This document shows positions 1 to 64,000 of a stretch of 64,000 nucleotides of DNA, in pieces. Every line of letters starts with the position of its first letter. The first letter of the stretch is position 1. The translations under genes were made by a program, and so were the position numbers. Under the pieces are notes generated by a model. It worked only from the letters and a program-made list of their open reading frames with translations. It was not told where the DNA came from and did no database searches. This DNA comes from Dysidea avara. Taxonomy: Eukaryota > Porifera > Demospongiae > Dictyoceratida > Dysideidae. The stretch covers positions 48,948,075-49,012,074 of the forward strand of contig NC_089274.1 of NCBI RefSeq assembly GCF_963678975.1. The letters run 5' to 3'.

Positions 1-860
1 TTTGGGTCCAGTGTGTAGACAATCATTCAGTGAAGGACCCTTTGCATGAGCAGAGGCATTGTACACAATCCTTACTTTGCTAGTGTCCTTGTCCTGCCGC
101 ACTACTGCATGGTGTGGCAAGTAGTGTGTTTTGTTAAAGCTGCTGTCTGTCCGATCAACCATCTCAATAATTCCCACATTAAATTGTTCTTGAATTATTT
201 TACTGTACTCATCAAGTATTGTTGGGTCACGTCGTAGTTTCTGTAACAGGCCATTAAGTCTACGTAAACTCAGGCCATAATTGTCTGGTAATGGCTGGTG
301 GAACTCCTTTCAAGGTAAGGAAACTTCATAACATCCTTCCTTTAGCTCAACAGCATGGATCAGATGATCATAGGTTTTGTCTTTTAGAGGTTCCATCCCA
401 AACTACTCTAGCTCCCAAAATGATCGCAAGGTCCTGTCTAACTGATCATCACATGATCCGATTTGCAACATGTGCACAGTCATTGCAGCTGTTACAGTAT
501 CATCAGTTTCATCAGTAATTACTGGACCGGATAGCACCCATCCCAACTTAGTGTTGATAGCAACAGGACCTGTTTGTCTTCTTATGACCTCTCCTGTAGT
601 CAGTTGCCAATAAAAATCTGAGCCTATTAACATGTCAACGTTAAGTGGGGTATTACTCAAGTGAGTGTCTGCAAAGTTGAGAGAGGACAAGTGGGGAAAC
701 ATCTTGAGCAAGTGTTGATGGGTTGAGCAGACAATGGTTCACAGATATGAGGGATAATGAGTAGCTCCAGTATCTCATCTTGACTGGACCTTGTCACAAC
801 GCCAACGCGTACAACTTCATAGCATCTGGGAAACAGTTATAACTACAGTTCCTTAAATGG
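1..860 (-). mobile_element. BEL/Pao-type retrotransposon pol fragment (protease end and start of reverse transcriptase), broken
   Basis: Read on the minus strand, the piece from about 830 to 403 carries the C-terminal part of a Pao-type peptidase region, including the motif LIGSDFYW and the block GPVAINTKLGWVLSG typical of BEL/Pao polyproteins. It is followed by FWELE and then the spacer and N-terminal reverse transcriptase region (DKTYDHL, then RIVYNAS at about position 40). The element runs off the window's left edge. It is dead: there is an in-frame stop directly after FWELE (about 400), a second stop where a tryptophan is expected (about 315), and a frameshift near 715. No LTR is visible inside the window. 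The family assignment rests on these motifs only; Gypsy- or Copia-type arrangements fit less well. Confidence 0.8.
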
Positions 861-1060
861 AGATTTGAATTTTCAGGCCAAAAAAATCACCCAAAAACCA
901 GCTTCACAATGCCATCCTGATGCCTTGGCAATATTGGTTAGGTATAACCCTAAATACTTCCAATAAATTGTTAATTTTATATTCAATGAAATTTTCTACT
1001 GACTAACTGCCTGCCTGTTTACCTGCCAGCCTGCTTGCCTCCACAGTCACAAGGCTAGAC
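861..1060 (+). repeat. Dispersed repeat family R1, copy 1
   Basis: This stretch shares a block (from aaaatcacccaaaa through accagcttcacaat and ccttggca to a TGAC/TGCC-rich end) with segments near 47640, 60345 and, inverted, 62255. There is no coding capacity. It is probably a short non-autonomous element. Confidence 0.6.
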
Positions 1061-1391
1061 CCCCCACCCATAATATACTCTTGATAGGACCACACCCTTA
1101 AATGATCAGAACACACTGCCACACCTTAATTATAGCTGGGTGACTACTTCCCTTAATGACCCAGCTGCTATTAATGGTAAACAACTGTCAAGACATGGCA
1201 TTGAACTACTCCCCATTAATCTATTGCATAAAGCTCAGCAGCAAGATCAAGATGCTCTAATAAAGTAGTCAAAGCCACACATGTATATCATTGCTATGCT
1301 ATAGCAAAATAGTTAATAAACTAGTGCAATAAAAATAAATGAAGTACAGTTACAGAGATAAAAAGTAGTGAAACAAGAATGATGGTAACTA

Positions 1392-1469
1392 GTCTATGTG
1401 GGAAAATCCCTACTTTGGCATTGAATAGAAGGTGGTAACATGCCAAACTAGGGATTTTCCCACATAGAC
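1392..1469. repeat. Short hairpin repeat (MITE-like core)
   Basis: Arms 1392-1420 and 1441-1469 are inverted copies, matching at 28 of 29 positions around a 20-nt loop. The flank just upstream (an aaaagtagtgaaacaag-like block near 1364) resembles the start of the R2 repeat at 48520, so this may be a derivative of that family. Confidence 0.6.
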
Positions 1470-1781
1470 AAGCTACTGTAATTCATATATTTTTATTGTT
1501 TTAACATGTTTTATTGCTGGAACCCTACTTTATTTTATTTTTAAATTATTGCACTAGTACCTCAATTTCTTGCTTCTTAACATAGTTAGAATATTGTTGG
1601 TATAGTCTGAAGGGAGAACAAAGGTGTCTTAACTTGCATGTCTGTGGAATCACTTAACTATTAAGATACTGACCAGCTGATGCAGTGTAATAGGCAATAG
1701 TCAATATTGAGTTACACAATACACAGAGCTATATACTGTAGACTGTGTAGAGAGTATTCAAAGACACTCTTATTGCTTTAG

Positions 1782-2283
1782 GAATGTGCTACACAACTGC
1801 AAGTGGCTGTTCAGTGTTCACACTGAATGTAACGACTGCATCATTTCAGGACTGCTGTGATAATAATGATGGAATGTCATTTCAATCTGGACAAGTATGT
1901 CATAACTGCCCAGGTAAACTCATCTTCTAGTTTTTTGTATTACATTGTTGATAAAAGTTGTAAATGCTCATTTCCAGATGGGTTGATGTCCATAATTATT
2001 GATCCTTCAATGATTGTTGTTGTACGTATTTTGTCATGGAATGGAATATACATAGCTATGCCATATAATTATTTTGTTGCACACTTGCTTCAAGTATAAC
2101 AGCCTGTATGGGACGTGTTTATGGCTATATCATATGTTTTCACTGCTTATACAGATCCCATCTGTTACAGTTCCACTGGAGCAACTCAATCCCTGTCAAG
2201 CACTAGTATGTCTGAATGTTGTGGTACTCATAATGGACTATCCTATCAGTCACCTTCTGGAGTCTGTACACCATGTCGTGCAG
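1782..2283 (+). CDS. Two cysteine-rich module exons (5' part of copy A)
   Basis: Exon 1782-1913 (132 nt, after a tttag acceptor and before gtaaac) encodes a module with cysteines spaced C-x6-C-x14-CC-x13-C-x2-C, ending in CPG. Exon 2155-2283 (129 nt, acceptor acag, donor gtaaaa) encodes a second module ending CTPCRAG that lacks the second cysteine. Both are multiples of three and start and end in phase 1, exactly like the module exons of copy B (34603-37416) and of the downstream piece at 15568. The function is not established; the modules look extracellular. No signal-peptide exon was found upstream, where a BEL/Pao fragment lies. These exons may belong with 15568-17189 across a ~13 kb intron full of transposons, or may be a stranded remnant. 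Confidence 0.65.
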
Positions 2284-2400
2284 GTAAAATATTGCTTATG
2301 CTAGCTATATTTAATACAAAGCTCCTAACATAATAAACAGATATACTATGAAATGCATCTTATTTTTGTTGTGCTGCCATCATTACATGTGATCTAATTA

Positions 2401-2727
2401 TCTAATCCAAAACAGCCAAGTTGTAAAAAAGGAGTGCAGCCCTCAAAAAGGCTATGGTGAAAAAAGATGTGAAATCCAAGGTGACGGCCAAGAAATGGCT
2501 GTGATGGTAGGTTAATGGTAAAAATTTTAATAACGACAATTCAGGTGAATTTTTGTGCCGCTTGGTCTTGACACAAAATTCACCTGAATTGTTGTTATTA
2601 AAATTTTACCATTAACCTACCATCACAGCCATTTCTTGGCCACCACCTCGGATTTCACATCTTTTTTCACCATAGCCTTTTTGAGGGCTGCACTCCTTTT
2701 TTACAGCTTAGCTGTTTTGGATTAGAT
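2401..2727. repeat. Long hairpin element, copy 1
   Basis: Arms of about 156 nt (2401-2557 and 2572-2727) are near-perfect inverted copies around a ~14-nt loop. Both ends carry the sequence tctaatccaaaacagc or its complement. It looks like a foldback MITE with no coding capacity. Confidence 0.85.
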
Positions 2728-2884
2728 TTCATTTCTTTTTGTATTTGTATACCCCAAAGCCAGCCTATGGTTGGGACTTTTTTAACCTATCTTTTTTTCT
2801 TTACCACAGGAAGAAGAAAAGATGAAGCAGATTTAAATATTTCTGATTTTATCAGTAAATGTACAAATTATAATATAATACATA

Positions 2885-3211
2885 TCTAATCCAAAACAGC
2901 CAAGCTGTAAAAAAAGAGTGCGGCCCTCAAAAAGGCTATGGTGAAAAAAGATGTGAAATCCAAGGTGGCGGCCAAGAAATGGCTGTGATGGTAGGTTAAT
3001 GGTAAAAATTTTAATAACGACAATTCAGATGAATTTTTGTGCCGCTTGGTCTTGGCAAAAAAATCACCTAAATTGCCATTATTAACATTTTTACCATTAA
3101 CCTACCATCACAGCCATTTCTTGGCCGCCACCTTGGATTTCACATCTTTTTTCACCATAGCCTTTTTGAGGGCCGCACTGTTTTTTTACAGCTTGGCTGT
3201 TTTGGATTAGA
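2885..3211. repeat. Long hairpin element, copy 2
   Basis: This is the same hairpin as at 2401-2727, starting 484 nt further on. The arms are slightly more diverged in the centre (about 2885-3045 and 3063-3211). The linker that follows (a pyrimidine tract, then aggaagaagaaaagatgaag) is also repeated, so the whole 484-bp unit is a tandem duplication covering roughly 2401-3366. Confidence 0.85.
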
Positions 3212-3369
3212 TTTCATTTCTTTTTGTATTTGTATACCATAGGCCGGCTTTGGGACTTTTTTAACCTGTCTTTTTTTTCTTTACCACAGGAAGAAGAAAA
3301 GATGAAGCAGATGTACTTTAAATAACTGATTTTATCAGTAAATGTACAAATTATATATATAATACATAT

Positions 3370-5640
3370 ATTTATTACAGAACTCTCCATGGTGGTTTCT
3401 TTGTAACTGAACACTCTACAAGGTGACTTCTTCTTGCTGCCCTCTCTACAGGGTGAATTGTTAGTAGCTGAACAATCTACAAGGTAACTTCTTCTAGCTG
3501 ATCTCTCTACAGGGTGATTTGTTTGTAGCTGAATTATCTACAAGGTAACTTCTTCTAGCTGATCTCTCCACAGGGTGATTTGTTTGTAGCTGAATTCTGT
3601 ACAGGTGATTTGTTTGCAGCTGAGCTCTTTACAGAATGGTTTCTTTGTAGCTGAACTCTCTACAAGGTAACTTCTTCTAACTGATCTTTCTACAGGGCAA
3701 TTTGTTTGTGGCTGAATTTTCTACAGGGTGATTTCTTTGAAGCTGAACTCTCTACATGGTGGTTTCTTTGTAACTGAACTCTCTAAAAGGTAATTTCTTC
3801 TAGCTGATCTCTCTACAGAGTGATTTGCTTATAGCTGAACTCTCTACAGGTGATTTCTTTGCAGCTGAACTCTCTACATGATGGTTCTTTGTAGCTGAAC
3901 TCTCTACAAGGTAATTTCTTTTAGCTGATGTCTCTACAAGGTCACTAGTGTGTAGCTGAACTCTCTACATGATGATTTCTTTGTAACTGAACTCGCTACA
4001 AGGTGACTCCTTCTAGCTGATCTTTCTACAGGGTGATTTGTTTGTAGCTGAACCCTCTACAAGGATACTTCTTCTAACTGATCTCTCTACAGGGAGATTT
4101 GTTTGTAACTGAACTCTCTACAGGTGATTTGTTTGCAGCTGAACTCTCTACATGATGGTTTCTTTGTAGCTGAACTCTCCACAAGGTAACTTTTTCTAGC
4201 TGATCTCTCTACAGGGAGATTTGTTTGTAGCTGAACTCTCTACAGGTGATTTGTTTGCAGCTGAACTCTCTACATGATGGTTTCTTTGTAACTGAACTCT
4301 CCACAAGGTAACTTCTTCTAGCTGATCTTTCTACAGGGTGATTTGTTTGTAGCTGAACTCTCTACAAGGAAACTTCTTCTAGCTGATCTCTCTACAGGGA
4401 GACTTGTTTGTAGCTGAACTCTCTACAGGTGATTTGTTTGCAGCTGAACTCTCTACATGATGGTTTCTTTGTAGCAGAACTCTCTACAAGGTAACTTCTT
4501 CTAGCTGATCTTTCTACAGGGTGATTTGTTTGTAGCTGAACTCTCTACAAGGAAACTTCTTCTAGCTGATCTCTCTACAGGGAGACTTGTTTGTAGCTGA
4601 ACTCTCTACAGGTGATTTGTTTGCAGCTGAACTCTCTACATGATGGTTTCTTTGTAACTGAACTCTCTACAAGGTCACTAGTTTGTTGCTGAACTCTCTA
4701 TATGGTGGTTTCTTTGTAACTGAACTCTCTACAAGGTGACTTCTTCTAGCTGATCTTTCTAGAGGGTGATTTGTTTGTAGCTGAACTCTCTACAAGGAAA
4801 CTTCTTCTAGCTGATCTCTCTACAGAGAGATTTGTTTGTAGCTGAACTCTCTACAGGTGTTTTGTTTGCAGCTGGACTCTCTACATGATGGTTTCTTTGT
4901 AGCTGAACTCTCTACAAGGTAATTTCTTCTAGCTGATCTTTCTACAGGGTGATTTGTTTGTAGCTGAACTCTCTACAAGGAAACTTCGTCTAGCTGATCT
5001 CTCTACAGGGAGATTTGCTTGTAGCTGAACTCTCTACATGATAGTTTCTCTGTAGCTGAACTCTCTATAAGGTAACTTCTTTTAGCTGATGTCTCTACAA
5101 GGTCACTAGTTTGTAGCTGAACTTTCTACATGATGGTTTCTTTGTAACTGAACTCTCTGCAAGGTGACTTCTTCTAGCTGATCTCTCTACAGGGTGATTT
5201 GTTTGTAGCTGAACTCTCTACAAGGAAACTTCTTCTGGCTGATCTCTCTACAGGGAGATTTATTTGTAGCTGAACTCTCTACAGGTGATTTGTTTGCAGC
5301 TAAACTCTCTACATGATGGTTTCTTTGTAGCTGAACTCTCTACAAGGTAACTTCTTCTATTGATCTCTCTACAGGGCGGTTTGTTTGTAGTTGAACTCTC
5401 TACAGGTGATTTGTTGGCAGCTAAACTATCTACATGGTAGTTTCTTTGTAGCTGAACTCTACAAGGTGATTTCTTCTAGCTGATCATGAACTATCCCTTT
5501 CCATAGTTGCATGAACTCCCTACAAGGTAAATTTTTCTAGCTGATCTCTCTACAGGGTGAATTGTTTGTAGCTGATCTCTCTACAGGGTGATTTGTTTCT
5601 AGCTGATCTCTATACAGGTTATTTGTTTCTAGCTGATGTC
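3370..5640. repeat. Satellite array, ~31-bp monomers with higher-order structure
   Basis: About 70 monomers of 30-31 bp, each of the form agctgaWctctctaca plus a variable half. At least four monomer types alternate, with endings close to ggtgatttgtttgc, tgatggtttctttgt, aggtaacttcttct and gggtgatttgtttgt. Between about 4250 and 4620 a six-monomer unit repeats every ~183 bp. There are no open frames of note. The array ends in the motif TGACTGCTCTATTAGAGTA at 5658-5693. Confidence 0.9.
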
Positions 5641-6500
5641 TTGAATTCTCTTCAGGGTGACTGCTCTATTAGGATGACTGCTCTATTAGAGTATCTCGAT
5701 CTCGCACTTGCTGCACCAAGTTGGATTTCGTGTTATAACTCCGTGGCTTTAAGTCTGATTCTTCTACAACATTGAAGAGCCTTTCTAAGATGATTACTCC
5801 TTCTATACAGCAATTTTCAAAGCATTCGCTCTAGCGGTTTATCTGGTAGGCGTGGCAAGTAGCCGTTTTTTATTAGCTAATCTCGATTGCGTAATTGTTA
5901 CACACTGTTGGTTTTTTCGTTGTATCTTCCTGGTTTTTAGCTCGATTTCTTTCAAACCACAAAAGGTTTGAGGTTCAATAGTTAACCTATTCACCCACCG
6001 ATTTTCAGCTTCTTCCCATACGCGGTTTACCCTGTAGGCGTGACAACATATTGGTGTTATTTTTCGTGAATAATCGATCATAACTCTTTTCCTGTTTATC
6101 GTATCCTAGCCAAAGTTAGTACAGAGATGCGTCTTTATACCCACCTTCTGTGTGCCAAATTTCAAGGCAATCGGATATAGCGTTCGTGTTTTATAGCAGT
6201 TTTTGTAAGTGTGCGAAAAGAGGAAGAAAAATAAGAAGAAAAAAAAAACAAAGAAACTAAGCCAATTTTTGAAGTCGGATATCTCGGGAACACTTGAAGC
6301 GATTTCGCTCAAATTTGGAATGTGGAGTGCTGAAGGTGGAGGGAGTGTCCACAGCAAAAATTGTCTTGTTTCATCAAGGCAGCACAGAGCTACGGAGGTG
6401 CGAAAATTGCGTTTTCTTTCTTCCTGTCAATATACTCACGGGTGTTACGTGCTGGCTTCTTGGGCCGCACGACACACTACCGTGTGTCTTGATATTTATT
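5641..6500. repeat. Non-satellite half of a duplicated composite repeat, copy 1
   Basis: From the satellite's end to about 6500 the sequence recurs at 7196-8540, including a purine-rich run (6225-6260) and a tail just before the next satellite block. No gene is supported here; the open frames in this stretch are also present, shifted and broken, in the second copy. Confidence 0.8.
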
Positions 6501-7195
6501 ACAGAACTCTCCATGGTGGTTTCTTTGTAACTGAACACTCTACAAGGTGACTTCTACTAGCTGCTCTCTCTACAGGGTGAATTCTTTGTAGCTGAACGAT
6601 CTACAAGGTAACTTCTTCTAGCTGATCTCTCTACAGGGTGATTTGTTTGTAGTTGAATTCTGTACAGGTGATTTGTTTGCAGCTGAGCTCTTTACAGAAT
6701 GGTTTCTTTGTAGCTGAACTCTCTACAAGGTGACTTCTTCTAGCTGATCTCTCTACAGGGAGATTTGTTTGTAGCTGAACTCTCTACAGGTGATTTGTTT
6801 GCAGCTGAACTCTCTACATGATGGTTTCTTTGTAGCTGAACTCTCTACAAGGTAACTTCTTCTAGCTGATCTCTCTACAGGGCGATTTGTTTGTAGCTGA
6901 ACTCTCTACATGATGGTTTCTTTGTAGCTGAACTCTCTACAAGGTAGTTTCTTCTAGCTGATCTCTCTACAGGGCGATTCGTTTGTAGCTGAAGTCTCTA
7001 CATGGTGGTTTCTTAGTAGCTGAACTCTACAAGGTGATTTCTTCTAGCTGAACTATCTCTTTCCGTAGTTGAACTCCCTACAAGGTAACTTCTTCTAGCT
7101 GATCTTTCTACGGGATGGAGCTGATCTCTCTACAGGGTGACTTGTTTGTAGCTGATCTCTATATAGGTTACTTGTTTCTAGCTGATCTCTTGAAT
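6501..7195. repeat. Satellite array, second block
   Basis: The same ~31-bp monomers as at 3370-5640 restart here with the same opening (atttattacagaactctcc at ~3366 and ~6497). The block is shorter, about 22 monomers. It ends with the same gaattctcttcag and TGACTGCTCTATTAGAGTA sequence. Confidence 0.88.
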
Positions 7196-8540
7196 TCTCT
7201 TCAGAGTGACTGCTCTATTAGGATGACTGCTCTATTAGAGTATCTAGATCTCGCACTTGCTACACCAAGTTGGATTTCGTGTTATATAACTCCGTGGCTT
7301 TAAGTCTGATTCTTCTACACCATTGAAGAGCCTTTCTAAGATGATTACTCCATCTGTACAGTGATTTTCAAAGCATTACCCCAAGCGGTTTATCTGGTAG
7401 GCAGTGTTGGGTGTAACGCGTTACGTAATATTATTACTTTTGTGGTAACAAAGTAATATAACGAAATACGCTATGAAAACAGGTAATATAACGCAAGATA
7501 CTTTACTTACAAATGTAACGTGTTACCTAAGTAATATAATTACTGTAACGAGTCTAATATGATGTAATATTATTACTAAAAGTAACGAAGTTACTAATCT
7601 CGTTAGTAATCCTCTGAGTAATGCCTAACCACAACGAAGTAACGAGGTCTACTGAATGAAGCTTATTCACTAGCTTCTTACTTATAACCAAGATTTGCAC
7701 ATTGTCCAACAACGCAATCATGTCACGTGATAAGGTGGTAGTTTCACACGTGACAGCTTAAGGCTGTGGACACAAAGTAATATAATATGCAATATTATTA
7801 CAGTTCCTTTATTTTATGGGTAATATGTAACTATAACTAAATAGTTCTGTTGCAAGTAATATGTAATATGTAACTAGTTACTTTTACAAAGTAACTTGCC
7901 CAACACTGCTGGTAGGCGTGACAAGTAGTCGTTTTTTATTAGCTAATCTCGATTGCATAATTGTTACACACTGTTAGTTTTTTCGATGTATCTTCCTGGT
8001 TTTTAGCTCAATTTCTTTCAAACCACAAAAGGTTTGAGGTTCAATAGTTAACCTATTCACCCACCGATTTTCAGCTTCTTCCCATACGCGGTTTACCCTG
8101 TAGGCGTGACAACATATTGGTGTTATTTTACGTGAATAATCGCTCATAACTCTTTGCCTGTTTATCATATTCCAGCCAAAGTTGGTAACGAGATGCGCCT
8201 TTATACCCCCCTTCTGTGTACCAAAGTTCAAGGCAATCGGATATTGCGTTCGCGTTTTATAGCAGTTTTTGTAAGTGTGCGAAAAGAGGAAGAAAAATAA
8301 GAAGAAAAAAAAAAAAAACCAAAGAAACTAAGCCAATTTTTGAAATCAAATATCTCGGGAACGCTTTAAGCGATTTCGCTCAAATTTGGAATGTGGAGTG
8401 CTGAAGTTGGAGGGCGTGTCCACAGCAAAAATCGTCTTGTTTCATTAAGGCAGCACAGAGCTACGGAGGTGCGAAAATTTCGTTTTCTTTCTTCCTGTCA
8501 ATATACTCATGGGTGTTGCGCGCCGGCTTCTTGGGCCTTG
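7196..8540. repeat. Non-satellite half of the composite repeat, copy 2 (interrupted)
   Basis: This matches 5641-6500, with a 507-bp insertion at 7402-7908. No gene is supported. The duplication boundary is near 8540, where the two copies diverge after ttcttgggcc. Confidence 0.8.
7402..7908. mobile_element. hAT-like non-autonomous transposon with 8-bp target duplication
   Basis: The ends are inverted: cagtgttggg at the left and cccaacactg at the right. The insertion is bordered by an exact 8-bp duplication, ctggtagg (7394-7401 and 7909-7916). The interior is rich in repeated gtaacgcgttac-like blocks and has no transposase frame. TIRs beginning CAGTGTTGGG with 8-bp duplications are typical of hAT superfamily MITEs. 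The sister copy at about 5840 has a single ctggtagg, that is, the empty site. Confidence 0.9.
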
Positions 8541-8644
8541 ATAATAAAAGTTTTCATAATAAAACTGCAGCTTTAATAGAAAGACAAGAACCTATGGCCT
8601 TTTGAAAGAAGTAGCATAGTATTTATACTTTTATTTATTTATTT

Positions 8645-8835
8645 ATCAATATATATATACCACTTTAGCGTGGGCGTTCAAAGGCTCCGCTCGGTGTTTA
8701 ACTCTCATATTGCCCGGGCAATATACGATCGATCTTCAGATGCTACTGTATAAAACAAATGGGATGAGTTTTCGTTAGTTCTTTCACCTATTAGGTGAGT
8801 GCGCCCCAAGTGATATATATCACTTATTATTATTA
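8645..8835. repeat. Short repeat with an 18-bp palindrome (compact form)
   Basis: Contains the perfect palindrome atattgcccgggcaatat near 8710. Its reverse complement is split in two at about 18800-18905 and 20262-20365. It lies directly beyond the 3' end of a LINE fragment. No coding capacity. Confidence 0.65.
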
Positions 8836-8844
8836 TTATTGATT

Positions 8845-9776
8845 AGCAAAACCCATTGGGTAAATCGCTAATGTACAAAAATAAAAGTTTAGTGTCTATG
8901 CATTTTGCAAATGGTTCTTGAAAGTAAGTAAGTCTATATTGTTAAGATCTTCCATATCTAAATTGTTCCAGTCTGGTATTGATCTTGGTAAGAAAGAGTT
9001 ACTATATCGATTTGTTCTGGCATACAACTGTAATAGCTTCAAGGGATGGTTTGCCCTGGTACTTGTTGCAGGAGATAACACTGGCAGATACTGATTTGGA
9101 ACATAAATTAATTTGTTTACAAACTTAAACAACAGCATCAGACGTGCCTGTTTCCTACAATCTTCCAGTGTTGGCCATTTTAATTCCACTAACATTTCAG
9201 TTATGCTGTCCCTATGATTCCTTCTCCAAGGTCTATTTAACACGAAACGTGCAGCACGATGCTGTATCATCTCTAACTTGTGAATGAGTGATTGTTGATG
9301 TGGATCCCAGATAGAAGAGCAGTATTCAATAGATGGCAAGACGATCTGTTTATATGCATGTTCTTTTAAGTGAGGTGGACAATGGTGGAGAGTTCTTCAC
9401 AAAAATCCCAGTAGACGATTAGCTTTATTGCACACTGAATTTATGTGAGGGGTCCATGACAACTTGTTATTTAAAAGTACTCCCAAATAGTGATGTCCCT
9501 CAACAACTTCTAAGGGGATTTTGTACACTGTATAGGAGAACTCACTAGCAGAATGTAGTGTAGATATCTGCATGATGCAACATTTTGAAACATTAAATTT
9601 CATTTGCCAAATATCAGCCCATGATGATAATGTGTCAAGATCACTTTGGAGTATCTTATGATCTTCGAGTGAGTAGATAGGACGATAAACTAAACAATCA
9701 TCTGCAAAAAGTCTCAACTGACTGTGGATGTTAGTTACAGTATCATTTATATATATCAGAAACAACACTGGACCAA
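8845..9776 (-). mobile_element. LINE fragment (CR1/L2/Jockey-like), C-terminal half of reverse transcriptase
   Basis: On minus, the frame 9768-9397 carries LFLIYIND, the catalytic FADD box (RLFADDCLVY) and YLGVLL. Frame 9339-8896 carries the thumb and C-terminal part (IEYCSSIWDP, later SRSIPDWNNL-like positions). The two frames are separated by a stop and a frameshift around 9390. The 3' end reaches a (TAA)n-like tail at 8830-8850. The 5' side is cut at about 9776 inside the conserved VLGP block by an unrelated insertion. It is truncated and inactive. Confidence 0.85.
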
Positions 9777-10135
9777 GCTATACCACGGCTGCTTGGGATT
9801 TTGCTGACATCATATATACACCCGCAGCCATGGTATAACTATTTGCATAAGTAAGGCCTGAGGTCTTTCACAGTATCCATATCCTATTACCAGGAGTTTA
9901 TGAGCCGGCGAAGGAGCATGAAACTTATGCTGCCTGTTGGGTGCCATCGAAATCCAAATTCATTAGCGATTAGTTTCCATATAAGGAAAGTAAAATCTCA
10001 TTAGTCGACGTCGTATACTAATTGTGCACGAAACTTGTAGCAATTTATTCAAAAAACGTGACGTAATTTGGATTGTGATGGAACTGAGTTTCATGCTCCT
10101 TCGCCGCCTTTGGCTCAAAAGCTCCTGCTATTACA
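9777..10135. repeat. Nested hairpin insertion between two LINEs
   Basis: Inverted arms at about 9888-9930 and 10088-10135 share ggcgaaggagcatgaaact and its complement. Just left of them, 9778-9835 holds a piece (gggattttgctga, tatacaccc) that also occurs near 18733. This insertion interrupts the LINE to its left and abuts the 3' end of the LINE to its right. Confidence 0.65.
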
Positions 10136-11850
10136 GACCAATAATTGTTTAATCTAAATTTAAAAGAGTTAATTGTGGGTGTTGAGATTACAAAACTAGG
10201 TAAATCATTCCACTGATCAATTATTTGATGCATGGCTGAAAAAGTTCTGTCTTATTGAGTTCTGGTTCTTTGTTTGTAAAGTTTTAGATGGTGTCTTCTA
10301 TTACTGGTGGTGGTGTACAAGATAAAATGACTCTTAAGATCGACATAATAGTGATTATTTAATATCTTGTATATAGACTTCTATTAAATCACCTCTTGGT
10401 CTATGACAATATAGAGAGTACAGCCCAAGAGGTTTCAGTTGATTTTGATATGACATACTAGATAGACCATGTACCAGTTTGGTGACACGACACAGAACAT
10501 TTTCCAGTAATATGATATCCTTAATCACGTACAGAGACCAAACTTGAACACAAAATTCTAACTGAGGGCGAATATAAGTACGGTATAAAATCTTGAAAGA
10601 ACTACAAGACAAAAACTTGAAAGAGCATTTTATTTTGCCAAGAGTTTGCATGGCTTTAGCAGCTATTTTGACAATGAAAAGAGGGTTTCAAATCTGATGA
10701 AATCCACACACCCAAATCCTTTTCCTTTTCAGTATAAGGAACCATAACATGCTTGCCACTTTTAAATTAATGTTGACAATAAAATAGTCATTTTGCTGAA
10801 GTTATGTGTAAGCTGATACACATTGCCTTACATTTATCAATACTCAAAAATAGTAATGAATGTAGAGACCATTCCATGGCAATATCAAGATCCTTCTGTA
10901 GTTTAACAACATCTTCATAATATTTGATTACTCCGTAAAGCTTGGTATCATCTGCAAACTGCTCAATAGGTGAATCAATGTTGAGCAAAATATCATTCAC
11001 ATATAACAAAAAAGCAAGGGTCCTAAAACAGGTCCTTGAGGTATTCCACTCTTAACTGTGATCCATCTGGCCATTACATTGTTATATACAACTCTCTGTT
11101 TTCTGTTTACAAGAAAACTTCTTAACCATGTCAAAATTTTCCCAGTAATTTCATATGACTTTAATTTCATTAACAAACGCATGTGTGGGACTGAGTCAAA
11201 TGCCGTACAATAATCCAAACATAAATTGTCAACTTTGCAACCTTCAGCTATGACAAGAATCCAATCATTGTATGACTTAGTAAGGTTCAAGATTTACCAT
11301 GACAAAAGCTGTGTTGAGTTTCAGATATAATATGTTGTAAAGACAGAAAATGGAAAAGCTTGTCATATTTATAAACTCAAATGATTTGATAATGTGAGAG
11401 ATCAAGCTCACAGGTCTATAATTATTAGAAATGTGTTTGGAGCCTTTTTCAGGAATAACATGAGCATGTTTTCCATTCTGAAGGGATTTCTCCAATATCC
11501 AATGAGTAAGAAAACAGCTGGTGTAATGGTTTTGTGAGAGAAATAGCACAAGATTTCAAAACTTTAGGGTGAATGTCATTAGGTCCTGGAGCTTTACGTA
11601 CATCTAGGTGAATTAGTTTGTCGTATACTTCATCTTCAGTGATCTCAATGTTGGACAAGTTTTCAAAAACCACCAGAGTGTGGTCAGGTATAGTAGTAAT
11701 GTCTTCTTCAGTAAAAGTAGATTCAAAAAATTCATTTAAAACATCCACTGTCTCCTGATCATTACTGCAAAGTGATCCATCGAGTTTATGTACAGGTCCC
11801 ACTATTGCTTTCACTTTTTGTTTAGAGTTTAGATAATTTTTTAATTTTAT

Positions 11851-12140
11851 TAAATGCTATCCCACTAGGGACCTGTGAGAAGGCTAAAGCCTATGAATAC
11901 ATGGAGTCATAAACGTGTAACTGAAATGTTAAAGAATGCAGAAAAAAATCCCAGACCCAGTGGTGACTTGATCCCCAGCAACATGCAGTCTAGGCATGTG
12001 CCAGAGGAGCCACAGCAGTCGGGACCTGAGATCCTATCTGCATTCAACCTCTACTTAATCATTGACTTCTCGTCATCAAGGGGGTTTTATTAAATGCTAT
12101 CCCACTAGGGACCTGTGAGAAGGCTATGAAGCCTGTGAAT
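11851..12140. repeat. Direct repeats 240 bp apart inside the LINE
   Basis: A ~50-nt block (taaatgctatcccactaggg and onward) occurs at 11851 and again at 12091. The intervening sequence has no similarity to LINE coding sequence. It may be an insertion that duplicated its target, or a diverged tandem duplication. Confidence 0.6.
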
Positions 12141-12999
12141 ACAGGATGTCTGAAACATGTAATGATAAAGAGGTTTTGGTCGTGCGTGGAAATTAACAAT
12201 AAGCGATTCTTCATAGTTCATCTGAGCCTTTCTAACACAGTACCTTACAAAATTATATTGAGTGGCATATTTTGAATAGTCTGTTGGAGATTTTGTACTT
12301 TTATATGTACTGTACAAAGTGTGCTTCATTTGAATAACCTTATCAAGAAAGTTATTCCATCATGGTGGCTTGGTATTATGTCTATTTTGAGAACATAATG
12401 GAATGAACTGAATAGTTACATCAAGTATCTTGTCCTTTAGAAGAGTCCCCTAGATTATGATGACTAAAACAGGCTCCCAATCAAAATTTGAGAGATAATT
12501 ATTCATGGAAATATAATTCCCTTTATAGTAGTTGTAGAAAGGGCATTTGTAATTGGGAGAAACTTGATCACTATAACATATAAACTTCCAAAGTAAAATA
12601 TCATGGTCACTCAGGCCCAAAGGAAATAAGTGCTTTACATTAAACACCATATTTGGTTCAGATGAAAATATCAAATCTAGTAACGAAGATGCCTGGCCAA
12701 GCCGATGATGAGTAGGAAAAGGTGTGTTGACATAAATAGGCATCATTAACTGCACTGAAAAATTGAGCATTTAAGGAAGTTTCTGAACCAGAATAGCTAA
12801 AATTAGTCCAGTCAATGTTTGGAAAGCTAAAATCACCCATAAGTAAAACATGAGAAAACTTGTGACAGTCAGAAATACATCTAATTAATTGAAACAACTT
12901 ATTATTGTTCAGATATGAACAGTTTGGTGATCTGTACACAACACCAACTAACAGTTTATCACCACCATTTAGAGATACTGAGCACTAAATACATAGATT

Positions 13000-13090
13000 C
13001 CTCAAACTCTATTTCAGACATTTCAAACTCTATTTCAGACATCTCAAACTCTATTTCAGACATCTCAAACTCTATTTCAGACATCATCTC
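13000..13090. repeat. 21-bp tandem repeat, four copies, in the LINE endonuclease
   Basis: The unit is close to catctcaaactctatttcaga. On the minus strand each unit keeps the endonuclease frame and encodes the heptad MSEIEFE, so the array is an in-frame peptide expansion. Confidence 0.85.
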
Positions 13091-13304
13091 AAACACAGTA
13101 GATTGAAGATCTTTGTGAACATATAATAAAGCACCACCACCATGATTGATTTTATGGACACAATGATTAATATTATATCCAATGATGTAAACGTTCTGAG
13201 TCTAAAATCTCAGTATTACACCAAGACTCAGCTGTATCCACAATCAAAGGTTTGTTTTGTTAAATGTAAACTACGTAAATGCTCTGCAAATTTGTTCATA
13301 TTGT

Positions 13305-14371
13305 TCATAATACTTTGAGCATTTGCAAATAAGTATGGAAATGTACGAAAATTTGTGTGTGTAGGTGATTTTGTGCAAAGGGAGGAACCTGGTTCTCCCT
13401 CCACATAATTCTTCCATTTTTTATCTTGTACACATGCCCACTCTGATTCATGTCAGCTAACTTTAAGCATAAAACTTTATCTCTTTCTCTTTCTTTTGGT
13501 GTCAGGTCTGGACATGTAAAGACCTTATGAAATTGCTCAGGTGAACTAGTAGCACGTAGCTTAGTGCAGTTACAAAGGATGGTTACTTTCTCGTCAATTG
13601 AGTTAACAGTTATCTTCAAAAGATGTGGTTTAGTAGACTTTTTCCCCAGCCTCATTGCATTTGTAATGCTAGCTGTAACACCAATGGCTTTGAAGACGTT
13701 TGTAGCCTGATCAATGTCATATTGTTTTCTGGATTGTGCATCGTCCAAGGTAGATTCTGGTACATTATGAAATGTATGATTCAAACATCTTTTGTCCTCT
13801 TGTTCATCTGTGAGCTAGGGAATCAGAAATAATCTCAGATATCCATGATGGAGCCATGTCAGCCCTGGCATCTGGTTTGGTTGCTGTTTCCATATTATCA
13901 TCTATTTGAGACACCACTATATCATTCTGTGACTGCAGTAAGTTTGTTATTGTTGCTTGCAGTGCACTTTGTAGCTCGTTTATGATAGTAGTTATTGTGT
14001 TTGTTACTGCTGGTAATACATTTCCTGGATCATTAGTGTTGCTTTTATTAATAACTTCGAAAACTTCTTTTTCACATGGCTGGTAAAACCAATGGAGGCT
14101 CTCAACTACACCAATTATACTCATGGAACTCCACAGCATTGAAGACAATACCATAAGCTACAGCATTCACACTGCAGTAATCCACTGGCTGTATTCTAGC
14201 TGACATTGGCTCCAGTTGAAGACTTCCTCCACTTGAGATGATTCCATGCACATTCTGAGAAGCTTGAGAGTTGGAAATTTTCTCTTTAGTAACCATTATA
14301 TGAGGGGCAGGCATTTTATAAGGTTTTTTAGAGCCCTTCTTCTTGTATTTTGGCATTGTACTTAAATACAC
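13305..14371 (-). pseudogene. LINE (CR1/L2-like) ORF1, degraded
   Basis: Three overlapping or adjacent frames (14371-14102, 14154-13804, 13784-13305) together form an ORF1-like product. It has a basic N-terminus beginning MPKYKKKGSKKPYK, a coiled-coil-like central part rich in I/L/N/Q, and a C-terminal nucleic-acid-chaperone-like region with RLGKKSTKPHLLKI and DLTPKERERDK followed by IKNGRIMWRE. The last region matches the conserved pattern of CR1/L2-clade ORF1 proteins. At least two frameshifts separate the parts. The product of an intact copy would bind the element's RNA. Confidence 0.75.
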
Positions 14372-14779
14372 AGCAATCTCTATATATCACTCACCACAGA
14401 GTAGAAAACCAGTAGGATGACACAAAACAGTACAAGTCTTACTAATAGCAGCTTCTACAAATTCTTTCTCAGCAGGGGTAACCAAAATTAATTATTTCAA
14501 GTTAAGGAAGACAAAAGATCACAAGCACCAGTCACTTTTTTTTCAATGCTATGACTGAAGAAAAATAACATATTGTGGGAGGTGTTCCATTGTGCTGATA
14601 CTTTGGCCTATTAACTCTTTGTATAGTGTACTTTTCATTGCCATTACTAATATAATACACTCATTGGAAAATTCCACAATGATGAATTATTAATAAATAA
14701 ACTAATATCCATTTGATTCCACATGGGGTACGTATACTTTGAGATAATAAGTCACTCTCTATAGAGTTCCTTGGATACA

Positions 14780-14998
14780 TATACATGAAATTGACAAGGA
14801 GAAACATCCTGACCACCTGGCAGACTCCTATGAGCATTCAAGTGTTAATCGGATGGCCGCAGGTTCAAGGCTGCCTAGGTCCAGTCATGGATTTTTTCTC
14901 CTTTCTCCACCTTTTCAAACACACTTTCTGTAACAACTGTAAACAGGCTGTACAGACCTTCAGCACTTGTGCTGCAAAGCCTTAATTAATAAATAAAC
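14780..14998 (+). mobile_element. tRNA-derived SINE, family S1
   Basis: A B-box-like sequence (gcaggttcaaggctgc, about 14861) lies in a tRNA-like head. The body contains acaccttttcaaa-type and cttcagcacttgtgctg blocks, and there is a (taaa)n-like tail at 14985-15000. Related copies: 35290-35525 (minus) and 50432-50515 (partial). Confidence 0.75.
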
Positions 14999-15567
14999 AA
15001 ATAAGCTGCTAGTATTTTTTTGCATTAAAAGAAATATAGTTAAATCTTATGGAATACACTCATTATACTATCAAGCATCTGATTCAGTCATTTATTGGTT
15101 GTGTGATTTGTATTGTTGGTGTATAGGAGGATCTTTTACTGCACTTGTAGATTAACAACAACAACAATTACTACCATCCTTCATCATTGCGGCAAAATCT
15201 TACCTAAAGATAGAAATGCAACTTTCTGATGAGTGTATGTATCAGCACTATGGAGCCCCTCCCACAATATTATAATGCAGAATTAACAATTCCACTATAC
15301 TTCCTTATCATATAACATCATTGTAGAGTATGAGACTTTCTTACTATGACGTCATTGTTCACATGTGTATGTGACTAGCTAACTATCACTTCACAGTAAA
15401 CACAGGTAGTATGTATGCAAGTCAGTTTATTTTAAGTGTACATATGTTCCAACTATGTATACCCGTATTAGTACCAATAAAACACAGAAGTGTTTGATTA
15501 ATATAATATGGTTGCATGTACCATGTTTACTACTTACAACTTTATGAAGTGTTGTTTATCTCTATAG

Positions 15568-17189
15568 TGTGTCACACTGGAGACTGTGACTGCACTGGAG
15601 CCACTAGCAATGTGTTTCCTACTAACGTGACTTACTGCTGTAGTGGAGGGCTAAATGGAGTATCTTATAGAGCATCTGATGGCACCTGTTCATCATGTCC
15701 TGGAGGTATAGCTACATGCCAATGATTAACACATTAATGGTTATACCAAACAAAGTTTGCAGATTGTTATTCAACCAATAATTGTAGTTGATCAGTTAAC
15801 ATGTTCCAAACTAAATAAGAAGCCAAAACTTTAAGATGTGGCAAGTTTTTCCTCAAAACACAGCAAATTTTCTGTGATGTACCAAATTTTACCCTTGTGT
15901 AAGAAGCATTGTTCCTACACGTGTAGGGCAACATTAAGAAATTTTGTAGGAAATATTCCCACACTGTTGAATTTTGTAAGAAAGATTCCTACACATGACA
16001 TATTGTGTAGGAATAATTCCTACATTTGTAAGAACAATTCCTACACTTGTGGGAATTATTCCTACACTGCAAGATGTCTTACACTTTGTGCCATGTGTAG
16101 GAATCTTTCTTACAAAATTCAACAGAGTGGGTACAAAATTCTGCAAAAATTCTCAATAAAGCTCTACACATGTAGGAATCATGCTTCCTACACAAGTGTA
16201 AAATTCCTTCTAGCACTTTACCTCAAAATTATGATTTCTTATTTAATTTGGTTGTAGCTGATGGAACAAGTGTTAGTGAAAGAAGGCGTTGTTCTACTTT
16301 GGGAGGAACTTCATTTGGTGTAAATGGTCAATGTTTTGAGTGTACAGGAGGTAAGCATAGATATCACCTGAAGACATCAAATTACTATTGGCATGTTTAC
16401 TTACAGGAGTATATTGTGGACAAGATCCTCATTTTGCTATGCCATTATCAGATGGACAACTACTGTGTTACAGTGTGCAAGGATTAGCATACTTTGCGTT
16501 CAACCTAATCTCTGACCCCACCATCAACATTAATGCCTATTTTATTCCTCCTGAGAAGAAAGAGAATTTTAAGGAGTATGCCACCTTTTTAGGAGACATC
16601 GGTATTATGATTCAACCGAACAATTGTGAGGGTAAATGTAAAACTGAGGACATCACCAAGATCACCATCTCAGCCAGTGACAGAAGTGTTCTCCTTGATG
16701 GTAGTAGGACAGTACTCAGTGATCGTCCAGTTCATGTTATGGTGGATAACACAACTGCCACAATTCAACTGGGAGAGAAATTGAAGAAGGGAGAACACCC
16801 TAATATGATTGTATCAGTGAAGAAGCCAACACTGTCATTTAAGGTCAATTTTGTCAATGAACATCTTGACCTGGTTGTGATGGATGATAATGGTATCAGT
16901 GATGACTGTCATGGAATAATGGGTAAGTTCCATACCCCATTCCATTCCATAATACAATGGAGTATTATACAGGTCAGTTCCTTCGTAGAGAACCAGAGAT
17001 TGAGAATGGAGTTTTGAGGCTCAGATAGAAACTGAAGAGAAGGTAGCCTGGGATTTCCTGCATACTGAAAAGATGTGTCTACATGCTAAACCATTGTATG
17101 GCTATCAAGCAGAAGGGATCATAGAAGGGAAGTATACTGACTACATCGTGGAGAGTATCTTCTCTCAGTACAGCAAGTTTAAGCTATAA
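15568..17189 (+). pseudogene. 3' part of copy A of the cysteine-module / ITIH-C-like gene, decayed
   Basis: Exons inferred from copy B: 15568-15705 (module, 138 nt), 16258-16350 (truncated module, 93 nt against 135 in copy B), 16407-16922 (516 nt, ITIH-C-like, same length as copy B), 16973 onward (last exon). The exon at 16258 lacks the first half of its module and has arginine where copy B has the first cysteine of the CC pair. In the last exon 10 bp (aatggaaggc in copy B) are missing, giving a frameshift and stop TAG at 17026-17028; the old stop is at 17187-17189. A 9-bp in-frame loss lies near the end. Otherwise the copies are very similar and the 3' flanks stay alignable to about 17470. 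If transcribed it would lack about the last 60 residues. The two module exons at 1782-2283 may be its 5' part. Confidence 0.8.
15957..16131. repeat. Hairpin element in the intron of copy A
   Basis: Arms of about 40 nt (from cccacactgttgaattttg at 15957; inverted partner ending 16131) differ at one position. The interior and left flank are full of gtaggaat/attcctac half-palindromes. Copy B has no counterpart and instead has a 54-bp intron, so this insertion is specific to copy A and lies beside the truncated exon. Confidence 0.8.
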
Positions 17190-18720
17190 ACTTCACACCT
17201 TATTTGGTGTGTTGAGAATCAAACTCAATTTAGTTAGTAGTTATAAACACACTGACAGTAACAACTCTTTGTTTTTTTGCAATTAGGAATTGACAGTGTG
17301 TAGCTATGTATTCAGAGGTCATCTTTTGGATAGTAATAATGATATATTATAGGCGTATCATCACATGAACAAATTATCACTGATATAATTATGGAAACAC
17401 TATAGCTAGGTATTCAGTAAGACTTTCTGACTGGCCTACATATTTAGTCCTAGTAAGATTTTGTAGCAGTATGCTACACTGGCTGCAGACCATAAACCAA
17501 ACAGGTATATTCCTGATCCTCTGATGATCACATAAGACAATAATATCTGTGACTAAATTTCAGTGATGTAGGCTCTTTGCCTGGTGGTACCAACTACTGT
17601 TACAATATTTGTCTCTGATCTTAGACAAAATTAATGTTCGCACTTCAGTGTTACAAACTATTGATTAAAAAACAACTGATCAGATATAAACCAGCCAAAT
17701 ACACGTTTCATAACTATTTGACAGTCCTAAAATTAAATCATAAGGAATATCTTTATCCAAAAGTGCAACTAAATTCAATGCACCATCCCCGTTGGATCAC
17801 AAAACATATCAAAAAAACTGTCTAAACAAACACAGCCAGTAAGTACAGCATTGCCCACTCTAGCAACCTCTCTAAAGATTGGGAAAGTCATTACAACTAG
17901 TTGAAGAGAGAACTACCTGTGTCGAAACTCACACAATAGTTACTACTACTAGACTCCCACAACATGCCTACTAAAAGATTTTGGTCATTCATTTAACATG
18001 AATTCAAAGATCAAGTTAGCATCAATATCTTATGTTCTCGTGGTAACACACTTATACTGTACAGATAGTAGCAGATGCTCTAAGCAGTTGTTTTTCATCA
18101 GTATTACTATATAGGAAGAACTTAACCTCATTTCCCACTATGGATGGAGATCCAATACCAGATATTCCCTTACTAAATATGGAGTACAGAAACTATTAGA
18201 ACTGAGAACTAGATATCCATAAATTCCCAGAACCCGATAGTACACCATCCAGATGACTTATTATTACTGGGCAGGAAGCTCTGCTGATGTGCCCAGGAAA
18301 AAAGAATTTACAAAGATTTACAAGTATTAGCTAGCTACAATGATTTAAGAGTCTATAGTAACGTTTGTAAGTTATCAGTAAATAAGTTCAAATCATCATG
18401 TTCGATTATTGCAGTGGGGTAAGTTGTTCCATTCATTAATTGTTCTTGAGTAGAAGCTCTGTTGACACATTACAGTAGTCAGTAGGTAACCAAGAGGTGA
18501 AGTACCATACCATTTTTGGATTGTTTGTCTTATTGTCATTTGATCTTGTAGAGATAATGCTGTTTATCGGTGTCACGTGGTGATGATGACACATCAAGGA
18601 ACAACGTGATACTTCTACTACTTATTATATGTTATAATTGTAGGACTCACGTCAGTGAGTATGTTACAATAGAAAGGCAATTTAAAAAACTACATACTAC
18701 AAAATAACGCTACATGTAAT
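17190..18720. other. No gene seen; 3' flank of copy A, then unassigned sequence
   Basis: The first ~280 bases align with the 3' flank of copy B (38277-38780). Beyond that I see no exon, known repeat or RNA gene. The short open frames look like chance. Confidence 0.5.
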
Positions 18721-18732
18721 AGTTATTGTGAG

Positions 18733-18905
18733 GGATTTTGCTGATATATACACCCAAAGCCCGAGGGTGTATATCTCAGCAAAATCCCAAGCAGCCATGG
18801 TACAAGTGATATATATCACTTGGGGCGCACTCACCTAATAGGTGAAAGAACTAAAGAGAACTCATCCCATTTGTTTTATACAGTAGCATCTGAAGATCGA
18901 TTGTG
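18733..18905. repeat. Split repeat, left part (with hairpin)
   Basis: 18733-18791 is an imperfect palindrome (gggattttgctga and its complement around tatacaccc). From about 18800 to 18905 the sequence is the reverse complement of 8740-8830. The match breaks at gaagatcgat and resumes at about 20270. Confidence 0.65.
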
Positions 18906-20261
18906 GTTTTAATAGCGTGGGCTAATAGCCATCAAAACGTTGTCCATACGTTAAAACGTCATTAATACGTTACTACGCTCTGTTAGTTTTCAACACGCAA
19001 TGTTAGAAAACTTGCGATTGTAATAATTGAATTGGATGGAGTTTATATTGTTATCATTTTTGTACTAAGTTAAGCCAACTAACTTTGCTATTGGGACAGT
19101 AAGTAAGTTATTATATTAAGTTAAGTACTTAGAACTGTAAGTTACTAACCTATTTCAACGTAGCAGTAGTAGCTTTGCTGTTCCATGGTCTGTTCAAAGG
19201 CTGATACGCGGTGGGTAGAAATACGCACATATCAAAACTTGCGTAAGATATTCCGGATTTCCGAATGGGTTACGCCCGTTTCATATAAAATAACACCATC
19301 TTTTAAACAAAGCGCCATAACTTCCGCGTACTCTGGTTGACAGACAAGAGGTTTGGTTAATCGGACTCCTTGATGAAAGGCGATTCGATTCATGTGTAAG
19401 TTTTGTATGTAGTAACGAAGGGGAAGCTAAAAATGGGCCTTGTACCGCGAAATTTACGTGTTCATAATGCCCGTAAAAACACGTGTTTTTAAGCATATCT
19501 TTGTAAACTAACCTGTTTAACAATTTGTACGGTCGGAGTCTTATTAAGCATCCTTCGCTGCGTAGTATGATACCAAATTTAGCGAATTTGGTTGAGGATA
19601 ACAACTTGTAAATTGGGATTTTCCCGGCGAGATAATTAAATTTTCCAATGGGTTAATGTATGGAGCGCGTATTATGTCATCATCAACAGTAAATAACTGT
19701 CGCTATGGTGACATTTTCCCATTTGTACGGTCGGAATTGGATAGAGAAATTCAAGGGCTTTCTTTTATTGTATGGTGTGCTGTAGAGATTTTGTGAGTTA
19801 AAGGTTGTAAATTAGTGTTTTTGTATGTAGTGTAAAATACATGTATTTTGCATTGGACAACGAATGACGGAATGATGAGATTTTATAATCAGCCTGTTTT
19901 ACCAAGTTGAGGTTTCAAAAAAGATATTAAACTGATATTAAATTTAGTTAATGCATAATTCTTAATTTTTAAGGGTTTAACCCAGTGTTTTGAAAACTTT
20001 TAATGTTGACCTCCTGAAAATGCTTGATTTGACAAATCCCATACATATGTTTTGATATGATCCACAATCGCCCAAACAGTTATTTTGTGCCTTCATTATC
20101 CTTTAGTAACAACCAACTAATCTATCTTAGCCTATGTACTAAGCTTAGCAACCTCTACAAAACCGAGTCCCACAATACAAAGCTCTATGTCGCTCAATAT
20201 AACAAGTCAAAGCGCATCGATTCTTTGAACTGGCTGGGTATCAAAGTCATTGGCAAACCGC
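18906..20261. other. Sequence between the two halves of the split repeat; no gene recognised
   Basis: It separates halves that are contiguous at 8645-8835. It is therefore either a ~1.35-kb insertion here, or the interior of a longer element from which the compact form is an internal deletion. It has no recognisable transposase. Confidence 0.45.
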
Positions 20262-20370
20262 TTTCCCATGATATTGCCCGGGCAATATCTTGATATTGCC
20301 TGGGCAATATGCGAGTTAAACACCGAGCGGCGCCTTTGAACGCCCACGCTAAAGTGGTATATAAATTTAC
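20262..20370. repeat. Split repeat, right part
   Basis: Reverse complement of 8650-8728, including the palindrome atattgcccgggcaatat, here followed by a second, imperfect copy of the palindrome. It borders the 3' end of the next LINE. Confidence 0.65.
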
Positions 20371-23230
20371 AATGTGATTTGATGTAAGAGATCCTTAAAA
20401 CTGTCTACATTTTTACAAATTATAATATCTTCAGGTAGAGTGTTCCACAATCGAATCATACTGGGGAAGAAGCTGTACTCATAAGCGTCCACAGTTGAGC
20501 CTATCTCAATGAATCGAATTTCAAATCTCTGCTCCGGGTATATCTTGATCTATGTTACATAACTAGGTAGTGTGATGTCAACATGATTGTAAATAGTTTT
20601 ATGTAACATCTGTAACCTTAGGAGTTTAAAGTGAGCTTCTATCGTATTCCAGTTAAGATGTAACAGCATATTGGATACACTACTAGTTTGGAAATAGTTG
20701 TTCATTACGAAACGTCTTTGTATAGACTCCAGTTTATTTATAGAGCGCCTGCCGTGAGGAGCCCAAGCTGCAGCAGCATATTCTAATACAGGCTTAACAT
20801 AAGTAAAATACAAATCTTCTTTAATTTTACGTGACAGTTTTTAAAGTTTCTTCTTACAAATCCTAACATTGAGTTTGCTTTTTTGCAAACATTATCAATG
20901 TGTTGGTTAAAGCACAGTTTAGAATCAATTGACACTCCCAGATATTTAGCACACTCAACAACAGTAAGTTTCTTTCCATGTAAAGTATAGTTAGCATGAA
21001 CAGGGAGAGTTACTGAAACAACCATACATTTATCGACAGTAAAAGACATCTTCCACTTTTCCTCCCATAGTTCAAGTAGTTGTAGGTCATCTTGTAAGGC
21101 TCTGGCGTCTTCCAAAGTATCAATCCTCCTATATAGTACACAGTCATCAGTGTATAAACGACAAGTAGATGTTAAATCTTTCACAATATCATTTATATAT
21201 ATCAGAAATAATAAAGGCCCCAATACGGAACCTTGTGGGACGCCACTTAAGACATTACAAGGGGTGGAGGTACACCCCCCCCACACACAACACTCTGTGT
21301 TCGTCAATTCAGAAAAGATGAGATCCAGTTTAGTACGTCACCTCTTATGCCATAATGATTCAACTTTAACAATAAATGACGATGGGGGACTTTATCAAAA
21401 ACCTTACTAAAATCTAGCAAGATTAAATCTGTTTGGCTCCTTCCATTTAAATTGTATGAGAGATCATGAATTGTTTGTAGTAACTGTAGCTCAGCAGAAC
21501 AGCATTGTCGAAATCCAAATTGCATGTCTGATAAGATATTATTTGACTCCATGTGTGACATGATGTTACCATAAATTATGTGTTCCATAACCTTACTACA
21601 CACACTAGTAAGCGACACTGGCCGGTAGTTTGATGGGTCTTTTCTGTTGCCTTTTAAAAATAATGGACATATCAATGCTTTCTTCCAATCTGATGGCACT
21701 GAACTTTGGCTTAGTGAAGCAGAAAAAAGTAGCTTAAGACAAGGAGATACCTCAATTGCTAGAGTTTTCAGTAACTTGGTGAGGATTCGGTCAGGACCTG
21801 AGGACTTGGTGGTATCAAGATCGCTGAGTACCTTGGCAATATATCAAAGTTTATAGACGGGATATCTTGATATGGGCTATCTTCCATGTATGGCAGTTCA
21901 GAGCTGTCATCCCTTGTAAACACTGAAGAAAACTGTTCATTTAATATCTCAGATTTTGTCTGGTTATCAGTATAATTATTTCCATCCTTATGCAGTGTTC
22001 CTAGGCTGCAGTAACCTTTTCGCAATGATTTTACATGTCGAAACAGTCTTTTCTTCTTGCCATTTTGATATGGGTCATATAGGGTATTGAACATGTATTT
22101 CCTAAAGGCTCTTCGGAATTCCTTTTGCATAGTCTTTTTTAGTTTCTTATATTGTGTCCAATCAACCGGTGATTGTGTAAATCTAGCACGATTGTAACTA
22201 GCTTGTTTCCGTCTCCTCAACTGCTTGATATCTCTATTATCCAAAGTTGACGATTGTTGTTGTTTTTCAGTTTAGATGGTACAAATTTGTCTAGTAGAAA
22301 AAGAAGTTTATCTCTTAAACACGTCCATAAAATTTCCACACTTGTTTCATCACAAAATTGATCGCAGAATTCTCTAGTAAAATTACACAAAGTATTTCTT
22401 CAACTCAGACAAATTAGCACTGTCCCATAAGTAGATTATGTAGCTCTCAGATGGATTATAAAATGCCTCAGGCTCCAGTGTTACTAACACAATCTCATGA
22501 TCACTGATACCGGGAGCAGAGTAACATTCCTGCACCAGGGTGGGTCTGTTTGTAAAAATAGATCTAAAATATTTTCATTGCGAGTAGGAAAGTTTACTAT
22601 TTGTGTGAATCCACAGTCATGCATCATGTGAATTGCCCGTTGATTAATCAGAAAAGAATACCTATAACTTATTATTAATTCATTTGACCAGTCTATATCG
22701 GGTAGGTTGAAGTCTCCAGCACAATAGATAGTAGCATTTGGATATTTTCTAGCAGTGTCAGTAATAAGACTACATAAATCATTAAAGTACTCCAAGTCTG
22801 TACTACGTAGGTGATCTATATATGCACATTATGATGATTTGTTTGTTATCAGGTAGATAAACTAATACTATACAGATTTCCGGGATAGTGTGGTTTTGCA
22901 ATAACTGCGATTCTAAATTTGATTTCACACCAATTAAAACACCTCCATATGTATCAGCACGGTCATTCCGAAATACAGTATACAAAGAAGGTAAAATCTC
23001 TCACTGTTCAATATTGTTTCATTTAACCAGGTTTCGCATCCTAAGATAATGTCAGGGTCGTGATGATTAATATAGATTCTTCTTTTTTGCTTAGCACACT
23101 TTGAATATTAATTAGCATTAAATTTAATGTTTGGTGGCGACCAGCACCAAAAGATCTAGTTGCAGCCTTATTTAACATAAGAGGAACATCAGGAACAATT
23201 TGAGGCTGATGCAAGAGTAGCATTATTTGA
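20371..23230 (-). pseudogene. LINE (CR1-like) ORF2: endonuclease and reverse transcriptase, degraded
   Basis: On minus, the endonuclease starts near 23150 (LMLINIQSVLSK), with YAG/CAGDFNLPDIDW near 22720 and FPTRNENILDLFLQ near 22590. A linker rich in basic residues lies at 22244-21768. The RT palm follows: DPSNYRPVSLTS (about 21620), QFGFRQ, LLDFSKVFDKVPH, SGVPQGSVLGPLLFLIYIND (about 21220) and a modified catalytic box in which FADD reads YTDD (about 21140). The C-terminus is LEYAAAAWAP (about 20775) and beyond. At least seven frame breaks. It has the same general layout as the LINE at 10136-14371 but belongs to a different family. Confidence 0.85.
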
Positions 23231-24340
23231 GACAGGCTCTTTACTTACTATGCGAGAGTATCTGACAACAATATTACCATTTCTAATCATCAAATTTCTT
23301 TCCCCTTTGGCTCTTCTGGAATGCAACTCATGAACCAATGCCTTGTGTTTGACGCACTCAGATTGAGTCATATCATGTGAAAATGAACACCCTCTTGTAT
23401 TGATCATTAAATCTGAGGCGGGGAGCATGAGAGAGAATAGCATGTTTGTCACTTTCTGAGTGCAGTCTGATAAGCAGTGGCCTATGCTTTCCTTCAAGTC
23501 TCCTACCAAGACAAAGGACTTTATCCACTTCTACACTGAGGTCAAAAACTGAAGAACAAAGAGAAATGAACGATTCTTTATCAGCTGATAAGTCAGCACC
23601 TTCAGGATAGTTATACATTAGTAAATTATTCTTGCGATGATTTCTGTCAGAGATCTCATCTATGACACTCAATGCAGCTGAAGTAGACTGGGTAGCAGGT
23701 GCAGAGCTTTGAGCAATAGAAGAAGCTGTAGACTTTATCTCTTGTTGAAGACTTTCATTCATAGAACATAAAGCATTAACTTTCATAGACAAATCCGATA
23801 GTTCTTTTTTAATGACATTGTGCTCTGACAAGAGTGGTTCAGTTGTGTTGGTTTCAGAACTAGGTGGGAAAAGGGCTTTGTGGATAGAGCCAAACATGAG
23901 CTGCTTTGAATGCATCTCACACTTATTAAACTTGCAATAATACACAACATTGTCAACAGTAGATGTTAATTGAGTAAGCAGCTTATATTTAAACCTTCAC
24001 AAGATTCTTGCAGCCACGAGTAACACAAATCACACTGTACAGCCTCACTTTTCTTTGTACATTTCTTATTGCAGTGGCGGCAAATATCAACGTTCTTACT
24101 TAAATCGTCTAGGGAGTCGTCTGGTCTCTTTCACTTAGAGGGGTTCTTTTCCAGCAATGCCATCTCTTCAGGGTCTATTTTCCAAATGTTGTCAACTGAG
24201 GGTGACCCAGTTGCGAATATACACGAACGAGAAAAACCTTACTAGTTGAAAGAGAACAAACCTTTACTGGTACCGTTATCCACGCACTTTTCACCACGGT
24301 ACCACAGCTTATTTAAGTTGAAGATGATGAGAGAGAAGTA
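23189..24340 (-). pseudogene. LINE (CR1-like) ORF1 with PHD-like finger, degraded
   Basis: Minus-strand frames 23945-23373 and 23509-23189 give a coiled-coil-like segment and a chaperone-like C-terminus (RKNNLLMYNYPEG, LCLGRRLEGKHRPLLIRL, then RNLMIRNGNIVVR). Upstream, at about 24088-23985, the minus strand encodes CRHC, then CDLC, a following tryptophan and a cysteine (DICRHCNKKC ... CDLCYSW ... SCEGL). This spacing is that of a PHD-type zinc finger, as known from CR1-clade ORF1 proteins. Stops separate the finger from the rest. Confidence 0.7.
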
Positions 24341-24385
24341 AGTCATACAACTTTGGCGCATCCTTTTTTTTTTTTTTTTTTTTAC

Positions 24386-24535
24386 TAGAGAAGTTCGATG
24401 GCAGCAAGAATTTTGAAGACTGGGTGAGTCATTTCAAGTGTGTAACAACAATAAACTACTAGAATGATGCTGAGAAATTGCTTTGGTTACAAACTCACGT
24501 GGCTTACCAGCGCTTAATGCACCTATCAATGTATG
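24386..24535 (+). pseudogene. Possible LTR-retrotransposon gag remnant
   Basis: Plus-strand reading gives KFDGSKNFEDWVSHFKC followed, after a stop, by DAEKLLWLQTH. The spacing resembles the start of Gag-like proteins of Gypsy-type elements (a W-x2-HF ... K-x4-WL pattern). The match is short and the frame is broken, so this is tentative. A run of T residues (24366-24383) lies just before it. Confidence 0.35.
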
Positions 24536-24654
24536 GACCTTATCCGCAATGACATCATAATTGACAAAATGGCCGTGTTTAGTGTGGACACCTTGTACCA
24601 AATCACTAAAATGAGCTTTGTTTTCTGATTTCATGACATGGAACTATTTGATAA

Positions 24655-25975
24655 TAAAGGTAAGAGGCTAGTTCGTACGGAGTTATTTTAGAAAATAACA
24701 TTCTTAACCATCAGCAACATGGTTTTGTGTGCAACAAGTCATGTTTAACTAATTTGTTGGAAACCTTTGAAGACTGGACAAGTGCGGTGGACCAGGGTTA
24801 TGGGGTTGATGTGGTATACCTGGATTACAGTAAGGCATTTGACATCGTAGATTGATTTCTAAACTTGAAGCGTACGGTGTGCGTGGAAACTTGTCCCTGT
24901 GGTTATCCAATTTTCTCACAAATCGTTTTCAGAGAGTAGTGGTTAATGGGTCTCAGTCAGATTGGGTTAATTTTCAGAGTGGAGTACCTCAAGGTTCAGT
25001 CTTGGGTCCCTTGTTATTTATACTGTATGTCAACGATGTGCCTGACCTCATTGAGAGTAATTTGAAGATGTTTGCAGACGACACCAAGATATACTCGGTC
25101 ATTAAATCTTTTCATGACAGCGTTAAACTACAACATGATATCAACAAGTTAATGCAATGGTCAAGTGTTTGGTTGCTTAGATTTAACGCAGCCAAATGCA
25201 AAGTAATGCAGATTGGTAACTCTCTTCCTGCATCATACACCATGTACGATGGCACTACAAGTACAAATGTATCTACTGACCTAGAACTAGTGAACGAGGA
25301 GAAGGACCTTGGAGTGTGGTGCACAAGTGATCTCAAGCCATCTCTACACTGCCAAAAAGCTGCAGTCAAGGCTACACAGGTTCTTGGGCTTATTAGGAGA
25401 TCTTTTAGAATTGACTCTATTGATATGCTTATATTTTTGTATAAGATGTATGTTCGACCACGTTTGGAATATTGCGTGCAATCTTGGAGTCCGTACTTGG
25501 CCAGAGACATCGACACCCTTGAAAAGGTTCAGAGACGTGCAACTAAACACCTTCGCGGATTAGCCCACTTGACTTATGAAAGCCGTCTTGAAATTTTGGA
25601 TCTCTATTCTCTGTATTGCAGACGTCAAAGGGGTGATATGATTGAAACATATAAGATACTTAAACGACATTATTACTTGGACCCATCTACATTTTTTACT
25701 TTAAATACTGCTACCACCAGGGGCCACCCTCTTAAGCTTTTTAAAGAAAGATCAAGATAACTTGTTAGGCAGAACTTTTTTACAAATAGAATAGTCAATC
25801 TATGGAACTCCTTGCCTGACTTTATCATTTCAGCACCAACAATTGCAACCTTCAAGCTGCGCTTGGATAATTTTTGGAAGCAATCTAGATATGGGCACCT
25901 TCAAAGGCCTGCGGCCTAGCCTGGCAAGTTAACTTTCCTGGGAATCTACAAGCCCATTAAATAATAATAATAAAT
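24655..25975 (+). mobile_element. 5'-truncated LINE (CR1/L2-like), RT C-terminal two thirds with (TAA)n tail
   Basis: It starts abruptly in the RT palm (NNILNHQQHGF, about 24695), then YLDYSKAFDIVD and one frameshift near 24854. From 24852 to 25760 a 302-codon frame is open, with SGVPQGSVLGPLLFILYVND, the catalytic FADDTKIY, RLEYCVQSWSP and RRQRGDMIETYKIL. After a stop at 25758 the frame continues with WNSLPDFIISAPT to about 25890, then a short 3' UTR and (TAA)n at 25960-25980. This is the best-preserved LINE piece in the window. The 5' truncation is typical of target-primed insertion. Confidence 0.9.
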
Positions 25976-26214
25976 AATAAAAAGTTATCGTGATGTGGCG
26001 ATGCGAAATAGTCCCACCAGACGAAACCAGACATAAGTTTGCTATCGACAAAAAACCACTCGCATTTGTCTTGTAATTAAGCCTCACCTTGCCCCTTGCT
26101 GCAATATGTAAACGTTAACATAGCAAACCGCCATCTCTCCCAATACCCTCTGTACAAAAGTGCCCACACTATCGGCCGCCATTTTGTGCTTTGACGTCAT
26201 TGCAGATAAGGTCC

Positions 26215-26560
26215 ATTGTCCCCCCCCCCCCCTCGGGCATATATGGGGCTATAGTGGGGATTTGACACAGCTGAATGTCAAATGCCCCATAGTGTCCCCC
26301 CCTCGGGAATATATGGGCTATAGTGGGGATTTGACACAGCTGAATGTCAAATGCCCCATAGTAGGGCAAACCTATCGTGTCAAATCCCCACTGTTGGCCT
26401 CAGTTGCAACACAGATTTACTCGGGATTTGACATAGCATAGAAAGTTATACTTTGGTGCTTAATGAATGATCGTCAAATGCCCCAGAGTGGGGCAGCAGT
26501 TTTGTGTCAATTCCCCCTGTAAAGCCTTTTTTTTTTTTGCCTGTAAAGCCCCACTTACAC
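26215..26560. repeat. Direct and inverted repeats around ggggatttgaca / tgtcaaatgcccc
   Basis: A ~70-bp unit containing tcgggXatatatgg and gatttgacacagctgaatg repeats at 26233 and 26303. Each unit is internally palindromic (tggggatttgaca ... tgtcaaatgcccca), and related pieces continue to about 26560. This looks like a small MITE-like cluster with no coding potential. Confidence 0.65.
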
Positions 26561-26760
26561 CCGAGGGGGGAGGTGGTGGGGCAACACATTGATAAGTGCA
26601 TAACTCACGAGATACGTATGCCCTTTCTAAGGGGGTTGGTGGAAACTCTGGACTGGATTCTGGACTGCAGCTGGACGATTTTCTAAGTTCTCTACCACGT
26701 AAATGATGTAGACTGATTGTTATTATGCAAATGTAATAGCTAGTGACCATGTAGGGTAGT

Positions 26761-27479
26761 CTCGCCCCCTGGCTGACCTTTTTGCTAAAATAAGAGGCGG
26801 GTGGCGCCTGGACTGCTTTCCTAAAACCCTACCTAAATAAGATGAAAATCTTTGGTCTAGCCGTAGATCCTTACCTTATGGTCCTCTTTATAATCTATGG
26901 TCTAGCCAAGTTGTGGAATACAAAACTGCCACGAATCAGCCTACAGCACTGCTTTAAGCTTGAGTGGCACTGAGATCAGATGCAACACTGCTTGGAAAAC
27001 AATGTGGCATGCGCCTCCAGTGTTCACGTAAATACAAATTATGGTCATCGAATCAGCTAAGTTAGGTGACAGTTATAACTGTCTTTCTATTTCATAGATA
27101 GCTACAGCTGACAAGTCTGGCATGATCACGCTTTCTTTTGTGTGTATGTGTGTGTGGGTTTCATTAAGTGTGGGGGAGTGGTCTAACTACATGAGACCAG
27201 CTAGACCACCCCTTCACATAGAGAAAGGGTCTGGTCACTCCAGCATTCAAAATTTGCAGCGTGTTACAGAACTGAAACAAGTAACACCAATCAGATTGCG
27301 TCATTGGTGATTGCTAATTTTTTTTGTGATTTTTATTATTAGTAGTACTTTACAGTGACCAGCTGATGTTCATTTTGGAGTTACCATAGATACTGTAGGA
27401 TTACATAATGTGTGGAAGAGTTTGTCACAAAGTTTTATGAAGATACATTAAGGTTAAGGCTGTTTGTAGTCAATACCAC
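26761..27479. other. No gene seen
   Basis: Unassigned sequence apart from a fragment near 27335-27365 that matches the 3' body of the SINE family at 29542 (actttacagtgaccagc). Confidence 0.45.
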
Positions 27480-27897
27480 CACTCTAAGTGCATTCCATTT
27501 TCACCTCCATTTATATTTGGTCTCAATATGACACCAGAATAAAATATTATTTTGCTAACTGTGAAAGATTTCACCTCACTTTCTCTCAAAAACACTTCCA
27601 TGGTAGAACTTCCCATTGGTGGAATGCTATACCATCCACTTTTCATTTGACCATCAAGAACCTCCATTACCAGCAATTTGATCATGATTACCATTCTTAT
27701 TTACTAATGATTGATGATTTGGCTTGTAATAGTTTTTTTGTTGTTTTGTTTTGTACTTAATTACCAAGTTTTTTTTTGTTTATTGTGCCTATACATGTCT
27801 TGTTTTGTATTTTGTGACTGTGTGTGTTGTTACTACTCCTGCAAGGAAGAACGGCTTAGCTAATTGCAAGGAGTTAAAACAATAAATCAAATCAACA
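27480..27897 (+). mobile_element. LINE 3'-end fragment
   Basis: The frame 27488-27760 has the W-N-x-I-P C-terminal signature seen in LINE RT ends (SHWWNAIPSTF). The 3' UTR contains ggaagaacggct, and the end is aataaatcaaatcaa. The 3' UTR block gaagaacggct recurs at the LINE fragment ending near 43350, so the two are probably related. Heavily 5'-truncated. Confidence 0.7.
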
Positions 27898-28129
27898 ATA
27901 GGGTGTTCTATACAAGAGCAATGGATGGAGGTAGTAAAGAGCCTTGTAATTGGAACTGATCATGATGTACTCGTGATGCTGCCTAAAGAATATGGAAAGC
28001 ACCTTAGGCTGTGTTAGCAGCTTTGTATGGGTGTTAGCTGTGCCATTCTTGTCACCATTATTATGAGGACATTGCTTAATTACATTATACAACTCTGTAA
28101 TGCAAACCCTTCCTCTTTATGTGAAGGAG

Positions 28130-28770
28130 TAGGCGCCGCCAGACTATAGATCAGCATACTGTACTTACAACCAATTGCCAAAATATTTGGTAAAAAGGGA
28201 AAATACCTGTGTCCCCAGAAGTCCAGTCCACTAGTCCAGTCCAGTCCAGTGATTGTATACAGCCTTTTACTATTTCACTAATACGTATGTGTATATTTGT
28301 GTATGAGATTGTACTACATAATTATGTTAAAGTGCTTTATTGTTCTATTGGAATCAATAATTATAGTTACAGTTGATTCAGATGAACAGTTTGTTATTCT
28401 CATAAGCTATGACAAGTCTATACAAGTTACTTATCACACATTCATGGTATGAGGAAACAATATATTGCAAGGTTTCTAGCAGGCCTTAATTCAGTACAAT
28501 ATAATTAATCTAACTAGCAATACTACATGTATTGTATTTGACTCATGTTACACTGTAAACCTACTATATACTATTACATATAGCAAGGGGAAACATGTAA
28601 TATGATCTCACCTTATGCTGGCTTCACTGATACTATTCATTGACTAGAGCTGATACTGACTAGCATGCTGTTAAAGCTGATGTGCTATGGTGGCACCTAA
28701 AAATGTTACAATGGCACCTATAAGTGTTAAATTTTTAATGCTTCAGTCAAAGAAAACACTTCAAAGCATT
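28130..28770. repeat. Segmental duplication, copy 1
   Basis: About 640 bp shared with 32110-32680 in the same orientation, from cagcatactgta / caaatatttggt through tccagtccagtgattgtata to a MITE-like end (gctgttaaagctg ... gcttcagtcaaa). Several small indels separate the copies. No open frame is conserved. Confidence 0.8.
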
Positions 28771-28805
28771 AATTGGTGGATCCACGATGGGGCAGTTTTG
28801 GGCAA

Positions 28806-28898
28806 TCCCCCCCTGAGCCATAGCTACTTCTTTTGATAGAAATACTATATACCCCCCCCTGAGCCATAGCTACTTCTTTTGATAGAAATACTATATAC
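28806..28898. repeat. 46-bp tandem duplication
   Basis: Two adjacent, almost identical copies of a unit containing ctgagccatagctacttc. Confidence 0.85.
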
Positions 28899-29541
28899 CT
28901 TGTCAGACCAAAATCAGTTTATACAATGAAAAGTGCATAATCACCACCATTAATTGCAAATTCACCTGAAACCAAAGGGACATTACCAAACTGAAACAGT
29001 CCCTGAAACCAAACTGGGACACTACCAACAATTTTCTGTCAAGAACATTTTGAATGTCCTCTATTTCATTGTTCAAGATTTACCAATATCAAAAGCATCA
29101 GTGAGACAAATTTTAGACAATGCCTCAAATATTTGCATTACAGCATTTCAGAAGATATTTATGGTACAGGACTGCAGGGAGTGGATGTGCCCTACTTAAA
29201 CTCTAACTTATAATTAGAGGTAACTGTAGCATTATATTTTTGTACTTTCGCCCTTACACTAGTTTCATTTTTGAGCCAGTCTTTGTGGTCGCATGTGGCT
29301 AGATCCATTTTTGATTTAATAATGGTAATGTTGGGTCTTACCACGTTTTCAAAGAGGAATTCCAATAGGCAATGTAAGTTGTGAGTCACTGATGCGTGGG
29401 TCTAAGGTACAATCCCCAGCTGGTTACTAGATCTTAAGATTTTAACAGTTCAACAGTGTCAGGTTAGTGAAAATGAAAATTTCAACCTTGCTGTTATACT
29501 GTTAATGTAACAGGGCACTTCAAATTATTATTATTATTATT

Positions 29542-29926
29542 ATTATTAGCACTTTACAGTGACCAGCACTGAAGGTCTGACAGCAACATGTGCTGCAGCC
29601 TTAGGATTACCTAACCTAATTTCAGGGACTTAGACCTAATGACTTGACTTACAGACTGGCTGAAAAGGTGTAACAGAAAAGGGGCCAAAGTAAGGAAAAA
29701 AGACTGAGTGTGGCCCCGACTAGACATTGGGTGACCTGCAGTTCGAATCCTGGGGCTGGAGGGATTTTTTTCCTTACTTTGGCCCCTTTTCTGTTACACC
29801 TTTTCAGCCAGTCTGTAAGTCAAGTCATTAGGTCTAAGTCCCTGAAATTAGGTTAGGTAATCCTAAGGCTGCAGCACATGTTGCTGTCAGACCTTCAGTG
29901 CTGGTCACTGTAAAGTGCTAATAATA
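29542..29926. mobile_element. Inverted pair of SINE bodies (family S2) forming a long hairpin
   Basis: Arms 29542-29701 and 29765-29926 are reverse complements with essentially no mismatch. The 63-nt loop holds the tRNA-like head (ggccccgactagac, B box gcagttcgaatcctg). The right half is a full SINE on + with tail (taa)n. The left half is the body of a second SINE on - that lacks the head. Confidence 0.85.
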
Positions 29927-29965
29927 AATACTTTAGGTTTAAGGAAGAAAATCCATCCCTCCTGG

Positions 29966-30200
29966 AGGAAGACTGAGTGTGGCCCCGACTAGACATTGGG
30001 TGACCTGCAGTTCGAATCCTGGGGCTGGAGGGATTTTTTTCCTTACTTTGGCCCCTTTTCTGTTACACCTTTTCAGCCAGTCTGTAAGTCAAGTCATTAG
30101 GTCTAAGTCCCTGAAATTAGGTTAGGTAATCCTAAGGCTGCAGCACATGTTGCTGTCAGACCTTCAGTGCTGGTCACTGTAAAGTGCTAATAATAATAAT
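29966..30200 (+). mobile_element. tRNA-derived SINE, family S2
   Basis: Head with B box gcagttcgaatcctg, body ccttactttggcccc through ctttacagtgaccag-complement, tail (taa)n at 30188-30200. It is almost identical to 29702-29926, so both are recent or were duplicated together. Confidence 0.8.
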
Positions 30201-30762
30201 TATTACAATGCAGGATGTAGGAAGACTGCTCAAGAAGCTGACGTAGAAGTGGCAGTGCATCCTCCAGGTTAGGATGGATTGTCATATAGTTCATTATGTA
30301 GGTAGCCATGCAAGGCATTTTTTGGAATTGGAGCAACATAGAATACTTTTGTTTAACATACTTTAATGTATTATTCAGTACACATTTAGTTGGAATATAC
30401 ATATGTTTAACTAGAGCCAGGACAGCTATTAAGGGATATAACTAAAAGGGTAATGGGATTATGGGCCCTGTGTGGTACTCAAAACAGATCAGAAATGGAA
30501 CCTGAGAGCCTGATGGGCATGCCTTGGCAAGCTTGTGATAAAGGTCTCCTCTGATATGAAGGCATGTCCTGTTTGTGATTTCAAGCTCAAATAGTTCCTG
30601 TAAACTACTGAGAGTTCCAGAGACATTTTGGGGATAACCCAACTGCCCTTTGGAATGAAGAAATACAATAGTGAGTACCGCCCTTGTCGCATTAACCTGA
30701 GGAAGCTTGCACTCCTTTGAATTACTTTGAAGTGAGCACATAAATGTTAGGAATGTTATCAA
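30187..30762 (-). pseudogene. Possible coding remnant, unrecognised
   Basis: Minus frames 30762-30442 and 30402-30187 are in the same register apart from one stop, and read through as a mixed-composition, protein-like stretch with leucine-rich, regularly spaced hydrophobic positions. I do not recognise a family. It could be part of a host gene broken by the nearby SINEs, an old transposon protein, or chance. Confidence 0.25.
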
Positions 30763-32109
30763 GGGGGGTTGCTAGTCAAACTGGTTTAGAGACTGCACAG
30801 GTATTCCTGACCTACCCTGCTATTTAACCCTGTGGTTAAACTGATGGTTTTAAGTTGTGTTCAGTTGTTTTCTTTCTAGACAATAGTTGTTTGTAGTAGA
30901 AATTTTAATTGTCAACTTCACGAATAATCTGCCATTTTCATCATCATCAGTAGGCACTTTCAAGTTGCTACTAAACAAGTCTCACTCTCAAACTGACATA
31001 TCTCAAGATTGACAATCCTATATCAAGGACTGCATAATTTAATTTCACTTGAGATACCTACTTACACCATAGCCACCACCCATTTAACTAGATTCTAACA
31101 TCCTAATGATTATCATAACAGCTACTTTCTAAAAACCTTTTGAGCTAGCTAGATTGTAAGAGATAACTTGTTTTCACTGACATTCTGTCCATTGTCACTA
31201 TAGCAGCCTTAATGATTAACGGGTGGTTGTAAACTTATTAAATATAATTCAAGTTATTTCTTTTTACAGCTGTGAGTTCTCAACAGAAATGGCTGAGCAG
31301 GAGTCTCCAGCCCTTAACATAGGGCTCCCATGACCACCTGTGCCACTCAAAGTGAAATATGCACTGAAATTATCTGGGCAGGGTGTATGTCCTAACCTCA
31401 ATCACATTCCAGCTGGTCAGTGGAATTTCTAGGTAACAAGTTACTGGCAAACATGTCTATAAATCACAGCCTGAGCAAATCAGTGGTATGGCTGTTGTTA
31501 TAAATGTCAAAATGTGGTAAATGATGATTTAAACATTTTGAACTGACAGAGCAAAAGGTGTCTAGCTATTTTAATTAATGTTTAAAATACTGTTACCATT
31601 GAATACACCTTGAAACAATATTCTGGTTATACCACTGTAACCCACTACAGTTTGGAGATGTACACATATACATAGCTACTGAGCAGTGACATAACTAGAC
31701 CTACCAGCTAGGGCCTGGCACAACGCAATAAGTATAAATGCTATGAAATGCCTTATAATGATTAATGGGTGGTTGCACACTTGTTAAAATATATTTCCTT
31801 TACAGCTGTGAGTTCTCAACAGAAAATGGCCAAACAGGAGTTTCCCAACTTTATATACTGCATGTGTCTAATTATAACACATGCAGTTGTCACAGTACAT
31901 CATATAATTATTATAATAGTGCTTGATGGTCATGTGTCAATATTCCTTCATCTTTTGCCACATCATCCTTTAACAAATGGCTTCCCAATTGATGTTTATG
32001 TGGAGGACCACTGACCACGTGACCCTGATGGGCAGTGAGCAGACAGGACAGGATAGGTGTGTGTGTGTGTATGTGTGTTTCTTTATGTGTGAGGGAGTGG
32101 CCCAACTAT
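30763..32109. repeat. Low-information region with local duplications
   Basis: The block ccttaatgattaaYgggtgg ... ctgtgagttctcaacagaaa occurs near 31205-31300 and 31755-31830, and its first half again near 32795-32850. No gene seen; the shared pieces point to repeated local duplication. Confidence 0.55.
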
Positions 32110-32690
32110 ACATGAGACCAGCATACATTACAACCAATGGCCCAAATATTTGGTGAAAAGGGAAAATACCTGAGTCCCCAGTATATAGTACAGTCCACCA
32201 CTAGTCCAGTCCAGTGATTGTATACAACCTGTGTATTTGTGTATAGGATTGTACTACATATAGTTACACTTGATTCGGATGAATAGTTTGTTATTCTCAT
32301 AAGATATAACAAGTCTATACAAGTTACCATTCATGGTATGAGGAAATATATTACAAGGTTTCTAGTTGGCCTTAATTCAGTACAATATAATATATACTAC
32401 TTGTATTGTATTTGACTCATGTTACACTGTAAACCTTCTAATACCTAGCACCTACTACTATTACATATAACACGAGTAAACATGTAATATGATCTCACCT
32501 TATATAATTATGCAGGCTTCACTGATAGTATTCATCGACTAGAGCATGATACTGACTATCACGCTGTTAAAACTGGTGCACTATGGTAGCACCTAAAAAT
32601 GCTACAATGGCACCTATGAGTGTTACATTTTTAGTGCTTCAATCAAAAAAAGCACCTCGACGTGCTGCTACCATATAGCATTTCAGTTTT
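32110..32690. repeat. Segmental duplication, copy 2
   Basis: Matches 28130-28770 in the same orientation, with some deletions. Preceded by a (gt)n-rich stretch (32055-32080) similar to one near 27140. Confidence 0.8.
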
Positions 32691-33059
32691 ACTTGCATGC
32701 TACAGATCACGCTTTACAGGCACCTTGGGCCTTCTTTACCTGTAATACTAATGATAACTCATTTTCACTGACATTATGCATGTCCATTGTCACTATAGCA
32801 GCCTTAATGATTAACGGGTGGTTGCACACTTGTTAAATACAGTTCAAGTCATTTCAGTTAGTTTTCAGGAATGCTGGAAAAGTTGCTCTAAACACTAATC
32901 TGCAGTGATTGACCCCCCTCCCCCTCCCCCAACACCATTCAGTACAGTGGACTGAAGCCTCTTTATAATGGATACAGTTTTGGGACCATGCAAATTGCAA
33001 TATAAACATTCAGCTGGAGTTGCTGCAATGAAGAGGGTTTCCTCTTTTAAAGGAAAATG

Positions 33060-33800
33060 TATGGAACCTTGGAAGTTCACATCAATTCTACTCTAGATTG
33101 GTCTGATCACTGTCTCATTACTGTTGCCAAAGCCACCAAGTGTCTAAACTTTACATGTCATTCGCTCTGGGGTTCTGTTACAAAACCTGTTACTTATAAT
33201 AAATGCATTGTACAGCCAGTACTTGAGTACGCAGCTCAAGTGTGGAATCCCCATACAGTTAAGAACATTAATTGGTCAATCGACGAACTGCCCGCTGGGA
33301 TTCTGTTTCTTGGAGGTGGGCTAAATCACCTGATGAATGTATTTCCAGTTTACATTGGTCTACCCTTGCAATTCGTCGAAATTACCTCTTACTCTATGAT
33401 ATTCTGCATAACCGATACTCCACCTTACAATTTAATTCTATTTACAACCTAAATTCCACCTGTACCAGGCAACACCCTCTCTCTATAGTCCCTCTTCAGA
33501 CCACTATCAACTCTTACCGATATTCATTCTTTGTGAACACACCCTTCATTTGGAATGCCATTCCGTATTGTATACTGGGCCTTACTAAAGTTGCTGGCTC
33601 TACAATTTCATTTTTTTCATTGATTTTAATTCAACTTGTTTTGCTTCTTTTTGTATTGTACTGTAACTGCTTGTATCTGTAATTGTTTTTGTGTTTACAT
33701 TTATGTATGTATGTTAGGGAAGCACCCTTGTACAGGCTATGCCTTTTGGTGCCACCCTGTCATTTTGACAAATTAGATAATAAATAAATAAATAAATAAC
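33060..33800 (+). mobile_element. LINE 3'-end fragment with (AATA)n tail
   Basis: Frame 33057-33290 ends with VLEYAAQVWNPHT, the RT C-terminal motif. It continues in another frame (33272-33682) with RRNYLLLYDILHNRY and FIWNAIPYCIL. A 3' UTR and an aataaataaataaat tail (33778-33799) follow. 5'-truncated and frameshifted. Confidence 0.8.
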
Positions 33801-34341
33801 CTTATAGGCCCGTTCTAGTGCTAGCTATAATATTGTAATTTAGTAATTTTTAACATAGTCCACGTAGCTATACAAAGTGTCATCAGTCGCTATATATGTG
33901 TATGTAGCTATATCATGGTTTACTGGTTTAGTGCTGTAACAGGTATAGAAGTGGTAGCTACACTCAGTTTGGCACACATGGTACAAACGAGTGGCTTGTA
34001 CAAACGAGTAACTTGTACAGACGTAGCTATTAAGGCCATATCCAATTAATCATATAGTATGTTTCACGGATTGTTTGCTCTCTGGAGTTTATATGACTGC
34101 TCTACTAGCTATAGTTACAGTATCTCGATCTTGACAGGTGCAAAAGCTAAAGTCCTTCCGAAATTTCCTTCCTCTTTGCTACTACACCTGTTACTGCTTG
34201 CACAATATTAAAGAGTCTACAGCATTCTTTTAAGAGATCACGTGATTTACATTTATTTTTAGGTTTGCCATAATTGTGACGTCACCGCGTGTATGAAACC
34301 TTCAACCTATTAGTGCGCAAGCGCACAGCTCAAACGGAAGG

Positions 34342-34350
34342 TATAAAATA
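34342..34350 (+). promoter_or_regulatory. TATA box of the copy B gene
   Basis: tataaaata lies 120 bp upstream of the ATG at 34470, which would place transcription start near 34372. A degenerate copy of the TGACTGCTCTATTAGAGTA motif lies upstream at about 34093. Confidence 0.55.
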
Positions 34351-34469
34351 GGAGAGCCAGAAACAATTTTTACTGCTATTGGGGATCACAGTGCTCAGTT
34401 TTTGGGAGTATAGCCAGCGACATATAGTTGAAGTAGCAAAGGACATTTAGCTCTGAGTGGTTTGCTACA

Positions 34470-37400
34470 ATGGAACGATTTATGATTGTTTTGATCAGTT
34501 GGTTAGTGCTTGCAGCACTCAAAGGTCAGGAGTCAACATAATAGCTACGTAGCTAGTTGTGCATGAACTCCAGAGTGCCATTACCGAAAATTGTTTATGT
34601 AGAAACGACTAGTGCTCAACAACAACAGTGTTTCCAGTCAACCTCAGATTGCAGCGGTACAGCCAGCAGCACTGGAATGTCGATGAGTGATTGTTGTGCC
34701 TCAGGTGGAATGTCTCACGACAATGGATCTGGATCATGTATGCTATGCCCCGCAGGTATGCTACTTTTGAGTAATTAAAAAATGTCCTCAAACAGATAAG
34801 TCCTCTTCTACGTGCATGGGTAAAGAGCAACATCAGTAGCACAACCAAAAGTACCAAGTCATCAATCAACCCCTAGTACAACACCAAAAGCTGTTATGAT
34901 TAGCAGATTAGGCAATGTTACTGCTAAAAATGCATGCTGTCTGGCCTTTCTTGTTATCACAGGATCGTGATCACTGGTATTAAACACACTGTATGCAGGA
35001 TATGCAATGGTTAGCTACAGTCAGGTGAATTTCATTATCATACATCAAGTTTCCACAAGTTTTGCAATTCACATTACCTACAGTTACGTATGAGATTCAC
35101 TGTTAAAACTGATGACCTATAAGTGCTAATTTTGACTGCTTCAGTCAAAAAAGCACCTCCTAGCCTACTAAGTGCTACCATAGCACTTAAATTTTAACAG
35201 TGTTGAGCATCGTTATAACTTAGATAACCATTTTCCTTTACATAAAAGAAAGGATCTGGTAAGTAGAGATCCCAGTTTATACTCATTTATTTATTTATCT
35301 TATATATTAAGACTTCACAGCACAAGTGCTGAAGGTCTGTAGGACTCCTGGTCCTACAACCTGTTTAAAGTTGTTACAGAAAGTATGTTTGAAAAGGTGG
35401 AGAAAGGAGAAAAAGCCCATGACTGGACCTGGGCAGCCTCGAACTTGCAGCCATCCGATTAACGCTTGAATGCTTTCAGCTAGGAGTCTGCCAGGCAGTC
35501 AAGATGTCTTCTTGTTAATTTCAAGTATAGAAGTTCTGCTCAGAGTATGTCATCATTGTTGTTCAGTATTATTGCTTATTTATTGCTTAGCAACAGAATT
35601 AGTGTATAAATTTTAGATTTACCTGCATGGGCTGCATACAGTGAAATGAGTACTGTATCATTCAATCTTTGTTGCATGGCTTGAAACTATAAGCTATGGT
35701 GGATCTAGATGGGCTTTTCAATAAGGCACAAACACATGTTTTAACTTTAGCTCTGGCAGTATAGTATTACCTAGTCAGAGCAGTTTACCCTATACATGAT
35801 CTATAGTCTGGGATAGTGGTGTGCGATATCAGGATTTTTATTTCGATACGATATTGGTGTAAATATCGAAATTTCGATTCGATTTTCGATAATTTTTAAT
35901 TTTGTGGGTGGTGCAATTGCGTGGGCGGCCGATATTTATAAATATGCTTGAAATACAATTTACACACTAAAACTATTGCATAAAACTAATAATAAGCCTA
36001 GAAAACTGGTAGACAAGTTTTTAAAGTGGCTAGATAGTACAGAACCAACCTTCATTTCTAGCGTGATTGCGCAATCACACACTAAATGCTGTAGATTTAT
36101 CGAAATATTCTTCGATAATTCGATACTTATCGCAAAATATTACCGTTTCGATAAATATCGAAATCTGCTAAAGCAGTATCGAAAATCGATACGATAAAGA
36201 TATTGACAAAATTATCACGAAATCGATATTATTTCGATATATCGTACATCACTAATTAATAGTCCACAAGTTCCACTAGTCAGCCGTACACTTTTTACAC
36301 TATAAAAAATGTCTGCAAGAAGTGAGTAGCTACGTATTATTAAGTGGGTGTGGCTCCATGTAAGTTTACATGCAGCTACAGAATTTCCAGAAGTTAGTTA
36401 TCTACATTTTCAAGTAGCAACACAGATCTGGTGATGCATGCATGTCCACAGAGCACAGCTGGTACAATTCCGATAAGTGGGCGTGGCTCTACATACCCCG
36501 CACAGACAGCAAAGCATATTCCTGAATGGTGGGTGTGGCTCCACGTAAGTTTCTTGAGTGTTTACAACTGTATTTCCATCAATACAATCGAGCTTGTTAA
36601 CTTATAGTCACACGTGAGCTCATCCGGGTCAGACCCAGATATTCAGTGAAGTGGACAAGACCCACTTGACCCGGACAAAATGTGACCCAAATACAGGCCT
36701 GTAGGGAAGGGGGGTTCTGAAGAACCCCCTCTTCAGTAAAAAGGTCCACAATTTCAGTAGAAAGGTCCACAGTTTTAGTAGAAAGGTCCAAAATTTTATC
36801 ATTTTTAGTGACTGAAAGTCTGAAATGTCACCAAACTTAGCCTTTTTGGTATGTATTTTCAAAAAAATTTCCTGGGGAGGGCCATAACCTCAGATACTTC
36901 TTTAGCACACTGTGATGCAAACCACACAAAAGGTCCACCTTTTTGTCTAAAGAACCTACCCAGGTAAAAGTCTGGCTACGGCCCTGAAATGACCTGAATA
37001 ATCTGGATGACCTGGCCCACTTACAATGCTGATAGGAATTATTTTGTATATATGCGTTGACTAGATTGTCTATCACTGTACAGATCCAATGTGTTACACT
37101 GAAGCATGTAACTGTACTGGAAATACTAGCAACACGTCTCCTACTGACATGAATCACTGTTGCAGTGGTGGTCTTAATGGAGTGTCCTTTAGTGATGCTA
37201 ATGGCATCTGTTCGCCATGTCCTGGAGGTATATCATCAGCACATTCACCAACAGTAATACTAACTACATTATTGCATGTAGATTGTCATTCCACAACTGC
37301 TGACTGCACGGGAACAATTATGGCTAATGGAATGGGTGTTAGTGAAAGAAGGTGTTGTTCTACTTTGGGAGGAACTTCATTTGATGTAAATGGTCAATGT

Positions 37401-38276
37401 TTTGAATGTACAGGAGGTAAGCATAGATATCACCTGAAGACATCAAATTACTATTGGCATGTTCACTTACAGGAGTATACTGTGGACAAGATCCTCATTT
37501 TGCTGTGCCATTATCAGATGGACAGCTACTGTGTTACAGTGTGCAAGGATTAGCATACTTTGCATTCAACCTAATTTCTGACCCCACCATCAACATTAAT
37601 GCCTACTTTATTCCTCCTGAGAAGAAGGAGGATTTTAAGGAGTATGCCACCTTCTTAGGAGACATCGGTATTATGATTCAACCGAACAATTGTGAGGGTA
37701 AATGTAAAACTGAGGACATCACCAAGATCACCATCTCAGCCAGTGACAGAAGTGTCCTCCTTGATGGTAGTAGGACAGTACTCAGTGATCGTCCAGTTCA
37801 TGTTATGGTGGATAACACAACTGCCACAATTCAACTGGGAGAGAAATTGAAGAAGGGAGAACACCCTAATATGATTGTATCAGTGAAGAAACCAACACTG
37901 TCATTTAAGGTCAATTTTGTCAATGAACATCTTGACCTGGCTGTGATGGATGATAATGGTATCAGTGATGGCTGTCATGGAATAATGGGTAAGTTCCATA
38001 CTCCATTCCATTCCATAATACAATGGAGTATACTATACAGGTCAGTTCCTTCGTAGAGAACCAGAGATTGAGAATGGAGTTTTGAGGCTCAATGGAAGGC
38101 AGATAGAAACTGAAGAGAAGGCAGCCTGGGATTTTCTGCGTACTGAAAAGATGTGTCTACATGCTAAACCATTGTATGGCTATCAAGCAGAAGGGATCAT
38201 AGAAGGGAAGTATACTGACTACATCGTGGAGAGTATCTTCTCTCCACACTTCCAGTACAGCAAGTTTAAGCTGTAA
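34470..38276 (+). CDS. Secreted protein: cysteine-rich modules plus ITIH C-terminal-like domain (copy B)
   Basis: Exons 34470-34524, 34603-34755, 37084-37227, 37282-37416, 37473-37988, 38041-38276; all introns GT-AG and phase 1; joined CDS 1239 nt, 412 residues. Exon 1 is a signal peptide starting MERFMIVLISW. Exons 2-4 each encode one module of pattern C-x6-C-x13..15-CC-x13..15-C-x2-C (exon 3 has an extra cysteine). Exons 5-6 resemble the C-terminal domain of inter-alpha-trypsin inhibitor heavy chains: GQDPHFAVPL, then LLCYSVQG, TININAYFI, GCHGIMG joined across the last intron to QFL, and EGKYTDYI near the end. No von Willebrand A domain, normally found in ITIH proteins, is present. Likely extracellular; function and partners unknown. 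A decayed copy lies at 1782-17189. The 2.3-kb second intron holds a SINE and two MITE-like elements. Confidence 0.85.
35098..35202. repeat. Small MITE with inverted ends
   Basis: Ends cactgttaaaa and ttttaacagtg. The interior (gcttcagtcaaaaaagcac) is related to the ends of the segmental duplications at 28655-28770 and 32560-32680. Confidence 0.75.
35290..35525 (-). mobile_element. tRNA-derived SINE, family S1 (minus)
   Basis: Reverse complement carries the B-box-like gcaagttcgaggctgc, the same body as 14780-14998, and an (a/t)-rich tail at 35286-35300. Lies in intron 2 of copy B. Confidence 0.8.
35815..36253. mobile_element. hAT-like non-autonomous element rich in tatcgaaa blocks
   Basis: Ends agtggtgtgcgatat and (inverted) agtgatgtacgatat. 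The interior is full of ttcgataat/atatcgaaa repeats. I could not see a clear target duplication. No transposase. Confidence 0.65.
36733..36795. repeat. Three ~20-bp tandem repeats
   Basis: Unit close to agtagaaaggtccacaattt. The surrounding 36600-37010 looks like an older dispersed repeat (the phrase aaggtccac recurs at 36940) but has no defined ends. Confidence 0.6.
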
Positions 38277-38423
38277 ACTTCACACCTTATTTGGTGTGTT
38301 GAGAATCAAACTCAATTTAGTTGGTAGTTATAAAAACAGTAGCAACTTCATGGTTATAGTTATGTAGTTATCTTTTTTGCAATAATAGGAATTATTGTGG
38401 CCATGAGTAATGTTGAGTATGTA

Positions 38424-38635
38424 CAGTGGAACCTAAGTTATCCGGACCGCACTTATCCGGATTCTCGGTTAACCAAACTACGGAAATGACTACTCTATAC
38501 TGTTATTATTAGGCTACCACTGATATTTTTACAAAATTTTTTAAGGTTATTTATACACAGTTTCAGAGATATGGACTTTTCAGACTGACAGACCACCCTT
38601 GGTCCCAAGGGGTTCGGGTAACTGAGGTTCCACTG
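38424..38635. mobile_element. Tc1/mariner-pogo-like MITE with TA target duplication
   Basis: Inverted ends cagtggaacctaagttatc and its near complement (ggtaactgaggttccactg), flanked by TA on both sides. 212 bp, no coding. The corresponding point in the copy A flank (near 17310) has a single uninterrupted tatgtattcagagg, the empty site. Relatives at 46664-46903 and 49534-49736. Confidence 0.9.
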
Positions 38636-38639
38636 TATT

Positions 38640-40680
38640 CAGAGGAGAGGTAGCCATCAATAATGTTATTATTATAGTCATCACTGCACATGAAACAAAT
38701 AGTGCCCAGTATATACAGAAACACCATAGGCATTCAAAGTGACTTCCTTACTGACCAGGTTGTCTACATATATAAGCAGTTAAGTGTCAGCATCATGAAA
38801 TTTTACAGTAGCTACGTAGCAAGAATTAATATTGTTGGGGCTCCCAGTAATGCTTGCCTAGTTTAAGCATGTCATACAACAAAACTGCTCTATTAGAGTA
38901 GCTATTTTATAGCTAATACAGCAGTTGTATTGTATAATATAAGCATTGCTGTATTGTAGAGCTCGATATTACTACTAGTACTAGTTATCAAAGACACTCA
39001 ACCTTACCATGAATAATCCAATTACACACCACGTATACATATCTGCTTTTCTAACACTACAGTGGTAAAAATTGTTATGTATTACAGTTGTAATCTTTGT
39101 TGTGCATGCTCTACTGGACTTTCACAGTTACCTTAACTTTAACAATATCATGTTTACTTCTTTTTTGACTAAGCACAGATATGCATAATTTATCACGATA
39201 GTATGATGGTATACTATCACAATCATGATTATTACTCACTATCACAATAATCGATAGATCACAACTATTGCTCAGTTCTACTGTATTGTCCTTGCTGGAA
39301 CATATGATGCAGAACTACACACCAAACACATGAGCACAATATAAAACTTTACTTAGGCACTTCTGGTGTGACTACAAATAAAGCACATGTTTATATGTAG
39401 CAAAGATAATAGGTGCTAAGACTTTCGTAGCCTTTTAAACAGATTTTAAGACTTCACAACCATCTTCAAAGGCCATAATGACAAAAACCAACCTACTAAG
39501 GAGTGATCATTGCTACTTAAAAAATACGACAACTAACAAGAGAATCTGCTCTCCCCAATCACCTACAACTTACCCTGTTTGTGCCCCTCTCCTTGCCAGC
39601 TCCTGGATCCACCCCGATTGGTATTTCAAATTCAATATATTTTAGTTTCAGTCACAATTAGTATAGTATAAATTAAAATGCTAAACTAATAGTTTTAGTT
39701 ATAGCTAGTAATAATAAAACAACACTACATATCATAACAAGCCCCTATACTACTACCCCCAAGTAAACGGGTTGGCTGAAGCGGAACTGTTGATGGGGAG
39801 GACATGTGCACATAATTTTTATAGGTTATAACACAACAGTGCCCACTCCAATTAAACAAGCATACTTCAAATGCCTTAATTATGCTCCGTTATGTGACTT
39901 GTATCAAGAAGTGACAAGCTATATCTATATGCAGTCACTGAGAGTATATAGTTCTAAATCTGATTATGTGTGTAATATGCGTGATTATGGCAGTGTTTTT
40001 TCTAGGATTTCTCCTTTGGGGGAGCCAGGAATTTGGGCACTTGTCCAAGTTCACAACTATATAAAACAGTTGAAATAGCTAGTTGCTGGACTAGTTAGTC
40101 AAGGCTACCTCATGAGTGTTGATTGGTATTAGGTGAAACCAGTTGCTATATGATGTATGACAGCATGAGTGTTGTGATGATGATGATGATAATAATGTAA
40201 ATACGTAACTTAATGTAGACTGCAAAATTAATGTGGAATCTGTTAAATAAACAGTTTGTGTGAGATATTGTATTGGCCATAATTGCATAATACCACCAGA
40301 CACTTAATCTAGTAACGTAAAAAAAATTGGGTGGATGCCTTCCAAGAAAATTGTAGGATGGTTAGCCGTTCTTAAAAACAAGGAAATTTTTAACTTTCTA
40401 AGATTAAATTTGAGGGTATTTCTGCTGGTTGTGCAAGCTATTCTGAAAGCAAACTGGCTTAAACAAACTTTAAAACTACACTTTCTGAGATTGAATTTAA
40501 GGACAACTTTGGGTGTTGAGTGCGCTATTTAGTTAAGATAGCTACTATTTTAAGTTCACAGTTCTGTCATGTTCTCCTATAGTGTAGGCTGAAACTTAAT
40601 CTTTCACTATATAGATGTAGTGATAATTCAAATGGTTTGTTCATCATGCAGGAACACTGGAAAGATTTATGGAGTGTGGG
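38640..40680. other. No gene seen
   Basis: After the remaining copy B flank (to about 38780) I see only AT-rich unassigned sequence, including one TGACTGCTCTATTAGAGTA-like motif at 38884. The open frame at 39806-40078 has no features of a real protein. Confidence 0.45.
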
Positions 40681-40682
40681 GG

Positions 40683-40816
40683 ACAAAGCTAGCCATCAAA
40701 AATCAAACACAAACTGAAAAGCAGTAACAAAGCTAGCCATCAAAAATCAAACACAAACTGAAAAGCAGTAACAAAGCTAGCCATCAAAAATCAAACACAA
40801 ACTGAAAAGCAGTAAC
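40683..40816. repeat. 44-bp tandem repeat, three copies
   Basis: Perfect or near-perfect copies starting at 40683, 40727 and 40771, each containing gctagccatcaaaaatc and aaactgaaaagcag. Confidence 0.9.
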
Positions 40817-40819
40817 ACC

Positions 40820-42050
40820 CATGCATGCAGACAGCTAGAAGGGTCACATCGATAAGGTTATACTGTAGCTCAGTTACATTACGTGCATTTATATAAAGTT
40901 GTTGTAATGTGTGTTATCACTAGCCCTCTATACATCTAATGCATGCATTATTATATCACATATAAAATTATAGCCACATTAAAATCTATACTCTCTGACT
41001 CACTATATGGATTAACAGTTGCTATCCATAAAGTGAGAGAATACATGTACCTTGAAGGATTGGAGTGAGCATTGGGATGTCTATCCTTGCAAGGATTTGG
41101 CAAAAAGTGTAAATCACATAAACATCACACTATTGATAACTTTCACTTTCGGAATTTCTGTTTAATGACTGCTATCTTGACAGCATCAGTCAAATTAGTT
41201 AGTCATCATTATAGTCAGCATCTCCCATACTCTCACAGACTCACACATTACACTGAAAGTTGTTGCTACCTTCATTTGTCCTTGATGTGTATGTATCTTT
41301 GTCATCATAAAATGTCAAGGAACATGGACATTTTTTACAGTCACTCCACTCCACTACTCCAGTTATAATTTCAACTACAATATATGTGCCAAAACACTGT
41401 AAAGTGTTAATAATAAGTGCATGCTTTCAAGTTAAACAATAGCTACAGCAGATGACTTGAATATTGCAGCCAGCTCACAAATTTATGCTAGCTATAGCTA
41501 CATATGTAGCCCTAAGATGAGATTCTTACTCCATACAGGGACATTGTTCAGGCTGGCTTATGATAAGAATTTTTAAGTGTCAGGACAAATTTCCTGACAA
41601 AATTGGACAAACATGAAGTTGACATGAAGTTGACTGGACACACCAATACACTGTTTAGTAAATGTACTACACTTTGCCTGTTGTGCTGCCAAGTAGCCTG
41701 AGTGTTGTTTGCTATAGCCACAAAACCATTGGTTGGCATTGGTATATTTATTGTCCCTCCATCATTACCAAAAGGAGTTTGCTATTGGATACACAAAATC
41801 AAAATTCCTCACAGTGCTCTGATCAAATTTAAGTGAAACTGTGTAGTGTGTGATGTGTATGCATTACAGTTATGTGTTTTGGTAACTGGCGCCCTGATAG
41901 TTTGTTGGTAACGTCTTAAGGTTGGATCTGATATGACTGGTGAAACTGACTCATGGTTATCACAATTTTCTCTTTGGATCACTGCCATATGATTGATCAT
42001 TGAGGAAATTGTCAACGTAAGGAGGAATTTTGATTTTGTGTACCCCATAA
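40820..42050. other. No gene seen
   Basis: AT-rich sequence. A fragment near 41385-41420 (cactgtaaagtgttaataata) matches the SINE S2 tail. The open frames at 41072 and 41809 are not supported by composition or homology that I recognise. Confidence 0.45.
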
Positions 42051-42281
42051 ATTACATTACATCTCCATCATTACAAAAAGAAGTGTGTAAATAACTTTAT
42101 ATAAAAAAAGGGGAGTATGTGATTAGGGTATCATTTATATAAGTTCTTGGATTGTGGAGGACTTTAAGGAGGGTGCTTGAAAGTATTTATTAAATTAGCA
42201 CAAGTCAATAGTTTTATACAGTCTGGTTGAGTGTACCATTATTGCACACTCCTTTTTGTAACAATGGAGATGTAATGTAAT
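42051..42281. repeat. Hairpin-ended MITE
   Basis: Arms 42051-42088 and 42245-42281 are inverted copies (attacattacatctccat ... aaaaagRagtgtg), with about 155 bp between them. Confidence 0.75.
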
Positions 42282-42769
42282 TAGATAACCATGCTGTGAT
42301 CTTGTATAATATTGCACATGCTTTATCATGAGATCATTCTCAATACGTTGTTACAGCAAGAATGTGGCACCCAACTGGTAGTTATTGTTATTATTTCACA
42401 ATTGTAAAACTCATATCGGCATGAGTATGATGCAAAGCAAGCAAGCGTAAGTATAGTATAACTAAATAAGTACTTATAGTTAAGTAATTAATCAGTAACT
42501 AAGTGGTTAGTTAAATAATTAATTAAGTATTAAGTAAAGTGATCACTGGTGAGACTTGCTCTAGAGTTGCTGTGTTCACAGTGTCACTTGGCAAAGTATT
42601 CCATTGAAGATTATATATATGTGTGAAAAAACCTGAACTTGTAGCTATCAACTGTTGAGGATATTGTAATGAATCTTTTGTTGTGTGAGAAAGTTTTTGA
42701 TCACACCCTGGGAGTGAAACGTCTATTTGAATTGATTATGCTTTGCCTGTGTGGGGGCCACTTCTCAAC

Positions 42770-43326
42770 AAATCACAAGTGGTATGTCTTACAGCATCTA
42801 CAAAACAGAGCGATTTGAATATCCATGTGTTTGAGAAAATGTGATCATGTCTCTTTACATTGTCGCCAATTAAACTGGCTACCGATCTCACACCAGATTA
42901 TGTTTAAATCAGCCTGTGCCATGTATCACCACTACCATCATGATAAACAGCCTTGTTTGTTCCTTGATCCTCCTATTGTGTTTGGAGTACAGCATAGTTA
43001 CAACACACGGTGTAAAGACTGTTTTGCCAACCCACCTAGTTACCATTTATCACCGACTAAAAACTATTTCCATTCCTCTGCTACAACATGGTAGAATTCT
43101 CTTATGAAATCTATTCCAATTGATTGTAATTACAATTCCTTTGTATTCTCTGTTAAGGACTTTTATCTCAATACTCAAATCAATTAATTGTGATTATAGT
43201 TAGTTTCTTGTGTTTGTATTGTTTGAGTAGTTAGTTTCTTGTGTCTATGTTTTTGTACTCTGTTGTATGTATGTGTGCTCCAGTAGGGAAGAACGGCTCT
43301 GCCGACTACTGTGAGGATAAACAATA

Positions 43327-43353
<27 letters not shown>
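42770..43353 (+). mobile_element. LINE 3'-end fragment with (AATC)n tail
   Basis: A frame with LQHLQNRAI, then LNWLPISHQIMFKSA and HSYNTRCKDCF gives the typical RT C-terminal tail. A 3' UTR with gggaagaacggctctgcc and an (aatc)n tail at 43325-43353 follow. 5'-truncated; stop after SATTW. Confidence 0.8.
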
Positions 43354-43357
<4 letters not shown>

Positions 43358-43882
43358 AGGCCATTTAGGATTTTATAGAAAACACATAGAGACTGAATAG
43401 CTCATTGTTAGACAGTCAGGCATGCAGAGCTCAGACACTGGTAGGCTTCCCTTTAAAAGGACATAATGTCCTGCCAAATCGGCCAGAAAATGGGTTAGCT
43501 ATTTGTCAGGAATTTGTCCGTTGTTTGAACCTTTACCATAAGTCCAGACTCCTGCATTGTTTTTGACAAGGCCCGGGTTTTCTAATTTTGTTACCTACAC
43601 AGGATAGCTAACATCAGCTGAAGAGTATCTGTGTTCTTATCACTTCACACACATCAGTGTGTGGAGTCTTCACTAATGCATGCTGTTGTCCAACTTTCAG
43701 TAACATGATGAAAAAATAGACAGCATCATTAGGCACTCATAAGACTACCCCCCGTGTCTGTATAGAAACTGTCGTAAATCCAAATAACCGGAATTTTTCA
43801 CCAGGTGGTGCAATATCAAACTCCGGAAATGTACGGATAGAATACGGTGTGTGGCGCAATCTAGTGAAATATATAGAGCAGG

Positions 43883-46800
43883 ATGCCGAGTTCGGATACT
43901 AATAAGTTTATCAACATCTTGGTGCTAGGGTTTGGATTCTTCTCTCTATTTACAGCATTTCAGACTTCAGGACTATTGCAGGTAAACAGATAATAGCTGT
44001 ACGCTCAGTTTTTTTGACTCAACGTACCCTACGCTGCTAATATTTTGCCTCTCTAGCCCACGTCACTCAGCAGTTACTTTTCAAAAGATTGTGTAAGTGT
44101 TTGATCTATTAGGATCGTGACAGAACAAGTGTATTAACCGCCAATTTTTATACCGTAGAACGCGTCACACCCTCTTAAATATGCAGGTGAGCACCAATTA
44201 GGATTGTACTCTGTAATTCATTGTCTTTGTTTTTTTTTCAGACAAGATTGGATACATCAAGTGAGCGATTAGAGTTTGTCAGCGTTACAATTGTGTTCCC
44301 ACTGCAGCTATTTTATCATCTATGGAATGTTGTCCGTGTCAAACTGGGTGGCTGCACCAATTGTGGCCGTCCTCACTCCCAAGTGGTCAATGGTGATTGG
44401 GGCAGCTGCTTATTGGTGAGAAAATATTGTCCAAGAAACTTGTGTTGAGTCATTTTGTATGTTTAGTGCTAGAAATAAACAGTCATTTGATCGTTTTCCC
44501 TTTTCACTGATTTAGTCCCATTACTAATAATATGTTTCTCTTTTTAAAAAAAACAAATTTTGAGCTGCTTTTTCACTGAATTTTACTGACTTAGAATTTT
44601 TTGCATGGTCAATTTAGATAATGTATCGATTATTCTGTGTGTACTATATCTATTTATGTTACATTTTATATTGAAGTTTAAAAATAGAAACAGATGCCTT
44701 TCTGTGACCTGGCTTGTTTCAAGAACAACGCTAAATCTGCTAAACAAACTATTTTTACATTCTCTAATTCTAGTATGTAATCCTGTAGAGTAGGGATGGG
44801 GGGATAGAGTTGTGGCACTTTGTTATTAGACTATGAACAATTTTAAGCTACAAATAGATGTCCATCAATTGCCTTTTCCTTGTAGTTGCTGTACCAATTG
44901 ATCAAATTTCTTTTTTTTTCCAGCAGTACAGTGCTATTCCACAACTGAAGCTATTAAATAAATTAGAGTGCCTGAAGCATTTGAGACTGTGTCAGCAAAA
45001 ACCCGACTTGTTCACACAAGCATGCGTATTGAGAAAATCAAAAAAAAATCGTTAAATTTATGCATGCTAAAAAAATGCAAGTTTTTATTGGACCATTATT
45101 TATTTTATTTATTAATTACTTGGAGAAGGAAGACACAAATTGAGTAAAACTGTACACCATCTTATTCGCCTGCTCGTCAAGAGTTTGAAAATCTTGGTGT
45201 CGTTTCTGTAGCCTCAACAGTGTGTGTGTGTCACGTGCGTTTGTTTATGATGCGGTAAACGTAAGCAAGATCGTCATCATTTCTTCAACTAAACTGCCTT
45301 CATACTCATATGTATAAGTGATACAGGGCTAACACTATACTTTGGCTGATTTGCTAATCCATGGTGAACATTTTGCAACGCTGTAGACTAACGGAAGTTA
45401 TGGCTGCGAATGTAAGTGACTGTACTTTATTTTCAGTATGGTCGCTGTACAAATCAATTATTTTGCTCTTCCTACTGTCTAGCGCTATAATTCCAAAGCT
45501 ACTCACCACAGAAGGCTGAAACTTTAGCGATCCATTCCTTGGACACTGTAGATAATGCTGAGAAAAACAATTGGAAGGTGTTCAAACAAGTTGGGTTTTT
45601 GCTGAGATGGTCACATTTATAGTCATAACAGATACAACAAAGAGACATTTGAGAAATATATGTTTGTTCTCAGCCGGTCAAGTTTTACGGTGCAGAGTTC
45701 ATGTACAAATGACTTGCGACTATAAGTTGTCTATACCTAATTAGATTTATCATTTGTTAATTGATCATACATGTACAGAGTATTTATGTTTGTATGGTTT
45801 CCATTTAGCCTCTTCATGGGAGCCCTGATTCATCCTATAATCTATGCAGTGTTTATAGCAGCAGCTGTGCTGGGGTTTGCAGCTGGCTGTGAGTAGTACA
45901 GTACTGTGTATGTATGACAAGTAATTTTTGAGGAAGAATTGTTTTGTTGTTTTTGTACTTTGCTAAATTCTAAAATAGCAGACGTTATGTACCGAATCAT
46001 TTAAAAGTGTCCATACATGAAGAACAACAATAACTCAAACTTCAAAATTTTTGTCTGTTTTTTAGTTAAAACAAATATAGTTGGAAATTTTTGAGGGAAA
46101 TAAATTTTCTGAATTTCACGAGAGATGACAGTTTTGTGAAAATTATATTTGAGATTAATGTATCACTGATAATCGTGGAACGTTGTGGCTGCAACAAAAT
46201 GTCTTGTTTAATAAAATGCAAAGTTTGTACTAAAATTTTGTCCCTCGAAAATGCTAAGTATTATTCAAGTAATAGCCCATCTTAAACAGGAGCCTTAGGT
46301 CCTAGTAGCAATGTGTGTGTATAATCTCTTTTGAAGTGACAATCAATAGTGACATACTGTTAAATTGGACTAGAGTAAACTTCTTCTGATTGTTCCCATA
46401 ATTGATTTGCTATTGCCTGGACAAACCATCATATTTGAAAACTTGTAAGGAAATAGATTATAGGTAGTCCCTTTTTGTATGGGTGTGGTTTATACATCTG
46501 AAAACTTACCAAGATGGTTCGTATGTTAATGTCATTGGCATACAATAAACAAACAAGGTCCCCACAAAAACTATTGATGAATTAAATCCCCTCACTGCCA
46601 AATGTGTAGAGGCCTCTAATGTACTGCTTCTAAACTGCTATAATTTACACACCATACCATATATAGTGGAACCTCAGTTATCCGGACCCTACTTATCCGG
46701 ATTCTCGGTTAACCAAACTACGGAAATGACTGCTCTATTAGAGTAGTGACTGTTCTATTAGGGTAGTTGATAATACTGAAATTTAAAAAAAATGTTCTTT

Positions 46801-49800
46801 ATGCTATTTTAAGGCTATTTTTACTGAGTTTCAGAGATATGGACTTTTCAGACTTATGGACCACCCCTGGTCCCAAGGGGTTCGGATAATTGAGGTTCCA
46901 CTGTAATCCTATAAAACTGTATATCAATTTACTCGCTATAGAACAAGGAATTCAATTATTGAGTTGCTGTTTACACAAGAGCAACCACAAATCCATTATA
47001 TAACTTCAAAATGCAAAAATTGGCTTAAGTGAAACCAAATGTGAAATTTCACTACTTTACAGGCTAGGACTGTTTATAACACAATAAACATCGCTAACCT
47101 GTTTACAGTTGAAACGATGATCACCAAGTTTGGTTTTCCAGCAAGTGCGCATGCACATAAAAACACGAGGTCACTGTTTCGAGGCGTGAAAAAGTAGCAA
47201 CATGCTACTCCAACCTATATAATCCTTCTCCTTATTGTTTCTCTTCATTAGTAGTGCCATTATCAGTTCGAAGAATCGTCTACAATGCTTGTTATCGACA
47301 TTCCAAAAGTATACGATTACATTATCTAAGCACGTGATAGTGTGCGAGAGACCGGCTATCCCTGTTCTGTTCACTTAAGGGCGTGGCCGCTACAGGATAA
47401 GCACAGAAGCTACTAAAATGCTCAACTGAAGTTACAGAGCCTTTAGAACGTGATGTGGGCGTTTATATATCAAAACCGCCATGTGGCGGTGAGAGGGTTA
47501 AGCTGGGACAAAGATGCACTCAGCTACACAAGTCAGTGGACCTGTAATTTACTGCTATTGGTGCATCGTACAGTACAGTACAGTAGTAGTGTATATTAGG
47601 GATCATGAAGAACAGGGATTTTTCAGTCAAAATAACTAGTTCCCTTCATAACAGCTTGGCAGCATTGGTTAAACACAGCCAAGCCCAAAAATGTGTTCAG
47701 ACCAAACCCAAACCCTTCCCAAAAGTTTCTATGAATTTTTTAAAATTTTATATTTAACAGAATTTTATACTGCCTGACTGACTGACTAGCTAACTGATGC
47801 CTCCAGCAGGGGCTTCCCTGAAGAGTGGTAGAGCAGGGCAGCACCGCTCTACTTTACTCGAAATTCTTGTGATGTGGTAAAAAGAATGTATGAAATTGGT
47901 AGCAAAATTGACAGTTTTACTGCTCTATTGTTTGTTGGGGAAAGCTCTGCTCCAGCCAAGCTTAACTCAACAATTGATAAGGCTACAGGTTGATTTCTTC
48001 ACTGTTCGACATTGCTTTGTCCCAAGATGTACCTTTTCGCCAACCACAGTATGTATAATACATGCATCATGGACCTGCCTTTCTTTTAATGCGGTATGCA
48101 CTGGTTCATTTGTCGTTACTATGTTATAAAAATGTAAACAAACAAGTAGAAGGAATTTTAAGTTGGTTACAACCCCCCATAATACAGAGTTACTGTTAGG
48201 GACAAGTGTGTGTTCTAGTAATGAAACAGAATTCAACACACATGTACAGGTGTGAAATTTACATCACCTTAGCTAGATGAAAGTTGTACGAACTATCAAC
48301 TAATTCGCCAAGAAGTTTCAGAGTTAAGGAACACCACATGAAATTCCAAGTAACAACTAATACGGGGAGAATGTTAGTATAATTGAAAAGTACGTAAAAA
48401 TCAAACAGTCATTTAAGAACTTTGTTCAATTACTCCAATAGCGCAAACACCTGTTGACAAAATACTCTAATAGAGCAGTCATTTTTGCATACTTAACCAC
48501 AGCAAAGCATTATTAAACAAGTAGAAGAAAATTAGGAATTTTAAGTTGGATTAGGGATCAAAGAAAAAAAAGTAGTGAAACAAAGGATTAGCTAAAAGTG
48601 GTAAAACAGGAAGGTAACCTATATATTACATCCCTAAACTTCAGTCTATAACCAAGACTGAATTAGGAATTAAATGTCCACTAGTATATCTGCAGGTATA
48701 GGCAACCTTCCTTGTTTCACCACTTTTATTTATTCCCTTGTTTCACTTTTTTTCTTTGATCTCAATCCTAATTGTACTGTTATGGTGTTGTGTTGTTTCC
48801 GCTAGTCTTGTGGACTGCTCAAGGAAACTTTCTCATGATGAACTCCAATGACAACACAATAGGCAGGAACAGTGGAATATTTTGGTTTATGTTACAATTA
48901 AGGTGAGTGGTTAACCTTATTAGAGCACACCTTACCAAGTCCCTTCACAGCTTGGTATTTGGTAACCTCTTTGTGTTTGTCTATACCCATGAGACTCATA
49001 CTGCTAGTGCCACCTGCATCAGTGAGTTTGTGTGTAGTGTGTGTGTGGGTGATAGTGTGTTAGTGATAGTGTGTTAGTCTACTAATTATGGCTTCTGTTT
49101 TTCAGCCTCAAATGCTATAGAGTAGTTGGTGGTTATGTAAGAGTCCAGTAAATATGAGTTACTTTTCTGCATCACTTCCACACAAACAATTTCGGTGTTG
49201 TGGGCTGTCCAACTGGTCCACAGGTTTGGAGTGTATTAGTATCATGTGGTATCAAGAGTCCATTACTGTTTCCACCTAGAACCATCACAGAACACTGTAA
49301 TCTTCATCGTTCTCACTGCATTTGGGATAGCTGGTACAGCTATATTTTTGTTTCTTCGACCAGTCAAGGCTGAAGAGGATACGGTATGGCTTGCTAGTAA
49401 CTTGCACATCTTGGTGTTAGTTCCATGTGCTACTATAACAGATGGCAGAGGATACTGTTTCTCTTCTAAATACTTCAAAGAAAATTACACAACAACCAGA
49501 GTAATTTAACTTGTTGTTATTGTGTGTTGCATACAGTAGAATCAACTATTGTTAATATTCAGTTAACCTAAATCTGAAAATGATTTTTCTATTAGAGTAG
49601 TGAGTGTTCTATTTAATTAGCCTACGTTTGGTATTTGCAAATCTACATTGTTTTAAGGTGATTTATACACGTAACCTCAGAGTTATGGACTAGTTACATA
49701 TCATGCATACTAGGTGGTTCCCAGATAACCACTGTAATGAGCTACTAACAGATGTTGTCAACTTTTAATCTTTTTTAGAGCTGTGTCCAAGCCACTGGTT

Positions 49801-52800
49801 GCTATGAGTGAGTGCACATGGTTACCATCATGTTTTTAATTGTTTATGTCTTCAGTGAACTCATTCAAATTGTTGTTGACTCCAAACATGGTATTGCTGG
49901 CTATTTGCTTCTTTTACACTGGTGAGCTATACACACTGGCTCTAATGGTGGTCAACATTGTCTGACCTTTTCTGCCAAACCAATACTTTTTTTTGTTTTC
50001 AAAGCCTCTATTCAGATTGGTTACACGGGGTTAAAACATTAGCTGCTGTTTTATTGCTTACGTCTCATTATTAGGGCTGGAACTTGAGTTGTGGAGTGGA
50101 GTGTTTGTGACTTGTGTTGGTAAGTAAGTCACACAGCTGTTCATGTAGTGTTGTTATCAACTTTCAGGAAGGACTGGTACACTTGGGGCCACTTATCTAG
50201 CTCTTGCTGGAATGTTTATTGGTATTGGAGAGATATTAGGTGGGTTAACACACCAGGGGGTGTCAGAGTAAAAAGTGAAAGTGGTAAGGCTCAGTCCAAA
50301 GATAGCTAGTTTAGGAGGGTCTGGGGGCATGCTTCCCCAGGAAATTTTTTTTCACATTTTGAAATGCTATTTTGGAGGCAATTTTGGGCTGCAACACTAC
50401 ATGTGTGCAATGTGCTAGCTCCCCTGACAAGTAAAAAGCGTTAATCGGATGGCTGCAAGTTCGAGGCTGCCTAGGTCCAGTCTTCATGTAACAACTTTAA
50501 ACAGGCTGTAGGACCAAAAATCACCTCCATAATGCTTAAACAATTAAGATATAAACTGTAAAGAACATTTGCAAAGTAGTTACAAAGAGAAACAAAGCCA
50601 AAACTAAATATATGGTAACTATTTTTAGAAGTGTCTAATACAAAGGAAGTAGACATGAAGCTGTTCTGGGTGAAATACAAGTTAGATAAGTTGTAGTTTC
50701 TATCAGTTGTTGGCTAAATATTGCATGTTCACTACGTTTAGTTTTGAGTTTAAAAGTTGTTTTTTTAATTACACTGAGCCATGAGGCACTGGCCTCACTG
50801 GTAACACCTACTCTGACACCCTTGCACACACGGTATCACAAGTTCCATCACTGGTCTATTTCAGGTGGAGGTCTGTTTGGAGTGTTTGGCTGGCTGACAT
50901 CTCGTTATGGCAGAGACCCAATTGTGATGCTTGGGATGGTCATCCATCTTGCCACATTCCTTGGCATGTATTATGTTTTCCCTGGGGAATGTCCCATACA
51001 CCGTGTGGACAAGGATTTGTCTGATGGTGCATTGATTGACCATAACCACACCCACCAGTATGTTTGTTTGTCTGTCTGTCCATCTGTGTATCTGCCATTC
51101 TATAAGGGAGAAAATTTGCTTGCCTAATGGTTGTTTATACAATTTGAAACAACGTCAAGTTGTGGTGTAACTAAAATTTTGTCAATAACTCCAGTACCCA
51201 TCAATACAAATTATATCAATTTAAATGTCCAAAGCTTGTGTTCATGGTAGTTAACTTTCACCTCTGCTTCACAGTTCATATCTATTCTCTCATCCTTCAG
51301 TTTATTTGTTATGGGATCTAGTGGTGTGTACTTTTCTTAAGGCTCCAAATTAAGCACAAACATTGATCTAGTTCCACACGGTAGTTTAGTACAAGCTTCA
51401 GTAGTGCCTTCTAGTGGAACCGGAATTTGTCACTATTTTCATTTGTTAAGTGTGGTAATGTCAAATTTGTAGTTTACTTTCTTTGTATATCCTTCATGAA
51501 ACCAAGTTTGGTAGAGTGCTTACCAAAGAAATATTGTATGACCTGGTTGTGTCATGTACTGAACTGTGAGAGGAGGGCAGAACCGTTTAGGTTCTACTTG
51601 AAAATATCACCACACGTTTTGTTTGGAACATCACATGGACCCCAAAAGTTGCAATACATAATTGGCAAGCGGTGGGGATCATTAGTTCTCTTGATTACGT
51701 TTCATGTGAGGATTAAGGTGAATGTGCTTTGTTTTATAAAAGTGTTTTTAGTTTTCTAGGCAAAAACTGATTAAACACTTTCACACATATTAGTAGTAAT
51801 TCTAGCACTAGACAAGTGTGTATATTCTTAACAATGATACCAAGCTTTGTTACTCACATTTTAGTCATCCATTTTGCATAATTCATTTTAACAGTGCTAA
51901 AACCGCTTCCACCCTCCCCTGCTGGATGGTTGTATGAACATAATACTAATTTTCAAAACTTTTTTAATATACAAAGAGCCATACATACTTTCCATTGAAA
52001 GTGACTCTATTGCAGCAAAAATGTGCCTAAAACTCAGTCACAAAAGTGCAGAATGGTTCTCCTATAGTGTGTATATGTCAGATGGTACATAGCATCATTG
52101 TGTGTCCTTCTGTAGACTCATTATAGTTCTAGTACTAGCTGTTATGATAGGATTTGGTGACAGCTGCTACAATACACAGGTGAATATTCCCTGTACTGTC
52201 GTTGACTGTTTAATATTGTTGTACTGATATGAGAATTTCCAACAGGTAATACACACGTACATAGTATTGCACACTGTTCTAATGCTCTAACATCAAATTG
52301 TAAAGATCAATTTGAAACTTTTGTACTGACAGTATTTCAAAATGTAAAAGACACATTCTCAAACATAGGCAATTCTAAAGAGGAGGGAGGCATGTCCCTC
52401 CTCCCATCGAAAATAAGTTTTAAGACTATTGGAGAAGAGTTGCAGTATAGATTGACTTAGTTTCAGCATTTTTTATGATTTTAGGGTAGCAACCACAGAC
52501 TTCCCAACATTTCTAATTTCCTACTGCAGCTGGCTATACTATAAATTTGTGCTGTGCACCCCCTTGGATGTCAGGCATAGAAATGCCACTATTTGCAAAC
52601 ATGTTTAAGTGGATGTATTTCCAAATGAATATGGAACCTATCTTAGCAGCCACCTGTTCAAAAAGGCCAACAATTTCCCAATTGAGGTACAGTAATCCAC
52701 CTCCACCACCTGCTTATTAAGGCCAAAATTTTGATTAACGGGTGACCAGTTTAGCATGTTCCTATACCTCATGTTACTAACAACTGATAGGTTATACCAC

Positions 52801-55800
52801 TTGACTGTGCAACACTAATGCATTGTAGGTAGTCCTGGTGTTGTTGGTATACCGTGATATTTCAGTCATACTAGTTTTGATACCACAGTACCACCAATTT
52901 ATTTTTTCCGATACTGTCATACCGTCTGGGCAGTATGGCCTCCCTGTAGGCCTGTTTCTATTTGGAGAGTAACCAGACATGTGACAATGTTTGTAGGGAG
53001 GAGATAGATAAAAACAGTGGACCAAGGGACTCGCAGGGATCCAACTCTTCTAGGAATTTTATACACTTCACAATATTCTATACTTGTACTAGGTATCTCT
53101 GCAAAGTAGTCTTGCATGGCCACTCACATAATGTTTAAACTTATTAGAAATTATAAGCACCTCTGAAATAGTGTCTGAAGCTGAATGCATTTATAGTCCC
53201 CTCACCTGCTGTACAGTGAGCATACTAGTCTATTATGTCACCTACATAGCTACTGAAGTTTAGAAACATTATGCAAATGTACCACGATGTACAAAGTCTG
53301 GTTGTTGAGCTGCTGGACTGACAAGAAGAGTTGGATCCCTGTGGGTCCTTGATCCCTGTCTGTGGTAATTTGTACCTGAGGCTTGCTGAACTACCATGGG
53401 TATTTGGTGCTTTTGTTGAGGTAAATGGCAGTTACTTTATTACCAATAGCTTTAACATTAATACTGTGATATTTCGTAATACTGTGATATTTAGTAATAC
53501 CGTGATATTTAGTAATACCGTGATACTTTCTATGGAAGATATACAGTTTGCTATTTTTCAATACCACCAGCTCTAATAGTAAGAGTTTGCAGTGTAAGTT
53601 TTTGGTGGGCACTTCCCCATAGCTATCTGTGTAGTCACATTTGTCATGTCTGTGTAGTCACATTTGTCATGTCTGTGTAGTCACATTTGTCATGTCTGTG
53701 TAGTCACATTTGTCATGTCTGTGTAGTCACATTTGTCATGTCTGTGTAGTAAAATTTGTCATGTCTGTGTAGTCACATTTGTCATGTCTGTGTAGTCACA
53801 TTTGTCATGTCTGTGTAGTCACATTTGTCATGTCTGTCACACATTTGTCATGTCTGTGTAGTCACATTTGTCATGTCTGTGTAGTCACATTTGTCATGTC
53901 TGTGTAGTCACATTTGTCATGTCTGTGTAGTCACATTTGTCATGTCTGTGTAGTCACATTTGTCATGTCTGTCACACATTTGTCATGTCTGTCACACATT
54001 TGTCATGTCTGTGTAGTCACATTTGTCATGTCTGTGTAGTCACATTTGTCATGTCTGTGTAGTCACATTTGTCATGTCTGTTTTGTGCAGTAATTTAGAG
54101 GTCCACTGAAATACACTTTATCTATTATCAATCCTTGCTACTTTTAGAGTAGATTGGTGCATGTGGTGTAGTCAGATTTTGCTTTGTTTAGTTGAGCTGT
54201 GATAGTGCTCAGATAGTGCAAAACACTACGCACTACAGCAACAACTTTTAATACTGTTCACCAGAATGCTTCGATGAAGTACTTGGTATTGCAACTAATG
54301 CCACCCTCTACTAGATTTCATCAGCTTTTCCCATTATAAAGTGTGTAATAGCAGTTGTGGGTCTGATGTCACATTGGGACGTGACTGTAGCTTAATATAT
54401 TTCAGCAGAGCAATTATTAAGGTGTTTTTGTGCATTGCAAGATACAAACTACTTAAAAATCAATAAAATTATAAGATAATTTTCCATTTAATTCACTGGA
54501 CCTTGATCACACGTCGTCATAGATATACTCCATCTTGGGAGGACTATACAAGGATGAGAAGAGTGCTCCAGCAATGGCTCTATTCAAATTCTTTCAGGTA
54601 ATAGATTAATTCTCATTGACAGCTGGTTATCAGTTTGTGTTATAGTCAATTGCAGCTATGGTGGGGTTTGCTTACAGTGGCTATATTAATCTGGAGTGGC
54701 AGCTTTTGATTGTGGTGAGTTGTTTGGTGTTTGCTATTATGTCAATCTCATTTAGTAACATGACCTCATTTAGTGGTCACATCTGCTGTTAGTCCCAAGT
54801 ATACTTTATTAACCACCTTGTTATAATGTACTGTACCAAATAAAAGCCACACTTAGTTAAGCATCCCTGCTGGTTCCTGCCTAAAGGATGTTGATGTAAT
54901 ACAAGGTCATGTACTGGGCTACAACACTGTGGAACTGATTAGTGTTGTTTATGTGGAGTAAATGACTGAATGTTTATAAACACTCAATGAAACCTTTGTT
55001 AGGGAGTTAGAGAAAATAGATTTTTGCATTAAGAATATATACCACTTGGTTCACCATAAGGTTGGCTGCATCCATCTGAGTACAACTTAAAAGGTACTAA
55101 TAAATATCAATTAGTATTTTAATCATACCAAAATCTGATCATTCCTTCCAGCACTAATACCCTCTGGCTCCATACCTTGTGATATGGTACTATGTACATT
55201 GAAAATGTGCAGCACAGTTGATGAAACAAGTGACTAGTATTGTCATCTCTTACTATAGATTGATGTTACTTATCAATTAATACAGTGGACCATGACCTTC
55301 ATTTTCCAGTCACCCTTAAGTACAAATAACTGTTCAATTTAAGTGTAGGTTATCACACAAATCCAGGTATCTTCGCTATTTTAGAGACCTGAGGAATGGC
55401 ACAATAATCACCGAGGGCAAAGCCCAAGGTGATTATGTGTCATTCCAAAGGTCTCTAAAATAGCAAAGATACTGTGGATTTGGGCGATAACCAATTTAAA
55501 CTATGGCTCATACAGCTCTGGTCACTGCCAATAATGGCAGCTTCCTGATCGAATTAGTGTTAAAACAACTCACTGGTAGGCTTCCTAGATGAATATGATC
55601 ATCTCTATTATCCAGTGATGTTTTCTTCACACTCTAGTGATGATTTCTGATGGCTGTTGTGACTGGAATCCAGCTAAACACGTGACGCATGTGACAAAAA
55701 ATTTTGTTACAGGTATCTAACCAGTTTAGATACCTACCCGTGGGTATCTATTGGATTTTAAATACCTCATTAACGACCAAACTTCAAAGCATACTATGCG

Positions 55801-56175
55801 TACCATAGTCTAATTGCAGTTGTGCATTCTATTAGAGTAACTGAACAGACCAAACTGCCAATGCCAGAAACAAGGGTGTTACTGAGCTGGATCCACTCTT
55901 GTGTTATACTGATAATGGTGTCACCAGTACCTCTGTTGTTCATCTGTCCATTTTAGTTACGGGAATTGGGTTCATTACTGAACCATGATGGATTTATTCC
56001 TTCATGACTGTATATGGTCATTATGACTATGTTGTTACTCTGTTATGAAATATCACAAATGTTGTTATCATTACAGGCAATCATGGCTGTTGTGGGAGCT
56101 AGCACATTTTGTTATGTTGAGTTGACCACATTTGGAAGAAGAGGAGCAGGTTCTCGTGTCAGCACTAACAACTAA
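43883..56175 (+). CDS. MFSD11: MFSD11/UNC93-like major facilitator transporter
   Basis: Nineteen exons, all GT-AG: 43883-43981, 44057-44092, 44159-44186, 44242-44260, 44308-44415, 45809-45888, 48806-48902, 48951-49021, 49280-49383, 49442-49500, 49779-49807, 49856-49921, 50075-50119, 50168-50239, 50865-51057, 52116-52179, 54523-54597, 54646-54714, 56077-56175. Joined CDS is 1413 nt, 470 residues, close to the family's ~450. Matching blocks include LFTAFQT in the first helix, LWTAQGN and IGRNSGIFW, GLELELWSGV, GIGEILG followed by GGLFGVFGWL and RYGRDPIVMLG, FGDSCYNTQ, and a final VGASTFCYVEL. A multi-pass membrane protein; substrate of the family unknown. Exons 2-5 are tiny (19-108 nt) with introns of 47-75 nt. 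Larger introns hold MITEs, a SINE piece and a minisatellite. No clear TATA box or AATAAA was seen. Confidence 0.93.
46664..46903. mobile_element. pogo-like MITE, copy 2
   Basis: Same ends as 38424-38635 (first base mutated) with TA on both sides. It carries the motif TGACTGCTCTATTAGAGTA and a second, altered copy of it. Lies in intron 6 of the transporter. Confidence 0.85.
47640..48110 (+). repeat. Dispersed repeat family R1, copy 2
   Basis: Shares aaattttaaaattttatatt-type and tgactgactga blocks and, further right (47990-48070), the cactgttcgacattgctttg ... catgcatcatggac section with 60345-60670. In transporter intron 6. Confidence 0.65.
48520..48785. repeat. MITE family R2 with long inverted ends
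   Basis: Left end aattaggaattttaag ... ggatcaaagaaaaaaaagta, with the complementary right end ttttctttgatctcaatcc. A central ctgaattaggaattaaat block is itself palindromic with ttcagtctata. Relatives: 60975-61140 and 63170-63880. Confidence 0.75.
49534..49736. mobile_element. pogo-like MITE, degenerate copy 3
   Basis: Begins cagtagaatcaactatt, ends taaccactg, TA on both sides. Contains ctattagagtagtgagtgttctatt. Lies in the intron after exon 10 of the transporter. Confidence 0.65.
50432..50515 (+). mobile_element. SINE S1 fragment
   Basis: Head with gcaagttcgaggctgcctag and a short body piece ending in caggctgtaggacc. Truncated. Located in the intron before exon 15. Confidence 0.7.
53459..53530. 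repeat. ~18-bp tandem repeat, four copies
   Basis: Unit close to taataccgtgatatttag. The phrase taccgtgatatttc also occurs at about 52850, so these may be parts of one older element. Confidence 0.75.
53626..54081. repeat. 23-bp minisatellite, about 20 copies
   Basis: Unit tgtgtagtcacatttgtcatg plus tc, nearly perfect, with three shorter ~14-20-bp variants (tgtcacacatttgtcatgtc). In intron 16 of the transporter. Direct repeats without spacers. Confidence 0.95.
55334..55500. repeat. Palindromic MITE in a transporter intron
   Basis: Arms of about 75-80 nt (outer gttatcacacaaatccag, inner gctattttagagacct) fold around aaagccca. Pairing is high with a few mismatches. Confidence 0.8.
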
Positions 56176-56689
56176 TCTAATTGCAACTGCTGCTTTACCT
56201 TTTAGCAGACTTTATTGCTACCCACATGTTGTGCCTTTTGCACTGTAATGATGTAATTTTGATTCTGTTAAGAAAGAGTCTACTTGTCCTTGCAACGTGA
56301 TCCATTATGTGATCCATTGTAATTGTTGTAACCACTATGTAGCTGGTCAATGGATTAATGTTGGACCTTATAATCTAAAATCTTTACAACCAAATGGAAC
56401 ATGCAGTTGCCATTGTTTAATGTATTTAGTGATACATTTTCTTAACAGAAGGTTACCCTTTCTTTTTAGGAGAAGCCATAGCTTGATGTGCAAGGCCAAA
56501 ATTAGTTTATCAACTAACAATTTGTAACAGCTTTCAAGAGACCAAAGTTAGCCTAAACCAATGCGAGTGGGCAGTTCATTCTTTACAATCTAGTATGTGT
56601 CTGTTTTATTAGAGTTAGCTAGCAGAGTCAATTATTAATAGTACATAATCAATGGTACAAAATATATAAATAGTGCCTTTGTAGTACAG

Positions 56690-59600
56690 TTACACTTTAC
56701 GAACATATGAATAATCATAAGTGTTATTAGTCTCAAACTTTGGTCTGGTGTAGTCAATGGCATTAATCACATATCCTGAGCCGCTGGCATCATCAAATGC
56801 TGGGTTACACACAACCATGGATCCTTGGCCTATCTCCTCATAGTCTCCGTCTGGACCAGCTGAATACACATTACTTTCTCGTTTTGAGGGTATATATGAT
56901 GGGTTAGGATTGATGATGACATTAGCACCTTGATCCTGGTCACCTACTGTGTAAGCCACTGTGTTATCAGTGATGGCTAGTTGTCCTTTGGACTTCGTGT
57001 TTCGATAGAGTAATACAATGATAACAATTAGTAGGAGAGCAATGATAAACAACAAGAATAATCCTCCACCTACTGCACCTCCCACCAGACCACTGCCTGT
57101 AATGTCAAGGGTAAAATATTTGTGATACAATATGGTAAGTGTTGGAGGAACTTTCAATAGCTTTATAAAACATTGCATATAGTATAGCGGCACAACCAAA
57201 AATTTGTGCACTTTTTCATAAAGCCATGAAACTTTCCACATAAATAGTAGTCCTCAATACATGTATTTTCAGATATAGTGCCATTGGTAATTTGGCCTTT
57301 ACTGCCATTTTTGTTTTTAACTCCCTGAGGCAGTAATTAACATGTTAAAACATGGTACCAAACAAAAGATCTTGCTGATAGAAACAACTTGGTTTTTATT
57401 TGAAGTCAATAGGTGATTTCATTTTTTAAGTTATGAGTATTTTTATTAGCTGCAAAATTTGATAAATTTATGCATAATTATCTGCCCACAGGTAATTCAC
57501 ACCTCGAGGGCAGGTAAATTTATCAAAATTTTCAGCTAGTAAAAATGGTCATAACTTTGTACTGAAATCACCTATTGACTTCAAATAAAAACCAAGTTAT
57601 TTCTATCAACAAGATCTTTATTTTGGTACCATGTTTTAACAAGTTAATTACTGCCTCAGGGAGTTAAAGACAAAAATGGTCAATTTTCTGTACAAAAATG
57701 GCCATAAAGGTCACCAAGGGTCAACTCAGCAATGGCACTATATCTAAAAATACATGTATTGAGGAGTACTATTTATGTGGAGTGTTTCATGGTTTTATGA
57801 AAAAGTGCACAATATTGCCAATTTTGGGGGCTACGCCGCTATACTAATAGGCAACATCAAATGAAAAGGTTTATTTTTCATAAAGTATAGTTGAGATATG
57901 TGAACTATGCCACCAGCTGTACTGAAAGTTAGTTAAAGCATCACTGTGCACATATGCATGTATGGAAAATATAGCACAAAGGGGTCATGTTGAGAGGCTG
58001 ATACAGCATGAGGTGAAGCCAACTTGCTGTATTCAACTCAAGACACCCTCCGAGTGCTGTATTTTTTCAGCCTTTAAGTGTTATTATTGTACTTCCTGGT
58101 CATCTTGTTTGCAGAGAGTTCATCTCGCCTGAACTGCTTCAGTTTTCAGTTTGGTGATCAGACTATCAGTAAGTGTTCATAGTTATAATCTATTTCTAGT
58201 CATAGAACAAGCTGGTAGGATTAGTTTGGCTAGCTTTAGCAATCTACAATGTCACACATATAGGACGTGATCATTCATGCTGTCTGAGTGGGACTATTTC
58301 TGTAACATTCCTTGCATAACTGTACTGTATTTGCCCAATTATCCACATAATTGTACTGTATGACTCATACAGTACAGTTATGTAGCTAATTGGTACTGTA
58401 TGGAAATGCAGTATGTGTCAGCATTTTGATCCTCCTAGTGTCCTACAATATAGGCTTAAACTTTGAAAAACAGAGTATTATACTTTTGAACAATGTTCAA
58501 AATCAAGCCTATTTATTAAGCTCAAAATTATGCTTTTTAAAATTACGCCCTGTCTTATTAGGGTGAATCAGTACTCTTGACTGTTGCATTAGTGACTGCT
58601 CTATTAGAGTATGCAGATCTTGTTTCTGTAAGTAATCAGTCAATAAAACTACATGTTTTTATAATGCTTGATGTGCAAGCCTATCTGGTATACAGGGTAC
58701 CTGACTAAACATTCAGTAGAGCTGTGAAGCACAATACCAGAACTATTATTTGATAATAGTAGTGGACAAGTTTGGGCAGTATAGTGACCATATTGTAAAC
58801 ATGAAAAGGAAATTTCTCTAATATTGAATAGAGACCACATGTTTATATCTTTGACTTTCACAAGAGCTTGTGTACTGTATATGAAAGCATTGGCAGAGCC
58901 ACCCATGGAGGTATAGGGGAGAGGGGCAACTGGGGCATTCCCAGAGGGCCTCTTGAATACCTATTAAAAAGATTGATATACTCACCGTATTCTTGTGTAG
59001 CAAGCTATGTATGTAGTTATAAATAAGGAGATATAGTTGGTGAGGGGCAGCTATTGTCATTGTCAGCATGTAATGACCTTTTTTTTGGTCTATGACTTAC
59101 AGCTAGGCTGAAGTTGTGATTCAGAGTGGAACCCTCCTTGCCACTGGATCCCCACTTTAACTCTGTGGGCCCCCTTAATTTCTCTTGGCAGCTCTAAGCG
59201 TGGAATCTATTATACATAATTTTTGTGCTCTAGCTATTTACATGTACGTACTTGTCATTTTTAATAAGTGGACCATTAAATTAACTAACAAAAAATCACG
59301 AGATCTTATAAAATAATAAATACAAAACTAAGAAAATATGCATATGAATTTTTTAATGCCAACATTGCTTGTGCCAACAATTTCTAATTAAAAAGCACTT
59401 GTGCTGTTCATGCACAATATAACATGTATCTCCTGGCTGTATATAGTTACATATTATACAGCTTACCTGGTGAATTAGAAGATGATGACTCACCACTAAC
59501 TATAAAATATGTGCAGTCAAGACAGTCATTTATTGCATGCTGTATACCTGTTTGACACACAACATCACTACCACTCCAGCTCCCATCACTCTGACAGGTC

Positions 59601-59736
59601 CTAGTGTCACTACCAGTTAGTTCATAACCAGTGTTACATGTGAAACTACAAGTGTCTTCATAAGAAAATAGTGAATCATTTGTCAGTGAACATAATATCC
59701 TCCCATTTAATGGATTAAATAAATCTGGACAATTCA
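56690..59736 (-). CDS. Sushi-domain single-pass membrane protein with tyrosine-rich tail (3' part)
   Basis: Two exons on minus: 59736-59467 (270 nt, phase 1 at both ends) and 57096-56690 (stop TAA at 56690-56692). The first encodes a six-cysteine, selectin-type sushi/CCP domain (NCPDLFNPLNG ... GYELTGSDTRTC ... GSWSGSDVVC) and a Ser-rich juxtamembrane piece. The second starts with a glycine-rich stretch and one long hydrophobic helix (GGLFLLFIIALLLIVIIVLL), then RNTK and a cytoplasmic tail of about 95 residues. The tail has NPSY, DYEEI, NPAF, GYVI, DYTR and NTYDYSYV, which suggests tyrosine phosphorylation and adaptor or SH2 binding; that is inference. Upstream exons, including the signal peptide and any further domains, were not found before the window's end. 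Convergent with the transporter, 514 bp between stops. Confidence 0.78.
57182..57843. mobile_element. Long foldback element, ~660 bp
   Basis: The ends tatagcggc and gccgctata are inverted, and the two halves pair over roughly 320 nt each (for example gtgcactttttcataaa with its complement at about 57800, and aataggtgatttca with its complement). The centre lies near 57480-57520. No coding capacity. Inside the intron of the sushi membrane protein. Confidence 0.85.
57850..59460. other. Intron of the sushi membrane protein; no further exon recognised
   Basis: AT-rich. One TGACTGCTCTATTAGAGTA motif at 58593. The minus frames 58649-58906 and 58818-59069 have no cysteine or domain pattern. Confidence 0.4.
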
Positions 59737-60344
59737 CTGTGAGACAGATACATTTTTATAATGAGTGTGTAGTGTGTATGTCCACATGGTAGCTAAGCCT
59801 GGAAATACTTCCCATGTGTTGGTGTTAGGTTGTGTCCCCTATCTGTGACAGATAAGGTCTGGGCAGGGGTCCCCTCAGGTGGAATTTGCAATCCCCACAT
59901 AATGTGCATATATAGGTGTGAAACTACTTTACCGAGTCATACTGACATAGGGATATCCCTGCAGGATGCCATCTTTGTCAATGGCATACCTTGTTGTATG
60001 CTGGCACTTGTATGCTAGTGGAAGAGTTTGAATATTGTGTGTTATGCCCATCGGTTTGTTTGTACTGTGGAGAGAAAGTAGATCTCCTAGTTACTGAACT
60101 CAACAACTGGTGTGAAAGTCTGCATCTCCCCATGCATAATGAGTATGCCAGACTGAAGCTGGAATTTCCTGGATAGCCTCTTTTATACTGACCTCCAAGA
60201 TACATTGTTTTAAAAAATATTAAAACTTTGTTATGAATGCACACGCAATCTGTGACCAGATTTTGCAAAACTGATCCAAATCGCACATCAGGCAAAATGA
60301 AACTGACTCCACCAGTGGATAGCTATACTATCATCATACAGTGA

Positions 60345-60670
60345 TCATGGAGGTTTGGGTTTCTCTGGCCAAAAATATCACCCAAAACCAGCTTCACAAT
60401 ACCATGCTGGTGCCTTGGCAGTATTGGTTAGGTACGTATAACCAAGCCCAAAAGTGCCTCCCTTATGATCCTAAAGCTCGTTATGAAATTTTAAAATTAT
60501 TTTATTTAATGGAATTTTCTACTGACTAAATGATGCCTTCAGGCAAGCATAACTAGATAACGGCTAAAGCTACTGGCTCACTGTTCAACATCACTTTGTC
60601 CTGAGATGTGCTTTTTGGCATACCACAATATGTGTAATGCACGCATCATGGACTTACCTAGCTTTGTCCT
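60345..60670 (+). repeat. Dispersed repeat family R1, copy 3 (longest)
   Basis: Runs from ggtttgggtttctctggcc through accagcttcacaat and ccttggcagtattggtta to a section ending atgcacgcatcatggac. Defines the family best. Confidence 0.7.
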
Positions 60671-60974
60671 CCTTTGTGCCCCATTTCCTTTAGCCCAAGG
60701 TGTTGATTCACAGTAGCGCAATGTATGGCCCTACATTTGTAAATGGGAATTGTCCATGTTTTATGTGGTGACTGAATTGATTTCAGAATACTGTTCTTTG
60801 TTTTTAATGCTGTGTAATATGAGCTGAACATAGCTGAAAGTGAAGAGTAATGGTCATTTCACTTTAGAGTCAGTAATTGATAGCTGGCCTGGGGCACGCA
60901 TTCAGATGAAAACATTTACTCTGGTGCCATCCTTTCTTTTGATGCAATATGTGCACGTTCACTAGTCATAATAA

Positions 60975-61140
60975 TAGTAAAAAACAAGTATATATTAAGG
61001 AAAAATTAGGAATTTTAAGTTCAATTAGAGATCATAGAAAAAGTAGGGAAACAAGGGAGGTCACCTACATCTGCAGATATACTAGCAAACATTTAATCCC
61101 TAATTTAGTCACGGTTTTTAAATCAAACTTAAAATTCTTA
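60975..61140. repeat. MITE family R2, partial copy
   Basis: aaaaattaggaattttaag, then agagatcatagaaaaagtag and acatttaatccctaattt. Its right end (aacttaaaattcttaatt) mirrors the left end. Confidence 0.65.
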
Positions 61141-62140
61141 ATTATCCCTTATACTTGTACTATTGGTTTTGACCTTCGGCATTACTTAAGGCTGGTTTTA
61201 AGATCATTTCTGGGTGGTGTGGTGATTTTGGCGATTTCTGGCCTTGTGGAGGATCTGACTTGGCAAAAATCAATGGTGCATGTACTGGTGGATGGCCTGA
61301 TATGGTTGGCCAGACATTTTCTGTGTCAATTTACTGCTTATCAACCACTAAGAAGCCAGGACAGCCCTGTAATTCCCTGTCTGGACTTTAATTGTGGTCT
61401 ACCTCCATTTTGAAGTCCATCTCTTGCCTGCCCCACCATCCCCACCCTCCTCCACCCCTTTGTGATTGACACTCGTGATACTACTTCGCTCATACAACTG
61501 CTCAGATTTTCTATCTTATTTGACAGGAAACTCTATAAGCAGCTACAAAGTACTGGAACTGGTCTGAAAGGTAATAAATTGATCCATTTCTTGTGCAAAT
61601 TTCAAACACGTGCTTACTACTCTTGGCAAGTTATACTAACTTGACTCCTTTAAAAAAATGTTTAGAGGGTGTATTTTGAAACTTCTACTGTGCGATTTGG
61701 ATTGTTTTTCCAAAATATAGTCACAAAGAGTTGCATTATAACATGTCTTTCTAAACAGTTCTCTGTCCTTTTCTATTTCCTTATAACAAAATTTTTGCTG
61801 GAATCAAGTCCTACAAATTCACCACTGCCACTTGCCAACTATACAACAGAAGCGATCTAATGTACAAATTACAAATACGAGGATCAAAGCTATGTAATCT
61901 ATGTATTAAATGGACTTAAGTCACACTCCAAAAACTTAAATACCTATAATTTTCATTCATTTGAAGAGCTCAATCCTAACATACATTCACATCAGTAGCC
62001 TCTACCAGCATGGAAAACTTTTGATCCTTCTTTATCCAAAGCACCCCTCTCCTCTTCCATAATCCACCTCTGATTTTGCTTACATGGTAATTTTTTAATT
62101 TTAAGTATGCAAAGAATGACACAGGTAATTACGTCCATAA
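61141..62140. other. No gene seen
   Basis: The plus open frame that crosses this boundary (60949-61413) begins inside the R2 repeat and shows no recognisable domain. Nothing else is supported. Confidence 0.4.
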
Positions 62141-62254
62141 AACATGCATTGTATGAACTGTGGTATGCCAAAGGGCACCTGTTGCTGTTGTGCTCAAGAA
62201 GTGATGTCGAATAGTAAAACAATCAAGCTGGCAGCCTTAGCCATTATCTGTCTG

Positions 62255-62460
62255 AAGGTATCAATCAGTCTGTCAGTCAGTCAGTCAGTCAGTCAGCAGA
62301 ACATTCCTTTTAAATTCTGTAGCAGCTTATTGGAAGCTTTTAAAGTCATACTAGTGAAGGGACTTTTGGGTTTGGTTATACCTAACCAATACTTCCAAGG
62401 AGCCATGAAAGTATTGTGATATTTTTGGCCAGAAAACCCAAACCTTCATGATCCAGAACT
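62255..62460 (-). repeat. Dispersed repeat family R1, copy 4 (inverted)
   Basis: Starts with (cagt)n at 62272-62296, the complement of the TGAC run of other copies, and ends with tatttttggccagaaaaccc, the complement of the family's start. Confidence 0.65.
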
Positions 62461-62692
62461 ACCATACTGTACAATACTATTGTACCATATGATAAACCTG
62501 CAAATAGTAGCAATACCTATATTATACTGGAAGGATCCACCACTAACATTATTCCTCCACCAACAAGTAAATAAATTGTTGCCAAATGCAATATAGTCAG
62601 TGATACATCCTAGACTAGATATCCAAGATCGCATAATGATCTTCACAAAGTGGTATGTACACCAGTAGAATTACATGAGATATTACCATTAT

Positions 62693-63150
62693 CAGTGCTG
62701 GGGGTAACACGTTACTTATGTAACGAGTTATGTAATATTATTACTTTTGTGGTAACTAAGTAATATAACGAAATATGCTATAAAAACTAGTACTATAACT
62801 CAAGTTACTTTACTTACAAATGTAACGTGTTACCTAAGTAATGGAGTTACTGTAATGAATCTAATATTATTATATAAGAATACAAGTGATGAAGTTACTG
62901 ATCTTGTTACTAATCCACTGAGTAACACCTAGCCACAACAAAGTAACAAATTGAATTAATGAATGAATTTCTTTCTCTTGAATACAATTATAACCAAGAT
63001 TTTAACAACGCAATCATATCACGTGATAAGGTGACCCAAAGTAAAATAATATGTAATAGTATTATAGTTACTTTATTCTATGGGTAATATTTTAACTGTA
63101 TCTAAATAGTTTTAGTTGCAAGTAACAGCAATATGTAATGAGTTACAATG
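62693..63150. mobile_element. hAT-like element, damaged right end
   Basis: Left end cagtgctgggggtaacacg and interior as in 63326-63793 and 7402-7908. The right terminal repeat is not recognisable near 63150, so no target duplication can be read. Confidence 0.75.
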
Positions 63151-63169
63151 CACTTAACTAAGTGGATAA

Positions 63170-63880
63170 GTAAAAGGAAAAATAATTAGTTTGATTAGGG
63201 ATCAAAGAAATAAAAGGTAGCAAGACAAGGGGGGGTAGCCTACACCTGAAGATAGACTAGAAAACATTTAATCCCTACTTCAGTCTATACCGTGACTGAA
63301 TTAGGGATTAAATATCCTCTAGTATCAGTGTTGGGGTAACACGTTACTTATGTAACGAGTTACATAATATTATTACTTTTTGCGGTAACTAAGTATATGC
63401 TATAAAAGCTAGTAATATAACTCAAGTTACTTTACTTACAAATGTAATGTGTTACCTAAGTAATGGAGTTACTGTAACAAATCTAATATTATTACTACAA
63501 GTAACAAAGTCACTGAGTAACGCCTAGAAGTAACGAATTAACGAACAAATTTCTTTTTCTTGAATACAATTATAACCAAGATTTTAACAATGCAATCGTG
63601 TCATGTGATAAGGTGCATGGTAGTTGCACATGTGACAGTTTAAGGCTGTGGACACAAAGAAATATAATATGTAATATAATTATATAGTTACTTTATTTTA
63701 TGGGTAATGTGTAACTGTAACTAAATAGTTTTAGTTGCAAGTAATATGTAATATGTAATGAAGTACTTTTAAAAAGTAATTGCCTTAACACTGACTAGTA
63801 TATCTACAAGTGTAGGCAACCTTCCTTGTTTCATTACTTTTTATTCCTAATTTTCCTTCTCCTTGTTTGTATACCTTTTT
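63170..63880. repeat. MITE family R2, interrupted copy
   Basis: Left part 63170-63325 and right part 63794-63880 together match 48520-48785. They are separated by a hAT-like element. Confidence 0.75.
63326..63793. mobile_element. hAT-like element nested in R2
   Basis: Ends cagtgttggggtaac and ggcaat-complement ending ttaacactg. Flanking duplication tctagtat (63318-63325) against actagtat (63794-63801), 7 of 8 matching. 468 bp, no transposase. Confidence 0.87.
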
Positions 63881-64000
63881 TATAACATTATTACTACTGG
63901 TGAACCCGTGCATACCACATTTAAAGACAAAATGGTACCAGGCTTCTTGTTTTCATCTGAACACACATCCCAACTAAACACTTTATTTTTTGAAGGACCT

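Follow-up and report, generated by a model that had tools for sequence, protein, structure and literature searches.

A heavy-chain-type C-terminal domain behind varied front ends in the sponge Dysidea avara: a candidate self-cleaving tail family

In the genome of Dysidea avara, the processed domain of inter-alpha-inhibitor heavy chains occurs at about a hundred loci without the other heavy-chain parts and follows varied front ends. One of these loci is the six-exon gene described here, and the main interest lies in this promiscuous tail family rather than in one odd gene, because 98 non-canonical loci share the tail and the front ends that can be named vary among them. For the gene itself, we lean somewhat towards a two-part secreted protein whose tail would cut itself at Asp169-Pro170 behind a faster-changing, exchangeable front. 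The front of the secreted product would comprise three small disulfide modules and the tail an ITI_HC_C domain, whose job would be a spontaneous cut of the chain between Asp169 and Pro170 during secretion, on the model of FCGBP VWD domains and of inter-alpha-inhibitor heavy chains during their loading onto chondroitin sulfate. Such a product may be an extracellular-matrix or surface-mucus protein for adhesion or recognition.

Gene structure, copies and evolutionary rates

Within the window, the whole 64,000-nucleotide stretch that was analysed, a predicted plus-strand gene at 34470-38276 was rebuilt exactly from six exons that are bordered by AG/GT and keep the frame open, yielding a 412-aa product, and is confirmed as genuine as far as DNA evidence reaches. 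The product runs from a signal-like start through three phase-1 cysteine modules to a C-terminal ITI_HC_C domain. Exon 1 (34470..34524) provides the start codon and the signal-like peptide MERFMIVLISWLVLAALK and ends in phase 1; exons 2 (34603..34755), 3 (37084..37227) and 4 (37282..37416) encode cysteine modules 1, 2 and 3, the second with one extra cysteine; exon 5 (37473..37988), to which 99 relatives were aligned, begins with GVYCGQDPHF and covers the first two thirds of the ITI_HC_C-like domain, which exon 6 (38041..38276) completes (GQFL..EGKYTDYI..) together with the stop codon. The sequence-only reading had described a signal-like exon, three module exons with this cysteine spacing and the landmarks GQDPHF, ININ, GCHGIM-GQFL and EGKYTDYI, all of which were recovered, and its assertion of uniform 1-1 phase in the body holds for the four internal exons, whose lengths (153, 144, 135 and 516 nt) are all divisible by three. 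Alternative starts of exon 2 at 34576 or 34648 would keep the frame, the latter at the cost of one cysteine. A TATA-like GGTATAAAATAGG was read by eye about 130 nt 5' of exon 1; a bacterial promoter scan, Rfam and a tRNA search gave nothing useful.

A second copy with all six exons in equal order is found on the opposite strand, at a distance of about 71 kb (C3 48,901,385-48,911,385, minus). Between the copies, exon 1 shows a single synonymous nucleotide difference, leaving the peptide identical, exon 2 differs at 5 nt with no gap, except that the second copy may have an additional CCG at the exon end, and intron 1 carries 3 differences and 20 gapped positions out of 78. This second genomic copy supports the predicted splicing of exons 1 and 2. 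Exon 6 differs at 4 of 236 nt. For exons 3-6 the comparison carries less weight, since the short introns 3-5 hardly differ between the copies either; for these exons, the synonymous bias of the tail argues in favour of the predicted structure.

In this gene, the front modules change faster than the tail. The two complete copies differ by 10 non-synonymous and 6 synonymous codon changes in modules 1-3 and by 1 and 9, respectively, in the tail (pN/pS 0.54 vs 0.03; Fisher p 0.014; 26 codon changes in total), the contrast being absent from module 1 alone (2 to 3). Across 47 close pairs of loci, 11 reached p < 0.05, uncorrected and with pairs that are not independent, and the other 36 showed no contrast; the 11 comprise the pair of this gene, L075/L091, L092/L093 and, out of 10 pairs in the C2 25.3 Mb cluster, where the compared modules may not be orthologous, another 8.

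A degenerate plus-strand copy at 15567..17186 retains one whole module (15567-15704), followed by remnants of exons 4, 5 and 6 at 95% DNA identity, with an inverted-repeat element (15885-16205) inside its module 3 exon; the frame of its last exon is shifted by the loss of 10 nt. It still matches ITI_HC_C at 37.5 bits. Two further plus-strand cysteine module exons, at 1784-1915 and about 2154-2282, are not tied to a gene and are possibly the 5' part of this copy. The broken neighbour at 15.5-17.2 kb invites the suspicion that the gene, too, is a decaying duplicate without a product, which is very improbable given that its six exons keep an open frame and its tail is strongly constrained between the two complete copies.

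Identity of the tail and of the cysteine modules

The ITIH C-terminal-like domain claimed by the sequence-only reading is borne out by a match of residues 202-344 to Pfam ITI_HC_C (PF06668; E 3.7e-10) that exceeds the curated cut-off (40.2 bits against 27). The same applies to the claimed lack of VIT and vWA domains ahead of the tail: neither matched in a Pfam scan of the 412-aa product at E up to 10, and none of the 27 VIT places found genome-wide falls inside the window. A profile of 15 tails reached a best E of 1.3 against the PDB, and AlphaFold on the two window copies gave a pLDDT of 41.7, too low to inform on the fold. Flocculin and urease matches in the PDB were rejected as weak (E 0.019 and worse), the best of them straddling the border between modules and tail. 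No credible relatives were found among viral contigs, searched both with a single protein and with an alignment of 15 rows, or among genome contigs in a one-protein search; a plasmid search returned three Streptomyces matches at E 0.6, none of them credible.

For the modules, a loose pattern, written after the modules had been seen, gave six matches in the window (five distinct modules, all on the plus strand). Fifty first-order Markov shuffles of the window averaged 0.06 matches and never had more than 1; with 0.06 matches expected per window, a chance origin is rejected. When 17 modules were scanned singly against Pfam, the six families listed each matched one of them (best E 0.0032), none credibly, and the module profile against the PDB likewise yielded nothing credible, its best match being ribosomal protein L37 (E 0.12).

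A tail family with varied front ends

A search of the same genome with the tail returned at least 151 matching places, from which 99 tail exons were fetched, this gene being one of the 98 non-canonical loci among them. Among the places listed, loci were counted where most of exon 5 was present, one being joined from two pieces; partial exon-5 pieces and separate exon-6 pieces stand outside the count and one of four canonical loci of C7 is included. The figure of 99 is a lower bound on tail loci. A cysteine module lies upstream in 29 of the 99 fetched tail exons, a count obtained with a module profile seeded and rebuilt from the same loci, for which a reverse-strand control served as the independent test. 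Elsewhere the front ends are VWA, EGF, Calx-beta, NIDO, IgGFc-binding or VWD/C8, of which IgGFc-binding, NIDO and VWD/C8 each precede the tail at single loci, and one locus (L062) is a canonical VIT-vWA-ITI_HC_C heavy chain with DPHF. These assignments draw on 0.7 kb of upstream DNA at 56 loci and about 1.5-1.7 kb at most others, with upstream segments from 23 of the 99 loci, picked by eye and coding score, scanned against Pfam. In that scan the segments of L049, L061, L067 and L084 had no match, and those of L059 and L079 had a sub-cut-off Calx-beta alone. Across the tail tree, on which 45 of the 99 loci carry a front-end label, the front ends vary.

Sponge aggregation factors contain Calx-beta, VWD and Wreath domains. 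The family could be a sponge allorecognition system of this type, or part of one, with a tail that is or resembles the Wreath domain. Calx-beta and VWD do precede the tail at some other loci, and the front ends do vary on the tree, but the gene described here has neither domain, and we consider such an identity quite unlikely.

The DPHF motif and its proposed cleavage

The motif DPHF (Asp169-Pro170-His171-Phe172; 37490..37501, plus strand), which we take to be the processing site of heavy chains, is the proposed site of Asp-Pro self-cleavage; the sequence-only reading did not name it as such, and it is the best clue to a mechanism. It is retained in 93 of the 99 tail loci, across the two deep branches and in loci as low as about 30% identity (D in 94, P in 98, H in 97 and F in 97 loci), and in the QG motif the Gln is kept in 91 and the Gly in all 99. 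Of the 93 DPHF loci, 59 have G immediately ahead of the Asp; this gene has QDPH. Among the six loci without DPHF, L022, L065 and L112 have stops or a damaged start and L116 is very divergent, whereas L089 (GEPHF) and L118 (GDPLF) lack it yet are not clearly broken.

A parallel for cleavage is offered by FCGBP, for which one study reports that replacing the Asp by Ala or Asn, or the His by Asn, in a VWD domain abolishes Asp-Pro cleavage and that a Gln close enough to reach the Asp contributes in part; it also places GDPH of ITIH3, 5 and 6 within a domain of predicted VWD topology (PMC10880436). Both the D and the H essential for FCGBP cleavage are present in this gene, and profile alignment suggests that the tail fold is probably VWD-like. 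A global alignment of the tail with the VWD domains of this genome pairs GDPHF with GDPHY, QG with QG and HGLMG with CGLCG, at a score of 13.8 against 0.07-6.9 in 20 column shuffles; the equivalence of the Gln residues is a judgement of alignment, because the tail Gln sits four residues further from the Asp. By hhalign, for which the VWD profile was shallow (15 sequences), the relation to VWD receives a probability of about 2% and a local alignment of 5 columns only; up to E 10, the product gave no match to the Pfam VWD profile. The same animal genome also holds large VWD and IgGFc-binding families.

Since several other tail columns match DPHF in conservation, the motif could be kept for folding, and the tail would then be a structural or dimerising cap that is never cleaved, a possibility for which the uncleaved MUC2 GDPH in one recombinant system (PMC10880436) also speaks. 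We regard it as doubtful, though deserving of some weight, as the residues needed for FCGBP cleavage are retained together in most of the 99 diverged loci.

On the favoured reading of a self-cutting tail, the fate of the halves may differ between loci. This gene has a cysteine three residues before the Asp, and its halves may stay joined by a disulfide between Cys166 and Cys330 across the cut. Cysteines before DPHF and before HG occur together at 4 of the 99 loci, all of this gene's own type, with 8 having the downstream one only (among them six from the C3 11.6-11.8 Mb cluster), 3 the upstream one only and 84 neither; this co-occurrence is a weak hint of pairing. In most relatives, where neither cysteine is seen, the front part would either be released or become ester-linked to an acceptor.

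Esterification would be the rule if the tail acted exactly as in a heavy chain, so that the module chain becomes linked to a glycosaminoglycan through the Asp at its newly formed C-terminus while the tail is shed. Heavy chains lose pro-domains of 239 and 244 aa upon ester-linking to chondroitin sulfate (PMC7170535). The tail after D169 measures 243 aa, and in motif and length it equals the pro-domains. The canonical heavy chain at L062 and the 92 of 99 tails in which no Cys is seen within 6 residues before the cut, to hold the halves together, point in the same direction. Against it stand the missing VIT and vWA domains of this product, the cysteine that could keep its halves linked and an acceptor that is putative, and we judge it unlikely. 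A similarly low probability attaches to a broader proposal, a lineage-expanded delivery system in which a self-cleaving tail would yield an activated aspartate and diverse front ends would be fixed covalently to matrix sugars or mucus; its exchangeable, fast-changing front ends (cysteine modules, VWA, EGF, Calx-beta, NIDO, IgGFc-binding and VWD) would serve self/non-self or microbe recognition.

Implications and comparison with known systems

If the tail does cut itself, the family would present the cutting step separated from the vWA/VIT part of the heavy chain, would supply 99 natural variants, six of them without DPHF, for probing what cleavage needs, and would offer a concrete molecular candidate for matrix or recognition proteins that diversify quickly.

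Among known systems, sponge aggregation factors resemble the family in the Calx-beta or VWD domains and the variety of its front ends, and differ in domains that Pfam finds absent from this gene's product. VWD domains with GDPH (FCGBP, MUC2, MUC5AC) share with the tail the D-P-H-F/Y start, a QG slightly later and, counted as a likeness, CGLCG in the place of HGLMG, whereas the tail has four more residues before QG and few cysteines. Inter-alpha-inhibitor heavy chains are a rare example of an ester joining protein to polysaccharide; the gene shares with them an ITI_HC_C match above the cut-off, DPHF at the start of the domain and a tail of about 240 residues, but sets cysteine modules where VIT and vWA would stand, and the tail family departs from them in its many loci with varied front ends.

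Gene structure and domain composition

The six-exon gene at 34470-38276 on the plus strand was reconstructed exactly as the sequence-only reading had modelled it, with AG/GT borders and a 412-residue product made up of an 18-residue hydrophobic start, three modules of about 45 residues each and a C-terminal domain, here called the tail (exons 5 and 6). All four internal exons are phase 1-1, as had been claimed for the body of the gene, with lengths divisible by three. ITI_HC_C (PF06668) is the sole Pfam family in the product (residues 202-344; 40.2 bits, cut-off 27), which bears out the proposed likeness to the C-terminal end of inter-alpha-trypsin inhibitor heavy chains (ITIH); the proposed absence of vWA holds as well, since VIT, vWA and VWD, together with the three modules, gave no Pfam match at E up to 10. 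The product was searched for both VIT and vWA and lacks both; as judged from its sequence, it is therefore not an ITIH heavy chain.

The assembly containing the window comprises 550.8 Mb in 108 contigs and is animal in content. Some 71 kb from the gene in the window, contig C3 carries a second copy with the full set of six exons, in minus-strand orientation (48,901,385-48,911,385). A comparison of the two copies shows a single nucleotide change in exon 1, which is synonymous, five changes in exon 2, gap-free except for a possible extra CCG at its end, and 9, 4, 6 and 4 changes in exons 3, 4, 5 and 6, all gap-free. Of 78 positions in intron 1, 20 are gapped and 3 differ. The short introns 3, 4 and 5 show 0, 2 and 0 differences, so that identity alone cannot tell coding from non-coding for exons 3-6. 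A third, broken copy occupies 15.5-17.2 kb of the window: an inverted-repeat element interrupts its module 3 exon, and its last exon is shifted by the loss of 10 nt.

Expansion and front-end diversity of the tail family

Across the same genome, the tail search (E up to 0.01) returned at least 151 places, each exon being counted separately, versus 15 for the Pfam ITI_HC_C profile alone. From these, 99 loci with most of the first tail exon were taken further; that exon has a phase-1 acceptor in 84 of them (one third expected). At one locus, L062 (contig C7, 14.89 Mb), the tail belongs to a canonical heavy chain, in which VIT (31.4 bits), vWA, ITI_HC_C (30.4 bits) and DPHF are all present.

A Pfam scan of upstream segments covering 23 of the 99 loci revealed diverse front ends: VWA, with the tail alone, at six loci (L050, L068, L069, L095, L099, L117), EGF at four (L051, L057, L075, L076), Calx-beta above cut-off at three (L042, L043, L054) and below it at L059 and L079, and NIDO, IgGFc-binding and C8 at one locus each (L052, L058 and L082); four further scanned loci gave no Pfam domain. 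Furthermore, L078, L082 and L104 have VWD exons on the tail's strand, at most about 2.5 kb upstream of it, which we infer to be part of the same genes. At L107, L108 and L114 (contig C12, 1.37-1.41 Mb), the tail is preceded by an Arg-rich stretch and then a hydrophobic segment, which may represent a type II membrane-anchored form. A quick tree was built from the 99 tails with the canonical heavy chain as its root; of its 95 inner branches, 40 are open. Cysteine modules appear on each of the two deep branches, and the 45 loci to which a front end could be assigned require at least 8 front-end changes.

Cysteine modules and contrasting rates

A loose module pattern, devised after the modules had been seen, finds 5 distinct modules in the window against 0.06 expected. 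A module profile located 42 cysteine modules, spread over 29 of the 99 tail loci, and had no match on the reverse strand. For 32 of 40 modules, the best acceptor and the best donor are both phase 1 (chance expectation one ninth). Scanned one at a time against Pfam and jointly, as a profile, against PDB, 17 modules gave nothing credible.

The modules of the two complete copies differ by 10 non-synonymous and 6 synonymous codon changes, the tails by 1 and 9 (Fisher p 0.014), corresponding to pN/pS of 0.54 and 0.03. The same contrast appears in 10 of 46 other close pairs, which are not independent (p below 0.05, uncorrected), and not in 36. In the 25.3 Mb cluster of contig C2, tails differ little (pS 0.04-0.20) and modules are near saturation in 8 of 10 pairs (pS 0.67-0.78), a pattern that fits module exchange or conversion. 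Taken together, the copy-pair rates and close-pair comparisons support, at sequence level, a tail that is conserved and front modules that vary more freely, in the window gene and in part of the family.

Conserved residues and proposed cleavage

The DPHF motif (Asp169-Pro170-His171-Phe172 in the window gene product) stands at the tail start in 93 of 99 loci, with column conservation of 94 for D, 98 for P, 97 for H and 97 for F; in a QG pair, Gly is present in 99/99 and Gln in 91/99. The exceptions are L022 (HPHF, stop present), L065 (no DPHF, damaged start), L089 (GEPHF), L112 (GNPHF, directly after a stop), L116 (DTPHY, on a very long branch) and L118 (GDPLF). Several other tail columns equal DPHF across the 99 loci, and its conservation alone is therefore no proof of cleavage.

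In the proposed mechanism, the tail would sever the chain at Asp169-Pro170 during secretion. The cut in inter-alpha-inhibitor is made at the Asp-Pro of DPHF, with low pH as the trigger. The link from motif to function draws on published results for FCGBP and inter-alpha-inhibitor. According to one paper, Asp to Ala, Asp to Asn and His to Asn each abolish Asp-Pro cleavage in the FCGBP D10 VWD domain, a Gln at hydrogen-bond distance from the Asp has a partial effect, and GDPH of ITIH3, 5 and 6 lies inside a domain of predicted VWD topology (PMC10880436). Another describes pro-domains of 239 and 244 residues that are lost when heavy chains of inter-alpha-inhibitor are ester-linked to chondroitin sulfate (PMC7170535).

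In the window gene, the two halves could be held together by Cys166, which lies three residues ahead of the Asp, and Cys330, which immediately precedes HGIMG. The halves of VWD proteins are joined by such cysteine pairing. Four loci have such a pair of cysteines; all four resemble the window gene in type, and the broken window copy is among them. Six sister loci have the second cysteine only. Neither cysteine was seen in 84 of 99 loci, so that there the front part could be released or become esterified.

Other features of the window and genome

An inverted-repeat (fold-back) element with its direct repeats (2400-3369) directly follows two 5' module exons, and a large tandem-repeat array at 3380-7190 has many overlapping self-matches and a unit of very roughly 60 nt by eye. 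Several LINE-like fragments were recognised by eye at 8899-14157 and 20786-25757, the one checked (24843-25757) matching RVT_1. A 44-nt unit occurs as three identical tandem copies at 40683-40817, and a UNC-93-like exon lies at 50690-51124 (23.0 bits, cut-off 22.9). On the minus strand, a Sushi domain (59450-59755, E 7.3e-12) and a segment with a hydrophobic stretch and a tyrosine-bearing tail (56693-57253, no Pfam match) possibly form a membrane receptor gene. Elsewhere in the genome, VWD (at least 150 places) and IgGFc-binding (132 places) are greatly expanded, and VIT is expanded on contigs C11 (20.1-21.8 Mb) and C9 (18.0-18.2 Mb), with no tail within 2 Mb among the matches listed.

Relation to known systems

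By Pfam the tail is not a VWD domain. A global profile alignment nevertheless pairs the two at GDPHF, QG and HGLMG/CGLCG, scoring 13.8 versus at most 6.9 in 20 shuffles, at an hhalign probability of only 1.8%. Sponge aggregation factors contain Calx-beta, VWD and Wreath domains, and a link between them and the tail family is possible. A literature search on Wreath gave nothing relevant among the matches listed, and the main text of two related papers is free of the term (PMC8380372, PMC5450542). Among the literature matches listed, with partial coverage, no paper joins cysteine modules to ITI_HC_C. Both the tail domain and the principle are already known, the partner module is unnamed and the expansion is unusual.
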